Part shown: in pieces, positions 1-64,000 of the stretch | How positions within the stretch are numbered: the stretch's first letter is position 1 | How the letters are laid out: each line of letters starts with the position of its first letter | Assembly (NCBI GenBank): GCA_949317995.1 | Contig: OX439046.1 | Span: 63,163,355-63,227,354, forward strand | DNA: 64,000 nucleotides | Source: Acholoe squamosa | Taxonomy: Eukaryota > Annelida > Polychaeta > Phyllodocida > Polynoidae | Direction: 5' to 3' | Notes under the pieces: model-generated | Database searches by the model: none | Told to the model about the DNA's origin: nothing | Seen by the model: only the letters and a program-made list of their open reading frames with translations | Translations under genes and position numbers: made by a program

Positions 1-790
1 ATGTTCACATCTGTAGTCCTAACATACACAGACAGGAAGTCATGTTCTGCCTCACAAGTAGGGCATCAGGCAGTATCCGTGCCACACGGGCCCCTACCGG
101 AGACTAACTTCCTTAGCTCCCAAGGCTTGACATCAGAAAACGGCAATAGGGACATTACTTAAGTCCAGAAAGGACCATAGACCAGCCTCCAACCCACTCG
201 CATAGTGTGCTCTAGCAGGGTTTGAATTACTGGGTGCAGTCTGTAATGGTTTATCAGGTGCCATTTGAAATGCAAGGAGCTCCTTCACAAACTTCTTCAC
301 CTGGGGCTTATTGCAAGTTCTATGATGACAACATTGACTTCAAATCAATACAAATGACTGCTATATATTGGAATACATTAGTGCTACAAACTACAACTGC
401 TCTACCAAATCCTATTTACATGATAACATAGAAATGGATCTTAGGGAAGAATCTATGATGGCCTCCCCAGTAATAAAGCAACATTTTCTGTGGATCTTGT
501 ATCAACAATTTTAATGAACGTTCGAAGGTGCTGGAAGGTTCGAACATTCAGCTGCTGGAGGGTGAAGGGTCTCTACCTAAGACCTGCACCTCCCTGTACC
601 CCCTCACAGGCTCTTTTTATTCTGTCTGTATGGCTGCTTCCTTGCTCCCCACTGCCTTATGCACCCTGTCATCTACTACCCTCACTCCTGTGCCATATGT
701 CCACTTTTTCCTCCTCCAATACTCCCCTCATGAATTGCTCCCAAGGTTGCCCCCTAAACTCACAATCCCTCTCCAATGATACATTTTTGA
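1..790 (+). repeat. Dispersed repeat family A, copy 1
   Basis: Non-coding stretch that recurs, diverged, at about 7,022-7,860 and in part at 14,290-14,870. All copies share blocks such as GTAGGGCATCAGACAGTATC-like text, TTCATTAGCTCC-like text and a pyrimidine-rich tail ending near TCTCCAATGATACA. Short open frames here are not shared between the copies, so I do not call a gene. No terminal repeats were seen, so the element type is unknown. Confidence 0.6.
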
Positions 791-2342
791 TGCGACTGTA
801 TTGATAAATTGTATGAAACTGCGATCCAGGTCTGCATTGTCATCCCTTCCATCTCTCATTATATAATGGTAAAAGTAGCACTTGGGGAAAAGGTTAAATA
901 AATAAGGTTACAATGCAGATCCATCAATTATGGAAGCATGTTAGGCCTACATAAGAGCTATAACAGCAACAATAGAACCAATTATCTGATTCCAGCCCCC
1001 TTTGGACTAGAGAGCATCTCTTTGATGGTAGTAGTGCAGGAGGAAATTTGGGCTCATTGACTTGCTGTTGAGCATGTCTAGGCTGAATCAGCAGGTTGCT
1101 ACCATTGTTTGATTTGAGAAGGGTTTAATAGGGACGATGTTTATCATTTTTATATTTTTTGGTAAAACTTCTCGTCCCTCACTAATGGTTGGAGGGTTAA
1201 TTTTCAGCAAAAATAATCCAAGGCTTGTCAGCTAGACTGCCCAGTCTAGCCACCTTCGCTATCAATATCTGATTCTAATTTTGGTTTTATGTTTTTTTCT
1301 GTCATTTCCAAATTGAATCATGGAGTCTAAATGAAATAATATAACAGGTATAGGCCTAAGTAACTACTCTCATAAGTCTAAGATCCTACATCATTAAAAC
1401 AAAGAGACAGTGCTAAAAGACTGGGCAGAGAGTCTTAAGGTCTTTTTTTGTGCTTGCGGCCATGCCTTACTCAACACCAACATTTTTCTGTGTATACCCT
1501 GACCCATGAGGTCCTGAGGGCTTCCCTTGATGGTGCTTGTGTCTAAAGTAAGTTCCTGGGGTCAGAAGGCTGAAGTGTTTGTATGGCACCAGAGGGCATG
1601 AAGGAAATGCAGCCTGGGGTTCAGGGGTGAAGGTGGGTGGGTCGGGGATGAGAGAAGTAGGGCAGAGAAGTGATAGAGTCCGGGTATATTTAGTAAGAGG
1701 GGCCCTCTATAATCTCCCCTTACCACTTGTAAGTTTTGGTCAATTACAAACCACCCCCATCACATTACACGTTGGCCAGTCGTCCTTTTAATTTGGATAT
1801 TTTCACACCTGCCACCTAACGACCTACAAGACTACTATAACTGTTGCTTCTTGAAGGACCCTAATATAATTTTGTCATACTGGTGCAGCAACGCTATGCT
1901 GGTAAGTAAAATAGATTTTCTTTTTTTGAACACATTTAAACTTTATTTGGTCTAGAAGTATTTCATCTTGTTAATGTAGGCGCGATGTATACATGTTCAC
2001 GTGAGCAGGTTATAATACCATTAATGTAGAATTACCTATGCACATACAGTAATATATTATCTAATTACCCATATATAAGGTAATTTTTCATAATAATAAC
2101 ATGACCAAACAGTTAACGACCAGATCGTCATTTAGAGAATGTTGTTATGATCTGGCCATATAAACTCCTACCACTCCTCATATAATTATCAATGTATAAT
2201 AACAATATTTTGAACAATTTGGGACACTTAGGTCTACTTTATCTACAATGATAATTATTTTCCTCCCCTTAACATTTTACAATAGAAATTTACACCATGC
2301 ATTGGTACTATCAGATTCGAATTATACATTAATAGAGTCAAT
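791..2342. other. Non-coding stretch with one family B repeat copy
   Basis: No gene recognised. Positions about 1,440-1,620 match a dispersed family (B) marked by an ACCAGAGGGCATGAAG-like core, found again near 5,930-6,040, 10,130-10,265 and 34,790-34,960. Positions near 1,040-1,075 (GGGCTCATTGACTTGCTG) recur near 8,845. The rest is AT-rich and unremarkable. Confidence 0.5.
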
Positions 2343-3300
2343 TTAGACTTTCTTAGATATAGCCTTGAATTTATCTATTTCTCTTACATTTCTAATATCA
2401 GTTTCAAGATTGTTCCAAGTTTGAGCACATAGGCATTCAGGTGACTTAATATATGCTGTACAATTGATTTTTCTATAATTTAATACAGGTGCATTGGAAA
2501 ATCTAGTGATTCTTACAGTCGGTTTAATATACTCCTCCATCGTGGATCTTTTAAAGGCTAGCATTTTAATATGATGAAGTCTTCTAGCTTCTAACATGGG
2601 AGTAACAGTTTCTCTATGTACAAAATTGGTTGGAGTCAATAAATGGACGTCTAAACAAGTTTTTAGACACTTATTTTGCAGTCGCTGTAGTTCTAGTAAT
2701 AGTTCACCTTTGGCTCCATTATAAAGTATATCACAATAATCAATAATTGGTATAATATGCATTTTGTACATTCTTATTCGAGCAGTGGTTGACAGATATT
2801 TTCTAGTTTTATACAAAATTAAAGATTTGAAGCGAGCAATTCTTATGACATTTCTCACATACATATTGAAGTTCAATTCTTGGTCCAAGGTAACCCCTAA
2901 ATATTTATATGATGAAACGTTCATTAGAGTTTTTCCATTTAGAATAATTTTTGGTTTCTGTATTCTTTTTTTAACTTTATTGCAGAAGCAAAGGTTATTA
3001 TTTTTGTTTGAGATTTATTCATTGTAAGTTTGTAGTTTCCAGGATTCCTTCTGTGGAGTTAAGTCTTGTCTTTATACCATCTAGGCTAGAATTTATGGTG
3101 GTGGTAGTGTCATTCAGGGTATTTATGGAGTCCATAAACCCATCGTTACTATGCTTCACATCAAGTTGTAAATCCTCCACCGTTTTGACTCATCTGTCAA
3201 TCGAGTTGACAGCGGCAATAACGTCTTTTAATGTGGCTTCTGGTGGCAGCATTTCTTTCGCCTTCCTCCTAGTTCCATATATTTTACCCTAAACAAGAAA
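2343..3300 (-). pseudogene. Non-LTR retrotransposon relic (ORF1-like piece joined to RT C-terminus)
   Basis: On the minus strand, 2,343-2,924 encodes 193 residues that look like the C-terminal part of a LINE-type reverse transcriptase. They start at a YKYLGVTLD motif (the family's YLG block after the catalytic domain) followed by an RT thumb/linker-like region (RLQNKCLK). The frame remains open upstream to about 3,010, while an overlapping frame reads MNKSQTKIITF, so there is at least one frameshift. Further upstream (3,030-3,300) lies a different piece: a coiled-coil-like stretch with repeated D-N-T/S-I spacing after a basic start, interrupted by one in-frame stop, resembling an ORF1 N-terminus. 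The catalytic RT and endonuclease regions are absent, so this is an internally deleted, dead copy. Confidence 0.6.
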
Positions 3301-6300
3301 AATGTTGCAAGGACCACGGATAGGAGTTGCCACTCCTATCCCTCCTGCATGAATTGCCACTCTGCGGTCGACATGTGACGTCACGACCGACATATGACAA
3401 ATTGCGTCATAAGGTGACCGACACGTCACTGACAAACCGAAAACATTATGGAGTTGCTACTGTCGCTACGCTCCCGGCCACTGACGTGGCTTGCAACTTA
3501 AACAAATTGATTTCTTTTGAGAGTGTGATGAATTTACTGAGCTATAAAATTTCTGAAACTGGTGCCTTGCCCTGACCTTAAGCTACTAGCTGTGCATTTC
3601 CAAAACAAATTTTGTAATTTCCCTGATAGTAAGCTGTTAGAAAAAAAATATGGTCGACAGCACTTGAACCTCATAGGCCTGGGTTTGGGCATGGATGTGT
3701 TAGTCTTCCTCAATCAGGGAAACAAAAGATGATGTAGGAAGAAACCGGGTTAGTGGTATTCATGTCTCTTGCTTTCCCCTCTGTTTGCTTATTTTTGCCT
3801 CATCGTTGTTTGCTATCTCCACTACTGACACGGCTGCTACATCCAAGCTCAACACATTGACCAATCAGGTGGAAGCTTAGATGGCCCATAGAGAGCTCCA
3901 CATGTATGTATCATTAGAATGCCAATTGTGATTGGTTGGTTCTGCAGGAGACAACCTTGTGGTGATCATTTCGCATTGAGCTTACCAGAGGGTGCTAATG
4001 TTGGGTGGTGCCACTGAGGCAGGTTGGGATCAAGAGCCTCTGGTAGAGAGGGGCTGGAGGTGATCTGACCTTGGGGCCTTTAATGTGTTTGTGTGGTCTG
4101 GCTAGGACCTTACGCTCCCCACCCACACACCCAGCTTACCCTACAACCCTCTGCCTCCTACTCCACCAGACCGACTCCTCATTTCAATTTTGTCTGCCAC
4201 CCTCTGTCCCTCATTTACCCTACCTTCATCACTGCTTCCCCTCCCTCTTCCCAGCCCCAATACCATTGGTCAGCCCTTCCCTTACCCGTCCATCCCTCTT
4301 CGCCTCCCCACTCCCTCCCCGTATTACCCGCCCCCATCCCCATCTTTTCTAGTCTCTCCTTCACTTACACCCCTCCCCCACCTCCCACCAAACAGACAGT
4401 CTCTGGCCCTACACTGGCCACAAGCTGATATCCTTGAAGTGGGTTTACAAAGCTCATGCAAATTTACAGAAGAGTGTGTTGTCTGTAGCAATGCTTTTTT
4501 TCCAGCAGCTTAAGAGCTTGCCTTGTATGTATAGTATACCTAGCCTCCACCCACTGACATATATAGGGCCTTTTTACCTAGGCATACAGTGTCCCCCATA
4601 ATTCCTTGTAGGGTCGTATTAAACTGCCTGGCTACTGTTCCCTTCACTTACTCATCCTGCAGGAGGTCAATTCATCAGACACTACAATTCCAACTGGCAA
4701 TACCACTGTAAAGTCCCATACTATTCCTATGGAATTTCTAGTGTGACTTGAAGAGCCAAGTCGTAGCATAAAAAAATCGCTTGTAGCATACAGAAAATAC
4801 TGTTGAGTCTATACTTGCCACAGTGTTATTGAAGGATTATGTCTTACCTTTAAGAGAGCATCAACAATAGGGCCAGCGTGATACACAAATTCAGCCCTAT
4901 AGTCAATTACTAACCAATGCAGGGGTGCACTCATTATCATGTTGACTAAAGGGTGTGATCCATCAAATCACATTACAGTGCTGATGAAGAGTTCGTCATG
5001 CTGGCCCAATGAATGGGAGCATCATGCGGACCCTCCAGGGATGTAACAAACCCATATGATTCATGAATCCCTCAATCATGGGCTTGGAAAGCAGGGGGGA
5101 CGGGGGGGCATGTCCCCCCCTCAACTTTTGGCCAACTCCTCAAAAGGTCAAAACTAAAAGGTCAAGCAAAGGGAGGTCAAAAAGTGCAGAAAACCCCCCT
5201 GGTCCCACTCACTCTGAAACTGCTTCCCACGCCCCTGACTCTTGACGACCAATGGGCATGATGCATCAATGCATCAGCGGCCCCAAAAGGAGTATTGGTT
5301 TACCTTTCAGAAGGGGTTTAGAGGACAGGAGGTAATCGGAAATTACATATATTATAGTCTTTTGAAGGTGGCTTAAGTCTACAGAACTGTCTACATCTAC
5401 CTTCACTTTCTCCTTACATCACCCCTTCACTTCAGCACCCCCTGCCTCATTTCCAATGACCTCTCATCCATTGCTATGGAGACCATCAGTATCGTTGATG
5501 GGTCGTCATGGTGTCTGATGTTGCCATGGCAACTGAGGGGGGGGGGCAAATCACAATGTCCTGTCTGTGCTTGGGGTCTGTAAAGGTGAGTGGGCAATGC
5601 TGCACAGGGTGTCTTAAGGAAATTGGGGTGGAGGAACTGGAGGAAAGAGGTGCGTCACATGGTGTAGGGGGGACATGGTCTTGTAGTGTAATATGGTAAG
5701 GGGGTGGCAGTTTTCTGATATTCATTGTCACTATATCATTGTGATAAACATTCACAATGTACTGTCTATTACTATTAGTAGCTTACATGCATATGAGCAT
5801 GTGTGTGGTGTTAGTGTAAAACCTCAAAAAATATCCAAAGGATCCTAAGACCAGTTTCCCGCTCATGTAATCTGAAGTCAAATAGAGATCACATGGAGCA
5901 GGCTGAAGTTAGCTGTGGTAACCCCATTTACAGCAGCCATCTTTGTAACAGTCAGTTTTTGTGGTCAGACAGCTGCAGTGTTTGCACTTATCCCACCAGA
6001 GGGCACGAGGGTAATGCAGCCTTGGGGTTTGGAGTTGAGAGAGGGTGAGGATGAAACGGATATGGTAAAACTGTACCAGGGGGTCAGTGCATCTAATAGG
6101 ACAGAGGTTGTCTAAGAACTGTTTCTGATGTCCCTGCGGCCACTTATGTTTGATCCACCCACACTATATGATTGACAGTTATTTTGGTCAAAGCAGAAAC
6201 AGATTTCATTAACTCACATGGAAGTCATTTCCTTACAGGCAAAGTACTATGCATAGTATTTCACTCTGGATACCTTTTGAAAATAACTCATCTTTATTGT

Positions 6301-7021
6301 TAGGGTACATACATGATCAATGGGTAGGAATGCAAAAGAAGAATAAGAATGAAACAACAGGGAAACATGTGGATCAGTACAAGGTAATATGATACAAACA
6401 CATGAATAAAAGGTATAAGTCATGCATGGAGAGAAATAATTGGATGCAAAACACCTGTCCTGAAATTGGTATAGTTCCTACCTTGGTTCCACTGTGGCAT
6501 ATAGTGGTGTGCCTTTCAACATTAACAGCTTTCTTGCAAAAAGGAAGAACCTACAGAGATGTTAAACATAGGCAAATGTGGTGCTTTGGAGGATGTGTCA
6601 GTCATTGATATAGTAGAGTCTGAATAACAGGGGTGTATCAGAATAATTGCAGTTGAAAGGTAGTTAACCCTGTAACCCTTGATATGAAACTTTATTCTAA
6701 TTGATGTACTTAATATGCCACTGGTGAGTGATGACTCACTAGCAGCACCTCAACACATCATGATTGTATCCGACCTGTAGAACCAATATATCATCCAACA
6801 GGGCATATATACTGGAAGCAAGCAGAATGTACTGATACACTCTATCTCTTGCAGTCTCCACTCGATAAAAAAATTGGGGCTGCTGGTGGATTTAAAAAGA
6901 GAGGAAGAGCAGATACTATATGTAAATATCTAATTTCTAGTGAAGGTTCATATTTGTTCCCTCTTTCTAGAAATTGACCCCTTCTCTCTCCCCATCCCAT
7001 GATTGGTCTCTCTCCTCCCTA
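3301..7021. other. Non-coding stretch, no gene recognised
   Basis: Contains a pyrimidine-rich block (4,100-4,420), a short G-run/C-run inverted stretch (5,090-5,125), a 6-purine-rich block near 5,530, and a family B repeat copy (about 5,930-6,040). Several overlapping frames in 4,071-4,513 are open only because the block is C/T-rich. I see no splice-consistent gene. Confidence 0.5.
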
Positions 7022-7950
7022 TTATGCCCACATTTGTAGTCCTACCATACACACACAGGAAGTCATGTTCTGCCTCACAAGTAGGGCATCAGACAGTATC
7101 TGTGCCATACTGGCCCCTACCGGAGACTAACTTCATTAGCTCCTAAGGCTTGACGTCCGGAGAGGAACATAGACCAGCCTCCAACCCACTCCCAGAGTTT
7201 TCTCCAGCAGGGTTTGAATTACCGAGTGCAGTCTGTAATGGTGTACCAGGTGCCATTTGAAATGCAAGGAGCTTCTTCACAAACTTGCTTATCTTCACCT
7301 GTAGCTTATTTCAACAAAGACTTCAAATCGTCACAACAGCCTGTTATCTATGGAAGTACATTTAGTGCTTAAACTAATACTGCTCTACCAAATCCTATTT
7401 ACAAGTTAACATAGAAACTGATTTGGGGAAGAATCTCTGATGGTAGTAGGCCTCCCCATAAAGAAGCTAAATCATCAGTTGAAATGCAGATCATCAGCTT
7501 TATTGAAACGAGCCCCTGGAGAGTGAAGGGTCTGTACTAAGGACCTTCTGCTCCCCATACTCCCTCCCCTGGCTCTTTTTATAGTGTATTCCTGCTTCCG
7601 TGCTCCCTCTTACCTTTTGTGCCCTGTCTTCCACTACCCCCACTCCCTTGCCAGATGTCAAGGATTATTCTCTCCAATACACAAACTGTGTTTCACTGCC
7701 AAGGTTACCTCCTGAACTATCAATCCCTCTCCAATGATACACTCTCTCATTGGACTACATCAATAAAATGTTTATCTGTAACCTATGTCTGTATTGCCCT
7801 GCCTTCTCTCGCCCATGATATAGCACTTTGGTACAATGTAGGATGGGATGACAGTCTTTATTGAAGCCTGTTACATCAGAACTATCACTATCAGTTATCT
7901 GATTCCCAGCCTATTTTGGACTATAGACGCTCTCTTTGATGGGGCCTGTA
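7022..7950 (+). repeat. Dispersed repeat family A, copy 2
   Basis: Diverged copy of 1-790, in the same orientation. It extends a little further, to a TTATCTGATTCC..TTTGGACTA block that also follows copy 1 near 980-1,010. Shared indels and substitutions are scattered with no codon pattern. Confidence 0.6.
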
Positions 7951-10715
7951 AAGACATGTGACCTGACTATAAATGGCTATTCTTGGCAAGCGATAGAGCT
8001 TTATTGTAGTAAGCAGCAGTCACTAGGATTGTTATCATATATATATAACCTGGGTTGGAATGTTTTTAACACAGCCCCTATTACTACTACTGCAGATACT
8101 GAAAGGGACCTATTGGCTGAATGATTACCAACCAGCTGCTACGTGGTTCTCACATACCTTTCAATACCTTCAATTCTGTAACCAAAGATCACCCCAATAG
8201 TCATATTTTAAGTCTTTAACTTTGATGATGACACATTTGGTATTGTGGCCATTTACCTAATCAAACAACCAACTTTTGTATTTGTATTTTTACATTATAT
8301 GTATACCAAATAGTTTAATACAAATCCACATGACAACCATCAATTTTGGTTATTTCAACCTGTTATTTGTCCCTCATTAATCACTGATAACTTATTCTTT
8401 TCCTCTGCTAATCAGCAAGCTGTCCTGTTAAGGTGTAATTGCAATTGCTTGTCATTGGTGTAGAATAATTGAGGTCGGTGCAAGTTAAGTGTTAATTAAA
8501 TGGGGGCAAACTGGAGAGTCTAAGAGGGGAAGGCATAATTTAGAATCCAGGATGATTCCCTACTTCTTACTTTTTATTGACCAGTGAGTGCCATCTATGC
8601 ATATCACTCAAATAGTAATGCGAAATTAGAACAAGTTGGTCAGTAAGTGAAGGTCAGATGTCTATCGCTTTTTGTCTGTCCGTGCTTCCAGTAGGGCTGA
8701 AAAAGTCATGAGACCTCCTTTCGAATCACATGAATAGTTAATCAGGGTAATAGAGGGGAGGGTCATCTAGAGCTTTGGGAATGTAGTCACACTCAGTGAT
8801 CATTAACTGAGGATGATGATAGTAGATCGGGAAACCATTTGGGCTCATTGACTTGCTGGTAAGTGAAACAGATAGCCCTGTGTTGAGCTGCATCCATTCA
8901 AAGGAAATGAATATTTAGAGAGCACAGCAATACCAATATATGATTAGAATACCTTTGGATAGGGCACAGACTATATAATATGATAATTGATGATGATAAT
9001 CTATTCCCTTAGAAAGTGAGTCAGCCGATGTTAAAATGTACTGCAGTGTATGAATCACATGGAACACTCCTTCACAGAGGTAGTATATGTATATAAGGGA
9101 TTTACAATTACATACACAAATCATCCTTGGATATGGTCTCTTGGCCCTCAAATATTGTATCAAACAGCGTTTGTAGAGTGGATAAGTAGTGCACTAATAA
9201 GCTACACAACAGTGTATACTATAGAAAAATGAGCCTTATATTCATACAGTGCATATAGATTAATGATTAAGGGAGAAAAAAGATATATCAGATAGGAGAA
9301 CTTTGCTCTTTCTCACTGCTAGAATTGTATGAAAGACCTAAGATACACTGTTATTAGTAGAGTTTGATTTACCTGCTGATGCAGCATTGATAATTTTGAT
9401 ACCACAGTTGATTACTACAATACTAAAATGACATACAAGGGTGTCTACCTGCATGGATATTCTGGGAGATGTTCCTGGGACCATCCCCTTAAAGCACCCA
9501 CAAATTTGTAAAAGAATGAAAAGGGACCTAGGATGACAATACATCTAGATTGAAAGCATCATTGTTCATGAGCTCCAGGGTGTGTACTTTGGTTTTCAAT
9601 AAACCATATTGTCGCTCCTAAAGGGCAATAGCAGGAATGCTCTTTGTATTGTAACATTTAGGCAGGAATTCTATAAAAAGACATACTTGTCTACAGTGCT
9701 TTTACTCAGGCCCGCTCCTTCCTGGCAACTAAGTGGACTGGAGATAGTATTCCTGACTATTGCAGTTCACTGTCACCATAGAGATTTAGGTCAACATGCC
9801 CATTTAATATCATGGAAAATTGATGGAAGCTTTGTTAGTAGCCCACAAGTACTATTATCAACAGTTCGGGTGAAAACAGCTCCATTCAAGCTGTACCCAA
9901 TAAGAGATGTTCTGCTTATTTTATTTTATTTTTGAGTATTTGAGAATGTGTCATATGTATATACAGATGATGAAATGAAGATAGGAAATATAATCCCTGT
10001 TCGTTGTAAGAATCTTTTCCATTGGATACAAGGAGACAGAAGTGCTCAGACATCAATATCACAAAGTGTTATGTAGAACACACATACTTCAATGAACGCC
10101 AACCTTGCTCTGTATCCTCTTAACAACCATGTGTCCCCAAGGGCTTCTTTTAGCACCACTTGTGTCCACAGCCAGCTCCTGGGATCAAATAGCTACAGTG
10201 TTCGACTTCCCACCAGAGGGTATAAGGGTAATGTAGCCTGGAGGTTTTGGTAGAAGGTAGGAAAGGATAAGAGGAGGAGGGCATTTCTAACAAAGGTTGG
10301 GGTGTGTATGGGATATGGGTAGTGATGGAGGGGCTTTTACAAGGCTCTCTCTAACATTCTCTTGACAAATGATTTTCTTTTTTCATTCTCAAACGACCCA
10401 CTCTATTTGATGATCAGCTTGTGGTGAATTATGTCACTACAGGCATGTAGAATGTATTCTCACTTATCTCTACATAACTAAGCTCTATTTGCTACTACCA
10501 AGCATAATGCCTCAGTATTCACGATCCCTGTTAACTATGATGCACTGATTAGTGTGCTGATGTATCTTTTGAATTGTTAAGATATATGTTAAGACCTAGT
10601 GTGCTTAAATTGATGCAGAAATGAATGATGCAATAAGCCCTAACCTGCAATGGCTGCATTCATGCACAGTGATAAAAATGGAGAACATCTAATGCTTCAA
10701 GACCTCATAGCCTCA
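7951..10715. other. Non-coding stretch with family B copy near its end
   Basis: No gene recognised. A family B copy lies at about 10,130-10,265 (core CACCAGAGGGTATAAGGGTA). Confidence 0.45.

Positions 10716-10719
<4 letters not shown>

Positions 10720-10774
<55 letters not shown>
10720..10774. repeat. (AT)n microsatellite
   Basis: Uninterrupted alternating AT of roughly 52 bp. Confidence 0.95.
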
Positions 10775-10777
<3 letters not shown>

Positions 10778-13700
10778 TTAACTCTAGAGCATCTCCATTT
10801 CTATTTTTATGTTATCTCTCACTGTCTCCATGACTCATACACAAGAGAATACATATATGATACTATAATAGTTATACGTTATTCTGCACAAGAGTAATGC
10901 TATATCACTTAATATTTGATACATGGACAAAGGTTCACGAGTGTTGGGTCTGACTGGGGGTTTTCTCATGAGGCAGAGCCAAGTGAGATAACCCTCAGTC
11001 AGACCCAACACAAGTGAACTTTTGTATTTATTTCATTTTATCTTTGTCAGAAATGACCAAAAATCATTTAAATTATTTAGGGTGCTGCTACTGGATGCTA
11101 CCAGCCGTGGAAAACGGCACCAGGTTATTACAGGGTGTGTGTGAAATACGGACCTCCAAGCTTAAGCCGATGGGGCTGCCATATTCCACTGTTTCCAACA
11201 TGAAATAAATCTGAAGACTTATAAGCATTGGAACGGTTTAGACTAATGGTGAATAGAGCACAGATCACATAACAAAGATAGCAAGATGGTGATTTGAGAC
11301 ACACTGTACCATTGTCTTTCGTTACACTGTAAAAAATAACTGTTGAATCTACCAGGGGTCCTGGTTAAACTGAACATTGAATCACCGTAATTAAATAGCA
11401 GGGGATCTGTGTAGTTTTTACAAGAACCCCCAGGTAGCATCATGGTGGTACAAAGGAAGCTCTGTTAAAATAACAACATCTCTGTGAAAATAACAATGGA
11501 TCTCTGTCAACTTTGGGACGAGGAATCCTTTGTTATTTTGGCGACATTTTTTTACTGTGCATATAGTGTAGGAATTATTGTTAATGCAAAGAAGTACCAA
11601 TCAATATTAGAGACACCAAGCCCATCTACCAGAAGCCACAGAGTTAGGCACCCCATAGGCGGGAAGCAGTTGAGGTAGAACTTCAGAAAATGTTGGAGTG
11701 TGAAATCATTTAACACTGTGAGGGTCCATGGGCATCTCTGGTGGTGTTGGCAAAAAGAGAAGGATGGATGTGTAGTGTAGACCTGGTAACAGGTTGCAGC
11801 CCACCCCCCTCTCCATCCACCTTTCTTATACCTTGGGGCACCTGTAGTGTTTTCTCCTGCTGGGAATTTACACAAACCATGCCCCTTGGTCTTCAGGTTG
11901 TTATCAGGGGCAATTACATGACCAATATGTTTTTTTTTTCTGGTAATGAGGAGAAAATCATATTGCTGGAGGGAATCATCTACTTTTATACTGGATGATT
12001 GCTCTGTGGGTTGCAGTAATTTGCATGAATTCTATGAATGATTAGATAAGGAGAGATTGAAAACCCTTCAGGACAAAGAACAGAGAATAAAAGCTCACAA
12101 GGTTTGGCAACAATCCCTCGTGATGAGGTCGTAATTGCCACATTTACCACATATGTGAACAGAAAAATAGTTAAGTATCTGAATAGTTGTTAGTAGATGC
12201 TGTTTGCATATTGAATTATTTTTTGCATGATCAAATTAGCCTGTGGAGTAAGAGCACCTGTCAGCCTATAGATATCAACTGCCTTGCTCTTGTTATTGCA
12301 AAAGCGGGATTGTTTGGAATCGTTGTCATCTATTGTAGGCATTGGCCGTTGGTGGCTCCATAACCCTAAGGGGGTATTCCAATTCCTGACTGATCAGTCC
12401 CCTATGGACACTTTGTGATGAACCTGAATCATGCAGCATTGATAAATTCTTGGCCTTATTAATGCTATGAGAATTTATATCACTGTTTCAGCTTTAGGGC
12501 CATGGTCATCCACTGACAAAACTGGCAAAGTAAACAGAATAAACTGACAGCTGTCAGGCTCTGATGGACGGCATAGGGAAGCATCCTAAGGGTCCTCAGC
12601 TTTCTAGTTCTATTAGATTGTTATCTGGGTTCACAATTAAGCCATGATCTCTTAGATTCCAATATCACTGCTCCCCAGCAACCCATGGCTGCCCCCGCCA
12701 TCGCTGTGTGTGACGTCATGACGTCATGACCTAATTGGACTCAAAACAAAGCTAGATGTCATCAGCTGTCTGTACCAGTGCCCTGATTACTACCACGGCC
12801 ACTGAAGCTGACACAGTGATGAAATTCGGCAAAGTGTTTAATTAGGCCAAGAATTCGTCAGTGCCACATGCCGTGATAGCTGTCTAAAATTATGTAATCG
12901 GTTAGTTGTATTATACACAACCATCGCAATGGAATATCGACATTAGCGTCTGACTATGATAATTACAGCTATACCAATACTGCAACATTGGTTCTATTCT
13001 TAATCTGTGAAGGTATTTGCCATTAACAACATCCAAATCTACCCAAATCTACCAAATGTCAACCCAGAAATATCAAATTTCTGAAACACCTCCATGAATT
13101 GAGTTAATGATGTTCTCAAGATAATTAATTGGTTTCTAAGTTTGCCAGGTCAGCCAACAGATCACTGCACCTTTTCAGTCCCAGATGGAATTATCATTGT
13201 GAATGGGGATTATTCAGCATTTCTTAGGACACAAATTCCTTTGGTGTTGGCACTGGTTGTGTTTTCCTTTAAGGCAAACCAATGTTTCATGTCATACTTT
13301 TCAGACAAATATATGTTTTCATACCACTGCAAAGTCATGATATACGAAGGTGATAGTATAAGTATAATTACATAAATATAATATTATTTGTAAATAAACA
13401 AAAAAAAAAAAAAAATCTGGTCTACAGTGATATGAGGGCAAGGTGTGCTGGAATGAATCTAAAATCCGTTATAATAAGAAATAAACAGTACAGCTTGTGG
13501 CAACATACAGCATGATACTGAAGTGTATTCTTAACTGAGGTATTTAAAGAAAAGCAATAATACTTCTATAGGCAAGACGTCGAGGCTCTGAACCCCTCTT
13601 GCCAAAACTGGAACCCTCACATGTTGGTAGAATGACATTCTACTCATGTAGTACACTTATGAAGCTATCTTTCAGACCTGGCAAGATTAAGTATAGCCAT

Positions 13701-15508
13701 TAGACATGCTCTCAAGATGCTGTGGGTCACTAGGGGGTCACTGGGTGGGTAGGGTTTGTAAAGCAGTGGTGTACTAGGTTTATGGTGGCTGTGGTGCAGG
13801 TAATGGGGTTGAAGATGAACAGGCATCGGAAGGGTTGTTGGATTAGGTTTGTGGTAGTATGGCATAGCTGTGCCTTATATGGTGAGGCTAAACCATAAAT
13901 ATGGTGCACATTACAGGGAGAGATTTTATATATGAGTAGGGTACTGAAGTAACCAAAATATTACCCTCCTTGTAGGTTCTTTTACTCTTCTTTTATGTGT
14001 TCTCTATATGATTGTTCATGGTATACATGTCTCTATGTATGTGTTTTGTAGGTTCATAATACTCTTATTTTACTACCCACCCTTCTCTCGCCCCTTTCTG
14101 CATCTCTTACCCCCCCCCCCGTTTCTCTCCCTCCCTTTTGCTCCTCTTGTTCCTCTCTCGTCTCTACCTTCTTTTTCCGCTCCTCTTTTCCCTCCCTGGC
14201 TGTCTCCCTTCCATACCCTCCCTCCCCCCATCTTCCGGATCTGTAGAAGTGCCATACATACGGGAAATAACAGACTATATCATCAACTATAGGTTTCAGG
14301 CAGTATGTGCACTACACTGGTAACTACCAGAGAGACTAAGTTCATTAGCTCCCGCGGCTTCACATCAGAAAATGGCTATAGGGGCATTAGGTCCATTTAC
14401 AGAGGACCATAGCCAGGTCTATAAAGTAACTTTGAATCCAATAGAGATCCCCCTAAAACTGAACAGTGAACCAAACTAATATTTACCAGATGCTCCAGGT
14501 GGCAGATCCGTGGTACAAGGAATCTCTGTAGAAATAACGACGGATCTCTGGCAAGTTTGAACTCTGGCATACCTACCCTTCTTAACCCCTCCCCTTCACT
14601 CCATTCATCCCACAGCTTTATGTAACCCTCACTCCTTTCCTATAATTCCTTTGATATGTATGCTTCTTCCCCCATTCCCTCTCATACACAACTTGCTTGT
14701 AACTCCTGCCTGCCTACCCTCTCCCATATTCTTATAAATGGAATACACGGGTAAAGTGGATTCTATAATCTATATGCACTTGTTACATTAGAACTACTAT
14801 ACAGCCTCAGGGATGATGTTATCTGATTTCTTACCTCATTCTGACTCGAGAGCTCTTAGATACGGCTTAAACAATCACATGGCCTGACCAATTAATGCTG
14901 CTTACTTCAGACTCTCTTACAAGTACTGAAATTATGAGTGTGTGGAGCAGTAGGGTTATTGAGGAAAATATATGTGTAATTAATATGGGTCGGAATATTG
15001 TCTGCTATGAAAGTGTCACTTGTCACATAATTTGATTAGAAAATTGAATGTGTTCTTGGTTAAGTCATTGCAGGATTTGATGATGTCTAATGCACACACA
15101 TGTTACTGAAAGCAATTGCAGGGATATTTCTGTATTGGCTACAGTATTGAAAACAGTCAGTATAAGTCATATTGTGCACATTGGACTGTAGATAGTTTTC
15201 TTAAGTAGAGTCACTACCAATTACTGTTGTCAGTAATTGGTGCCGGGATAAAAATGGGCTTATCTGTTTAACACTAAGCACTATAATCCTTGTTCTTCAT
15301 GTGTTGAAGTTGTTTCTTAATGACTCGGTGGTTTGCAATGTATTATATCCTTTTCTTTTATAGGTTAAGATTTTAATGTAGTTGTTTGTTAGGAGTTGGA
15401 CTTTGTTTTAAAAAGATGACAATTATCAAATTATCATATTGATGTTTCAAGTGTGCTTCCTGTAAAAACTCTGGCAAAGTTTTACAATTTAAGCTCTGCA
15501 TGAGTTGG

Positions 15509-15512
<4 letters not shown>
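10775..15512. other. Non-coding stretch, partial repeats only
   Basis: About 11,810-12,010 is a copy of dispersed family C (core GGTAATGAGGAGAAAATCAT), seen again at 43,030-43,250 and 44,810-45,130. There is an A-run at 13,398-13,415. A C/T-rich block at 14,050-14,240 leads into a partial family A copy at 14,290-14,870. No gene recognised. Confidence 0.45.
12711..12732. promoter_or_regulatory. Tandem CRE-like palindromes
   Basis: Two overlapping copies of the CREB/ATF palindrome TGACGTCA occur as TGACGTCATGACGTCATGAC. This is the consensus half-site pair seen in animal promoters. No gene start was found nearby, so function is unproven. Confidence 0.3.

Positions 15513-15577
<65 letters not shown>
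15513..15577. repeat. (AT)n microsatellite
   Basis: Alternating TA of about 64 bp, 370 bp outside the left end of the Polinton. Confidence 0.95.
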
Positions 15578-15580
<3 letters not shown>

Positions 15581-15944
15581 ACAAATCATGCTTCAGTCTG
15601 ACTTATTCAATTGCCTACTTTAGAAATAAGTTCATGAATGACATCTGTTTTTGTGTGATATATAGCTTTAAGTGCTGGGGGCTGTTGCCAAAAGAAGTGG
15701 AACCTAATTCTCACTGTAGCTATTTGATCTTCCAATTCTTTGCTCATCCCCACCCTGAGAATCGACTTCCCCAGAGAATTGGTTCCTACTTGAAAATTAC
15801 ACCCCGACTCTGGACCACTCCTCTGACCAATCCCCTTTTCGCAACACACAAGGGAATCAAGTCCCTGAGGTGAGTGAGTTCCATTTTGGGAATAGAGCCT
15901 CCGCCAGAATCAATTCCAAATCTTTTAGCAACGGCCTCCTGACT

Positions 15945-15950
15945 ACTGGT
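15945..15950. repeat. Polinton target-site duplication, left
   Basis: ACTGGT, immediately outside the left terminal inverted repeat and identical to 34,363-34,368. Six bases is the family's usual duplication length. Confidence 0.95.
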
Positions 15951-16342
15951 AGTAGTATATACATGCAAACTGAGCGCAATGGATTAGCTACTAACTAGGT
16001 CATGACCTACTGGTAGACCGGAAGTGACCTAGTTTCAGCCAATCAGAGGGCTGGATTTGACAGGAAGTGACGTCATAAGGTCATGACCTAGTTTTTTCGA
16101 CCAATCAGAGAGCTGGATTCCATTTGACCTAGTGACCTGACCTAGATGCATAAATTAAAAGAATTGTGCAATACCTAGAGCTGACCTACTTACAAACCGG
16201 AAGTGACCTACTAACCTACTTGCAAAAACGTATGACCTACGTATGAGGGTGCATTGCGCAATGCTTGTAAGAATTTACACAATAACCATGACTCATTTTC
16301 TGATGCAATGTTCCTATGAATTTACGCAATACTTATGACTCA
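15951..16342 (+). repeat. Polinton left terminal inverted repeat
   Basis: About 392 bp, nearly identical in inverse to 33,984-34,362; the first 100 bases differ at only one or two positions. It carries many GACCTA/TAGGTC half-sites and GGTCATGACC palindromes. It also has two CCAATCAG boxes each followed by AGAGRGCTGGA, a CRE-like GTGACGTCAT, and short palindromes such as ATTGCGCAAT. Near the inner end the arms differ by small indels. Confidence 0.95.
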
Positions 16343-16402
16343 CTATTTTGATATGAGATTAAATGCAACAAAGACACAACTCGTTTTTTTAAATTCAATC
16401 TT

Positions 16403-16408
16403 TTTATT
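16403..16408 (-). terminator. Polyadenylation signal for leftward gene block
   Basis: AATAAA on the minus strand, about 80 bp beyond the stop of the last leftward gene and just inside the left terminal repeat. Confidence 0.6.
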
Positions 16409-16486
16409 TTTTTTCTTCCTATCAGAGTACATGCTAGGTATGAATCATTATAATCAGATATGCTTTGCAAGCAGAGTACATGGATA

Positions 16487-16912
16487 TTATATGGAAAATG
16501 AATTCTTGTTGCAGTACCAACTGCACCCGGTCTTGGCTGGAGTAGGACTTTGACTACGGTCCTCTAAGGCCCGCATTCTCTCCATTAAATCCTTCAAGGC
16601 CTTTCTTCCTATGTCGTTCTCCTCCAGGGCTACCACTTTGTCCATTAACTCGGCCATGATGATGAGAATCTTGTCTATAACTTCCGCCGTGCTCTGAAGC
16701 CCGTCTATCACGTCCAGTTCACGTTTAACTTTTCCTTTCACCAAAAGATTGCTCACGTCTGCTTTGACTGCTACTTCTTCTGGACTCATCTCGAAATTCA
16801 TTGCCTCTTCTTCTCTCTTTTTCTCAGGAAGGGCCTGACTATTTTGTCCATTAAGTTGAAGGGGACCTGAGAAAACCTTTTCACAGTGTGGTGTGGATCC
16901 TTGGTCCGACAT
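16487..16912 (-). CDS. Coiled-coil orphan protein, 141 aa (last leftward gene)
   Basis: Starts at an ATG inside the protease gene and overlaps its 3' end by about 115 bp in another frame. The protein is charged and mostly helical. Residues 40-120 show heptad-like hydrophobic spacing (repeated L/I/V in VIDGLQSTAEVIDKILIIMA and the following segment), suggesting a coiled coil. It ends in a short Pro/Ser and Cys-containing tail. A polyadenylation signal follows closely. I do not recognise the family. Position at the end of the capsid/protease block suggests a structural or assembly role, but that is inference. The alternative that this is a chance frame is less likely given its length outside the overlap and its regular helical composition. 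Confidence 0.6.
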   Translation of the reverse strand: MSDQGSTPHCEKVFSGPLQLNGQNSQALPEKKREEEAMNFEMSPEEVAVKADVSNLLVKGKVKRELDVIDGLQSTAEVIDKILIIMAELMDKVVALEENDIGRKALKDLMERMRALEDRSQSPTPAKTGCSWYCNKNSFSI

Positions 16913-17262
16913 GTTTCTATGAGGAAGTTAATGCAGTGGGCTCCACACGTTTTAGCGTAAAAGTTTTGCACTTGTTTTCTGCTGAACGACCCGTGACCAT
17001 CTGACGACTTTTGCATGAACCTCTGGTGATATATAGTAAACGGAGGTAAGCCATAGGGATCAAAGTAGAATACATTCCCGTTATGAGAAACGTAAAATGC
17101 CACCCAGTGCTGACCAGGTTTAGAGCTTGGATCTGTGTTACTGACGAAACATGTAGAGGGAATTGGTTTTTTAGGACATTGATTACTGGCAAAAGTTCCC
17201 AGGTAGAAACGTCTTGTGTGTGGATGGTTTCCCAGTGCACCTGTTATGTCTGAAGTTCTCAT
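16798..17262 (-). CDS. PRO: Adenain-like cysteine protease (Polinton maturation protease)
   Basis: 154 residues, a typical size for the adenovirus-protease/Ulp1-like (C5-type) enzymes that mature virions of Polintons and adenoviruses. The catalytic set is visible: His52 in GQHWVAFYV, Asp68 in FYFDPYG, a Gln at 97 or 99, and nucleophile Cys106 in CGAHC, the family's CGxxC-type motif. The start is an ATG 7 bp after the major capsid stop, so the two genes are tightly packed. Likely substrates are capsid and core proteins such as the small basic protein encoded two genes upstream; that is inference from adenovirus biology. The last 115 bp overlap the next gene in a different frame. No catalytic residue appears to be missing. 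Confidence 0.93.
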   Translation of the reverse strand: MRTSDITGALGNHPHTRRFYLGTFASNQCPKKPIPSTCFVSNTDPSSKPGQHWVAFYVSHNGNVFYFDPYGLPPFTIYHQRFMQKSSDGHGSFSRKQVQNFYAKTCGAHCINFLIETCRTKDPHHTVKRFSQVPFNLMDKIVRPFLRKREKKRQ

Positions 17263-17269
17263 TTTTTTC

Positions 17270-18586
17270 TCAGTTCATGTGGTAGTCTGTGACAGGAAGA
17301 CAGTCAGCCGTTAGTTGGATGTTGTTGTCGTAGAAGGAACACAAGACGGCAGATATGGCGTGAGTAGTCGGGGCGGCAAACCTAAGGGAAATGCCCAGCT
17401 TTCCTTGCTTGATGAGATTTATACGACTGTCTTCAGGTGCTCTGTCTGGGGTGAGGTCGAAAACAAAGAAGGAATATCCATCTTTGAAATCTTCCAAAGT
17501 TATGCCACAGTCTTGCCCCAAAGCCGACAGCCCACTGTCTATGAACATTTGACTGTAGGCTCTGATGCAGTTGCCTGTTTCGAAGTCGGTCTTCAACTCA
17601 AACTTTTGATCGTCATATCTCACGCATATTTCCTTCACGTTGAAATGCCTGCAGTTGAAAGGATTTTCTGTCTTAGTCCCAGCAGCTGCTGTTTCCTTTA
17701 TCATACACAAGACTATCCTGGTGGGGATCTGAGTAGTGTCAGGTTGAGTCCAACTGTAGTCTTGTGAGCCACCGTCCAAAGTGTGTTTAGTTACTTTACA
17801 CCTGGCTATGTGATAGTTGAAAGGGCCCCAATGTGGATTCCTGACACTGCTGACGTGAGTTTTCACCACCTCGTCGTCGACACATTTTTGGAGAAGTGTC
17901 ATTTCAGCTTTGGTGATTTTGACCCAGTAGTTTTGATCGGCTGCTTGCATCATGTAGTAATTGGGCTGATTTTTTTCGAATATGAACTTGATTTCACAGT
18001 TCGGAGGCAGCACCTTGCACTGTTTAATTAAATCCAGGTGCGGCTTCATTACCAAGGCATGCTTGTTGCGGGCACTGAACTCTGCTCTCCGTGCCGTCCA
18101 TCCAGCATTTTCGCCCGCTCTGGCTTCCATGTGACCACAGGTGTCTTTCATGTACTTTTGACACCCTTTCAACCGAGTCTCTTTGTCTTCTTTGTTGCAA
18201 CAAATTGTGTCCAAAATGTAGGCCTTGAGACCATAGTCTTCATTGTTGCCGGTGACTTTCTCCCCATTTATCAGCAACTGGCAGGAAGCAAAGAGAGCGT
18301 GTGCCAAGTTGTTGACTGGAGCAGCTTCTATGCCTACGGCAAGGTGAGTTGTTCCGTCTGCCGCCACGGCTTCCAGTTCCATGTACAGCTCAGTTTCTGA
18401 GAGGTTTGTGTACAGGTTGCTTGGTTCGAAGGTGAAGTCAAATGATTCAGTGTGTGGAGTCAGGGCATTGTTGGTAGTTTTGGTTATTTTTTGACATTTT
18501 AATATGTCCTTTTGAGTGACAGGCAAGGCGTGTAGGTCTAGTTCACCTACTGCACATACCTGACCCTTGGGATGAAGGAGACTCAT
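17270..18586 (-). CDS. MCP: Major capsid protein (double jelly-roll type)
   Basis: 438 residues from an ATG 2 bp past the upstream small basic gene. The N-terminal half has the pattern I associate with Polinton/adintovirus major capsid proteins, often annotated F54H12.2-like. A short N-terminus leads into an FTFEPSNLYTNLSETELYME block, then hydrophobic beta-rich segments around NLAHALFASCQLLINGEKV. The C-terminal half contains further beta-rich stretches (CEIKFIFEKNQPNYYMM, KLGISLRFAAP). No catalytic motif is expected. The frame is uninterrupted. It sits between the minor capsid/small basic genes and the protease, the usual morphogenesis cluster. The double jelly-roll fold is inferred from family membership, not visible directly. 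Confidence 0.85.
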   Translation of the reverse strand: MSLLHPKGQVCAVGELDLHALPVTQKDILKCQKITKTTNNALTPHTESFDFTFEPSNLYTNLSETELYMELEAVAADGTTHLAVGIEAAPVNNLAHALFASCQLLINGEKVTGNNEDYGLKAYILDTICCNKEDKETRLKGCQKYMKDTCGHMEARAGENAGWTARRAEFSARNKHALVMKPHLDLIKQCKVLPPNCEIKFIFEKNQPNYYMMQAADQNYWVKITKAEMTLLQKCVDDEVVKTHVSSVRNPHWGPFNYHIARCKVTKHTLDGGSQDYSWTQPDTTQIPTRIVLCMIKETAAAGTKTENPFNCRHFNVKEICVRYDDQKFELKTDFETGNCIRAYSQMFIDSGLSALGQDCGITLEDFKDGYSFFVFDLTPDRAPEDSRINLIKQGKLGISLRFAAPTTHAISAVLCSFYDNNIQLTADCLPVTDYHMN

Positions 18587-18588
18587 GA

Positions 18589-19059
18589 CTAGAACAAGGT
18601 CCTTCCTCTAGCTTGTCCTCTGCCTCTGCCGCGTTGCCCCTTACGTCCTCCGCGCTTGCCGGTTGCTCGTCGTTTGACTGGAGGAGGTTCAGATGTACCT
18701 TTTATGTATCCTTGAGCAGAAGAAGCAGCCCTTTTGAGTAAGTTCTTCCCTGTAGCTTTACTTCTCCTAACTAGACTTTTCTTGAAGCCTTTTCCTGTTA
18801 CCACGTCGGACAAGACTCCAGCTCCTGTAGAAAGCAAGGCTTTGCCTGCAGATTTGGCAGCCGAGCGTCCTATTTTACTTAAGAGGGGAACAGCTCCTCT
18901 CAGTAAACCACCTATTAACGAACCAAGTCCGTGCCCTCTTTGTCTGCCCCTGCCACCGTACGCTGGTAAAGCACCGTTCCCAAACTGTGATTTTCTGTAG
19001 TATTCAGCGTACTGACCCCTAGGGGCCAGGTATGGAGGTGTTCCATAGTAGTGAAGCAT
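18589..19059 (-). CDS. Small basic Gly-rich virion protein (pVI/pX-like)
   Basis: 156 residues. A Tyr/Pro/Gly-rich N-terminus is followed by a GLGSLIGGLLRGAVPLLSK segment (residues about 45-64) that could form a membrane-active amphipathic helix. A long Lys/Arg-rich region follows, ending in RGG/RGRGRG repeats. This composition is like adenovirus pVI/pX/core proteins and the equivalent small proteins of Polintons, which bind DNA or disrupt membranes and are protease substrates. It sits between the minor capsid (12-bp gap) and major capsid (2-bp gap) genes. The exact orthology cannot be decided by eye. Confidence 0.75.
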   Translation of the reverse strand: MLHYYGTPPYLAPRGQYAEYYRKSQFGNGALPAYGGRGRQRGHGLGSLIGGLLRGAVPLLSKIGRSAAKSAGKALLSTGAGVLSDVVTGKGFKKSLVRRSKATGKNLLKRAASSAQGYIKGTSEPPPVKRRATGKRGGRKGQRGRGRGQARGRTLF

Positions 19060-19071
19060 GGTAATATACTC

Positions 19072-20409
19072 CTATCCTTGAAGAGGTCTGAAGGCAAGTA
19101 CCACCGACACTGATCCGCTTTCAAATGGTATAGGTTCCCCAGTCTTGTCTCTTAAGTATATCCCTATCTGTCTGAAGGTGGTTTTAGTGACTGGCAGATA
19201 TATCAAGTTCTGGAAACTTATGGTCTGCATGTCACCGTTGTAGCGATTTATGTTGATTTGCCTCAGAAGGGGTGCTTTAGAATCACCCACAAGACTGTGC
19301 TTGACTATGTCAGAGTACACGAAAGCACATCGACTTTTGAACTGAAGGTCTACCACGTAGGGGCTTTGTGTTTTTCCACTTAGGAAAACACTTCCGTCAA
19401 AACCTAATTGTTTCCCTAAGTTTTCTGGGAGTTGCATGACCACACCAGGAGGCAAGGAAACTACACTTTTCATTGTGTATTTGTTGTAGTGAAACACGGT
19501 GGCTTTGTTGTTTTTCCTGTAGTTTCTTAGTTTTCTCACCAACATGCTCTGTAGTTTATTTATGGTCCTGTTCAAGTATCCTATCAACTCTGAGTTGCTT
19601 TCCAGGTTCACACCTTCTAAGGCAAACATATTGTAGATACTACCTTCCTTGAAGTAATACTTAGACAGGTATCTGCTAATTTCCTTGAAGCGTGTACTTA
19701 TTTTCACAGCCTGTAACTGACTGGGAGAGAGCGGAGAAACATTAGCAGAGTCTGTGAAGACGGCCTTTTCTTCAAAAAAAGAAAGAGACCTTTTTTCCCT
19801 GTCGTCCATAGACATCACTTCAGCCACAGCCGACGATATTTCCCTTTTCTCTCTGCCTGCCGTGTCACGCTCCCCCTCAACCTCCTCCTCTTCCTTTTCC
19901 TCCTTCTCTGGCGTGGGTTGGTTAGAAGTGAATCCTCCAGATGGCGTCTCAGTCGCAGCAGCAGGAGTTGGTGGACTTTCACTTGCAGGACCAGCAGGAG
20001 GAATGGTTTCAGTCGATCCCACAGGGTTGACATGACGTAGGTTTTTTGTTATTTTTACTCCTCTCTTCAAAGCAGATTGGGCTGATAAATTTGATGTAGA
20101 GCTTGAAGCTCTACTGAAGACACTATGGGCTCCTGGTTTTTCCAGAGGAAAAAATTCTCTTCTGCGTTTGTTCAATAAAGCTACTACAGAGCGGAGGTTG
20201 TTTGTCAGGTCGTTTTCTCCCTGTACCAAGAGAATGGGTTCTTCTTTAACGTTGTACCACGTGGTAGGACAGGTTATTTCTTGAAGAGCACACTCTAACT
20301 GAGTAGGAGAGTTAATGTATTCTGCCAAAATTGTATTGTAACTAGTTAAAGTGTTGTCAGGAAAAACGTTCATAGATGAGTTACTAGGTAAAGTTAAGGT
20401 AAACACCAT
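19072..20409 (-). CDS. Minor capsid (penton-like) protein
   Basis: 445 residues from the ATG at 20,409, which overlaps the integrase 3' end by 16 bp. The N-terminus carries the conserved Polinton minor-capsid opening: TLPSNSSMNVFPDNT, then an SY-T-L-Y-I-segment, an ALQEI block and a TTWYN block. The centre (about 90-210) is low-complexity, Pro/Thr/Ser then Glu-rich, and looks like an insertion or linker. The C-terminal part is again ordered, with VDLQFKSRCAFVYSD and LIYLPVTKTTFRQIGIYLRD segments and the end FESGSVSVVLAFRP. By analogy this single jelly-roll protein forms the capsid vertices. The frame is intact. The acidic linker is the unusual part. Confidence 0.85.
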   Translation of the reverse strand: MVFTLTLPSNSSMNVFPDNTLTSYNTILAEYINSPTQLECALQEITCPTTWYNVKEEPILLVQGENDLTNNLRSVVALLNKRRREFFPLEKPGAHSVFSRASSSTSNLSAQSALKRGVKITKNLRHVNPVGSTETIPPAGPASESPPTPAAATETPSGGFTSNQPTPEKEEKEEEEVEGERDTAGREKREISSAVAEVMSMDDREKRSLSFFEEKAVFTDSANVSPLSPSQLQAVKISTRFKEISRYLSKYYFKEGSIYNMFALEGVNLESNSELIGYLNRTINKLQSMLVRKLRNYRKNNKATVFHYNKYTMKSVVSLPPGVVMQLPENLGKQLGFDGSVFLSGKTQSPYVVDLQFKSRCAFVYSDIVKHSLVGDSKAPLLRQININRYNGDMQTISFQNLIYLPVTKTTFRQIGIYLRDKTGEPIPFESGSVSVVLAFRPLQG

Positions 20410-21473
20410 TTGTTTATGTTCTTGACAGGTTCCCAAGAGTTAAACTTGTCTCCATAACCCTTCCACTTGATCAAGGCTTCTCTTTTCTTGCCTTTTCCTC
20501 TGTATTTTACTATTTTTTCTATGTTGTAGCGTCTTCCGTGACGGACTTGCACCTTCTGAACTTCAGGTTCGTAGAAGCTTCCTTTTATCTCTTCTCCAAG
20601 GAGATCTTTCAGGTGGTACCCTTTGGGCGAAATGTTGTCGACTGTGTATATTTCCTCAGTCCAGTTAGGTTCGTACCCTCTGTTAAATGTTTTCTTTGTT
20701 TTCAACATTCGCACTTGATTTTTTCTCTTCAACTGAAGGACAGGAACTTTTTTCTTTTGAGGTTGATCGTACAACCTGTAGAACAAGACTTCAGAGTTGT
20801 CTTTATTTATGTCTGAAGGGGCAGCTCCTAAGGTTTTGTGGTAAGTCAAATTGTAGGACTTAACCAAGTCGGGCAGCAAGTCAACCCATTTGTAGTTATT
20901 GAAATGAGAGAAACATCTCCACATTTTTCCTTGTAAAGTAGAGTTGAATCTTTCGGCTAAGGCACACTTCACGTCGTCGTTCTCTCCTGTGAAAAAATTG
21001 ATTTTTTGATCTTCACAGTGTTTTTTGAAAATTTTGTTGACAAACTCTTTGCCCTTGTCAGTTTGAATTTGTTGAGGTTTTCTTTCTTTGCTCATTTTTT
21101 TGAAAGCCTCTGTCACGTCATCAGCTCTCTTACTTTTCACAGGTTGTCCAAAACCATACCTTGAAAAAACATCTATTCCCGCTAGAATGTACTGGTATCC
21201 TTTGTTTTCCTTTGAAAATTCTCGCATGTCTATGAGGTCAAGTTGCCACTGTTTGTCTATCCCCCATGTTTGTGTTTTTCTTCTTGGAAATCTTCTCTTG
21301 TAAGGTTTGTGTCTGGTGTAAGCGTCTACATCTTCCAAAGCTTGTTCTATGTTTTTTTTCTTTGTTTTCTTGAAGTGATGACGTTGAAGTTTAGATACGC
21401 TGGTGAAACTTCCAGGTTGTTTAGGATCTGTGTAAAACCTGAGGACATCTTTTTTCAAAGCCTTGTGCGCCAT
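20394..21473 (-). CDS. INT: Retroviral-type integrase with C-terminal chromodomain
   Basis: 359 residues. An N-terminal basic/His-containing region precedes an RNase H-fold integrase core with catalytic Asp79 (WQLDLIDM), Asp139 (IQTDKGKEF) and Glu174 (ALAERFNSTLQ). The D-E spacing is 35, as in retroviral and Polinton integrases. Residues about 255-305 look like the SH3-like DNA-binding barrel. Residues 315-354 form a chromodomain (YNIEKIVKYRG, then LIKWKGYG and NSWEP), the histone-tail reader found on many Polinton and LTR-element integrases that biases insertion sites. It inserts the linear element and makes the 6-bp duplication. It overlaps the upstream gene by 19 bp and the minor capsid gene by 16 bp. 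All key residues are present. Confidence 0.96.
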   Translation of the reverse strand: MAHKALKKDVLRFYTDPKQPGSFTSVSKLQRHHFKKTKKKNIEQALEDVDAYTRHKPYKRRFPRRKTQTWGIDKQWQLDLIDMREFSKENKGYQYILAGIDVFSRYGFGQPVKSKRADDVTEAFKKMSKERKPQQIQTDKGKEFVNKIFKKHCEDQKINFFTGENDDVKCALAERFNSTLQGKMWRCFSHFNNYKWVDLLPDLVKSYNLTYHKTLGAAPSDINKDNSEVLFYRLYDQPQKKKVPVLQLKRKNQVRMLKTKKTFNRGYEPNWTEEIYTVDNISPKGYHLKDLLGEEIKGSFYEPEVQKVQVRHGRRYNIEKIVKYRGKGKKREALIKWKGYGDKFNSWEPVKNINKWCLP

Positions 21474-22414
21474 ATAAACTTACGTCCAGTTCCTTTTTGA
21501 CTTACTTTCCTCTTCTTGATAGGGGAAGCTCTTTTCAAGGGACTGGCAGCAAAGGAAGGACTGTGCCCTGCAAAAGCCGACTTGTTTTTGACAAATTTTA
21601 AGGTGGGGTTCAGCCTTTTAACTGCTCTCATGAAAACCTGACTTCCTTTAGGTTGGTCCTTTTTCAAAGACTTTGGTCGGGCAGCAAAAGCTAACAAATC
21701 TGTTATGTCAGTTCCAGGCACACGTTCCCCGTTGACATATATTTCTCCGTCTCTGTTCCAATTCAAAATTTGACTTCCGTGACGAGATAATTCTCTGTAG
21801 AGATTTTTAGCAGTCGTTCTGTAACTTGCAGGTATTCTTTCTTTTATGTCGGCGTCCATACCCTCTGTGTTGTCTCTTGCACGAGGTTTAAAGCCTTCCT
21901 CCCCTTTGAACTCGTCTACACTGTCTCCGTCTGAATCGTCAGGAAGTGGTGGATCGTCTCTAGTCTCTGTGAAAGTGTGGTCATCATCGTCGTCGCCGTC
22001 GTCGGTGTCTTCTAAAGAATTGTTTACACCCCCAGCTGCTGCTGCTGCTGCTGCTCCTGCAGGGCCTTGTCCTACTGCTCGACCAGGATAGGGACCTTCC
22101 CTACGTTGTCCTAAGGCCTTGGCTTTTTTAGTTAAAATTCCCGACTTTATCATAAGTTGATTGTACTGCCTTAACTTTTCCTTCAGTTTGAGGTTAGGAG
22201 AGTTAAGCACCTCATGTGCTTTACTTTGAAGGTGGTTCAGGACTTGAACCAGGCTGGAATCAGGAGTTAAACCTTCTCTTAAAAGTTGAGTGCTGTAGTA
22301 CTGGTCTTGAACACTAGGTCCAGGCTGGGGAGGAGAGGAAGGACTAACAAAAGAAGGTTTTTTTTCTCGGGGAACAAGATCCGCCCTTACGAGGGCCATC
22401 CTTGAATAAGACAT
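21455..22414 (-). CDS. Conserved Polinton protein of unknown function, 319 aa
   Basis: Not assignable to an enzyme. The N-terminal third is Ser/Pro-rich with a helical stretch (about 60-95). The centre has an Ala8 run and a strongly acidic Asp-rich tract (about 135-160). The C-terminal half (about 195-290) contains IPASYRTTAKNLYRELSR, ILNWNRDGEIYVNGERVPG and TDITDLLAFAARP blocks. These match my memory of a protein regularly found beside the integrase and ATPase in animal Polintons/adintoviruses. The end is highly basic (SPIKKRKVSQKG-like), suggesting nuclear localisation or DNA binding. It overlaps the integrase start by 19 bp and lies 6 bp after the neighbouring small gene. A virion-core or packaging role is plausible but unproven. 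Confidence 0.75.
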   Translation of the reverse strand: MSYSRMALVRADLVPREKKPSFVSPSSPPQPGPSVQDQYYSTQLLREGLTPDSSLVQVLNHLQSKAHEVLNSPNLKLKEKLRQYNQLMIKSGILTKKAKALGQRREGPYPGRAVGQGPAGAAAAAAAGGVNNSLEDTDDGDDDDDHTFTETRDDPPLPDDSDGDSVDEFKGEEGFKPRARDNTEGMDADIKERIPASYRTTAKNLYRELSRHGSQILNWNRDGEIYVNGERVPGTDITDLLAFAARPKSLKKDQPKGSQVFMRAVKRLNPTLKFVKNKSAFAGHSPSFAASPLKRASPIKKRKVSQKGTGRKFIWRTRL

Positions 22415-22420
22415 GATTTT

Positions 22421-22786
22421 TTATCGACGTGCTCCTATGAGACCTGTTATCAGGGGTAAGGCGAGGCCCAAAATGGTTCCCAAAAATCCACCCTTTTGCT
22501 CAAAGGTTTTCCTCTTCTGCTTAACGGTAGCCTTGTGCCTTGTGACTGACTTGAGTTCTTTCTTGTAGGGTGATAAACGTTTGACTGCGTCGGACTCGTT
22601 ACGCAACAGGTTTTTGTTCATTACGTTGACGCAAATTTGACTCATCAACCTAATGACCTCATCGCTGAGACCTTTGATAATGTGGGAACACTCTGCCGAG
22701 GAACACTTGGATATGTGTTTCAACAAGTGGTAATGTTTCCTAATTGTTTTAAATTTTCCTCCAGAAGGAGATCTTTTGGTCACCAT
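22421..22786 (-). CDS. Conserved small basic protein with hydrophobic tail, 121 aa
   Basis: Starts at an ATG 1 bp after the ATPase stop. The first ~95 residues are basic and helical with Cys residues in a KHISKCSSAECSHIIKGL stretch and a LSPYKKELKSVTRHK block. The last 25 are Gly/Leu-rich (GGFLGTILGLALPLITGLIG), a likely membrane-active or transmembrane helix, ending in Arg-Arg. Small proteins of this layout recur in Polintons and adintoviruses and are assumed to be core or membrane-active virion components. Function here is inferred only from composition and position. Confidence 0.75.
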   Translation of the reverse strand: MVTKRSPSGGKFKTIRKHYHLLKHISKCSSAECSHIIKGLSDEVIRLMSQICVNVMNKNLLRNESDAVKRLSPYKKELKSVTRHKATVKQKRKTFEQKGGFLGTILGLALPLITGLIGARR

Positions 22787-22787
22787 T

Positions 22788-23477
22788 CTATCTTTTTCTT
22801 TTCGAAGCTGAAGCTTGAGGAATGAAAACCAAGGTGTTCCAAGGAGTTGTTATGCTGTTTCTTACCCTAAGCTCGTTAGGTGTGCTCTGCTTAAAGTCCA
22901 ATAGGATGTATGAATGTTTCTCTTTGGTTTCTGAGTTATATACCTCCGTCAAAAAGGATTTCTGTCCTGGAAAGGCCTGTTTGCTTATGTGCCCTATCTG
23001 ACTCATGTCTCTAGGGTTTTTAAAAACAACTAGGTAGTGTGCATTTAAGCTCAAGGTTCTGAAGGCAGGATTGTTGAAAAACAAGTTTTGAGTAACAAAA
23101 ATTACACTTAAACTGCGATGGTGAGAGCCCACAGTGAAAAGTTTCATTATGGTGGGAACGTACTCGGGATCCATGAGATCGTCTATTACGACCAGTCCAT
23201 GTTTAGTCACGTCTCTTTCATCCTCGAACAAAAAGTCTTCTGAAAGAAGACCTTTGTTAAACTTAACCCCCAACTTCGCCATTTCGTCGAATCCATCTTG
23301 CCATTGACTGTAGCAGTAGTATATGTCGTGTATTTTTGGAGTAACAAGCTCGTCTACACCTTTAATCAACTTGAAAACAAGTTGACTTTTCCCACAAGAA
23401 GTAGGTCCAGCTATGATCATTGTGAAGGGGCTTTGTAGACATGGGTCAAAAATGATCTCCTTTTCCTTGTGATCCAT
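22788..23477 (-). CDS. ATP: Packaging ATPase (FtsK/HerA, A32-like)
   Basis: 229 residues from the ATG at 23,477. Walker A is GPTSCGKS (residues 24-31), Walker B is LVVIDD (95-100), and a sensor-like VTQN motif follows at 129-132 after SVIF. The short, single-domain form is normal for Polinton, virophage and NCLDV A32-type genome-packaging ATPases, which drive DNA into preformed capsids. The start lies 13 bp downstream of the death-fold gene stop, and the next small gene starts 1 bp after its stop. All nucleotide-binding residues are present. Confidence 0.95.
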   Translation of the reverse strand: MDHKEKEIIFDPCLQSPFTMIIAGPTSCGKSQLVFKLIKGVDELVTPKIHDIYYCYSQWQDGFDEMAKLGVKFNKGLLSEDFLFEDERDVTKHGLVVIDDLMDPEYVPTIMKLFTVGSHHRSLSVIFVTQNLFFNNPAFRTLSLNAHYLVVFKNPRDMSQIGHISKQAFPGQKSFLTEVYNSETKEKHSYILLDFKQSTPNELRVRNSITTPWNTLVFIPQASASKRKR

Positions 23478-23490
23478 GTTGGACGATATC

Positions 23491-24120
23491 TTAAACCAAA
23501 GTGACCAAAGGAGCAACCTCGTCCTCTTTTAAACCAGTAGAACCCTTGTTCAAACCTTCCACGTAAAGAGCTACATCAGAAAGTCCCATGTTGTATAGAC
23601 TGGCTATTAGGCAGCTTGGATGAGATATTTCTCTATATTTCCAAACCATCAGAACTTCGAATACAGGATTTGTGACACCTTTTTTCCCTGGAACAGGGGT
23701 GGATATCAGGTTAAGCTCGTGGTCGCTCAATCCAAGTTGAGTTCCCAGTTTCCTCCAGTCAAGCATTTCGAACTTGTCTGCCAGGTTGACGAACAAAGTA
23801 TCAACTTTCCACTGTTCTGGAGGAATTTCACAATGGTCCACTACGTTGTAATATCCCATGTACCATCTACAATAATCAGTTAGATCGTAACGACCTATGT
23901 CACTTAATGCATGTCTCAATACCATCCACTTGCAACGCACGTTCTTTCTGCTCCATGAAATAAGCATTTCTCTCCCCATAGAACGAAGAGACGGTATTTT
24001 CTCCATGTAATCCATTAAACTTAGTCTGAGTCCTAAGTAAACCCCTAATCGAGGGTAGTCTTTTTCAGATATTTTTTCACTGACCTTGAATAACAACTCG
24101 TCCGAAAGGTGAAACTCCAT
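23491..24120 (-). CDS. Tandem death-fold protein, 209 aa
   Basis: The ATG at 24,120 is chosen because everything upstream in frame is low-complexity GGGTA repeat. The protein appears to be two consecutive death-superfamily helical bundles and little else. The first, about residues 5-88, has LSDELLFKVSEKI, DYPRLGVYLGL and a later W. The second, about 104-190, has the more typical FEMLDWRKLGTQLGLSDHEL block, an FEVLMVW motif and an ALYVEGL end. The W-x2-LG..LGLS pattern is characteristic of death domains in FADD, MyD88, IRAK and related adaptors. There is no enzymatic domain. Such a free-standing tandem module would be expected to bind host death-domain adaptors and block or redirect apoptosis or innate signalling; that role is inference. 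A TATA box lies about 90 bp upstream. DED or CARD assignment of the first bundle is possible. Confidence 0.75.
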   Translation of the reverse strand: MEFHLSDELLFKVSEKISEKDYPRLGVYLGLRLSLMDYMEKIPSLRSMGREMLISWSRKNVRCKWMVLRHALSDIGRYDLTDYCRWYMGYYNVVDHCEIPPEQWKVDTLFVNLADKFEMLDWRKLGTQLGLSDHELNLISTPVPGKKGVTNPVFEVLMVWKYREISHPSCLIASLYNMGLSDVALYVEGLNKGSTGLKEDEVAPLVTLV

Positions 24121-24208
24121 AGCGTCCAAAATAAAAGGCGTTGAGCAAGTAAGGTAGGCAGGTAGGAAGGCAGGTAGGTTATGACAGGCTAGAAAGCATA
24201 CAGTTGAC

Positions 24209-24216
24209 TTATATAG
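24209..24216 (-). promoter_or_regulatory. TATA box for death-fold gene
   Basis: CTATATAAG on the minus strand, 89-96 bp upstream of the ATG at 24,120. It sits at the edge of the GGGTA array, so the array would lie directly upstream of the core promoter. Confidence 0.5.
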
Positions 24217-24482
24217 GGTAGGGTAGGGTAGGGTAGGGTAGGGTAGGGTAGGTGGGTAGGTGGGTAGGTGGTTTAGGTGGGTGGGTGGGTGGGTTAGGTG
24301 GGTTATTTTGGGCGGCCAGCCCGGGCCAACAAGCCCCAAACCCCCCATACTTGAGGGGTGCCCCCACCCCCCCACCCCATAGTTTTTTAAACCCAACCCC
24401 ACCCTTTCCTACCCTACCCTACCCTACCCTACCCTACCCTACCCTATATTATCCTACCCTATTCTATCCTATTCTATATATC
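24212..24482. repeat. Inverted GGGTA / TACCC array
   Basis: A (GGGTA)n block (24,217-24,251) and GGGTGGGT-type G-rich sequence (to about 24,300) face a (TACCC)n block (24,405-24,480), with about 100 bp between. The two arms are complementary and could form a long hairpin; the G-rich arms have G-quadruplex spacing. It fills the interval between the death-fold gene and the next leftward gene. The pentamer differs from the TTAGGG telomere hexamer. Confidence 0.85.
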
Positions 24483-24546
24483 TCTCCCATTCCCTTCCCC
24501 CTGTTTAGGTAAGCATGTTACATCGTTCTTCGTTCGTTTAAATTTG

Positions 24547-25170
24547 TTATGACGTTGAGTGTAAAGCGAGCTGATTGTGGTGAAAACAGTGAGTAAGGGA
24601 GATAAGCTGGGTGCACCACATAGCCAGATAAAACCAAACTTTTTCTTTCTCCTCTACACTGAAACGATCCAGGGACGATGATGGGATGTGAAATATGGGG
24701 CAGGAGGAAAACAAAGTTTTGGTTTCTAAGCACTCAGCTAGTAGTTCCAAAATAGACATGAAGAAATGAAGACGCTGGTTAAGTAGGCGGGGATTTTCTT
24801 TGGCGTGATGCTCTTCTGCCGCTTTCAATGCTTCCAAATGGAAGGGGTTTTTCAGTGGGCCCTTTCCCTTTCTTCCATGCTTCAGGGCATAACCCAAGGT
24901 TTCCACCGCTGAAAATTTCGACAAGTTATGACTCAAAACCATTTTCCTCAAGGTTTTTCTGTCTTTGGATGTAAAACTTGATTGCACTGAAGAAAAAACT
25001 AAGTATAATTTTTTCCGGTGAAGAACACATTCTTTGAAGTATTTGCACACGTACCTGAAACAAATCGAAGAGCAACATATAATTTCATTTCTTTCCCTCA
25101 CGTATGTCAGAACTTGAGTGTCGTCGGGGTGACGTTGTTCTAATACACGCTGCAGGGAGTAACGCGACAT
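24547..25170 (-). CDS. Helical orphan protein, 207 aa
   Basis: ATG start about 55 bp downstream of a minus-strand TATAAAG. The sequence is predicted by eye to be mostly helical and is rich in Cys and His, especially residues 30-52 (IICCSSICFRYVCKYFKECV) and near the C-terminus (WCTQLISLTHCFHH). A middle segment (SAVETLGYALKHGRKGKG) is basic. I do not recognise a family. It lies upstream of the death-fold gene on the same strand and outside the conserved morphogenesis set, so it is probably an accessory, host-interaction gene. A further diverged death-fold bundle is conceivable but not supported by a motif. Confidence 0.6.
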   Translation of the reverse strand: MSRYSLQRVLEQRHPDDTQVLTYVRERNEIICCSSICFRYVCKYFKECVLHRKKLYLVFSSVQSSFTSKDRKTLRKMVLSHNLSKFSAVETLGYALKHGRKGKGPLKNPFHLEALKAAEEHHAKENPRLLNQRLHFFMSILELLAECLETKTLFSSCPIFHIPSSSLDRFSVEEKEKVWFYLAMWCTQLISLTHCFHHNQLALHSTS

Positions 25171-25222
25171 AGTAGGTCGAAGGTTGTCGTGTCAAATAAC
25201 GATGGTTTAGTCCCCGTTTAAC

Positions 25223-25229
25223 CTTTATA
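25223..25229 (-). promoter_or_regulatory. TATA box for 207-aa gene
   Basis: CTATAAAGGT on the minus strand, about 55 bp upstream of the ATG at 25,170. Confidence 0.5.
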
Positions 25230-25405
25230 GGAAACCTGTCAGTCTTTCCTTATCGCACTTTCCTGAAATGATTTATTGCTCAAGGACGAAACAAACGTCA
25301 GGGTCAGTGCCTGAGCGTTCTGAAAAGAGGGGAAAACATGTGGAAGGGTGGGTTTGGCCCAGGGGCCTTACCCGGAGGATCATCGTTTATTTTTGTTCAG
25401 TTTTA

Positions 25406-26062
25406 TTAGGAGGACCAAAAATTAGATACGGGGTAGGCTGTTACCACCTTCAGCTGACCTTTTTCATGGGAGGTAGTTATTTCAGTTATAACTCTCACAA
25501 CATGACAGCATCCATGGTAATTGTGTCCAATTTCTGTCCTGAAACCTCTTTCATAGAAAATTTTTGAACCTAAAGAGTGTGTAATTTTGTCTGGGTGAAG
25601 TAAAGTGGCTTTAATTAAAGCCTTCACCATAGTAGAATCGATGAAAACTGAATTACCAGGCCCTCCCCCCAAAGGTTGATCCCTTAGAAAAAAGGGTTTT
25701 TGTCTGTCTGAAATGAATTTCTTTGAACTTCCAGAGGAAATGGAATGTCTAGACATCAAGTGTACCATGGCACCATGTCCCAAAAGAACACCTGAAAAAA
25801 AACTTTCCCCATTTTCTGAGATAAGTTTTTTCACAGAGGGTCCACCAGGAACCAATGCAGTGGTTTGGTTGTGCAGAAAGCATTGTTTGAAGTTACAGTT
25901 AGGAGGGATGTAAAGATCCCTGTTCAAATTTTCAGGACAGAATTTCCACACAGCCCACACCTTACCTTCTTCTACGCCCCTCCTGATGTCTGAAATAAAC
26001 ACCTCCTGACGCCTTTTGTGACCTACGGTCAAAGACAAAGGCAAAGGACAAAAGTTAGCCAT
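25406..26062 (-). CDS. Orphan protein, 218 aa
   Basis: First gene of the leftward block, with its ATG at 26,062 facing the divergent promoter region. It has no signal peptide or transmembrane helix. Segments are mixed alpha/beta: an opening PLPLSLTVGHKRRQEVFISD, a central Gly/Ser-rich GVLLGHGAMVHLMSRHS, and a C-terminal KVVTAYPV. The last resembles the closing strand of some small nuclease folds of the barnase/EndoU/colicin-like group, which often end in T-A-Y/F-P. That resemblance is weak, and catalytic residues cannot be assigned. Probably an early accessory protein by position. Confidence 0.55.
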   Translation of the reverse strand: MANFCPLPLSLTVGHKRRQEVFISDIRRGVEEGKVWAVWKFCPENLNRDLYIPPNCNFKQCFLHNQTTALVPGGPSVKKLISENGESFFSGVLLGHGAMVHLMSRHSISSGSSKKFISDRQKPFFLRDQPLGGGPGNSVFIDSTMVKALIKATLLHPDKITHSLGSKIFYERGFRTEIGHNYHGCCHVVRVITEITTSHEKGQLKVVTAYPVSNFWSS

Positions 26063-26459
26063 GTCTGCTTGAGAGAAGCTAGTTCTGATAAATGACGAAT
26101 GGTCTGCGTTAATTACAGAATGGTAACAACAAGACTCGTTTTACAAGCCTCACCCTGAACGTTGACTGAACGTTATCACGTTTTTTATTTGAGTTAAGCT
26201 TTTTACTTTTTTCCAAAACAACACTGACTAAGTGTAAAACATACTATGAATGGAAAAGCACGGTTATCTACGACTCATGGACGTGGTTGTACGTTATCTG
26301 AACGACAAGGGAACGTCCCAGCATCGTATCAGGATAGTTACTATAAAGTAGACTTGAGCTGCTCGATCTTCATCAAACCTTTTCTGACGTTTGTCTGCTG
26401 TTCGCCGTCCTGCTCCTGCACCTTCCAGCCCTGCCACCCTTTCATCTTCAAGGAGAACA
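26063..26459. promoter_or_regulatory. Divergent promoter region of the Polinton
   Basis: About 400 bp separating the leftward and rightward gene blocks. On the plus strand CTATAAAG (26,341-26,348) lies about 112 bp before the ATG at 26,460. Repeated ACGTT-type motifs (AACGTTGACTGAACGTTATC) occur near 26,158-26,180. No clear TATA was seen for the leftward gene starting at 26,062. Confidence 0.5.
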
Positions 26460-27863
26460 ATGCCTGGTCGCATGAAGACGGGACTTAGTGTCAGGAGAGG
26501 AGGAGCTAAAAAACTGGCTCCACTAACTTTTACTACTTCTAAACAGACAGAGGAAAAGACGTCGGGCATCGCCCCTCCTCCTACCTCTCCAGCCTCACCT
26601 GATAAAACACCTGCAACTCCTGCTCGGCTTCCAACTGAAGTGCCTGATGCAGGAGAACAGGAAGCCGCTCTTGCAGCTCTTCATGGCGAAATCACTGATT
26701 TCCTGGATCGCGTCCGGGATCGCTCTCCTCAGGAAGCTGGCGACGGCGATTTTGACATCAGGGAATACATCAATCCCCCGGCACCTTTGAACTACCAACC
26801 CCCCACTGAAGCACCTACGTCCGCCTCTTACTCACCCGTGACTCCGGAGGAACCTTCTCCCCAGGTCAGTCCAATAAAGGTTATAGACCTTACAACCTCA
26901 TCACCGGCAGTTAAACCCATAGAAGTGGTGGACTTAACACAAGGGACACCTTCACCTGCTCACCGCGGGGGGTATTCGCAGGTAGAGGTTATAGATTTAA
27001 CCGGCCCTTCTCCTCTGTACTCTCTCCCGGTTCCGGTAGAGGAGCTGCTTCTTAAAAGCCCGCCGGAAAAAAGAAACTGTTCCAGTGAGAGAGAAGGGGA
27101 GCCTAAGAAAAAAAGACAGAAGCGCGCCTACCACAAGAAAACCCCTGTCTCTACCCCTGCTTCAGTTTCCTCAGCGACTTCATCCTATGGTGCCGAGCCA
27201 ATTGGTTCTGTCCCAGGTGTTCCTTCTCCTAAAGACAAGTCACACAGGCAAAAGTTTGGGGAGGGCACTGCCCCCAGTTCTTCCAGCAAGCTTGTGGGCT
27301 TTAGGTCAGTGCCTTTGGTGGTAAAAAAGTGGCCTGCTCGATTTGGTTTCCAAGAAAAGTCACCTGCCCCCGACCAAGTTTTTTATCCGGAAGGGGATAA
27401 CAACGCCTGCATAGAAATATACAGGGAACCTAGCATCAGGGGAGTATGCTTGAGAACCTACCTGGACAAACCTTACGAGCGGTGCTTGAACCTAGAGGCG
27501 CGTGAATTCAGGAACTTAGTGGACCAGATAGAGTGCATCCTAGGAAAGTACAAGGAGTTACACCGCCTAGCTGCCCTTGGAGAGAGGAAGGTGGATAATC
27601 TTTTGTTGTCCTTGAACCAAGACTGCACCGACCCCAGTGGAGGCCGGGCTATGGTCCTGGTAAACTTGTACAAGGGAACTCCTAAAGTTCACATAGGAAC
27701 AACCAGCTACGTGGAGGAAATGAATGCCTCGGTGTCTTCCAGCTTCAGAATGCCCCCCTCAGCCACACACTGCGGACACACTGTGTCCCCCTTCATTCTG
27801 GAGGACATAAAATCACGAGTTGGTCCCTTCCTAGACGAAACGACCGATTTCTACTCTGGGTAA
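26460..27863 (+). CDS. Protein with three SUMO-interacting motifs, 467 aa
   Basis: The ATG at 26,460 follows a TATA box by about 112 bp. The N-terminal half is Pro/Ser/Thr-rich and probably disordered. It carries three near-identical SUMO-interacting cores: VIDLT (141-145), VVDLT (156-160) and VIDLT (177-181). Each is flanked by Ser/Thr/Pro, the arrangement used by poly-SUMO binders such as RNF4-type ligases. A basic KKKRQKRAYHKK stretch (about 215-226) is a likely nuclear signal. The C-terminal ~190 residues are ordered, with VFYPEGDNNACIEIYREPS, GVCLRTYLDKPYERCLNLEA and FRNLVDQIECIL blocks. That pattern vaguely recalls small PC4-like ssDNA-binding folds, which I offer only as a test. There is no RING finger. 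It may bind SUMO chains at nuclear bodies or DNA-repair sites; role is inference. Confidence 0.7.
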   Translation: MPGRMKTGLSVRRGGAKKLAPLTFTTSKQTEEKTSGIAPPPTSPASPDKTPATPARLPTEVPDAGEQEAALAALHGEITDFLDRVRDRSPQEAGDGDFDIREYINPPAPLNYQPPTEAPTSASYSPVTPEEPSPQVSPIKVIDLTTSSPAVKPIEVVDLTQGTPSPAHRGGYSQVEVIDLTGPSPLYSLPVPVEELLLKSPPEKRNCSSEREGEPKKKRQKRAYHKKTPVSTPASVSSATSSYGAEPIGSVPGVPSPKDKSHRQKFGEGTAPSSSSKLVGFRSVPLVVKKWPARFGFQEKSPAPDQVFYPEGDNNACIEIYREPSIRGVCLRTYLDKPYERCLNLEAREFRNLVDQIECILGKYKELHRLAALGERKVDNLLLSLNQDCTDPSGGRAMVLVNLYKGTPKVHIGTTSYVEEMNASVSSSFRMPPSATHCGHTVSPFILEDIKSRVGPFLDETTDFYSG

Positions 27864-28095
27864 GTGGTCAACTTTGTATAGTGTCTGGTCAACAGCTCCT
27901 TGTTCAGTGCTTTTACATTATCATGTATATCAGCTAATTTGTAGTTAGATTTAGATGTACGCCGTTTTTAGTCAACATAGCCCAGCGTAGGTTTAAGTTC
28001 CATATGTACTCCATGTATACTTAGGTTAGGTTTTAGTTATAAGTTTGTATATAGAACATAAAGTGAAACAAGAAAAAGAAACCTTAAAAAAAAAA
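27864..28095 (+). promoter_or_regulatory. Polymerase gene leader
   Basis: Non-coding 232 bp between the two rightward genes, AT-rich, with GTTATAAGTTTG near 28,035 as a possible TATA and an A-rich stretch directly before the ATG at 28,096. Confidence 0.35.
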
Positions 28096-29715
28096 ATGCC
28101 GCCCAAAAAGGTAAAACAACTTTACACCGTCAACTGTCCAATGTGTAACACCCCTAGACCTCCACGTTTGGTTACTGTAGAAAACAGTGGAAAAACTTTA
28201 TGTAACTCAGATTCTTGTAGAAGAGAAACTTTTTCCGACAGCTTAGAACTTCCAAAAGAAATAGAAAAAAATTCTTTGCATAAAAGCAGTTACCGTGACA
28301 ACTTCAAGTCCATAGCTTCAGGTTTGGCTGTGCTTGGTAAGCTTCAGTCCATTTTCAACGTCAGAATGACAAGTTTCAACAAAGACTTGGGAGCCAAACA
28401 GGTAATAGAGGCGCTTACCTCTATTCATAGAAATCAAGTTATGGCTTACAAAGTGGCTGTCTCTTTTGGAAGGTTGTTGTCTTCCTCTAAGGAGGAAGAA
28501 GAAGAAGAGAAAGTCATGTACTTTCATGCTTCTGCCAACAACTCGTCTTTGTTCTATGACAGTGAAAGTCATAGAGACCCTTACATTTTTATAAGGGACG
28601 ACAAAGACTTTGCAGAGTGTTTAGATTTAATAGAAAACAACATTAAAGAAGACACTCAAAGACCCTCTACTAAATGGAGTGTAATAGGCAACGTGAACGC
28701 CAACATCACACTGATAAGGGCTACGGGAGGAGAATATCTTTTAGGTAAAATGAAAACTGTTCCACCAGGTTTAAGACAAAGAGGAATGCAACACTTTCAC
28801 AGAGACCCTAAAACCAAAAGGGCGTACAAGGACAACTTGTGTTTCTTTAGATGTCTGTCTTTCTTCCTGTATGAATCTTTAGAAAAAACTCAAGAGCTTT
28901 TCCTTGAAGCCTATCCAGGGGTGAACAAGGAGACTTTTGAGGGTGTTAACATAAGAGATTTAGACAGGTTAGAAAAAATGTTTGAAGTTAACATAAGAAT
29001 CTTTTACCTTCCCTCTTTTGGTAAAAGAAAGGGGCCACCTAAAATTATAAGGTCAAACATGGGTTCATCCAAAAAAATCATTAACTTGAACTTACACAGA
29101 AACCATGTAAGTTTAATAACTAACATGGGACTGTATGGTAAAATGTACCCCTGTGAAAAGTGTCATAAAGTTTTCACTCGTAGCTTCCTTTTGAAACAAC
29201 ACAATGGGGTGAAAAAAGATTGCACCAAAGTCAGCTTCAGGTACAAAGGTGGAGCATACAATCCATCCAAAACAGTTTTTCAAGTTTTAGAGGAACTGGG
29301 AATAGTTTGTTCACCTGAGAAAAAAATATACCCCTATAAAATTGTTTTTGACTTTGAAAGCTATTTCGTCCAACCTGAAAATTCGTCCCCAGAAAATGCT
29401 AACACTGTGATAGAAAAAACTCACATACCCCTTTCTGCCAGTGTAGCTTCTGATTTTCCTGGGCATACAGAACCAGTGTGTTTTGTCAGAAATTCCAACA
29501 GGGACGACGATCTTTTGGTTAAAAATGTGTTGGAACACATAAACAACTTGGGGCAGTTGATAGGAGAACAGGTGAAAGAGAATTTTAGAGATGTTTTAGA
29601 CGAACTAGACTCTCTAGAAGAAAAACAAAAGGAACTAGAACATAAAGCTAGCAAAGTTTTTCCAGCAAAGAACAAAAAAAATCCCCAAAAAAAATCTCCC
29701 ATGTTCTTGAAGTGA
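28096..29715 (+). CDS. POLB: DNA polymerase B, N-terminal part (zinc ribbon, OTU-like, exonuclease I)
   Basis: 539 residues from the first ATG. Order: a zinc-ribbon-like CPMC (14-17) with Cys36 and Cys41; a helical linker with a Glu-rich run (133-138); and an OTU-like cysteine-protease signature with DNLCFFRCL (Asp246, Cys249) and a later His337 (HRNHVSL). These are followed by a zinc finger with Cys353, Cys356, His369 and Cys376, then the polymerase's exonuclease I motif, FDFES with Asp419 and Glu421. OTU-type domains fused to Polinton polymerases are known to me; activity here is untested. The frame ends at 29,715, 19 nt after an A8 run. The rest of the exonuclease and the polymerase continue in the -1 frame without a gap, so this is one gene in two frames. 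Confidence 0.9.
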   Translation: MPPKKVKQLYTVNCPMCNTPRPPRLVTVENSGKTLCNSDSCRRETFSDSLELPKEIEKNSLHKSSYRDNFKSIASGLAVLGKLQSIFNVRMTSFNKDLGAKQVIEALTSIHRNQVMAYKVAVSFGRLLSSSKEEEEEEKVMYFHASANNSSLFYDSESHRDPYIFIRDDKDFAECLDLIENNIKEDTQRPSTKWSVIGNVNANITLIRATGGEYLLGKMKTVPPGLRQRGMQHFHRDPKTKRAYKDNLCFFRCLSFFLYESLEKTQELFLEAYPGVNKETFEGVNIRDLDRLEKMFEVNIRIFYLPSFGKRKGPPKIIRSNMGSSKKIINLNLHRNHVSLITNMGLYGKMYPCEKCHKVFTRSFLLKQHNGVKKDCTKVSFRYKGGAYNPSKTVFQVLEELGIVCSPEKKIYPYKIVFDFESYFVQPENSSPENANTVIEKTHIPLSASVASDFPGHTEPVCFVRNSNRDDDLLVKNVLEHINNLGQLIGEQVKENFRDVLDELDSLEEKQKELEHKASKVFPAKNKKNPQKKSPMFLK

Positions 29716-32237
29716 AGGAAAAACTTCTTACCTACATAGAAAGAGTCCCTGTTTTAGGTTTCAACTCTGGAAAGTATGACATTAATTTGATAAAAAAGGA
29801 ATTTCATTCTTTTTTTATAGACACAGACAAAACAGAAATGAAAACCATAAAAAAATGCAACAAGTACATAGCAGTGTACACAGACCATCTTCTTTTCCTT
29901 GACATGTTTAACTATTTGGCACCAGGTTATTCCTACGCAAACTACCTGAAAGCCTTTCTAAAAGGGAAAGCTGAAAAAGGTTTTTTTCCCTACGAGTGGA
30001 TGGACAACATAAGAAAACTGAACAACAAAGCTCTTCCTCCACGCCACTGCTTCTACAGTTCTTTGTCGGGTGGTGGAATAAGCAAAGAAGATTATCTTGA
30101 ATGTAAAAAGGTCTGGAAAGAAAACAAAATGAAAACTATGAAGGACTACTTGATATATTACAACAACCTGGATGTTAAACCCTTTGTTTTAGCCATAAAC
30201 GAGCACACAAAATTTTTTATAGATCGTGGGGTAGACATGTTCAAAGACGGTTTAACTTTGCCAGGTTTAACCTTGAAGTTTCTTTTCAACAACACTGCAC
30301 CTAATGCCACTCCTTACATTCTTTTTGGTGAGAAAGAAAAGGATGTTCACTCCTTGCTCAGACGCAACTTAGTAGGGGGTCCCTCTATTATTTTTCACAG
30401 ACATCACAAAAGTGGAGAAACAAGAATAAGACAAAAAAAATACGGGTCACAAAGCAAAGTATGCAGACACATAGTAGGGGAAGATGCTAACAGCTTGTAC
30501 CTCAAGTGCATGGGTGAAGAGCACTGCACAGGTTATTATGTGGTGCGCAGGAAAGAAAACGATTTTCAAGCTGTTTGCAGTCAACAAATTAGCTACTCAG
30601 CCACAGAATGGTTGCGATACAAAACTGTGACAGACAAAGTCAAGATATTACACCAATACAACTACGGGGAAGTAGTATTGGGTTCAAGGAAAATAAAAGT
30701 GGACGGTTATAATCCAGCTTCAAAAAAAGTATACCAGTTTCACGGGTGCTACTGGCATGGTCACATATGTCACCTCACTAAATCAGTTTTGAGAGACCCC
30801 AATGGAAAGGCATGGTTAGAAGAAAAAAACCAAAATACCATTTTGACTACCCTATATCTTCAGTCGTTAGGTTACCAAGTAGAGGAAAAGTATGAGTGTA
30901 TGTGGTTGAAAGAAAAAACTGAAAACTTGTGCAGAGAAACAAAAAGTGAATGGGAAATTAAAAGACCGTTGTGCCAAGGCAGAAAAAGTCAGGATGAAAT
31001 ACTGAGAGGGGTTTCTAAAGGAACAACTTTTGGACTTATCCAGGTAGACATAGAAACACCTGAATACCTGAAAGAAAAATTCAGTGAAATGACACCTATT
31101 TTCAAAAACTGTTTAGTAGGAAAAAAAGACGTAGGTGAACATATGAAACGTTACCTGGAAGCAGCAGGTAAGCTAAAACAACCGCAACGCCAACTTATAG
31201 GCAGCTACCACGCAGAGGGAATTTTGTTGGGAACTCCTCTCTTGAAGTGGTACCTGGAGAAAGGTTTGGTAGTTACGACAGTACACCTTCTCGTAGAATA
31301 CACTCCAGAACAGACTTTTTTACCCTTCATGGACGAAGTAACCAAAGCTAGGAGGAAGGGCGACGAAAATATAGACTGTAAGATTTTGTCAGATCTGTAC
31401 AAACTTTTGGGAAATGGTTCATACGGAAAAACCATATGCAACAAACAAAACTTTGTTCAAACAAAGTATCTTCACCCCTCTAAGGCAAGACGTTTGGCCA
31501 TGCACTGGTCAGTGCAAGATGTGCAAGACATAAGTGACAACACGGTAGAACTGTCCTGTTTGCCCACCTCCATCACCTACGATCTCCCAGTTCAAATAGG
31601 GTTCATGGTATACCAATATGCCAAACTTAAAATGTTGGCTTTCTATTACGACTTTCTCCTTGAATACATAGACGAGAAAGATTTTGAAATGTGTGAAATG
31701 GACACTGACAGTTTTTACTTTGCTTTAAGTGCAGAGAAAATAGAAGACGTAATTATTCCTGAAAAACGTGAAGCTTTCTTCAGAGAACGTCACAAATGGT
31801 TGCCCTCTGAATCATGTGACAACAGTCACCACAGAGAGACCTATGTTCAGACCAAAGTATTGGGTGAGCTGTGGCTGCCTCAACCATGTTGTAAGAGCCG
31901 TCTGGCGTTTGACAAGAGAACCCCCGGGTTATTCAAAGTGGAGTGGCAGGGTGACGAAATGACTGCCTTGAACTCCAAATGTTACATAGGCACAGGAGTA
32001 AATGTGCCCGTTAAAATGAGTTGCAAAGGTGTAATTCAAAAACAAAACCCCCTGACCACTGACAAGTACAAAGAAGTACTGGACAGTGAAAATGTTGTCA
32101 CGGTAGTCAACAAAGGATTTAAAGTAGTTAACCACAGCGTTACGACTTACTCTCAAAGGAAACAAGGTCTAACCTATCAGTACATAAAGAGACAAGTATG
32201 TGAAGACGGTGTAAGCACCCTACCCCTTTCTATATAA
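29712..32237 (+). CDS. POLB: DNA polymerase B, C-terminal part (exonuclease II/III, polymerase)
   Basis: About 840 residues in the -1 frame relative to the upstream part, with no ATG at its head, so it needs frame change or repair to be made. Exonuclease II is GFNSGKYD (16-23), and exonuclease III is likely NNLDV (151-155). Polymerase motif A is GEDANSLYL (Asp258), motif B is KLLGNGSYG (564-572), and motif C is MDTDS (663-667), all intact. A YQFHGCYWHGH insert (341-351) is a hallmark of Polinton-type polymerases. This enzyme class replicates linear DNA from a terminal protein. Only the frame break is damaged; no active-site residue is missing. The break could be programmed -1 slippage, a recent mutation, or a homopolymer sequencing error. 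Confidence 0.93.
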   Translation: MKEKLLTYIERVPVLGFNSGKYDINLIKKEFHSFFIDTDKTEMKTIKKCNKYIAVYTDHLLFLDMFNYLAPGYSYANYLKAFLKGKAEKGFFPYEWMDNIRKLNNKALPPRHCFYSSLSGGGISKEDYLECKKVWKENKMKTMKDYLIYYNNLDVKPFVLAINEHTKFFIDRGVDMFKDGLTLPGLTLKFLFNNTAPNATPYILFGEKEKDVHSLLRRNLVGGPSIIFHRHHKSGETRIRQKKYGSQSKVCRHIVGEDANSLYLKCMGEEHCTGYYVVRRKENDFQAVCSQQISYSATEWLRYKTVTDKVKILHQYNYGEVVLGSRKIKVDGYNPASKKVYQFHGCYWHGHICHLTKSVLRDPNGKAWLEEKNQNTILTTLYLQSLGYQVEEKYECMWLKEKTENLCRETKSEWEIKRPLCQGRKSQDEILRGVSKGTTFGLIQVDIETPEYLKEKFSEMTPIFKNCLVGKKDVGEHMKRYLEAAGKLKQPQRQLIGSYHAEGILLGTPLLKWYLEKGLVVTTVHLLVEYTPEQTFLPFMDEVTKARRKGDENIDCKILSDLYKLLGNGSYGKTICNKQNFVQTKYLHPSKARRLAMHWSVQDVQDISDNTVELSCLPTSITYDLPVQIGFMVYQYAKLKMLAFYYDFLLEYIDEKDFEMCEMDTDSFYFALSAEKIEDVIIPEKREAFFRERHKWLPSESCDNSHHRETYVQTKVLGELWLPQPCCKSRLAFDKRTPGLFKVEWQGDEMTALNSKCYIGTGVNVPVKMSCKGVIQKQNPLTTDKYKEVLDSENVVTVVNKGFKVVNHSVTTYSQRKQGLTYQYIKRQVCEDGVSTLPLSI

Positions 32238-32305
32238 AAAATGGTTTCTTTTTCTAGTTTCACTTCCAGTTGTACATTTCGTTGAAAGAAAAAAATTTTA
32301 AACAA

Positions 32306-32790
32306 ATTGTTCAAATGAACAAATTTCCTTCATAGAAAACAGTGTTAAAATGGAAAATGTTCATTTGAAAAATTGTTCAAACGAACATTTGTTCAAATGA
32401 ACATTTTTCCCCATAGAAAACAGTGTTAAAATGGAAAATGTTCGTTTGAACAATTGTTCAAACGAACATTTGTTCAAATGAACATTTTTCCCCATAGAAA
32501 ACAGTGTTAAAATGGAAAATGTTCATTTGAACAATTGTTCAAACGAACATTTGTTCAAATGAACATTTTTCCCCATAGAAAACAGTGTTAAAATGGAAAA
32601 TGTTCATTTGAACAATTGTTCAAACGAACATTTGTTCAAATGAACATTTTTTCCCATAGAAAACAGTGTTAAACTGGAAAATGTTCATTTGAACAATTGT
32701 TCAAACGAACATTTGTTCAAATGAACATTTTTTTCAATAGAAAACAGTGTTAAACTGGAAAATATTTTTTGTTCAAATGAACATTTTTCA
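32306..32790. repeat. 81-bp palindrome-rich tandem array
   Basis: About six copies of an 81-bp unit. Each contains the perfect 18-bp palindrome TTTGAACAATTGTTCAAA (first copy imperfect), a GTTCAAATGAAC partner and a conserved CATAGAAAACAGTGTTAAA spacer. It lies between the polymerase stop and the last rightward gene. Copies are nearly identical, indicating recent expansion or homogenisation. Confidence 0.92.
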
Positions 32791-33055
32791 AATAAAAAAC
32801 AAAGGTAAAAAAAATGTGTACTGTATCATGAAAAAAAACTAATAAAAAGTAAGAAAAGTGAACTGTATCACCCAAAAATAAAAAAAAAACTTTTCACAAA
32901 AGTGAACGCTGTACATGTTCACGACAAAAAATAAAAAATCCGGCGCTGAAGAAATTAAGTTGGAACAGAAAAAAAGTGGTACCAGATTTCTTAACTCATA
33001 GCGTCACGTTCACCAGATTATTAGTATCTGGTTAGATTTAAGCAACCATTTTAAC

Positions 33056-33928
33056 ATGGAAAGTTTAGAAGCTATGCTTGTGGAGCAAACCACAGAAACT
33101 CCACCTTATGACTATTACATGCGTCCAGTTTTACAAAGTGTTGCTTCATATAATCAAGCTTCTTCTATAACACCTGACAATGATATAAGTTCTGTAGCAT
33201 GTGGATGTTCAGAGAATTTCTTTTGGGAAATAATACCTGCAGAAAACATTGGTTATTTTAGAGGAGCTGAACCAGACACTGTTGACCACTGTATAACTAG
33301 TGTTAAAATGTACAAATATTTCTCTTCAGCTTTTTGGGACGCCTACAGAAACTGTATGTACTATTGTCGAGTGAAAAAAGTTAACTTGATAATGCATGAT
33401 TGGTGTATAGGAGTATATCAATTGCACACTGAACCTGGCTGCCCAAGACACTACACAAGGTACACTTTAGGAAGTGTAAGAAAGTTTGCTCTTACTCTCC
33501 AAGAGTTAGAATGTAATCCCATAGTAGGAGTGTTTTGTCAGTGTAATTGTAAACTGGAAGTATCTGCTATTGCTAAAACTATTTGTTTCACATGTCTGCA
33601 GGTCTCTCTGGAACTTCATGCCTTAAGTATACCTGGAGTGAAAAATCATTTCTCCTTTGAGGTAAACTTTAAGGATGGTTTTTTATCTGGTCTTTTACCT
33701 GGACCCAAAAACAGTCAAACTTACTTCCTGGCCCAGGCTTTGTTCGAGCATGCTATATCTAACATAGCCAAACTTAACAGTTATTGTTTCCACAACACAT
33801 GGAAAACTAGTCTCACTGGCCAAAGCTGGTATCAAGCAAGTAAATTCACACACAACAAATGTTTTTGTAGTATATGTGCACGCCCCGGAAATGGAAAATC
33901 TGTCTTCATCTGTAAATATTGTGTCTAA
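33056..33928 (+). CDS. Cys-rich orphan protein, 290 aa
   Basis: Last rightward gene, starting at an ATG after a 265-bp AT-rich leader that follows the palindrome array. It is rich in Cys and aromatic residues: CGC near 49, VFCQCNCKLE near 160, CFTC near 177. A C-terminal cluster, CFCSIC then CKYC (about 271-289), looks like a zinc-binding treble-clef or RING-like knuckle. The aromatic-rich middle (YKYFSSAFWDAYRNCMYYC) is unusual. I do not recognise a family, and spacing does not fit a canonical RING. AATAAA overlaps the stop codon. Probably an accessory regulator; function unknown. Confidence 0.7.
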   Translation: MESLEAMLVEQTTETPPYDYYMRPVLQSVASYNQASSITPDNDISSVACGCSENFFWEIIPAENIGYFRGAEPDTVDHCITSVKMYKYFSSAFWDAYRNCMYYCRVKKVNLIMHDWCIGVYQLHTEPGCPRHYTRYTLGSVRKFALTLQELECNPIVGVFCQCNCKLEVSAIAKTICFTCLQVSLELHALSIPGVKNHFSFEVNFKDGFLSGLLPGPKNSQTYFLAQALFEHAISNIAKLNSYCFHNTWKTSLTGQSWYQASKFTHNKCFCSICARPGNGKSVFICKYCV

Positions 33929-33932
33929 TAAA
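33927..33932 (+). terminator. Polyadenylation signal for rightward gene block
   Basis: AATAAA overlapping the TAA stop of the Cys-rich gene, with a second AATAAA-like site near 33,954, just before the right terminal repeat. Confidence 0.65.
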
Positions 33933-33983
33933 AAAATATAATCTGTTATGTGAAATAAATGAGTTGTGTTTTATTTTAATGCA

Positions 33984-34362
33984 TGAGTCATAAGTATTGC
34001 GTAAATCCATAAAAGTATTGCATCAGAACATTGTGTAAATTCTTACAAGCATTGCGCAATGCACCCTCATACGTAGGTCATACGTTTTTGCAAGTAGGTT
34101 AGTAGGTCACTTCCGGTTTGCAAGTAGGTCAGCTCTAGGTATTGCGCAATTCTTTTAATTTATGTAACTAGGTCAGGTCACTAGGTCAAATGGAATCCAG
34201 CTCTCTGATTGGTCGAAAAAACTAGGTCATGACCTTATGACGTCACTTCCTGTCAAATCCAGCCCTCTGATTGGCTAAAACTAGGTCACTTCCGGTCTAC
34301 CAGTAGGTCATGACCTAGTTAGTAGCTAATCCATTGCGCTCAGTTTGCATGTATATACTACT
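33984..34362 (-). repeat. Polinton right terminal inverted repeat
   Basis: About 379 bp, inverse of 15,951-16,342, with the same GACCTA half-sites, CCAAT boxes and CRE-like site. It is shorter than the left arm by small inner-end indels. Confidence 0.95.
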
Positions 34363-34368
34363 ACTGGT
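34363..34368. repeat. Polinton target-site duplication, right
   Basis: ACTGGT, identical to 15,945-15,950. Confidence 0.95.
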
Positions 34369-35280
34369 GTAGAACAAATGAGGGCTGGGAAGGATTAGGG
34401 TTTACTTCAGCTGCCGGGGAGCGATCATGATAATCCTCGTACCCTATGCTTTATCTGGACTATATTTCCTTTGTTGCTTTCAACTTTCTTTGCTAATTTA
34501 TTCAACACAATTTGGCTTATTCAATGTTTTTACTCAGGCAATAAATTATTTTCCAAGTGTATTTTTGAAGACACATGCAAGCCTGCGAAGAGTTTTACAA
34601 TAACATGAACTGCAGGAAGAAGACTCCATAAATAGTCCAAATACCTCTTCATGGGTATTGGGCCTTGGAATGGAAGTGTGTGGTTTAGAGATCTTTCTCA
34701 ATACTGATGTGTCAAGTTCACCTTGTATGATGTTAGCTGTTTAAGATTTCATTTACAAATGTGGCTACAACACAAGTTTATCTCAGGTTCAGTAGCTATG
34801 TTTTGCTGAACACCAACATCACTCGGTGCTCTGCCTGTGCGCTCCTGAGGGCCCTCCTTGATCAGTGCCTGTGTCCACAAGCAGGTCCTAGGGAAACAGC
34901 TGCAGTATTTGCATATCTCCCACCAGAGGGCATAAGGGTAATTTTCTGGGTAGAAGGTGGCTGAGGAGAGAAATATGCAGTGCCGATAGCAATAATACAG
35001 GAGTATACATGTATGGACGCAGACATGACACCAGCCATCTCGTAGATTCTCTTGGGAAAATCAGGAAGCTAACATTACATAATTGTTTGTACCCTTTAGG
35101 AAACAGCGGTGGCCAAGATCTGGGCGAGAGTTTGCCACCGCATTGGCTGGTAAAGGTAATTGGCATGTATATTTGTCAGGGCTCTCAATGCTGTCTCCTT
35201 TCCAACATTTGTCACACACTATATTATGTTATAAAGGATGGTGATTTGATAACTTCCTTTAAATATCATGCACACAGCAC
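34369..35280. other. Non-coding spacer with family B repeat copy
   Basis: Spacer between the two transposons. About 34,790-34,960 is a family B copy (core CACCAGAGGGCATAAGGGTA). No gene recognised. Confidence 0.5.
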
Positions 35281-35284
35281 ATAT
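35281..35284. repeat. ATAT target-site duplication, left (7.3-kb transposon)
   Basis: ATAT directly outside the left terminal repeat, matched at 42,627-42,630. Because ATAT is palindromic it could instead be read as extending the terminal repeat. Confidence 0.7.
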
Positions 35285-35314
35285 GGTCGATAGGCACCAC
35301 TTGTCGTCATTTGG
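35285..35314 (+). repeat. Left 30-bp terminal inverted repeat
   Basis: Starts GGTCGATAGGCACC and ends CATTTGG; exact inverse of 42,597-42,626. Confidence 0.92.
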
Positions 35315-35480
35315 GGTGGGAGGGGCCCCAGAATAAATATAGTAGGACATGTTAAAGTTTTTTTGTGTGTATACTACAGGGATTGGACCATAACATCCAC
35401 ATATTGGGGTAGGTTAAATATGAAAACTCTACTTACACCACCCTGGTGAAGAAGGCATGTCCAAGATTGAAAAGTGACGG

Positions 35481-36488
35481 GGCGATTCGTCTCACGCCCT
35501 AACCCTGTGTATTGTGGGATGCCTTAAGACCTTGTAATATATTATCTAACTTAGTTATTGCGAATGGTTATGAAAATAGACAGCTAACCTGATAATATGG
35601 ACCATAAAACATATACATTGGCTTTGATGTCCATCATTTTGCAGTGTGAGAGAAAATGTTGAAATTTTATGTGGTACGAGGAAACACCAGTACATCCTAC
35701 ACCCCTTCCTATCAAATACCATAACTAAATGTAAAATGGAATAAATTTATTTATTTATTTATGAATAAGTAAGGTATGACCATGAGTTCATCTTGCTATA
35801 TCGTTATTAGGCCTGCCTGAAAGCATCAGACCACTAGAGCTCCTGTCCAGGGCGTGAGACGAATCGCCCCGACAGGCGATTCGTCTCACGCCCTAGCCCC
35901 ATGACGGTACCAACACTGCAGGACAGTTAAGCCCCCAGTTAAGCCCCCAGAAATGACCAAACATGATTCTCACCATAAAGGGGCTATGAAAGGATGATAG
36001 TTGAACAACAGTTGAACATGTAATAACATTTATTAACTGCGTAACATTTCATCATTATCATTACTATTACTACTATTACTATTATTACTACTATTATTAT
36101 TATCATTATTACCCCTCTCTTAACGATTAATACATGCAAGGGGTGTGTACAGGGTACAACATACAATTCTCCGATAATGGTATAACTACTACTACAGGGG
36201 GGGGTTAACACCAAAGAAATGACCACAACGCACGGGTGTGAGACGATTCGCCTGCTAATATATGAGAAAAAGTTGGACGGTTCTTTCAAGTGGTTGGGAC
36301 CGTTCGGGCGTCAGACGATTCGCCTGCAGCAGCAAATGTATGGGAAAAAGGTGGACGGTTCTAACCAGAGGTTGGGACCGTTCGGGCGTGAGACGATTCT
36401 CCTGTTGTGCAATGTTTCCTGGATAGAGTTAAGACCTAAAAAAAATCATGAAGCAAACACATAACGTTCAGGCGTGAGACGATTCTCC
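35481..36488. repeat. Left cluster of 19-bp GGGCGTGAGACGAWTCGCC motifs
   Basis: Seven copies at about 35,481 (minus), 35,850 (plus), 35,875 (minus), 36,234, 36,306, 36,384 and 36,471 (plus). The pair at 35,850/35,875 forms a near-perfect hairpin with a 6-bp loop. Variants differ at one or two bases (A/T at position 13, G or T near the end). The cluster also includes an ATTACT-type microsatellite at about 36,050-36,115. Confidence 0.9.
36211..36466 (+). repeat. Direct repeat 1 flanking the catalytic exon
   Basis: 256-bp block, highly similar to 39,533-39,792 in the same orientation. Each contains three 19-bp motifs at 72-78-bp intervals separated by a GGACGGTTCT..GGGACCGTTC spacer, and ends AAGCAAACACATAACG. 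The block lies about 225 bp beyond the transposase stop. Confidence 0.9.
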
Positions 36489-36691
36489 TGTCGTAGAAGC
36501 ATATATATATACAACTTTATACAAAATTTCATCCATCCTGAGCGTTCCTTCATAAGTCTCCACCAGTCCCCTGGCCGCACCACACAAATGGGGAAGCCGG
36601 ACCTACCTGTCCACCAGGGAATACAAGTGGAGGCTCATGGAGAAATGCTCAGGATGGATGAAAGGTAAATACACTAGTACACAAGCATCAT

Positions 36692-39600
36692 CTACTTCTT
36701 CCGCGATGACCTGCGGAGATGTACTTGGACTTCCTTGGTGGCCTTGGTTTTGGCGGAGGTCGACTTGGTTGCCCTCAACTTGGTTGCCCTCGACTTGGCT
36801 ACCCTCGACCTAACTAGCTGAGGGAGGGGGACATCATCGTTGTCACTCTCAGCAGCAAGTCGTGCCTTCACCTGAGAAAGAGGGAGGTCATCCTCCATGT
36901 TGGCCTTGAGGTTGGCAAGAGGGGTGTCTTCCTCAGAGCTGTCCTCAGAGTTGGGGAGATGGGCTAGAGGAAGCTCGTCCTCAGTGTCGTAGCCTGACTC
37001 CCCCTCAAAGTCGAACTCTTCATCCGAGTCTTCACAGACGTCTTCCTCCTCCTTTGCCACAATCTTGGTCTTGTACCATCCGGCACACCCCGGTACAAGC
37101 TGCCCAGTGCTCATGCAGCAAGCTCTGTAGCATGAGGTGCGCCGGACATAGATGGCATCTTGGAAAGCACATGCTTGGTGCATTTCCATAAGCCCAGCCA
37201 CACCTGGGCTGTCCCAGTCCTCAACCTCTTTTGTTGACTCCATCACTTCCCTGGATGTAACCTGGACAAGTTGGACCTTGGTTGCTGGTGCAACCTTCTC
37301 CACAAAGTTGTCTGCCGATTGGATGATCTGATTGGTCTTTACGATGCGGTCAGCCAGGCGCTTCATAGCTCCTCCGACCCCGTCGCAGGGGCCTTTCCCG
37401 TGCCCGGCCTCGAGCCAATTCCATGCTGCGACGAGGCCGAAGGTACTGGTAAACCTTAGAAGCATCTGAATCACGTGCCTATTACGGTACTGTGAGGAGG
37501 GACTGTCCGTGCAGAAGTGTATGGATGTCACATATGAAAATGATGCCTTGATATCTTCTATAAGTTTCTGTATGAATGTGAAGGTAGTTGGAAAGGAGTG
37601 GGAGGTAACGGATGTCACACCTACGTATGTGTGAGTTATGAGGAGGCCTTCTGGTGATCGTATTTTCACCACCATAGGATGTATGGTTATCTGATCCTTC
37701 GAATAGTAGGCTGAGGTGATCTCACGCAGATAGGCACAGTTCCAGTTTTCGGAGTAGTCCATTAGAATGACAGCATGGCCCACTGGCAGATTTTCCTCCA
37801 GCCTCCTCATCTCACGGTACTGCGCCTCAACTCTGCCACAATGTGCACGGAACCCTGGCAGGGCAGCAAGGAAGGTCTTTATGAACACCTCTTTTGGTTC
37901 TGACTTGGTGACTAGTTTAGTGTGATGGACTTCCTTGGTCACAATTTTCTTGTCAACTATGCTCTCCACCTTCTTGCTCACCCGTTCCCATTGCTTGTAT
38001 GAGACCATCTCCTTGTTCATCTTTTGAAGCTCCATCTCTATGGCCTCATCAGTATAGTTGTTTGTCATGGCAGTGGTGCTCTTCGGTAGGGTTGGAACAG
38101 CGTCCATCATAAGTGACATATTTGCATGTGCCTTGCACAAACAGACGCTGCGTTTTAGGAAGTGATTGAGTTTGATGTACCATGGTCTGGCTCTCCTGAA
38201 GGTGGAATACTCTAGGGTCATGTTCTCGAATTCTGAGCAGTACTTCCTATGTAGATTAATTAACGTATCTCCAAGAGCGTAACGCTGCTGATTTTTGGTT
38301 TGGTGTCTTTTGTCTGGCAACATGTAAGAGTTATCGTCACGCTTCATGAAGTCAATAATAGATTGTTTAGTGGCCTCCCTTTTATCGATTCTGGCGGTGC
38401 TCGGCTCTTTCTCTTTCCATATATAATCACGAGAAATTTGTACGGTCTCCGCGAGCAAGCCAAGTGTTCCATGATAATTTTTGCCGGCCACAGGCTCCCG
38501 GAACAGGCCTTTCTTCACATCAACAGAACTCGCCTTCACCTGGCTGGCAGCAATTTGTAGGGTGAGGAAGGCCTTCACCCTATCACTTGTCGGAGTGATG
38601 TTCAATTCCTCCATGTTGTTCATCGTAAGTGTCAATGGGGATGCAGGGGCTGGTGCTGGTTCAACCGGTGCAGCTTCCACTTGTGGCTGTGGATCTGCTG
38701 GTTCATGACCCTCCAAACCAGGGGGTGGGATTGCCTGTGGAGCTGGTGCTGGTTCAACCGGTGCAGCTTCCACTTGTGGCTTTGGATCTGCTGGTTCATG
38801 ACCCTCCAAACCAGGGGGTGGGATCACCTGTGGATCTGCTGGTTCATGATTATCAAACCCAGGAGGTGGGGTCTCTCCTCTCAGCGCATGAAAGAATCTC
38901 ACTACTGGACGACGAGGTTGTTGCTTAGATGGTGGTGGGAGAGTTGCAGTCCTTGGAGTGGTAGGTTGCCGCGGTACACTTGCGGCCCTTGGAGTGGTAG
39001 GTTGCCGCGGTACACTTGCGGCCCTTGGAGTGGTAGGTTGCCGCGGTACACTTGCGGCCCGTGGAGTGGTAGGTTGCCGCGGTACACTTGCGGCCCTTGG
39101 AGTGGTAGGTTGCCGCGGTACACTTGCGGCCCGTGGAGTGGTAGGTTGCCGCGGTACACTTGCGGCCCTTGGAGTGGTAGGTTGCCGCGGTACACTTGCG
39201 GCCCTTGGAGTGGTAGGTTGCCGCGGTACACTTGCGGCCCTTGGAGTGGTAGGTTGCCGCGGTACACTTGCGGCCCGTGGAGTGGTAGGTTGCCGCGGTA
39301 CACTTGCGGCCCTTGGAGTGGTTGGGTCACCTTGATGACGCATAGCCGCAGCAGCTGCTGAAGCAAGCTGCTTACGTAGCTGTGCTACTTCCTGTTGTGC
39401 AGCATCCAGCTCCTTCTTCATTGCCCTTGCCTTACTCTGGCGAGAGAACGGCAAGGCGACAACAAGACTGTAATTGATAAAAGAAGTGAACCATAAGAAC
39501 TGAGTCAAATCTCTATGTGAGAAGGGTTACTACCAAAGAAATGACCAAACACACGGGCGTGAGACGATTCGCCTCCAGCAGCTAATATATAAGAAAAAGG

Positions 39601-41289
39601 TGGACGGTTCTTTCAAGTGGTTAGGACCGTTCGGGCGTGAGACGATTCGCCTGCAGCAGCAGATGTATGGGAAAAAGGTGGACGGTTCTAACCAGAGGTT
39701 GGGACCGTTCGGGCGTGAGACGATTCTCCTGTTGTGCAATGTTTCCTGGATAGAGTTAAGACCTAAAAAAATCATGAAGCAAACACATAACGCTATGGTT
39801 CAACGAGAAATACCTTTTATTAAAGGTGAGAGAAATGACTTTAATAGATCTAATATAGTACTTTTATAGCATTTACAGCATTTATATAAGTTAGGCCATT
39901 CCTTCTTCTTGGGTAGAAAAATATATATATATATATAGACTTTTAAATATCTGTGTACATGTTACATCTTACATCTCTTAAATAGAAGCACCTTGCTGTC
40001 TGTACATACATGTATATATATAAGAACTTTCTTAGATTATGTTAAATGCAGTTAAATATTAATTTTTCTTCCTCAGGTTTAGAGAATGGGCAAATTTCGT
40101 CCTCGGACTTTTAGTGGGAGAAAGTGGCTTCTTCTTCTTCTTCTTCCCTTCTTCCCAGGTCCTGTCCACAATATTCTCCATGGTAGCAATGGGGTGGGGG
40201 TAGGGCAGGGGCTTAACAGGGGGAGTTGATTTTGATCTTGTGAAATGTTTGCTGGAAGAAAAGGAAAAATTCTTTTTAACAGAAAAAAAACAACATAGAC
40301 ACACACAAAAAAAAAAATTGAATGAAATGACAAGGTGCTTCATGTATTACAAATAAAAGATGGGGGGAAATAAATTTTATGTTTTACTCACCGAGCAGAG
40401 CCAGGATCTGGCTTACGCCGCTTCTCGGGAAGGGGTAGGGCAGGCTCTGCCTCCACTCCCTGCACTCTACGGGACGACTTCCCTCTACCTTTCCCTTTGC
40501 CTTTTGTTGGAGTTGGAGTTTGGTGGCTAGGTCCAGCTACGGGCTCTTCGGGTTGTGGTGCTGGCAGAGGTGCTGCCTCAGGTGCTGGCAGAGGTGCTGC
40601 CTCAGGTGCTGGCAGAGGTGCTGCCTCAGGTGCTGGCAGAGGTGCTGCCTCAGGTGCTGCCTCAGCTTCAGCCTCAGGTGCTGCCTCGGCTTCGGCCTCA
40701 GGTGCTGCCTCGGCTTCGGCCTCACGTGCAGCATCTTCATTTAAAATATTATAAAAAGTGACAAGACTTAAATTATTATCATTATTATAATTATCATTTG
40801 ATTATCATAATTATCATTGTTATTGTTATTTATCATTGTTATTGTTATTTATCATTATTATTATCATTGTTGTTGTTGTTATTATTATTATTATCATGAT
40901 CATTATTATTATTGGAACAGGACTGATAGTACAGGTACAAACCTTTGGCCCTTTTCAGTTTCGCTTTGTACCTTCTCTTTGATTCGCGGCGACGTTCCTG
41001 GAGCTCTGGGTCCAGCTCATCAATGCCCTTCCTCTTTGGTTTGTATTTCTGAAAGAATAAGAATAAGATAATTTAAGAATCATAATAAAATAATAATTCT
41101 TAGTGATAACTTAGTGTCAATATACTTCCAATATACTTCCTTAAGTTACATAACAGGTAAAGTTACCTCATCTGACAACCTCTTGGCCATCTTCTTCTCC
41201 TCTGTTTGTCTTTTCTTGTCATAAGACCTCTTCGACCGTTTACGAGCACTCTCCAAGGCCGCTGGGGATTTTGGGTCTTTGTAAGGCAT
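36692..41289 (-). CDS. Spliced transposase gene of the 7.3-kb transposon
   Basis: Proposed coding exons, all with GT-AG ends and matching phases: 41,289-41,167 (starts MPYKDPKSPA), 41,048-40,943, 40,734-40,392 and 39,467-36,692. The first two encode a basic Arg/Lys-rich region (YDKKRQ.., RRRESKRRYKAK), probably DNA-binding. The third encodes EAAPLPAP repeats and a basic tail. The large exon has a coiled coil (MKKELDAAQQEVAQLRK), about ten PTTPRAASVPRQ repeats, PPPGLEGHEPADP repeats, then the core. Core motifs are DYSENWNC (near 37,742-37,759), CTDSPSSQYRN (near 37,490-37,515) and HGKGPCDGVGG (near 37,375-37,403), a pattern I know from a transposase family common in marine invertebrates. The C-terminus is acidic then basic. 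The catalytic triad is inferred from these motifs. Confidence 0.75.
38943..39320. repeat. 36-bp minisatellite inside the transposase exon
   Basis: About ten near-identical 36-bp units on the minus strand encode PTTPRAASVPRQ. Differences are mostly a single synonymous G/T change, so the array was homogenised recently while the frame was kept. Confidence 0.95.
39533..39792 (+). repeat. Direct repeat 2 flanking the catalytic exon
   Basis: Partner of 36,211-36,466. It lies in the intron just upstream of the catalytic exon and holds motif copies at 39,555, 39,633 and 39,711. Confidence 0.9.
40059..41289 (-). CDS. Alternative short isoform of the transposase gene (exons 1-3 plus exon 4b)
   Basis: The same three 5' exons can splice to a different last exon at 40,251-40,059. 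The exon 3 donor is at 40,392 (CG|GTGAGT, leaving two bases) and the acceptor before 40,251 needs one base, as does the acceptor before the catalytic exon at 39,467. The exon adds 63 residues rich in Lys and Pro (GKKKKKKPLSPTKSP) and a stop, giving a basic protein of about 250 residues without a catalytic core. Such a product could bind the same DNA and act as a regulator or repressor; that is inference. Splicing is predicted from consensus only. Confidence 0.55.
40800..40915. repeat. Intronic TTATCATTG microsatellite
   Basis: Degenerate tandem TTATCATTGTTA/TTATTA units within the intron between exons 2 and 3 of the transposase gene. Confidence 0.8.
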
Positions 41290-41321
41290 CTGCAAGAATA
41301 GATTATAAAAAAACATACATG

Positions 41322-42243
41322 GGCGAATCGTCTCACTCCCGACACCTACAGACTATGCCTAACATGGGATAAGTGTACCAAATGGACAAGACAGGGTGTG
41401 TGTTAGTATTCTTTATGATATGGTAATGCCAGGCCAGGTCAGACCAGAAAATATGCAGTACAAACAAACTTCATTGAGACAGGCGAATCGTCTCACGCCC
41501 GACACTGACATACCTCTGCCTTCATTTTACATAAGACTAACGGCAGAAAGTGAACCAGATCGGCCGAGCGTAATGTTTACATGTTGCTGAGGTGATTTAC
41601 AGCCCTAATTACCACACTTAGCTCGATCAATACAGTCTATAGCATGTTTTCTACATTATTTAATCAAATTTCTTGAAAATTAATGGTTTAAAGCATAATT
41701 TTTCATCAATTTCTTACCTTGAAAACGTTTAGTCGACCGGCGACAAACTTCCAAAGCGCCTGCGTCCGTAACGTTCCTGTCTTTTACACCAGATGGCGGG
41801 TCATAGGTTTAGTTCTAGCGAAAACCGCCAGGGGGTGAGACGAATCGCTGGGCGTGAGACGATTCGCTCCGGGTCGACCTCTGCCTTTGTATAGTGATAT
41901 CTATTGCTATGGAGCTAGCAGGAAAATGCCCTTGACATGTCTTATACCTTTGATATGTAGGTGCTTTGTGATATGAATAAGGATGGTTAAATATAAAAAC
42001 CCTAAAAAATTTGGATATATATATAGAAATTGAGGGCGTGAGACGATTCGCCCTCTGCTTCAGCCCCAGACTACCCCACCGTACATCAATCATTCTGTTC
42101 TGCTCTTTGCAGGACCCAGACTCTAATTTTCTTTTTCTCATATACAAGTATAAGTTTGCAGAGAAAATGGATGGTATAGATAGACCATGCACTGTGTGTA
42201 TATTATAGCTAGACCCCCATCTTTGGGCGTGAGACGAATCGCC
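41322..42243. repeat. Right cluster of 19-bp motifs
   Basis: Copies at about 41,322 and 41,482 (minus), and 41,831, 41,850, 42,034 and 42,225 (plus). Those at 41,831 and 41,850 are directly abutted. With the left cluster and the two direct repeats, about 16 copies are confined to the transposon. Confidence 0.88.
41718..41810 (-). other. Probable 5' untranslated exon of the transposase gene
   Basis: On the minus strand a CAAG|GTAAGA donor lies at 41,718. The next acceptor, TTCTTGCAG, falls exactly before the ATG at 41,289. The exon's upstream limit is not visible. It would contain a very short upstream frame (ATGACCCGCC..TAA). Confidence 0.5.
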
Positions 42244-42596
42244 TCGAAAATTAACCAACCACATTTCTTATTACAGAAAATAAATAACTAAGTCTATACA
42301 TACCTAAAAGTTCTTCAAAATTTCTTAGACTAATTATACATTTGCCTAGAAATATCTATGGGCCCTCCTACCAGTAATTTTTTTTTTATTTATCTCTAAA
42401 TGTGGATTTTTCGATTTTTTGCCTAAAAAACGAGTTTTTTTGGGTAGTTCTAGGCCCCTCACTCCCAAAATATCCTTCAGATGTATGGAAAACTAGGGTT
42501 CCCCATGTAGCTCTAACCCTGGGCTATCAGAATGAATGATAATGACAGGTGTATATATTATTTTCACTGATTTATTAACCACAGAAGGCAGAATGA

Positions 42597-42626
42597 CCAA
42601 ATGACGACAAGTGGTGCCTATCGACC
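42597..42626 (-). repeat. Right 30-bp terminal inverted repeat
   Basis: Exact inverse of 35,285-35,314, ending GGTGCCTATCGACC, followed by ATAT at 42,627-42,630. Confidence 0.92.
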
Positions 42627-42630
42627 ATAT

Positions 42631-43262
42631 CCTCAGTCCACAAACAATATACTCAACTTCATTACACTAGGTCTTACTGAATACAAGTGTTGCCATTAGG
42701 TGTGGTCAATAGTCCTTCTACAATACTTTCTTGGCCAATAGCTATTGTTAATTGGTTCAGACATAAAATTCTATCTTATGCTGGAGGCCATATGATTAAT
42801 TTACCAGATAACATCCTATTGTGGTTAGTCCAGCCACTTAACCACTCCCTGTTCCAGGCTAATAATAAAGGAAATGACATTTAAATAGACAACTAGATCA
42901 TCCTAAAGCTTTTAAGAAGGATTGTGATGTACAAAAATGGACCAAAGCTAATGGGCTCAAAATATCTATCTGTGAGTAACATACTTGTGGGTGACTTAGT
43001 AATACCTATGCAGTCCTCCAATATTTACGTTCCTTACAGCTCGAGGCATTTTGTACCCCCCCCCTAGTGTTTTATCCTTCTGTAAGCTTTCACAAAATAA
43101 TGCCCCCTCGTCCTCATGTTGTTGTCAGAGGCAATAACTTAACATATGATGTTTTTTTTTTTATGGTAATGAGGAGAAAATCATGTTGCAGATTGATTTA
43201 TCTGTATCCTGTGTATCTTAGCCCTCTGGGTTTCAGTGACTGCAATCTTTCTGTCAATAACC
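42631..43262. other. Non-coding stretch with family C repeat copy
   Basis: About 43,030-43,250 matches 11,810-12,010 and 44,810-45,130 (core GGTAATGAGGAGAAAATCAT). No gene recognised. Confidence 0.5.
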
Positions 43263-43420
43263 AATGGCAGATTTAGAGGGGGTCGTGTGCACCCCCTTTT
43301 GTCCAGTACTTTGGAGTTTAATTACATATTTTGGACCGCAAGATTTGTTAAAAATAGGGGGAGCGCCCCCTCCTTTTGGGCCGCACCCCCTACTTTTCCA
43401 AATCTTGGATCTGCCACTGA
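43263..43420. mobile_element. Small inverted-repeat element (MITE-like)
   Basis: About 155 bp between ATGGCAGATTTAGAGGGG and the inverse-like end GGATCTGCCACTG, G-rich on the left and C-rich on the right. Short elements with GGCAGATC-type ends are common in marine animal genomes. No clear target duplication. Confidence 0.45.
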
Positions 43421-43626
43421 TAACATATATAGAGGCCACGTATAAACCTTCACAATCCATTATCTCAATGTCTTTTTCAGCTTGGTAACACGCCCTGATT
43501 ATGTCATAATGTCATAACTCCACAGTTGGATGACTGAGAATCTACCCCAGGTATACAAGCAGAAACTTATCAGTAGGCTACCTTGGGTGGAAAGGGGAAT
43601 GGCCAAATCACGGCTAAGCACCTAGG

Positions 43627-43952
43627 CACCTTATCACTGACACTGAGTTTCACTGAGTCTGGGGCTTTCTGCATAGTTTAGAGTCCCTGTAAACATATGA
43701 GAGTTGGACTTCAGATACTCAGTTGCTAGTCTACCTGAGCAACCCTTTAGTATACCCGACTTAGACAAACAGTTCTACCTGAGGCAGAAATCTACCTGGG
43801 GTAGACAGAAGGATCGTAGTCTAACCTGAGGTAGACAGGCACTTATCAACCTGAGGTAGACTACAAATGAGCTGCAGCTGGACTACCCAGGGTAGACTCT
43901 GAGCCCCCTAATGGCAGAGCTTCCCCAAGACTCAGTGTCAGTGATAAGGGGT
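43627..43952. mobile_element. Small inverted-repeat element with GTAGACT motif cluster
   Basis: Ends CTTATCACTGACACTGAG (left) and CTCAGTGTCAGTGATAAG (right) are exact inverses. Between them are about ten copies of TCTACCTGAGG / GGTAGACT in both orientations. One more hairpin of the same motif (GTCTACCTAAGGTAGAC) lies outside at about 44,710. Confidence 0.65.
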
Positions 43953-44035
43953 GAAGTACAGTGGCTCAGGCGGGGCAAAGTTTAGACATGAAAAACAAAA
44001 TGAAAATGCAATGAAAATGAAAAATCAAATTGCAA

Positions 44036-44275
44036 ACTCACCCCTCCCTCATTCCTCTACTCACCGGGTCCCCTCATTCCTCTACTCATCCAGTCCCCTC
44101 ATTCCCCTACTCACCCCTCCCCCATTTTCCTAATCACCCCCCCCCCCTATTCCCCTACTCACCCACTCCCCTCATTCCCCTACTCACCCACTCCCCTCAT
44201 TCCCGTACTCACCCACTCCCCTCATTCCCGTACTCACCCACTCCCCTCATTCCCCTCCTCACACTCTCCATCCCT
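44036..44275. repeat. 25-bp C-rich minisatellite
   Basis: About nine units of ACTCACCCACTCCCCTCATT plus CCCCT; later units are nearly identical. Confidence 0.9.
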
Positions 44276-44339
44276 CCTCACACACTCCTCAATGTTAAAA
44301 GATACCTGTCACAAGTTGGACCATGAGGGTTGACAGGTG

Positions 44340-44660
44340 ACAGTTGACAGCAACCAGATGGTGATTGAGTTTTCATTTTTCATTGACTATTGACTTTGCG
44401 TTTGACAATGTGAATTGACTTTGTGAATTGAATATGATTTTTGATTTTCATTTCAATTTCGATTTTGTTTTGTTTTTCATTCTTCATTGACTTTGTGACT
44501 GGAATTAGATTTTTGATTTTCATTGCATTATTGAATTTTTGTTTTTCATTCTTAATTGAGTTTGCAAATGCAATTTAATTTTTCTTTTTTTTTCATTTCA
44601 TTTTGATTTTCTTTTTTCATTTCATTTTCATTTTATTTTTCATTTCTAAATTTTGGCCCT
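44340..44660. repeat. T-rich low-complexity array (TTTTCATT-type)
   Basis: Degenerate repeats of TTTTCATTGACTTTG and TTTGATTTTCATT. No gene. Confidence 0.75.
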
Positions 44661-45849
44661 CCTGGGCCAATGTAGTTCAGGTGCCGAGCAGTAATTGGTC
44701 GATTCTGTAGTCTACCTAAGGTAGACTACTATTGAGCGTCTGCTTATCTATCTCAAATAAAGTCTCAGTCGTCCAGCCCAGCAGCGCTGGTAGATAAAAT
44801 ATGATTGCACTTTAGTACACCCCCTAGGTACCCCATGGGGCAGCTGTGGTGTTTTACCCATACTATTGCATTTCACAAGACATGTTTCCTAGTCCTTGGG
44901 CTGTTATCAGGGCCAATTATGTTACCAAGAGGAAGCTTTGTGGCAATAAAAAGGAAATCATATTACATAATGATTGATACGTTTTTATACTGTGGCTTCT
45001 GGACCTTTAGGGCTTCAGAAATGGCCAGCTTTATAATCAGGGATCCATGTTTTAGCCTGCAAGATAACAAGGCAGATCATTTTCATTGTATTCCCCAGTT
45101 TTGTAACATGCCCTGGTAAGGTCATTATGGGGCCATAGTTAAAACAAAAAAATGCTACCATTTTGTTACCGGAAGTTGGATGCGAAAGGAAAAGAGATAA
45201 TTGAATTTCAGAAAGAACGCATGATTGGCAGTAAAAAGTTAGGTTTGGCCTCATTGAATGAGTGGGGCTTGCAGATGGATTACTCAATTGGTTTCAGAGT
45301 GCCAGAGGTCAGTCCATGGATGAGGGGCCCTTTTCAGTCGTCTCAGTGTGAGATAATTGTTCCCAATCTTGAATTGTCTGGTAATAATGTTTGCCCTTTG
45401 TTGTTCGCATAGAAATTTGTCATAATGACTGTGTTGATCACAACCATTGTTTCAAGTGCTCTACGATACCAATATTTTGACTGTTATCTCTCTGTTTCAC
45501 ACACTTTCTAACATTTTGTTATGTTTATAACACCCGCATCTTCTTTGTAAAGGTATCAGAAATATGTTTCTATAGATTTCCAAATACTGTTCTATGCCAA
45601 CAAGAGTGGTTCTATTTTGGTCAAATACACAGTACAAAGAGACCCTCGGCAGTTCTGCATACATGTGTCATGCCTACCCTGTGATTTTTATTTTTTTATT
45701 TTTATTTTTATTTATTTTTATTCTGGTGGTAGTTTCTGATTAGATACACTTATATCATATCTACCCCATGATTTTCTTATTGTGTATTCTGTATAGATAT
45801 ACTTTTACATCTGGAGTATGATGAGTCTAATAGTGGCAAGTCACTGTTG
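44661..45849. other. Non-coding stretch with family C repeat copy
   Basis: About 44,810-45,130 is a family C copy. A TTTTTATTT run lies at 45,687-45,722. No gene recognised. Confidence 0.45.
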
Positions 45850-48800
45850 AGTCATCATGCAGGTTAGTCGTAAAAGTAGATTGCACCATCCGGCTGCAAT
45901 TTTACCACAGAGTGGCTCAGACCCCCTGTGGACTCCTTTGGCCCGCTTGTCCCTGCAGTCCTGACCATCTCCTGGGATGAATACAAACTAGGTTCTGATT
46001 GGTCCCCTACCCCTTATCTCAATGTTTTTTGGGTTAGAATTTGACAGAAACAGAAATGTCTGGAGTATTCATTCTTTTGATTCAGTCTGTATACCAGAGT
46101 ATGCTAATAAAAGCCATTGAAGTAATGGCTGGATACATATACATCTCCCCCCATAGGCGAATGCTGTAGGTTCATTAGATAACAGAGATTGGTATTAACA
46201 TAGCACATTGATACATACATTTCTGCTAATTGTAAGATGATCCGCTAACTCAGTCAGTCTTCTATACCCCTAGTCCAGATTCAAAACATCCCTAGAAATA
46301 TTGTTTGGGCAAAAGCTGGCAATCAGTACCAATTTACTTTGTAATATCATCGCTAAGATACCACACCCAAAGAAGTAACAATAATGGGTAGAATAAAGAG
46401 TGAATGGGCTTCCCATCAGTTCAGTTTAGCAGCCTGATAAGGATTTTTTTCAGTGCTATGTCTAAACAGGATATACTGTGAACCAAATGTCATATCTTTT
46501 AACATGAGAAGAACTATAATCTCATCCCTTTGGTTTAGGACTTAATTCACACCATGTCCATCTATGGTATGAATCACATCCCTTATGTCTAGACACAGCC
46601 AAAAGGTTGCCATTAACCTTTAAGAGGCAGCATGATGCCAGCAGGTTCATGTTTCCGTGATGTATTAACACTATGCTGGTGAGCAAACCACTGCTGCTAC
46701 ATCAACCCTATTGGAAGTATTTCAAAGATACATCCTTCCTTGGCATAATGCATGAGTGCAGCCCCCATATTTCACTCTCTGATTTTGTGTGCTAAAATCT
46801 TGCAATACAACCTCTTGTGTTCTAAACCCTGAAATTGATAGATACAAATTGTCCCCTAATCTTTAGAATGAAATATCCCTAGGCATTGCCCACTACTCCC
46901 CCTCTCATGGCCTCTTCCATTCCAATCACCACAATATTCTCAGCATGTGGATCATCCTGGCACTTTAGGCCTCTTATTGGTCACGTGAACCTCTCTCCCA
47001 TGTGGTCAATCTTCAATTTGGTCTAGGAATGTGGTCTTTTATACATGTACATTAGTAGCAGTCCTAATTCATGTGCTGAGCCAACTGAAAAGTAAAGTTG
47101 ACTAGCTTGGATCAGAAGGCACCTTATTTTCAGAACTGGTATAACATTTTTTGAATCCACTCTAACAACGTTGATGTAAGCTATGATTTAGCATGCTGTG
47201 CTCACAGGATACCTTCTTTGTGTGTGTAATGGACCAGATAATATAAGCACCATTAATGTGATCAGACCCCTGCACCTGCAGGCACTCTAAGGTAAATAAT
47301 GGGAACCAAAGTAATTATACATGAGGGAAGCATGTATTCTGTCACAGATATCTACGGAGCCCCTAATAGGACATACCAAAAATAATTTTTTCTGTGGAAA
47401 AATTTATTCTTGCGGGTACGGAACAATTATTGCGGATACTGAACAATTCCTGCAGATACTGAACAATTCATCCCCTAATAGGACATACCAAAAATAATTT
47501 TTTCTGTGGAAAAATATATTCTTGTGGGTACTGAACAATTATTGTGGATACTGAACAATTCCTGCGGATACTGAACAATTCATCCCCTAATAGGACATAC
47601 CAAAAATAATTTTTTCTGTGGAAAAATATATTCTTGCGGGTACTGAACAATTATTGCGGATACTGAACAATTCCTGCGGATACTGAACAATTCATCCCCT
47701 AATAGGACATACCAAAAATAATTTTTTCCCCAGAAAAAATATTCTTGCGGGCACTGAAGAATTCTTGCGGATACTGAACAATACCAAAAAGATGTTTTTC
47801 ATGAAAAAAATATTCCTGCGGGTACTGGAAGATTCCTGCGGGTACTGGAAGATTCCTGCGGGTACTGGAAGATTCCTGCAGGTACAGGAACATTTTTGCA
47901 GGTGCACAAAGAATTTTTGTGGGTGCACAAAGAATTCTTGTAGGTGCTAGAATCATCCTTGTGTACTGTACTCTCAGGAATGTTCCTGTACATGCAAAAA
48001 TACCCCTGTACCTACAAGAATACCCCTGTAGCCGCAGGAATGTCCCTGTAGCTGTAAGAATGTCCCTGTATCCGCAGGAATGTTCCAGTATCCGGAGGAA
48101 TGTTCCAGTATCCGCAGGAATGTTCCAGTACCCGCAGGAATATTTTTTGAATGAAAAAAATCTTTTTGGTATGTCCTCTTAGGACATACCAAAAATAATT
48201 TTTTCACCAGAAAAAATATTCTTGCGGGTACTGAACAATCCTTTCGGGTACAGAGACAATTCTTGCGGGTACTGAACAATTCTTGCGGGTACAGAAACAA
48301 TTCTTGCGGGTACTGAACAATTCTTGTGGGTACAGAAACAATTCTTGCGGGTACTGAACAATTCCTGCGGGTACAGAAATAATTCTTGCGGGTACTGAAA
48401 AATTCTTGAGGGTACAGAAAAAAATCTTGCGAGTACTGAACAATTCTTGTGGGTATTTTGCATGAAAAAAATCTTTTTATTATGTTCCTGTTTCCGTAGG
48501 AATGTTCCTGTTTCCGCAGGAATGTCCCTGTTTCCGCAGGAATGTTCCTGTACCCACAGGAATATATTTTGCATGGAAAAAATCTTTTTATTATGTTCCT
48601 GTTTCCGCAGGAATGTTCCTGTTTCCACAAGAATGTTCCTGTTTCTGCAAGAATGTCCCTGTTTCCACAGGAATGTTCCTGTTTCCGCAGGAATGTTCCT
48701 GTTTCCGCAAGAATGTTCCTGTTTCCGCAAGAATGTCCCTGTTTCCGCAGGAATGTTCCTGTTTCCGCAGGAATGTTCCTGTTTCCGCAAGAATGTTCCT

Positions 48801-49800
48801 GTTTCTGCAAGAATTTCCCTGTTTCCGCAGGAATGTTCCTGTACCCGCAGGAATATATTTTGCATGAAAAAAAAAATCTTTTTAGTATGTCCTATTAGGG
48901 GCTCCGTAGATATCTTAGTCCCTTCCTCCTGTGATGTATTTTTAGGGTAAGTACAAATGCCATACAAGGCTCTGTATATAATATATTAGATATAATTACA
49001 AGCACATTTATACAATTGAGGCATCAAAACATATGAGGTGAACAAGGTAAAATCTTATAAATCTTTTAGCTTCATCCAAACATGACTAACAACTTATTAT
49101 TACTTTGCTGACAGTTGGATATAAAACCACCACTTTTTCCCAAAATTCACCAACTCTCTTCTCAGATTCAGAAAGTTGTGACTGTTAGCTATGACCTTGA
49201 ACCCTAGGGTCATATCCCCTCAACACAAGATGCCATATCAATGCCACACAGTGGTTGGCTTTGATAGCCCTCACCAGGAAGACAGGTTTGATACCAGCCT
49301 GTCAAGGTTACTACAAGGACTTCCTGATTGACCGCAGGTGTTACTCTGGGAGCTGAATAGACTGTCTATCAAGTGGGAATATTAACAATGGATGGCTGGT
49401 AAATCCTATTTGGGGACTTTTCAACACCACTTATCGACTTGCTTTCCTATTTGACCCCCAATTTGACACTCTCTTATCTCGATGATGGTGATGACGTGTC
49501 TGGAAATACCAAGTACAACAAAGTTTGTTTCTTTGCAAATCAAGCATGGAAAAAATTCCCTTTTTCCTCTTCATGTTTCGATCGTGGTGATAAGTCACCA
49601 TGCTTTGTGAGGGATGACAAGAGGTGGCACATACTCACGCAGTGAGTGAGATCATGTTGGCGACTGTTGTGATACATCGCCATGCCATGTGAGACTGACA
49701 TAGAGTGGCAAAACATGACGCTGTGAGTTATCACTCAAAAAGGAGTCACCATTGATGACCAATCATGGCAACAGATAACGACAATTTGCTGGGAATCGGT
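45850..49800 (+). repeat. Old large duplication, copy 1
   Basis: Matches 50,820-55,400 in order and orientation: 45,850-46,720 with 50,820-51,730; 46,780-46,990 with 51,760-51,990; 47,085-47,345 with 54,296-54,560; and 48,917-49,800 with 54,563-55,400. It is interrupted by the foldback insertion at 47,346-48,916. No conserved frame runs through the aligned blocks, so I infer repeat or non-coding DNA. Confidence 0.75.
47346..48916. mobile_element. Foldback/minisatellite insertion, 1.57 kb
   Basis: Ends are inverse copies of AGATATCTACGGAGCCCCTA followed by ATAGGACATAC, so the insertion has terminal inverted repeats of about 31 bp. The inside consists of 18-20-bp units (ATTCYTGCGGGTACTGAACA type) that switch strand several times. 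Left half 47,383-47,960 runs one way and 47,980-48,160 the other; a GGTATGTCCTCTTAGGACAT palindrome marks the middle at about 48,170-48,190. Then 48,200-48,450 and 48,470-48,870 repeat the pattern. The duplicated locus at about 54,560 lacks all of this, giving an empty site. No coding capacity is credible. Confidence 0.85.
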
Positions 49801-50819
49801 TCGGACATATATGGAATAGCAGCAAACACAATAGGGAAACAATTCAAACACCTTTAAGTCATCTATAGACATTTTCCATGTGATGAAGTAATAATGGAAT
49901 TAACTACAACTGACACAGCTGCCAAGAGCATTAGACCCAATATCCAAAGGTCGATGGTTCTAGTCCCTCAAGGTCCTCACTTTTTAAGATAGAAACCTAA
50001 GCCTACTACAGCTTGTGAAATAAATGATAGCTTTTTATGCTTTTAGTTCTTCTATTTTCAAGTAGAATGGTATTGATAGACATATTTTGGTATCTTGAAC
50101 TGGCATGGACAAGGCTACTGCACACATGTTGGTACATTGCCTACTAAAATGCCATGAGAGGAGGGGAATAGTACCCATTGCTTATAGTGACAAGTAAGTT
50201 TGTGGGCTCAGCCCACCTGGGCCCCATCTGGCAGCTCAGACATTTACCAGCATAAGCCCACGTCTGGGCCAGTCCAGAGGGTCCAAAAGAATCCCACCTA
50301 TGGCCCTTGTGAATGTGCTGTCTGGGTACCTGCTGTTGTCATGGCTACCAGAATGGTTTCTAGATTGACCACAGCTGTCGCTGTGGTGGCTGAATGGGCA
50401 GTTAGTGGGCCTGTGGAGCAATCAAGGGCTACTAAATCCCATCCGGGCACTTTTTAACACAATTTGCCTTCCAATTTGACCCCCTCTTGGGAAGCCATGA
50501 TAGCTCATAAAGAGAAATCAGTGACGTAGGCTCTTGCTATCATTCAGTAGCAGGTGATTTAGATTGGCCTATTTCCGGCTTGCCTACTTACTGCTGACAA
50601 CAGTGTGGATTAATGAAAAAAGAGAAAAGTGATGAGGATTGTTTTAACAGTATAACTAGGCAGATGATATAGGTCCATATCAAATGAATATAAAAGGTAT
50701 TCGATAATTCCCTCATAAATGTGTTAAAGAAAGTACATTTGTCTAATTCCCGATTGAATTGCACAGAACAAACTCCTTTTCTCATCCAGAACATAATGCA
50801 TTAATCTAATGGTGGGGAG
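49801..50819. other. Non-coding stretch; partial repeat shared with 62.1-62.6 kb
   Basis: About 50,320-50,790 matches 62,170-62,620 (shared CTGTGGTGGCTGAATGGGCA and CTCATAAAGAGAAATCAGTG). No conserved frame. Confidence 0.55.
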
Positions 50820-52079
50820 TCATTGTGGGGTCATCATGAGGGTTAGTCGTAGAGTAGATTGCAGCTTCTCGCAGCAGTTGATGAAGGAGAATTGCAGTAT
50901 CATTACAGAAGCAATAGCACCAATTTCATCAGTTGGAGTGGCTCAGACTCCTGTGGACTCGCTGTGGACTCCTGGGGCCCGCCTGTCCCTGCAGTCCTGA
51001 CCATCTCCTGGGATGAATACAAACCAGGTTCTGATTGGTCCCTTACTGCTGATCTCAATGTTTTCCTGTAGGTTCAGGTCGATTCCCACTGATTCGGAGC
51101 AGGGGTTGACTTGTCTTTCTGGTTCAGACCTTTTTAGCACACTTAGATAAAAGCTTCTGAAATAGAGAACGTATACATATATGTATACATTAATACCTGT
51201 GGAATAATGCTATAGTTATGTTCATCAGATAACATAAATTGGTATTAACATAACATACTTATAGATGTTGGCTATCTAATATAAGTCAGTCTTCTACCCC
51301 TAGTCCAGAATCAAAACACCCCTAGTTAATACTCTCTGGGCCCTTGAATCGTCCCATCAATTTCCAATTCAGTTTAGCAGCCTGACAATGATTTTCAGTG
51401 CTATATCTAAATTTGCTTGTCAAAATATACTGTGAACCAAATACCATTTGTCTTGACATAAGAAGAACTACAATCTCATCCCTGAGTCTGGCTCTCTGTA
51501 TATGGGCTAAACGGCAGTAGTGCTACTGACCTTGACCACGGTCTATGGCTTTATTCTCACCATGTTCTGTATAAAGTATCCATTATTACTAGCCAATGCC
51601 AAAATGTCACCATTAACCTTGTAAAGGCAGCGTGATGCCTGCAGGATCATATTGTCTTACAATCATCATGTACCATTCTAATACCTGGGGTAACAAGCTA
51701 CATCAAACCTTTTGGATTATTCGTTAAGATTCGTCCTTAAAACGAGTACACCCCAATTTCTTCACTCTCTGATATTATGTGCTAAAATCTTGCAAGAAAA
51801 CCTTTTGTGTTCTACACCCTAAAATTGAAAAATGAAAATGGTCCCCTAATTAATCTTTTAGAATGAAATGCCCCTAGGCCAAGGATATTCTCAATATAAG
51901 TGCCCAGCTAGCCCCTGGCCTCCACGAACCCAATCTCCATATTCTCAGGCTGTGGATCATCCTGACCCTTATAGTGTCTTTTATTACACGACCTCTGTGA
52001 TTTTGGGTGCTTTTTCTGGATATTCCGGTTCTGATACCTGTCGATATTGCTGGTCCTAGGAGTGCTGATATTAAGGGCA

Positions 52080-52201
52080 TATATAACAAATAGAGGTGCA
52101 CTAGGTGATTCTAGGGGCAGATAAGAAGCACGAGGCCGTAGGCCAAGTGTCTTCTTATCTAGCCGCTAGAATCACCGTGTGCACCTCTATTTGTTATATA
52201 T
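52080..52201. mobile_element. Hairpin element (MITE-like), 122 bp
   Basis: Inverted arms ATATAACAAATAGAGGTGCA and TGCACCTCTATTTGTTATAT with internal partly paired CGAGGCCGTAGGCC. It sits in duplication copy 2 with no counterpart in copy 1. Confidence 0.75.
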
Positions 52202-52792
52202 GGTGTTTATACCAGGGTTTCCACAATTAAATTAAATATATTTACCTTATAAAGCTATGAAAATCAATGTTATTTGTTGCGAGTAGACGTAATCTGTCCT
52301 CCGCCATATTGGTTTCTCGGCGAGACGACAACACTGCCTGGAAGCAAAGTGTTACGTCGGCGTGTGTCCTACAGGCATTTTCATAGAGCTACCGCTTGTA
52401 AGGAGTGCATATGACGGCCAGAATACCCTTAGAGCATATACCAATGTGACAACTTGTGTCTTGCCGTGGTAAACAATCCGTCCATTATGCAGTCAACACG
52501 ACGGCGAAAATTTTGCTCGATTCGATTTTTATTTCATCAATCATGTTACATATACATGTCAAATCATAGCAAATTAAAGGTAGGTGATAGAATATAATGT
52601 CTAGATTCATCACCTATACACATTAAGCTCCTACTGCTATAGTTTTTTTGATATCGAATTAAATTCTTTGATGTCAACTTGCTGTCATGTCGTCTTAATC
52701 CAAATGTCAACATGAGTTCATTTAGCGCATACAATTCTTCAATATCCACTCCAGGCACCGTAAAATCATTCAAGAACGTGATAACCATGGTA

Positions 52793-52850
52793 TAACCATG
52801 GATATCGGCACTCTTAGGAGTGCTGATATCCATGGATATCAGCACTCCTT
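52793..52850. repeat. Short compound palindrome
   Basis: Overlapping inverted repeats built from CCATGGATATC and GGAGTGCTGATATCC. The TAGGAGTGCTGATAT piece also occurs at 52,058-52,072. Confidence 0.7.
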
Positions 52851-52867
52851 ACATGTCACATGTTAAA

Positions 52868-52965
52868 ACCCAAGAAATTTTCATAGCCAGCGTAGGGCTC
52901 GAACCTGCAGTCTCAGATCCCAAATCCAACCCCCTATGCAGTGCACCACAGGGACTGACGAGAGA
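52868..52965 (-). repeat. tRNA-like sequence (SINE head or tRNA pseudogene)
   Basis: On the minus strand there is a good B box, GGTTCGAGCCC, preceded at suitable distance by an A-box-like TGGTGCACTGCAT. Acceptor-stem pairing is poor, so a functional tRNA is not claimed. Confidence 0.45.
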
Positions 52966-53159
52966 AGCTTGGTTTAAACCATGTCTTCATATGATACAAA
53001 GCCCGGGGAGGGTACTCACATATAACTACTATACATTTAAAGTGTGAAAATACCCTGAAGTCTGGGTTGTACCCCCCCAGCTTTGTCGCTACTGCTCACA
53101 TAACAGCGAGGACTGAGGGACGCGTTCAAACCAAACCAACCGTTGCCAGGCACCGAGGT

Positions 53160-53235
53160 GTGAGGCCCGGTGGTCTAGTGGTTAGCGCAATGCGCTCAGC
53201 CCTAAGAGGTAGGCGGGACGAGTCCCGGTCCGGGT
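53160..53235 (+). repeat. tRNA-like sequence (SINE head or tRNA pseudogene)
   Basis: TGGTCTAGTGGTTAGCGC is a strong A box; the B-box region GGACGAGTCCC is degenerate. Flanking CCAACCGTTGCCAGGCACCG and CCAATGGCTGCCGGGCGCCG are a short diverged direct repeat. Confidence 0.5.
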
Positions 53236-53378
53236 GTATATTTTTTTTCGCTGTAGCTGTCCAAGACCAAACCAATGGCTGCCGGGCGCCGAGGTGTGTA
53301 CCGATGATGTACACACACTTTATTTATTGGTATTTTATTGATTTTTTATTGATTAATCATGTAATAAAGACAGTAAAG

Positions 53379-53548
53379 AATGGGCTAACGGACACCTCAT
53401 TCAGTGTATCGTAGGATATCGTAACGAGGGTTTGGATGTCCTGCACCTCCCTGAGGATCCGGGTTAGCAACATTTATTAGAATATTCACCTATCGCCACT
53501 CGTTACGATATCGTACGATAGACTGAATTCGGTGCCCGTTAGCCTATT
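53379..53548. mobile_element. Small foldback with internal fragment shared with 55.4 kb
   Basis: Arms AATGGGCTAACGGACACCTC / CAGTGTATCGTAGG and their imperfect inverse (53,497-53,548) enclose about 65 bp that matches the inverse of about 55,395-55,465 (CACCTCCCTGAGGATCCGGG). Confidence 0.6.
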
Positions 53549-55400
53549 CAATACTCTCTTACTATTGGTGAACAGAACCTCTGTTCCAGTTCTTTGTTGA
53601 ACGAAGTTGACTGCTGACCACGACCACCGTCTCTGTCCCAGCTCAACCCCCATATGGTCAATCAACTTTTTTATTTCAACAGTGACCCCCCCATTTTTCA
53701 TCTTTTAGAATGTTGTATATCTGGATATTCTCATAGATGAATTACTGGAAGATCATAAACTATGACACAAAATATGAAAAATTGCTTTTGCCATTCGTCT
53801 CTGTAGTTAAGGTTTTTGTCATGTAAATGATTATACATAGAAATCTTTTTGCATTTTCCTATTCCTAGTAATATTTCCCAGAGTATTTGAGATTATCAAA
53901 AAAGTTCATCTATCAGTCAGCCTGTGTACAGTCAACCCAGAGGTAACATTGATCAGCCCTTGGTCTAAATGCTTGCATCAGAAGTCACCATATTTTCAAA
54001 GTTGGTATAACACTGTTTGAATCCACTCTATCAATGTTGATGGAACCTATATGCTTTAGCATAGTGTGCTGACAGGAAAATACCTTCTTAGTGTGTGTAA
54101 TGGGCAGATAACATGAACACCATTAAATGATTATACAATAATAGTAAGCACCATGACATAGGAAGTTTTTGCAGTTTCCTATTCCCAGTAATATTTTCCA
54201 GAGTATTTGAGATTATCAATAAAATTCTATCTACAGTCAGCCTGTAGCATTTGCTTTTAATACATGTACATGTACAGTCAACCCAGAAGTAACGTTGATC
54301 AGCCCTTGGTCTAAATTCTTGAATCAGAAGTAACCATATTTTCAAAATTGGTATAACACTGTTTGATTCCACTCTAACAATGTTGATGGAAACTATGCTT
54401 TAGCATGCTGTGCTGACAGGAAAATACCTTCTTAGTGTGCATAATGGAGCAGATAACATGAGCACCATTAATGTGCATAGTCTCCTGCACCTGAAGGCAC
54501 TCTAAGGTAAATAAGCACAAAGTAATTCTTTTGGGAAGCAGTGTTTTCTATCTCATTCCCCTCCTCTTTTGATGTTGTAATATTTTGGGTTAAGCAAAAT
54601 TGCATGCATATGGTTCTGTGCGATTTTCACAAGTCTTGACTATAATTACAAGAATGTTGATAAAGGTAAGCATCAAAATCTGTGAGGTAAACAAAGATAG
54701 ATCCATTCAATTAGAATTTTGTTATATTTTAGCTACATTCAAACATGACTGGTGACTTATTTCGATTTAGCTGAAAGCTTATGTTTCATTGCATAAAGAA
54801 GTATCTCCCCTTTTATATAAGCTACTACTCTCTCCCAAGAATGATCTGCTAGGATTCAGAAAGTTCCCATTGTGACTGTTAGTAATTACCTTGAACCCCT
54901 AGGTTATAGCCCTTGGGCCCTACAGTGCCATTTCTCACAATGGTTGTCTTTAACAGTCTATCAGCAAGAAGACAGGTTTGATACCTGCTGTCAGGGTTAC
55001 CAGAAGGGCTTCCATATTAGCCACAGGTGTAAACTCTGGGAACTGAATGAAGAGTCAGTTGATAAAATTCACAATGGAAGTACTGAATTCTATATAGGGA
55101 CTTTTTAACGGCAATTGCCCTCCTATTTTGACCCCAAATTTGACCCTTTCCCTTTTCTCCTAGAATAGAATACCAAGTACAGCAAAGTTTGCTTCCTCAA
55201 AAAAATCAAAGCTGACAGTATGCATGCAAATCCAACATGGGCACACCATTTTTCCTCCCAATGTGACATGATAGGATTTGAAGGGCTGTGCTGAGGTTGA
55301 GCAGATGAGGTGCTGAGGTTGAACAGATGACAATGGTATGGACATACAGGATACCAGCAAACACCATAGGGAACCAGCACAGAAGTGAATATGAATATTC

Positions 55401-57174
55401 TAATAAATGTTGCAAACCCGGATCCTCAGGGAGGTGCAAGACATCCCAACCCTTAGGTAGGTCAGGGCACATGGGACTGTCTCTAAAAGAAAAAGATTGG
55501 GGGGGGGGTGCTGATGTTTTACCCTTTGCAGCCTCTGCCACATGCACTTGTGTATCTTGATATATAAAAATCAATAATCTTTACAGACAAAACCTCGCCT
55601 CAACAAACACTTGGCAGTCACTGTCTGTTAAATATTGGCTCCCACTCCACACTGGAAATAAACTCACTACATTATACTAATGAACAAGATTTACATAATC
55701 TATAACAACCATTTTCATTTGGACTATAGGAAATAAATGAAAGAACACACAGAGAAAGGTACCTTTACTATCTTCTCTTTCATTTACAATTTGTAATTAG
55801 TTTAACACATTACATTTATCAAAACATCATATTTCTGATGAGCATCTTATGGAATGGTGAATGAACCTTATTAAAAATTTCACAGTGAATCTCCCAAAGA
55901 AATACACGAGATATTACATACTTTATATTGTAAATCATGAATGGATTCTCACATACAGTTTTTGAGGTCTAGCTAATTCAATGCCCATGAATTTTCTGTT
56001 TGATATAATGTTGAGACAGGAAATATTGGCAGTACTTGTCTGTTTAATCGTCATGATTTTCATCTCTTTAGAGTGTATTATGGACAGAAGATTATCTATT
56101 TTTGTGAAGGAGAAATTAGTTTGGGGTAATGTATCTCAACTCAGAGTAACTCTAGTAAAAAGGTTTTACTATATAAGGAGCACCATTTGCTCCCTCTCTC
56201 TGTCTTCTGAGTTGATTTGGCTTAACACCAGTAGGTGTTCCACACATTGGTCTGTATCTAGGTCTGCATTCACACCACGTCCCAACACAGTATGAAACAT
56301 ATTCACTAGGTATGGCAGCAGTGGAATGGTCACTATTGACTCTTTAACCCATTGAACGCTAGCATCGAATATAGTCGACACCATGGCAGGCCTAGCGTCA
56401 ACTATAGTCGACACCATGGTAGGCCTAGCGTCTTCTATAGTTGATGCCCATTATATAGGATTTGTATAGGAATTTAAAAAAGGCTGGTCCTCTAGGAACT
56501 ATACTTTTTTTCAGAGGCCGACCCCATGGCCAGGGCAACCAATTTTGCTCTGCCCTTAAAGGGTTAAAGCCTGCATGATGCCTCCAAGTAAACACACTAG
56601 TTTGACAAATCGGCCAAGTCAGTGCATGAAGTCTCTCACATGTGTGGCACTGGTGCAATATGTCAACCCTTCAGGAGTGTTTAAAAGGTTTTGGGCCTAT
56701 ATAGGAGAACAACCCAGGAGGCCCTTTCCTAATGCACTACAATCGCACACAGGTTCCAATGCTATTGCACCAGGTATTTCAGTATGACTTGGAGGGTGCA
56801 GTCATAGTATGTTTAGAAATAACCTTATTGTAAGGTACTCTGCTTGGCTGTTTATAAAAATGTATAGGCTATAACAAGGATTATAATGTGCTTTATACAA
56901 CCCTTACAAGAATATGCAATGCTGGTCCTTACAGGACGACAAGTTTAAATCTGGACGAAGCAATCTACACACACATCCTTACATTACAATAAGGCTGCCA
57001 TGAATAGCATCTTGCTAGGGCTGTGCTTGCATTTTGTATGTTGAGAATCGATGTTGAAAAAAGAAACTTAGGGAGATTTTTCAATCTATTTTCTAAAATA
57101 AAAGACTGTTTTAAGTTGACATGTCCACTATCACAGTATCAAATTTGGGGTTTCTCATAAATCACCGTCTAGAC
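55401..57174. other. Non-coding stretch with a short tandem repeat
   Basis: About 56,360-56,450 holds 2.5-3 copies of a ~36-bp unit containing CTATAGTCGACACCATGG. The rest shows no recognised gene. Confidence 0.5.
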
Positions 57175-58083
57175 GAAATGGAGTCACCTTGACTCCCAAT
57201 TGGGAGTCCAGCTTCTATCACTGAGGCGACCCCCTCTGTGAGTGCTTATATAGGGAGTCAATGATTGACTCCTTAAAGATACAGGGTCAAGCTTATTGGA
57301 CTCTCTGTCTGCACTATGACTCCATTGGGAAGTGGAGTCAGGATTGGTTACATTTTATATTGAAACAGATGATTTCTGGGGTATTTTCCTTTTGAGGTCT
57401 TCATCATTTATTCCATTAGAATGCACCATATTACAAAATGCCAAGATGCATCAATTTACATTGGTTAGATGTATCTATCTGCACCAATCATCAGCTTTTC
57501 TCATGAAATAACCTAGCACTCAGAATACTTTGAAGTAACACCATAACCAAGGAAATGGTGTCTATGCTGCATTTAGACTTTTGTTGGGATATTTCAGGGA
57601 GTTGAGCATACCACCTTATAGTTCAGTTGTGTACAATTGCTGGTTTTTGTATTTATATAATACCACCATCTCTAGATGATTAGTAATACCCAGAATTAAA
57701 CTAAATGGAACATGTTCTAATGTGCAAAATCCTGCAAACTGTATTGTGTGGCCCTCTGGTGAAAGAAACGAGAAGCATGTGCCACCTGTGTTATAGAGTC
57801 AATAGTGAAGTACAGAGTCAACCATGTTTGACTCTATATTATAGTAGAGAGTCAACCATGTTTGACTCTATATAGAGTCTGACTCCACACACTGACACAG
57901 GGAGTCCACTAGGCTGGGACTCTCCTCCTACAGGAGTCAAGCTGCAACGACTCCTTAGGGGTAGTCAAACAGAGAATAGAAGACAGTCAGTCATCTTGGA
58001 CTCCTGTCTTACCAGAGTAACTATAGAGTCCAGATCCACTGACTCCTTTCTTGACATTTTTTCTATTGGGTTGACTCCATTTC
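57175..58083. mobile_element. Element with ~23 GAGTC/GACTC motifs and inverted ends
   Basis: Ends GAAATGGAGTCA and TGACTCCATTTC are inverse. Two dense motif blocks (57,178-57,350 and 57,795-58,080) hold about 8 and 15 copies of GGAGTCA/TGACTCC in both orientations, with a motif-free centre. No coding frame and no clear target duplication. Confidence 0.55.
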
Positions 58084-58423
58084 TTTTCTCTGATGTGTTA
58101 GAATATCTAATGAGCATATAAGATAGTTCTGCTCTGAAACAAAGAAAACCTATGCCCTGCAGCTGTATTTATTCCTGTCCTAGTAATAAATCAAGTATGT
58201 TTGATTTCTTATAGAGGGAGCCTGTATGCTGTGGATCGATGGTCAGTCCTAATTTTCAAGTTATACTGCACAACGCCTGTCTAGTGAAATGTATTTTTCT
58301 CTGACTAGATACTCCATTTTGAGCCACATTGGACAGGCAATGATTGGAACAATCTTAGCATATACAAACTATTTAGACATGTTTCCACACATTCTCAAAT
58401 ATGTCTTTTAGCAGATGTGGCAA
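58084..58423. other. Non-coding spacer, nothing recognised
   Basis: AT-rich single-copy-looking sequence between two inverted-repeat elements. Confidence 0.4.
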
Positions 58424-59187
58424 GCCATTTAAGGGGTCGTAAGGGGCAGCTCCCACAAAAGAAAATTTGACATGTAGAATAAGTGAAAATCTTAATAAAC
58501 CTGGACATATTATACATGGTTGGAAGTGTAATTAATGCCTTTATCAATTTCCTTCCATCCTGTAAATTTTGTTGTCTATGGAATGTGAATGGAACAAAAA
58601 CATTCTTTTTTAGCTTCTTTTGCTTAGAACATTATTATAGGATAAAAATCTGTCATCTATGTTACTTTTAATGATGTCAGATGGATTTTGGAGGGATTTC
58701 TGAGGGCTACTTTTTTTCTTCTCTTGATACTCCAATTATTAAGGTCTACAGAGCTGTTCAAAGTTGGGTTGTCATTCAAAAAGTGTAATTTTCACCTATT
58801 TTCGCCCATTTCCCTTGTAAATTACACTTTTTGAATGACAACCCAACTTTGAACAGCTCTGTAGACCTCAATAATTAGAGTATCATCAAAAGAAAAAAAA
58901 AGTGCCCTCGGAAATCCCTCCAAAATTGTTCTCCGCTCATCAAAATTGAAAATTATGACAATCTTCTATCCCCTAGTGCTGTTCTAAGCAAAAAGAACTG
59001 CAGAAGAGCGTTTTTGTTACATAAACATTCAATAGACAACAGAATATTACAGGATAAAAGGAAATTGGTTGAGGCATTGATTATGCTTCCAACCATGTAT
59101 GATATGTACAGGTTTGATGTGTTTTACATTTATTTTACATGAAAATTTGTTTTTGTGGAATCTCCCCTTTACGACCCCTTAAATGAG
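58424..59187. mobile_element. Long foldback element, ~760 bp
   Basis: The whole segment folds on itself. Outer ends are TTAAGGGGTCGTAAGGGG and CCTTTACGACCCCTTAA. Inner arms at about 58,735-58,797 and 58,817-58,880 are almost identical (AAGTTGGGTTGTCATTCAAA and its inverse). The loop is about 20 bp. TTAA at both outer edges could be the target duplication. Non-coding. Confidence 0.8.
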
Positions 59188-61798
59188 CTTGTATTTGTTT
59201 TTATGTAATACATTCATCCTTTGGATTCATGCTAGCAGGGATGCTTTCATATGCCAATGTCTGTACTTAGGCTTTTTGTCAATGGAAAATGTCTACATAG
59301 TCCTTCAGTCCAGCATTTTCCAATTCCCTCTGTCTCCCATTTCCCTTTAGTCTTCATCTGTGAGCACAATCCCACTTACACTGCTCCCAACACTCTCATT
59401 CCCCTATCTCTTCTCACTCCCTCTGTCCCTTTCTGTCCTTTCCCATTCTACAAAATTCAAAATTCAAAGTCTTTTATTGCAGCTGCTGTTCAATCACTTG
59501 GTTTTACCGAGCGATACCAACCCTTGTTCCTACAGATGTATATTCAGCGTATTATATCAACATACATGTGCCATACCATGTCCAATCTTGACTTTAATGA
59601 TAAAAGGCTACATTCAATTAACATTTTGTCAAAGTGTTACAATATCTAATTGCAATTGGCATGCAAACCAAGTGAAATATGGTGCTTAGCGCTGCCAGTG
59701 TAATGTAATCACACATGATGTTCGGGGGAAATATGGCCTCAATTACACCACACATTATTGTAATACACAATGCCAACTCAAACTAGCACTACACCTTCAA
59801 TATAGGAGTATGGGTTACATATTCCTAAGCACGTCTGCTTTATCAGTGTTTATTTATGTAAATTTAAAGTAGCTTTAAATTTTAAGTAAGGGGTGTGTGT
59901 AAGGGTCAACCCATATTTGACCCTTATTGGGTGCTTAATTAGTTAGTAATTGGGCTATTCTAAATGAGAATTGATTATGTGTTGATTGTTAGTGATCAGG
60001 TGTTATGATTTATGTGATTATGGTTCATTTAAGTGAAATGATTAAAGTCAATTGGAGAGATAGTAAATAAGGCCTGTGTATTAGAAAATTAATTAGGAGA
60101 TAAGATTTATGTATCAAGCATCTAAACTGCTAATCTATTGGAAAGATATTTTTCTCTCTCCGATAATATTGTATCCGTGTATGTAAGATGCGCGCTGTAA
60201 GAAAGGATCATCTTTGTATATTAGGACCAAGACTTGACCTGGGTCTGGAGATGCATGTATATATGTGTGATGTTTGGGGAGGGGGAGTTGATCATTTGTG
60301 ACTCTTTATTATGATAGGGGAGGGATAGAAGTAGAGGTTAAGGAGAATATATTAGTTGAATTAAGAGGTGTTATTGAGGAAGAACAATGTATACCTCACT
60401 GTCATCAAATTCTGAGATTGGTAATGGCTAATTAAGGTTTATATGATAATTGCCTTCTGTCCCAAGCTGGTAATTAATTGCAATTTAGGTGAAGTAAAGG
60501 TGGCTGTGGATATCCAGGGACCTGGGATGGTTGTCACATGACATGTCTGTGTCATTGCAATAAAGGACCCAGCCTACTGGGAGCAGGGGCAGTTAGTCCT
60601 AAGTTGGCACACAGAGTAAGTGTTATTATCTGCAGCATACATGTAGGTATATAACACTCAACACCTATCCTGCAGTGGGCTTGTCTAGCAAGCAAGGGAA
60701 TCACCACTCCAGGCAATGGGACTATGGTGGAGTGTGGGGGGTATCACCAGCAGAGAGACAGAGAGAGACTGACAACAACCCCCGACCCTTACATATGTGC
60801 CTTACATCCCCCCTCCCACCTCTATATCCTTCCCTCATAGTTGAACTAAAGGATACATGCCTTATGCCTCAATTAGGAAGCCATTCTTATAGAGTACCTG
60901 AAATGGGTTTGATGAACAAGATTGTTTTAGGGATAATAGGTGTTGAGGCATAAGAGCATTTGAGCTATAAGAGCGTTTGAGGCTTAAGAGACATGTTTGA
61001 GGGATAAGATTCCGTAGTTGCTGTTAACCCTCAAATGGAAACTTGTTTGAGTGTTAAAGGTTTGAGCTTGGTCACATGACACATGAGCTAATGATGTGGA
61101 AGCACTCCATGAGAAAGCTTTCTTCATATGTCCTGTAATTATTCCTGTGCAGGGGTTCCAGGAAAATCCAACTTACAGTAAATTGTTACACCATAGTTCC
61201 ATGTCAGACAAGTCATCTGAAATGATACATCAAATTGCCTCTACATCCTACCTGATCGATGAAGGTCTTGTTCTGGTTTTGGCTCTTCTACCAAAGGGAT
61301 CTGTCGAAAAAGCACGTAGGTGCATTAAATCAGATCATTGTTTCTTCTTCTTATATATCTTTCGCAAAGAAAGGAATCCCAAATTTACACAGTGTTTCAC
61401 TATAATTACATGATCAAACCCTTCATTGTCATACATTAAATCATTAATGACGCCTATTTCACATGTGTGCTGATGGTGGAGCATAGCAGTATATATACTA
61501 AGTATGTGGTATGCTGCAGGAAAAAAAATAACATGACCTCCATTTATGTTCCTGGTCTCATCCACCTGTGGGGAATTTTGTATATGGTGTCAGATAGCTG
61601 TGAGGTAAGTTCTAACACTCGAGTGCAGTTGGGTCGCTTTTCCTGCAATCTGATTGGTCGAGAGTGCATGTTGGGTCGGGGACCCAGTGAAAGCACTTCC
61701 GGTCTCACTTCCTGTTTGTGGCTTTCCTGTCTTATTTATGAATTATTTTGAGGAAAATCAAAGTTTTTTCTTGTGTCAGAATTGAAACAAAGCCCTCA
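59188..61798. other. Non-coding stretch, no gene recognised
   Basis: A short GTTTGAGGSWTAAGAG-type tandem lies at about 60,940-61,040. Open frames of up to 132 codons (59,251-59,649) show no domain or splice support. Confidence 0.45.
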
Positions 61799-61910
61799 GA
61801 TGTGAGTTTGTACCCTGCCCTTGGTCCTTGGGCTTTGCCTGATCGCCTTCGGCGATCTTGGGCAAAGCCCTCGGACCTCGGGCCTCGGGTCAGGGTACAA
61901 ACTCACATCT
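61799..61910. mobile_element. Hairpin element, 112 bp
   Basis: Perfect 20-bp arms AGATGTGAGTTTGTACCCTG and their inverse, with an inner GGCTTTGCC / GGCAAAGCC pair and a GATCGCCTTCGGCGATC tip. The near-complete cruciform is GC-rich against an AT-rich background. Confidence 0.75.
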
Positions 61911-64000
61911 TCATGCTTTGTTATTACGATCTATTTTTTTTATAGAAGACGTCTCAGTTTCATGCTCTAGCAATCTCCCATTTTCTACTACAAGTTCACT
62001 GCAGGGCTGTCTGATCCTTCTGGGAAAGCCCCCCCCCCCTGCCCCTGCAGTATGCAGCTTGACCTATGACCTTGACCTGCAAGGTTGGAATGCCCCAGCC
62101 CCATGGCACCATGTTAATGTCACAGTGGTTGTCTTCAATAGGTGGTCACTATGGGGACAGGCTTGTTACCTGCTGTTGTCATGGCTACCAGAAGGGTTTC
62201 CAGATTGGCAACGGGTGTCGCTGTGGTGGCTGAATGGGCAGTAAGTGGGCCTGTGGAGCAATAATTGGCTACTAGATCCCATCTGGGAACTTTTTTTATA
62301 CAACTTGCCATCCAATTTGATCCCCTCTAGGGAAGTCATAATGGCTCATAAAGAGAAATCAGTGACATAGGTTCTTGCTCCCATTCAGTAGCAAGTGATT
62401 TAGGTTGGGCCATTTCCTGCTGACAACAGTGTGGATTAATGTAAAAAGAAAAGTGATGAGGATTGTTTTAACAATATAAGTAGGGAAAGGATATAGGTCC
62501 ATATCAAATGAATATAAAAAGTATTTGATAATTCCCTTATAAATGTGTTAAAGAAGTACATTGGCCTGATCGTTTGAATTGCACAGAACAGAACTCCTTT
62601 TGTTTTGTTTTTTATCGTATATCAATAGTAAATCAAAAGTCCCTGATTATAATTAGATATTCAAGGTTTCTATTTTTAGTCATGTTTGATGCACCTGTCA
62701 TGGCAAATATTATGGGGAATAACTATTATCTCTGAATGCACAAAACTGAAAGCATACTTGCAAATATCACATGACCACACCAACATTCCATGCTTTCCAT
62801 TCTCTTCTTTCCTTTACACCGACCGACCTTGACAGATACTAAAATGTGAAGGTTGTCTTTGCTGTGACAGAGCAGAGGACAATAGTAAGCACTCATGGGA
62901 TACCAGCAAAGACCATGGGGAAACTGGCTAGAGGTGAAATTGAATATATATTCTAATAAATATTGCAAGCACTGAACACCCACAGCAGAAGCAAATGGCC
63001 TCCACTACTTTGTATGATAGAACTAGGGTTTTTACTCTGGCCATAAAGATGATAGGGACAGACCGATGTTTCTATTACTAATTTATGGTTCATGAATTAA
63101 ATGTCATTATAAAGAAGAAGATAGGCTACTTCATTCTATGACATCATTGTGCTCAGGTGCATGATGAAGACAAATGAACATATGTTTTACTGTCCTTAAC
63201 ATGTTGAAATAAAGCCATCCCCTGGGAACAAAATTTATTTTAAAAAACTGCATCATGATGTAAAAGGTAAAGCTATAAACCAACACAAGTGTGTTAGAAA
63301 AAAACTGTATAATTTTCTGATAACACAATTCACCTCAGTCAATTCATGTCACAGGGCGGCTCATAATATGTCAACAAAAACATCAACTAGCATCCGACAC
63401 ATGAACACTAGAAAATGAGGTTGCCTTAGGATGTGAATGATGTTAGGAAATCACAATGGAGTTATTACTTAGAAAGGAGAGGATGAAAGTTACTGATAGC
63501 ATCTGAAAATACTGGAGGTAGCTTGGCTCAGATGGGAATGGAGACAGCTTGTTCGGAAAATGCAATTCATGTGTTGACTGTAAATATTAACATTACTTTA
63601 AATAATTTTAAGCAAAATGAACATGGGAAAGAATGCAACATGACACTGCTTATGGTGAGCTTATCTAATCATGTGCAACATCTCAGACACTGTTCAAATA
63701 AAATTTACCAAATCACTAAGGGATTAAAAGATGAGCAAGATGTTTCTGTTTCAACACAGTAATATCTATAAACAGTTGCTGCTAAAATATCGACATTTCT
63801 TGGTAACTCTTGGACAAAGCTTTCACTGGTGCATTCATGGAGATTTCTTATAAACCAGTTCTTTACAGAAACATTTTCTGTGGCTTCACTGCAGTATCTC
63901 TACTGTTTTACTGTGGTTTACATTGGAGCTTATTGGGTTACGTGTTAGATCCAATAACCTACTTGTTCGATCCAATAGCCTACATTTCCTACAGTGTAGT
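61911..64000. other. Non-coding stretch with partial repeats
   Basis: About 62,170-62,620 matches 50,320-50,790, and about 62,740-62,975 matches 55,190-55,420. No gene recognised. Confidence 0.5.

Follow-up and report, generated by a model that had tools for sequence, protein, structure and literature searches.

What might a Polinton do with a small protein built of death-fold domains? The question is raised by a gene in a 64,000-nucleotide stretch of the Acholoe squamosa genome (contig OX439046.1; hereafter, the window), at positions 23491..24120 of the minus strand, which encodes a protein of 209 residues (24.2 kDa, pI 6.0). The original prediction described two consecutive death-fold bundles encoded within an intact Polinton, directly upstream of the packaging ATPase, and proposed an anti-apoptotic or anti-innate role. 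Overall, that reading is partly supported: the domain call and the residence in a Polinton are borne out, and the anti-apoptotic or anti-innate function is one that we infer.

The predicted gene boundaries are exact. From 24120 to 23491 the minus strand is open in a single frame: 209 codons and then a stop. The frame remains open further upstream, to an ATG at 24348; a translation start there was rejected because the extension crosses a pentanucleotide repeat and a TATA-like box, both described below. The ATG at 24120 has the context GCTATGG, with G at both −3 and +4. When the element was shuffled 200 times by mononucleotide, no open reading frame reached 200 residues, and the longest had 190; this result and the Pfam match to the Death family led to rejection of a chance frame. 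The highest 19-residue mean hydropathy is 1.25, so a membrane helix is unlikely.

Searched against Pfam-A, the whole protein matches Death (PF00531) at 51.2 bits (E = 1.4e-13; cut-off, 22.6) in two stretches. The carboxyl-terminal stretch (residues 112-184; 23569..23787, minus strand) is clear: this half scores 32.6 bits by itself (E = 8.9e-8) and has the six-helix death fold, so that profile, structure model, and fold comparison strongly identify it as a death domain. The amino-terminal stretch (residues 12-82; 23875..24087, minus strand) is marginal: alone, this half scores 22.7 bits (E = 1.1e-4), and 22.4 bits, just below the cut-off, when trimmed by 9 residues. Its six helices appear in the full-length predicted structure at a pLDDT of 39. 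Thus, the second of the two predicted bundles is firmly established, and the first is marginally assigned as a death domain from its profile score.

In agreement with the prediction, Death is the sole Pfam family matched at E≤1; neither caspase, kinase, TIR, DED, nor CARD is listed. For DED in particular, neither half has a listed match at E≤10 (HMMER filters can hide weak matches), and a plain viral FLIP was rejected on this ground. Death matches were likewise absent from the other element proteins scanned, nine at E≤1 and five at E≤10.

The two halves resemble one another: their local alignment score of 47 was reached in 1 of 2000 shuffles, and BLASTP aligns them over 80 columns with 24% identity (E = 0.003 as a single comparison). 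An internal tandem duplication is a possible origin, judging from the two sequences; shared ancestry would give the same likeness between any two death domains. The carboxyl-terminal half is closest to the FADD death domain by sequence. By fold, FADD is tied with ankyrin G among the matches listed (142 of 143 Foldseek-preselected chains were re-aligned, and the best 50 entries are shown). The death domains of THOC1 and of ankyrins also are among the matches of the sequence and fold comparisons.

This affinity invites the idea of a strict FADD mimic, in which a diverged DED precedes a FADD-type death domain, the whole captured from a host FADD-like gene and acting at the death-receptor complex either as a competitor or as a rogue adaptor. 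The 209-residue length and the register are near those of FADD, and the carboxyl-terminal half is nearest FADD in both sequence and fold, among the matches listed. Moreover, residues 77-80, read by eye, are RYDL, an instance of the RxDL motif reported in DEDs (PMC7823800, in excerpt). However, Pfam assigns Death rather than DED to the amino-terminal half, and the tie with ankyrin G weakens the fold argument. Endings of the form (I/L)GRxDL also are frequent in death domains. A true FADD mimic therefore seems unlikely.

The surrounding element has the traits of a Polinton/Maverick: terminal inverted repeats, a perfect 6-bp target-site duplication, and a retrovirus-type integrase. It is 18,412 bp long. 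The left repeat (15951..16283, plus strand) starts with AGTAGT, and the right repeat (34030..34362, minus strand) finishes with ACTACT; the repeats are 335 nt long and 99% complementary (328 of the first 335 positions from the exact ends). The target-site duplication, ACTGGT, lies immediately outside, at 15945..15950 and 34363..34368. Because the duplication is perfect and the repeats are near-identical, these ends suggest that the insertion is fairly recent.

A gene cluster runs leftward, on the minus strand. The death-domain gene is followed by a putative packaging ATPase (229 residues; 22788..23477), proteins of 121 residues (22421..22786) and 319 residues (21455..22414) with no family above cut-off, an integrase with a chromodomain (20394..21473; rve, 1.3e-10; Chromo, 1e-8), a putative minor capsid protein (445 residues; 19072..20409), a basic protein of 156 residues (18589..19059), a putative major capsid protein (438 residues; 17270..18586), and an adenain-like protease (16798..17262; Peptidase_C5, E = 6.4e-4, just below cut-off). 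Integrase and chromodomain pass their Pfam cut-offs; the ATPase and protease matches stay below theirs. The minor capsid protein, with no Pfam match, is labelled from position, and the major capsid protein, for which no Pfam family above cut-off and no solved structure were found, from position and size; both labels also lean partly on what we take to be the look of capsid sequences.

Rightward, on the plus strand, lie an accessory open reading frame of 467 residues (26460..27863; no family), a putative DNA polymerase B region (28096..32237), and an accessory open reading frame of 290 residues (33056..33928; no Pfam match) that adjoins the right repeat and is cysteine-rich at its carboxyl-terminal end. 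The polymerase region is named for its size, its place, and the look of its sequence; neither piece has a Pfam polymerase match at E≤10. It consists of two overlapping frames, 28096-29715 and 29652-32237 (stop to stop), for which sequencing error, a real lesion, and recoding each are possible. The description of the Polinton as intact thus holds for the ends, the target duplication, and most reading frames, but not for the polymerase region. Following this region, positions 32307-32763 hold 5.6 copies of an 81-bp tandem unit (97% matches), which includes self-complementary TTGTTCAAATGAAC-like stretches. Two further accessory frames, on the minus strand, encode 207 residues (24547..25170; DUF5662, of unknown function, E = 2.4e-4, below cut-off) and 218 residues (25406..26062; no family). 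PHROGs (three proteins) and NCBIfam (five proteins) yielded nothing useful, and Rfam at gathering thresholds gave no match.

Within this arrangement, the death-domain gene sits at the junction between the accessory block upstream (24547-25170 and 25406-26062) and the core cluster. Its stop codon ends at 23491 and the next frame begins at 23477, 13 nt away. The adjacency in the original prediction therefore stands; the name of the neighbour draws on the Pox_A32 and Adeno_IVa2 matches, which are below cut-off, and on gene order. A TATA-like box (TATATAA; 24209..24215, minus strand), identified as a motif match, lies 95 nt upstream of the death-domain ATG. No such match occurs in the 200 nt preceding the ATPase, 319-residue, integrase, minor capsid, 156-residue, and major capsid frames; the 121-residue and protease frames have one each, at 156 and 161 nt, that falls within a neighbouring gene. 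Elsewhere, matches lie 59, 118, and 48 nt upstream of the 207-residue, 467-residue, and polymerase frames, and none within 200 nt of the 218- and 290-residue frames. With ten TATA-like matches on the minus strand of the 18.4-kb element, about one frame in nine would have a match this close (200 nt) by chance. These motif matches fit a candidate leftward transcription unit headed by the death-domain gene. Just upstream of the gene are two inverted arms of a TAGGG/CCCTA pentanucleotide repeat (24192-24252 and 24408-24468; 61 nt, 87% complementary), the nearer of which contains the TATA-like box.

The position bears on two other explanations. One takes the protein as a structural or scaffold component, its death fold reused as an oligomerisation module, during packaging or inside the nucleus, and making no contact with host death signalling. 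The tight linkage (13 nt) to the putative ATPase speaks for this, as do the matches to THOC1 and ankyrins, whose death domains are not death adaptors. A core virion role nonetheless predicts conservation alongside the capsid protein, and relatives were found for the capsid protein but not for this one (see below), which makes a scaffold improbable. The other explanation has the protein promote death or signalling: its death domains would seed assemblies and help to kill or lyse the cell late, releasing virions. Isolated death domains do form filaments, filament or helical entries for TNFR1, RIPK1, TRADD, and MyD88 are among the fold matches, and the gene comes first in the virion-gene cluster. 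Against this, an effector domain is absent, killing the host cell is costly for a genome-resident element, and the viral death-fold precedents considered (the viral FLIPs) are inhibitors (PMC7823800, in excerpt). A killer protein accordingly has little likelihood.

How widely is the gene distributed? In the protein database, the capsid protein has 53 relatives (E≤0.01) with up to 72% identity, and for 24 of these the longest contig is at least 12 kb, with room in principle for a gene 5 kb away. For the death-domain protein, no relative at E≤10 emerged, either with the full-length sequence (136 candidates) or with region 100-200 (4 candidates), in a search whose candidates must share exact five-residue words, so that a fast-evolving gene could be missed. 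IMG/VR yielded neither the death-domain protein (as protein or as two-half alignment) nor related elements through the ATPase, the capsid protein, the capsid alignment, or one polymerase piece; the capsid alignment found nothing in GTDB genomes, nor the capsid protein in INPHARED. All of these searches depend on exact matches of patterns or words, and records of the window's own genome may be absent from them. The presence of capsid relatives and absence of death-domain relatives is the pattern expected of a lineage-specific accessory gene, and on the evidence of these searches the gene resembles a lineage accessory more than a core gene.

The same pattern, no relatives in other elements among protein-database matches at E≤10, is what one might see if the gene were a recent host-derived passenger, a captured death-domain sequence useless to the element and still to decay. 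Death is the most over-represented domain among the dispensable genes of two lancelets (PMC12373286, in excerpt), which implies that genes of this kind may move and vary. However, the frame is uninterrupted and longer than any in the 200 shuffles, the start context is good, a TATA-like box precedes it, and the putative ATPase follows within 13 nt. An idle passenger is thus a poor prospect.

The likeliest answer, to which we give about an even chance, is that this accessory gene, carried by a Polinton of the adintovirus type and encoding death-fold domains only, specifies a decoy for host death-domain adaptors. Two sets of findings lead to this reading. First, the protein joins a FADD-like death domain to a weaker amino-terminal match, with no other Pfam domain and no likely membrane helix. 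Second, its gene lies beside a putative packaging ATPase in a Polinton whose target duplication is perfect. Death domains join their own kind into helical assemblies: the death-receptor complex, the PIDDosome, and the Myddosome. If the element is expressed as a unit, much as a virus is, with the death-domain gene heading the leftward virion-gene cluster, the product would bind a host death domain of the FADD or MyD88 type, a FADD-like protein being the first candidate. Having no effector domain, it would enter the assembly without contributing a caspase or kinase, and so would cap or poison it. Caspases (or NF-κB) would then stay off, and the producing cell would live long enough for virion assembly. 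FADD without its DED blocks death signalling in the same manner.

A more specific form of the decoy reading, which we offer tentatively and regard as doubtful, is that of a dominant-negative FADD-like protein: a FADD-type death domain accompanied by a second death fold in place of the caspase-recruiting domain, encoded promoter-proximally in a virion-assembly unit. If this were true, Polintons would go through a productive phase that exposes them to host cell-death or innate signalling and places them under selection by it.

The existence of Polinton virions is deduced from the genes that the elements carry, and particles of vertebrate Mavericks had not been observed according to a 2021 survey (PMC8097293, in excerpt). 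A gene whose product most plausibly pairs with death or immune adaptors of the host would point, indirectly, to a stage of life in cells that defend themselves. If it encodes a decoy, death domains join the DED-based tools with which viruses act against adaptor assembly.

In the rest of the window, outside the element, 8 of 20 open reading frames of at least 130 residues were scanned, with no Pfam match at E≤0.01. A 909-residue frame (36692-39421, minus strand), with no Pfam match, has about ten 12-residue repeats near its amino terminus, and positions 47360-48854 hold nested tandem repeats with units of 20 bp and about 112 bp.

How does this locus compare with known systems? In the literature covered, which did not extend to Starrett et al. 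2021 (PMC8502044), no paper was found with a death-domain or death-fold protein in Polintons or adintoviruses, and the excerpts of PMC10812802, PMC11071308, and PMC8363768 hold nothing on death domains. As in known Polinton/Maverick-type elements (PMC12451622, in excerpt), integrase, adenain-like protease, putative ATPase, and capsid-size frames are here in order, the integrase of this element carrying a chromodomain. Its AGTAGT...ACTACT ends correspond to the (AGT)2//(ACT)2 ends of vertebrate Mavericks, among which this motif is the commonest (PMC8097293, in excerpt). The same excerpt places the ATPase of vertebrate Mavericks in the polymerase module, whereas here the putative ATPase accompanies the integrase and capsid frames; and it describes modules that face inward, or outward in the cane toad, whereas here the clusters face outward and the accessory frames are central.

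For the protein, the proposed mode of action resembles that of dominant-negative FADD. FADD itself has a DED followed by a death domain; here the death domain is present, and the amino-terminal half matches Death and has the RxDL string at 77-80. The viral FLIP MC159 of molluscum contagiosum virus is likewise a small viral protein with two death-fold domains, and its two DEDs block death-receptor apoptosis (PMC7823800, in excerpt). MC159 has DEDs and belongs to a poxvirus, whereas the present protein has death domains and belongs to a Polinton, so the two are alike in layout and presumed action but are not of one family. Viral death-fold decoys are already known; what would differ here is the use of death domains, rather than DEDs, and the Polinton that carries them.
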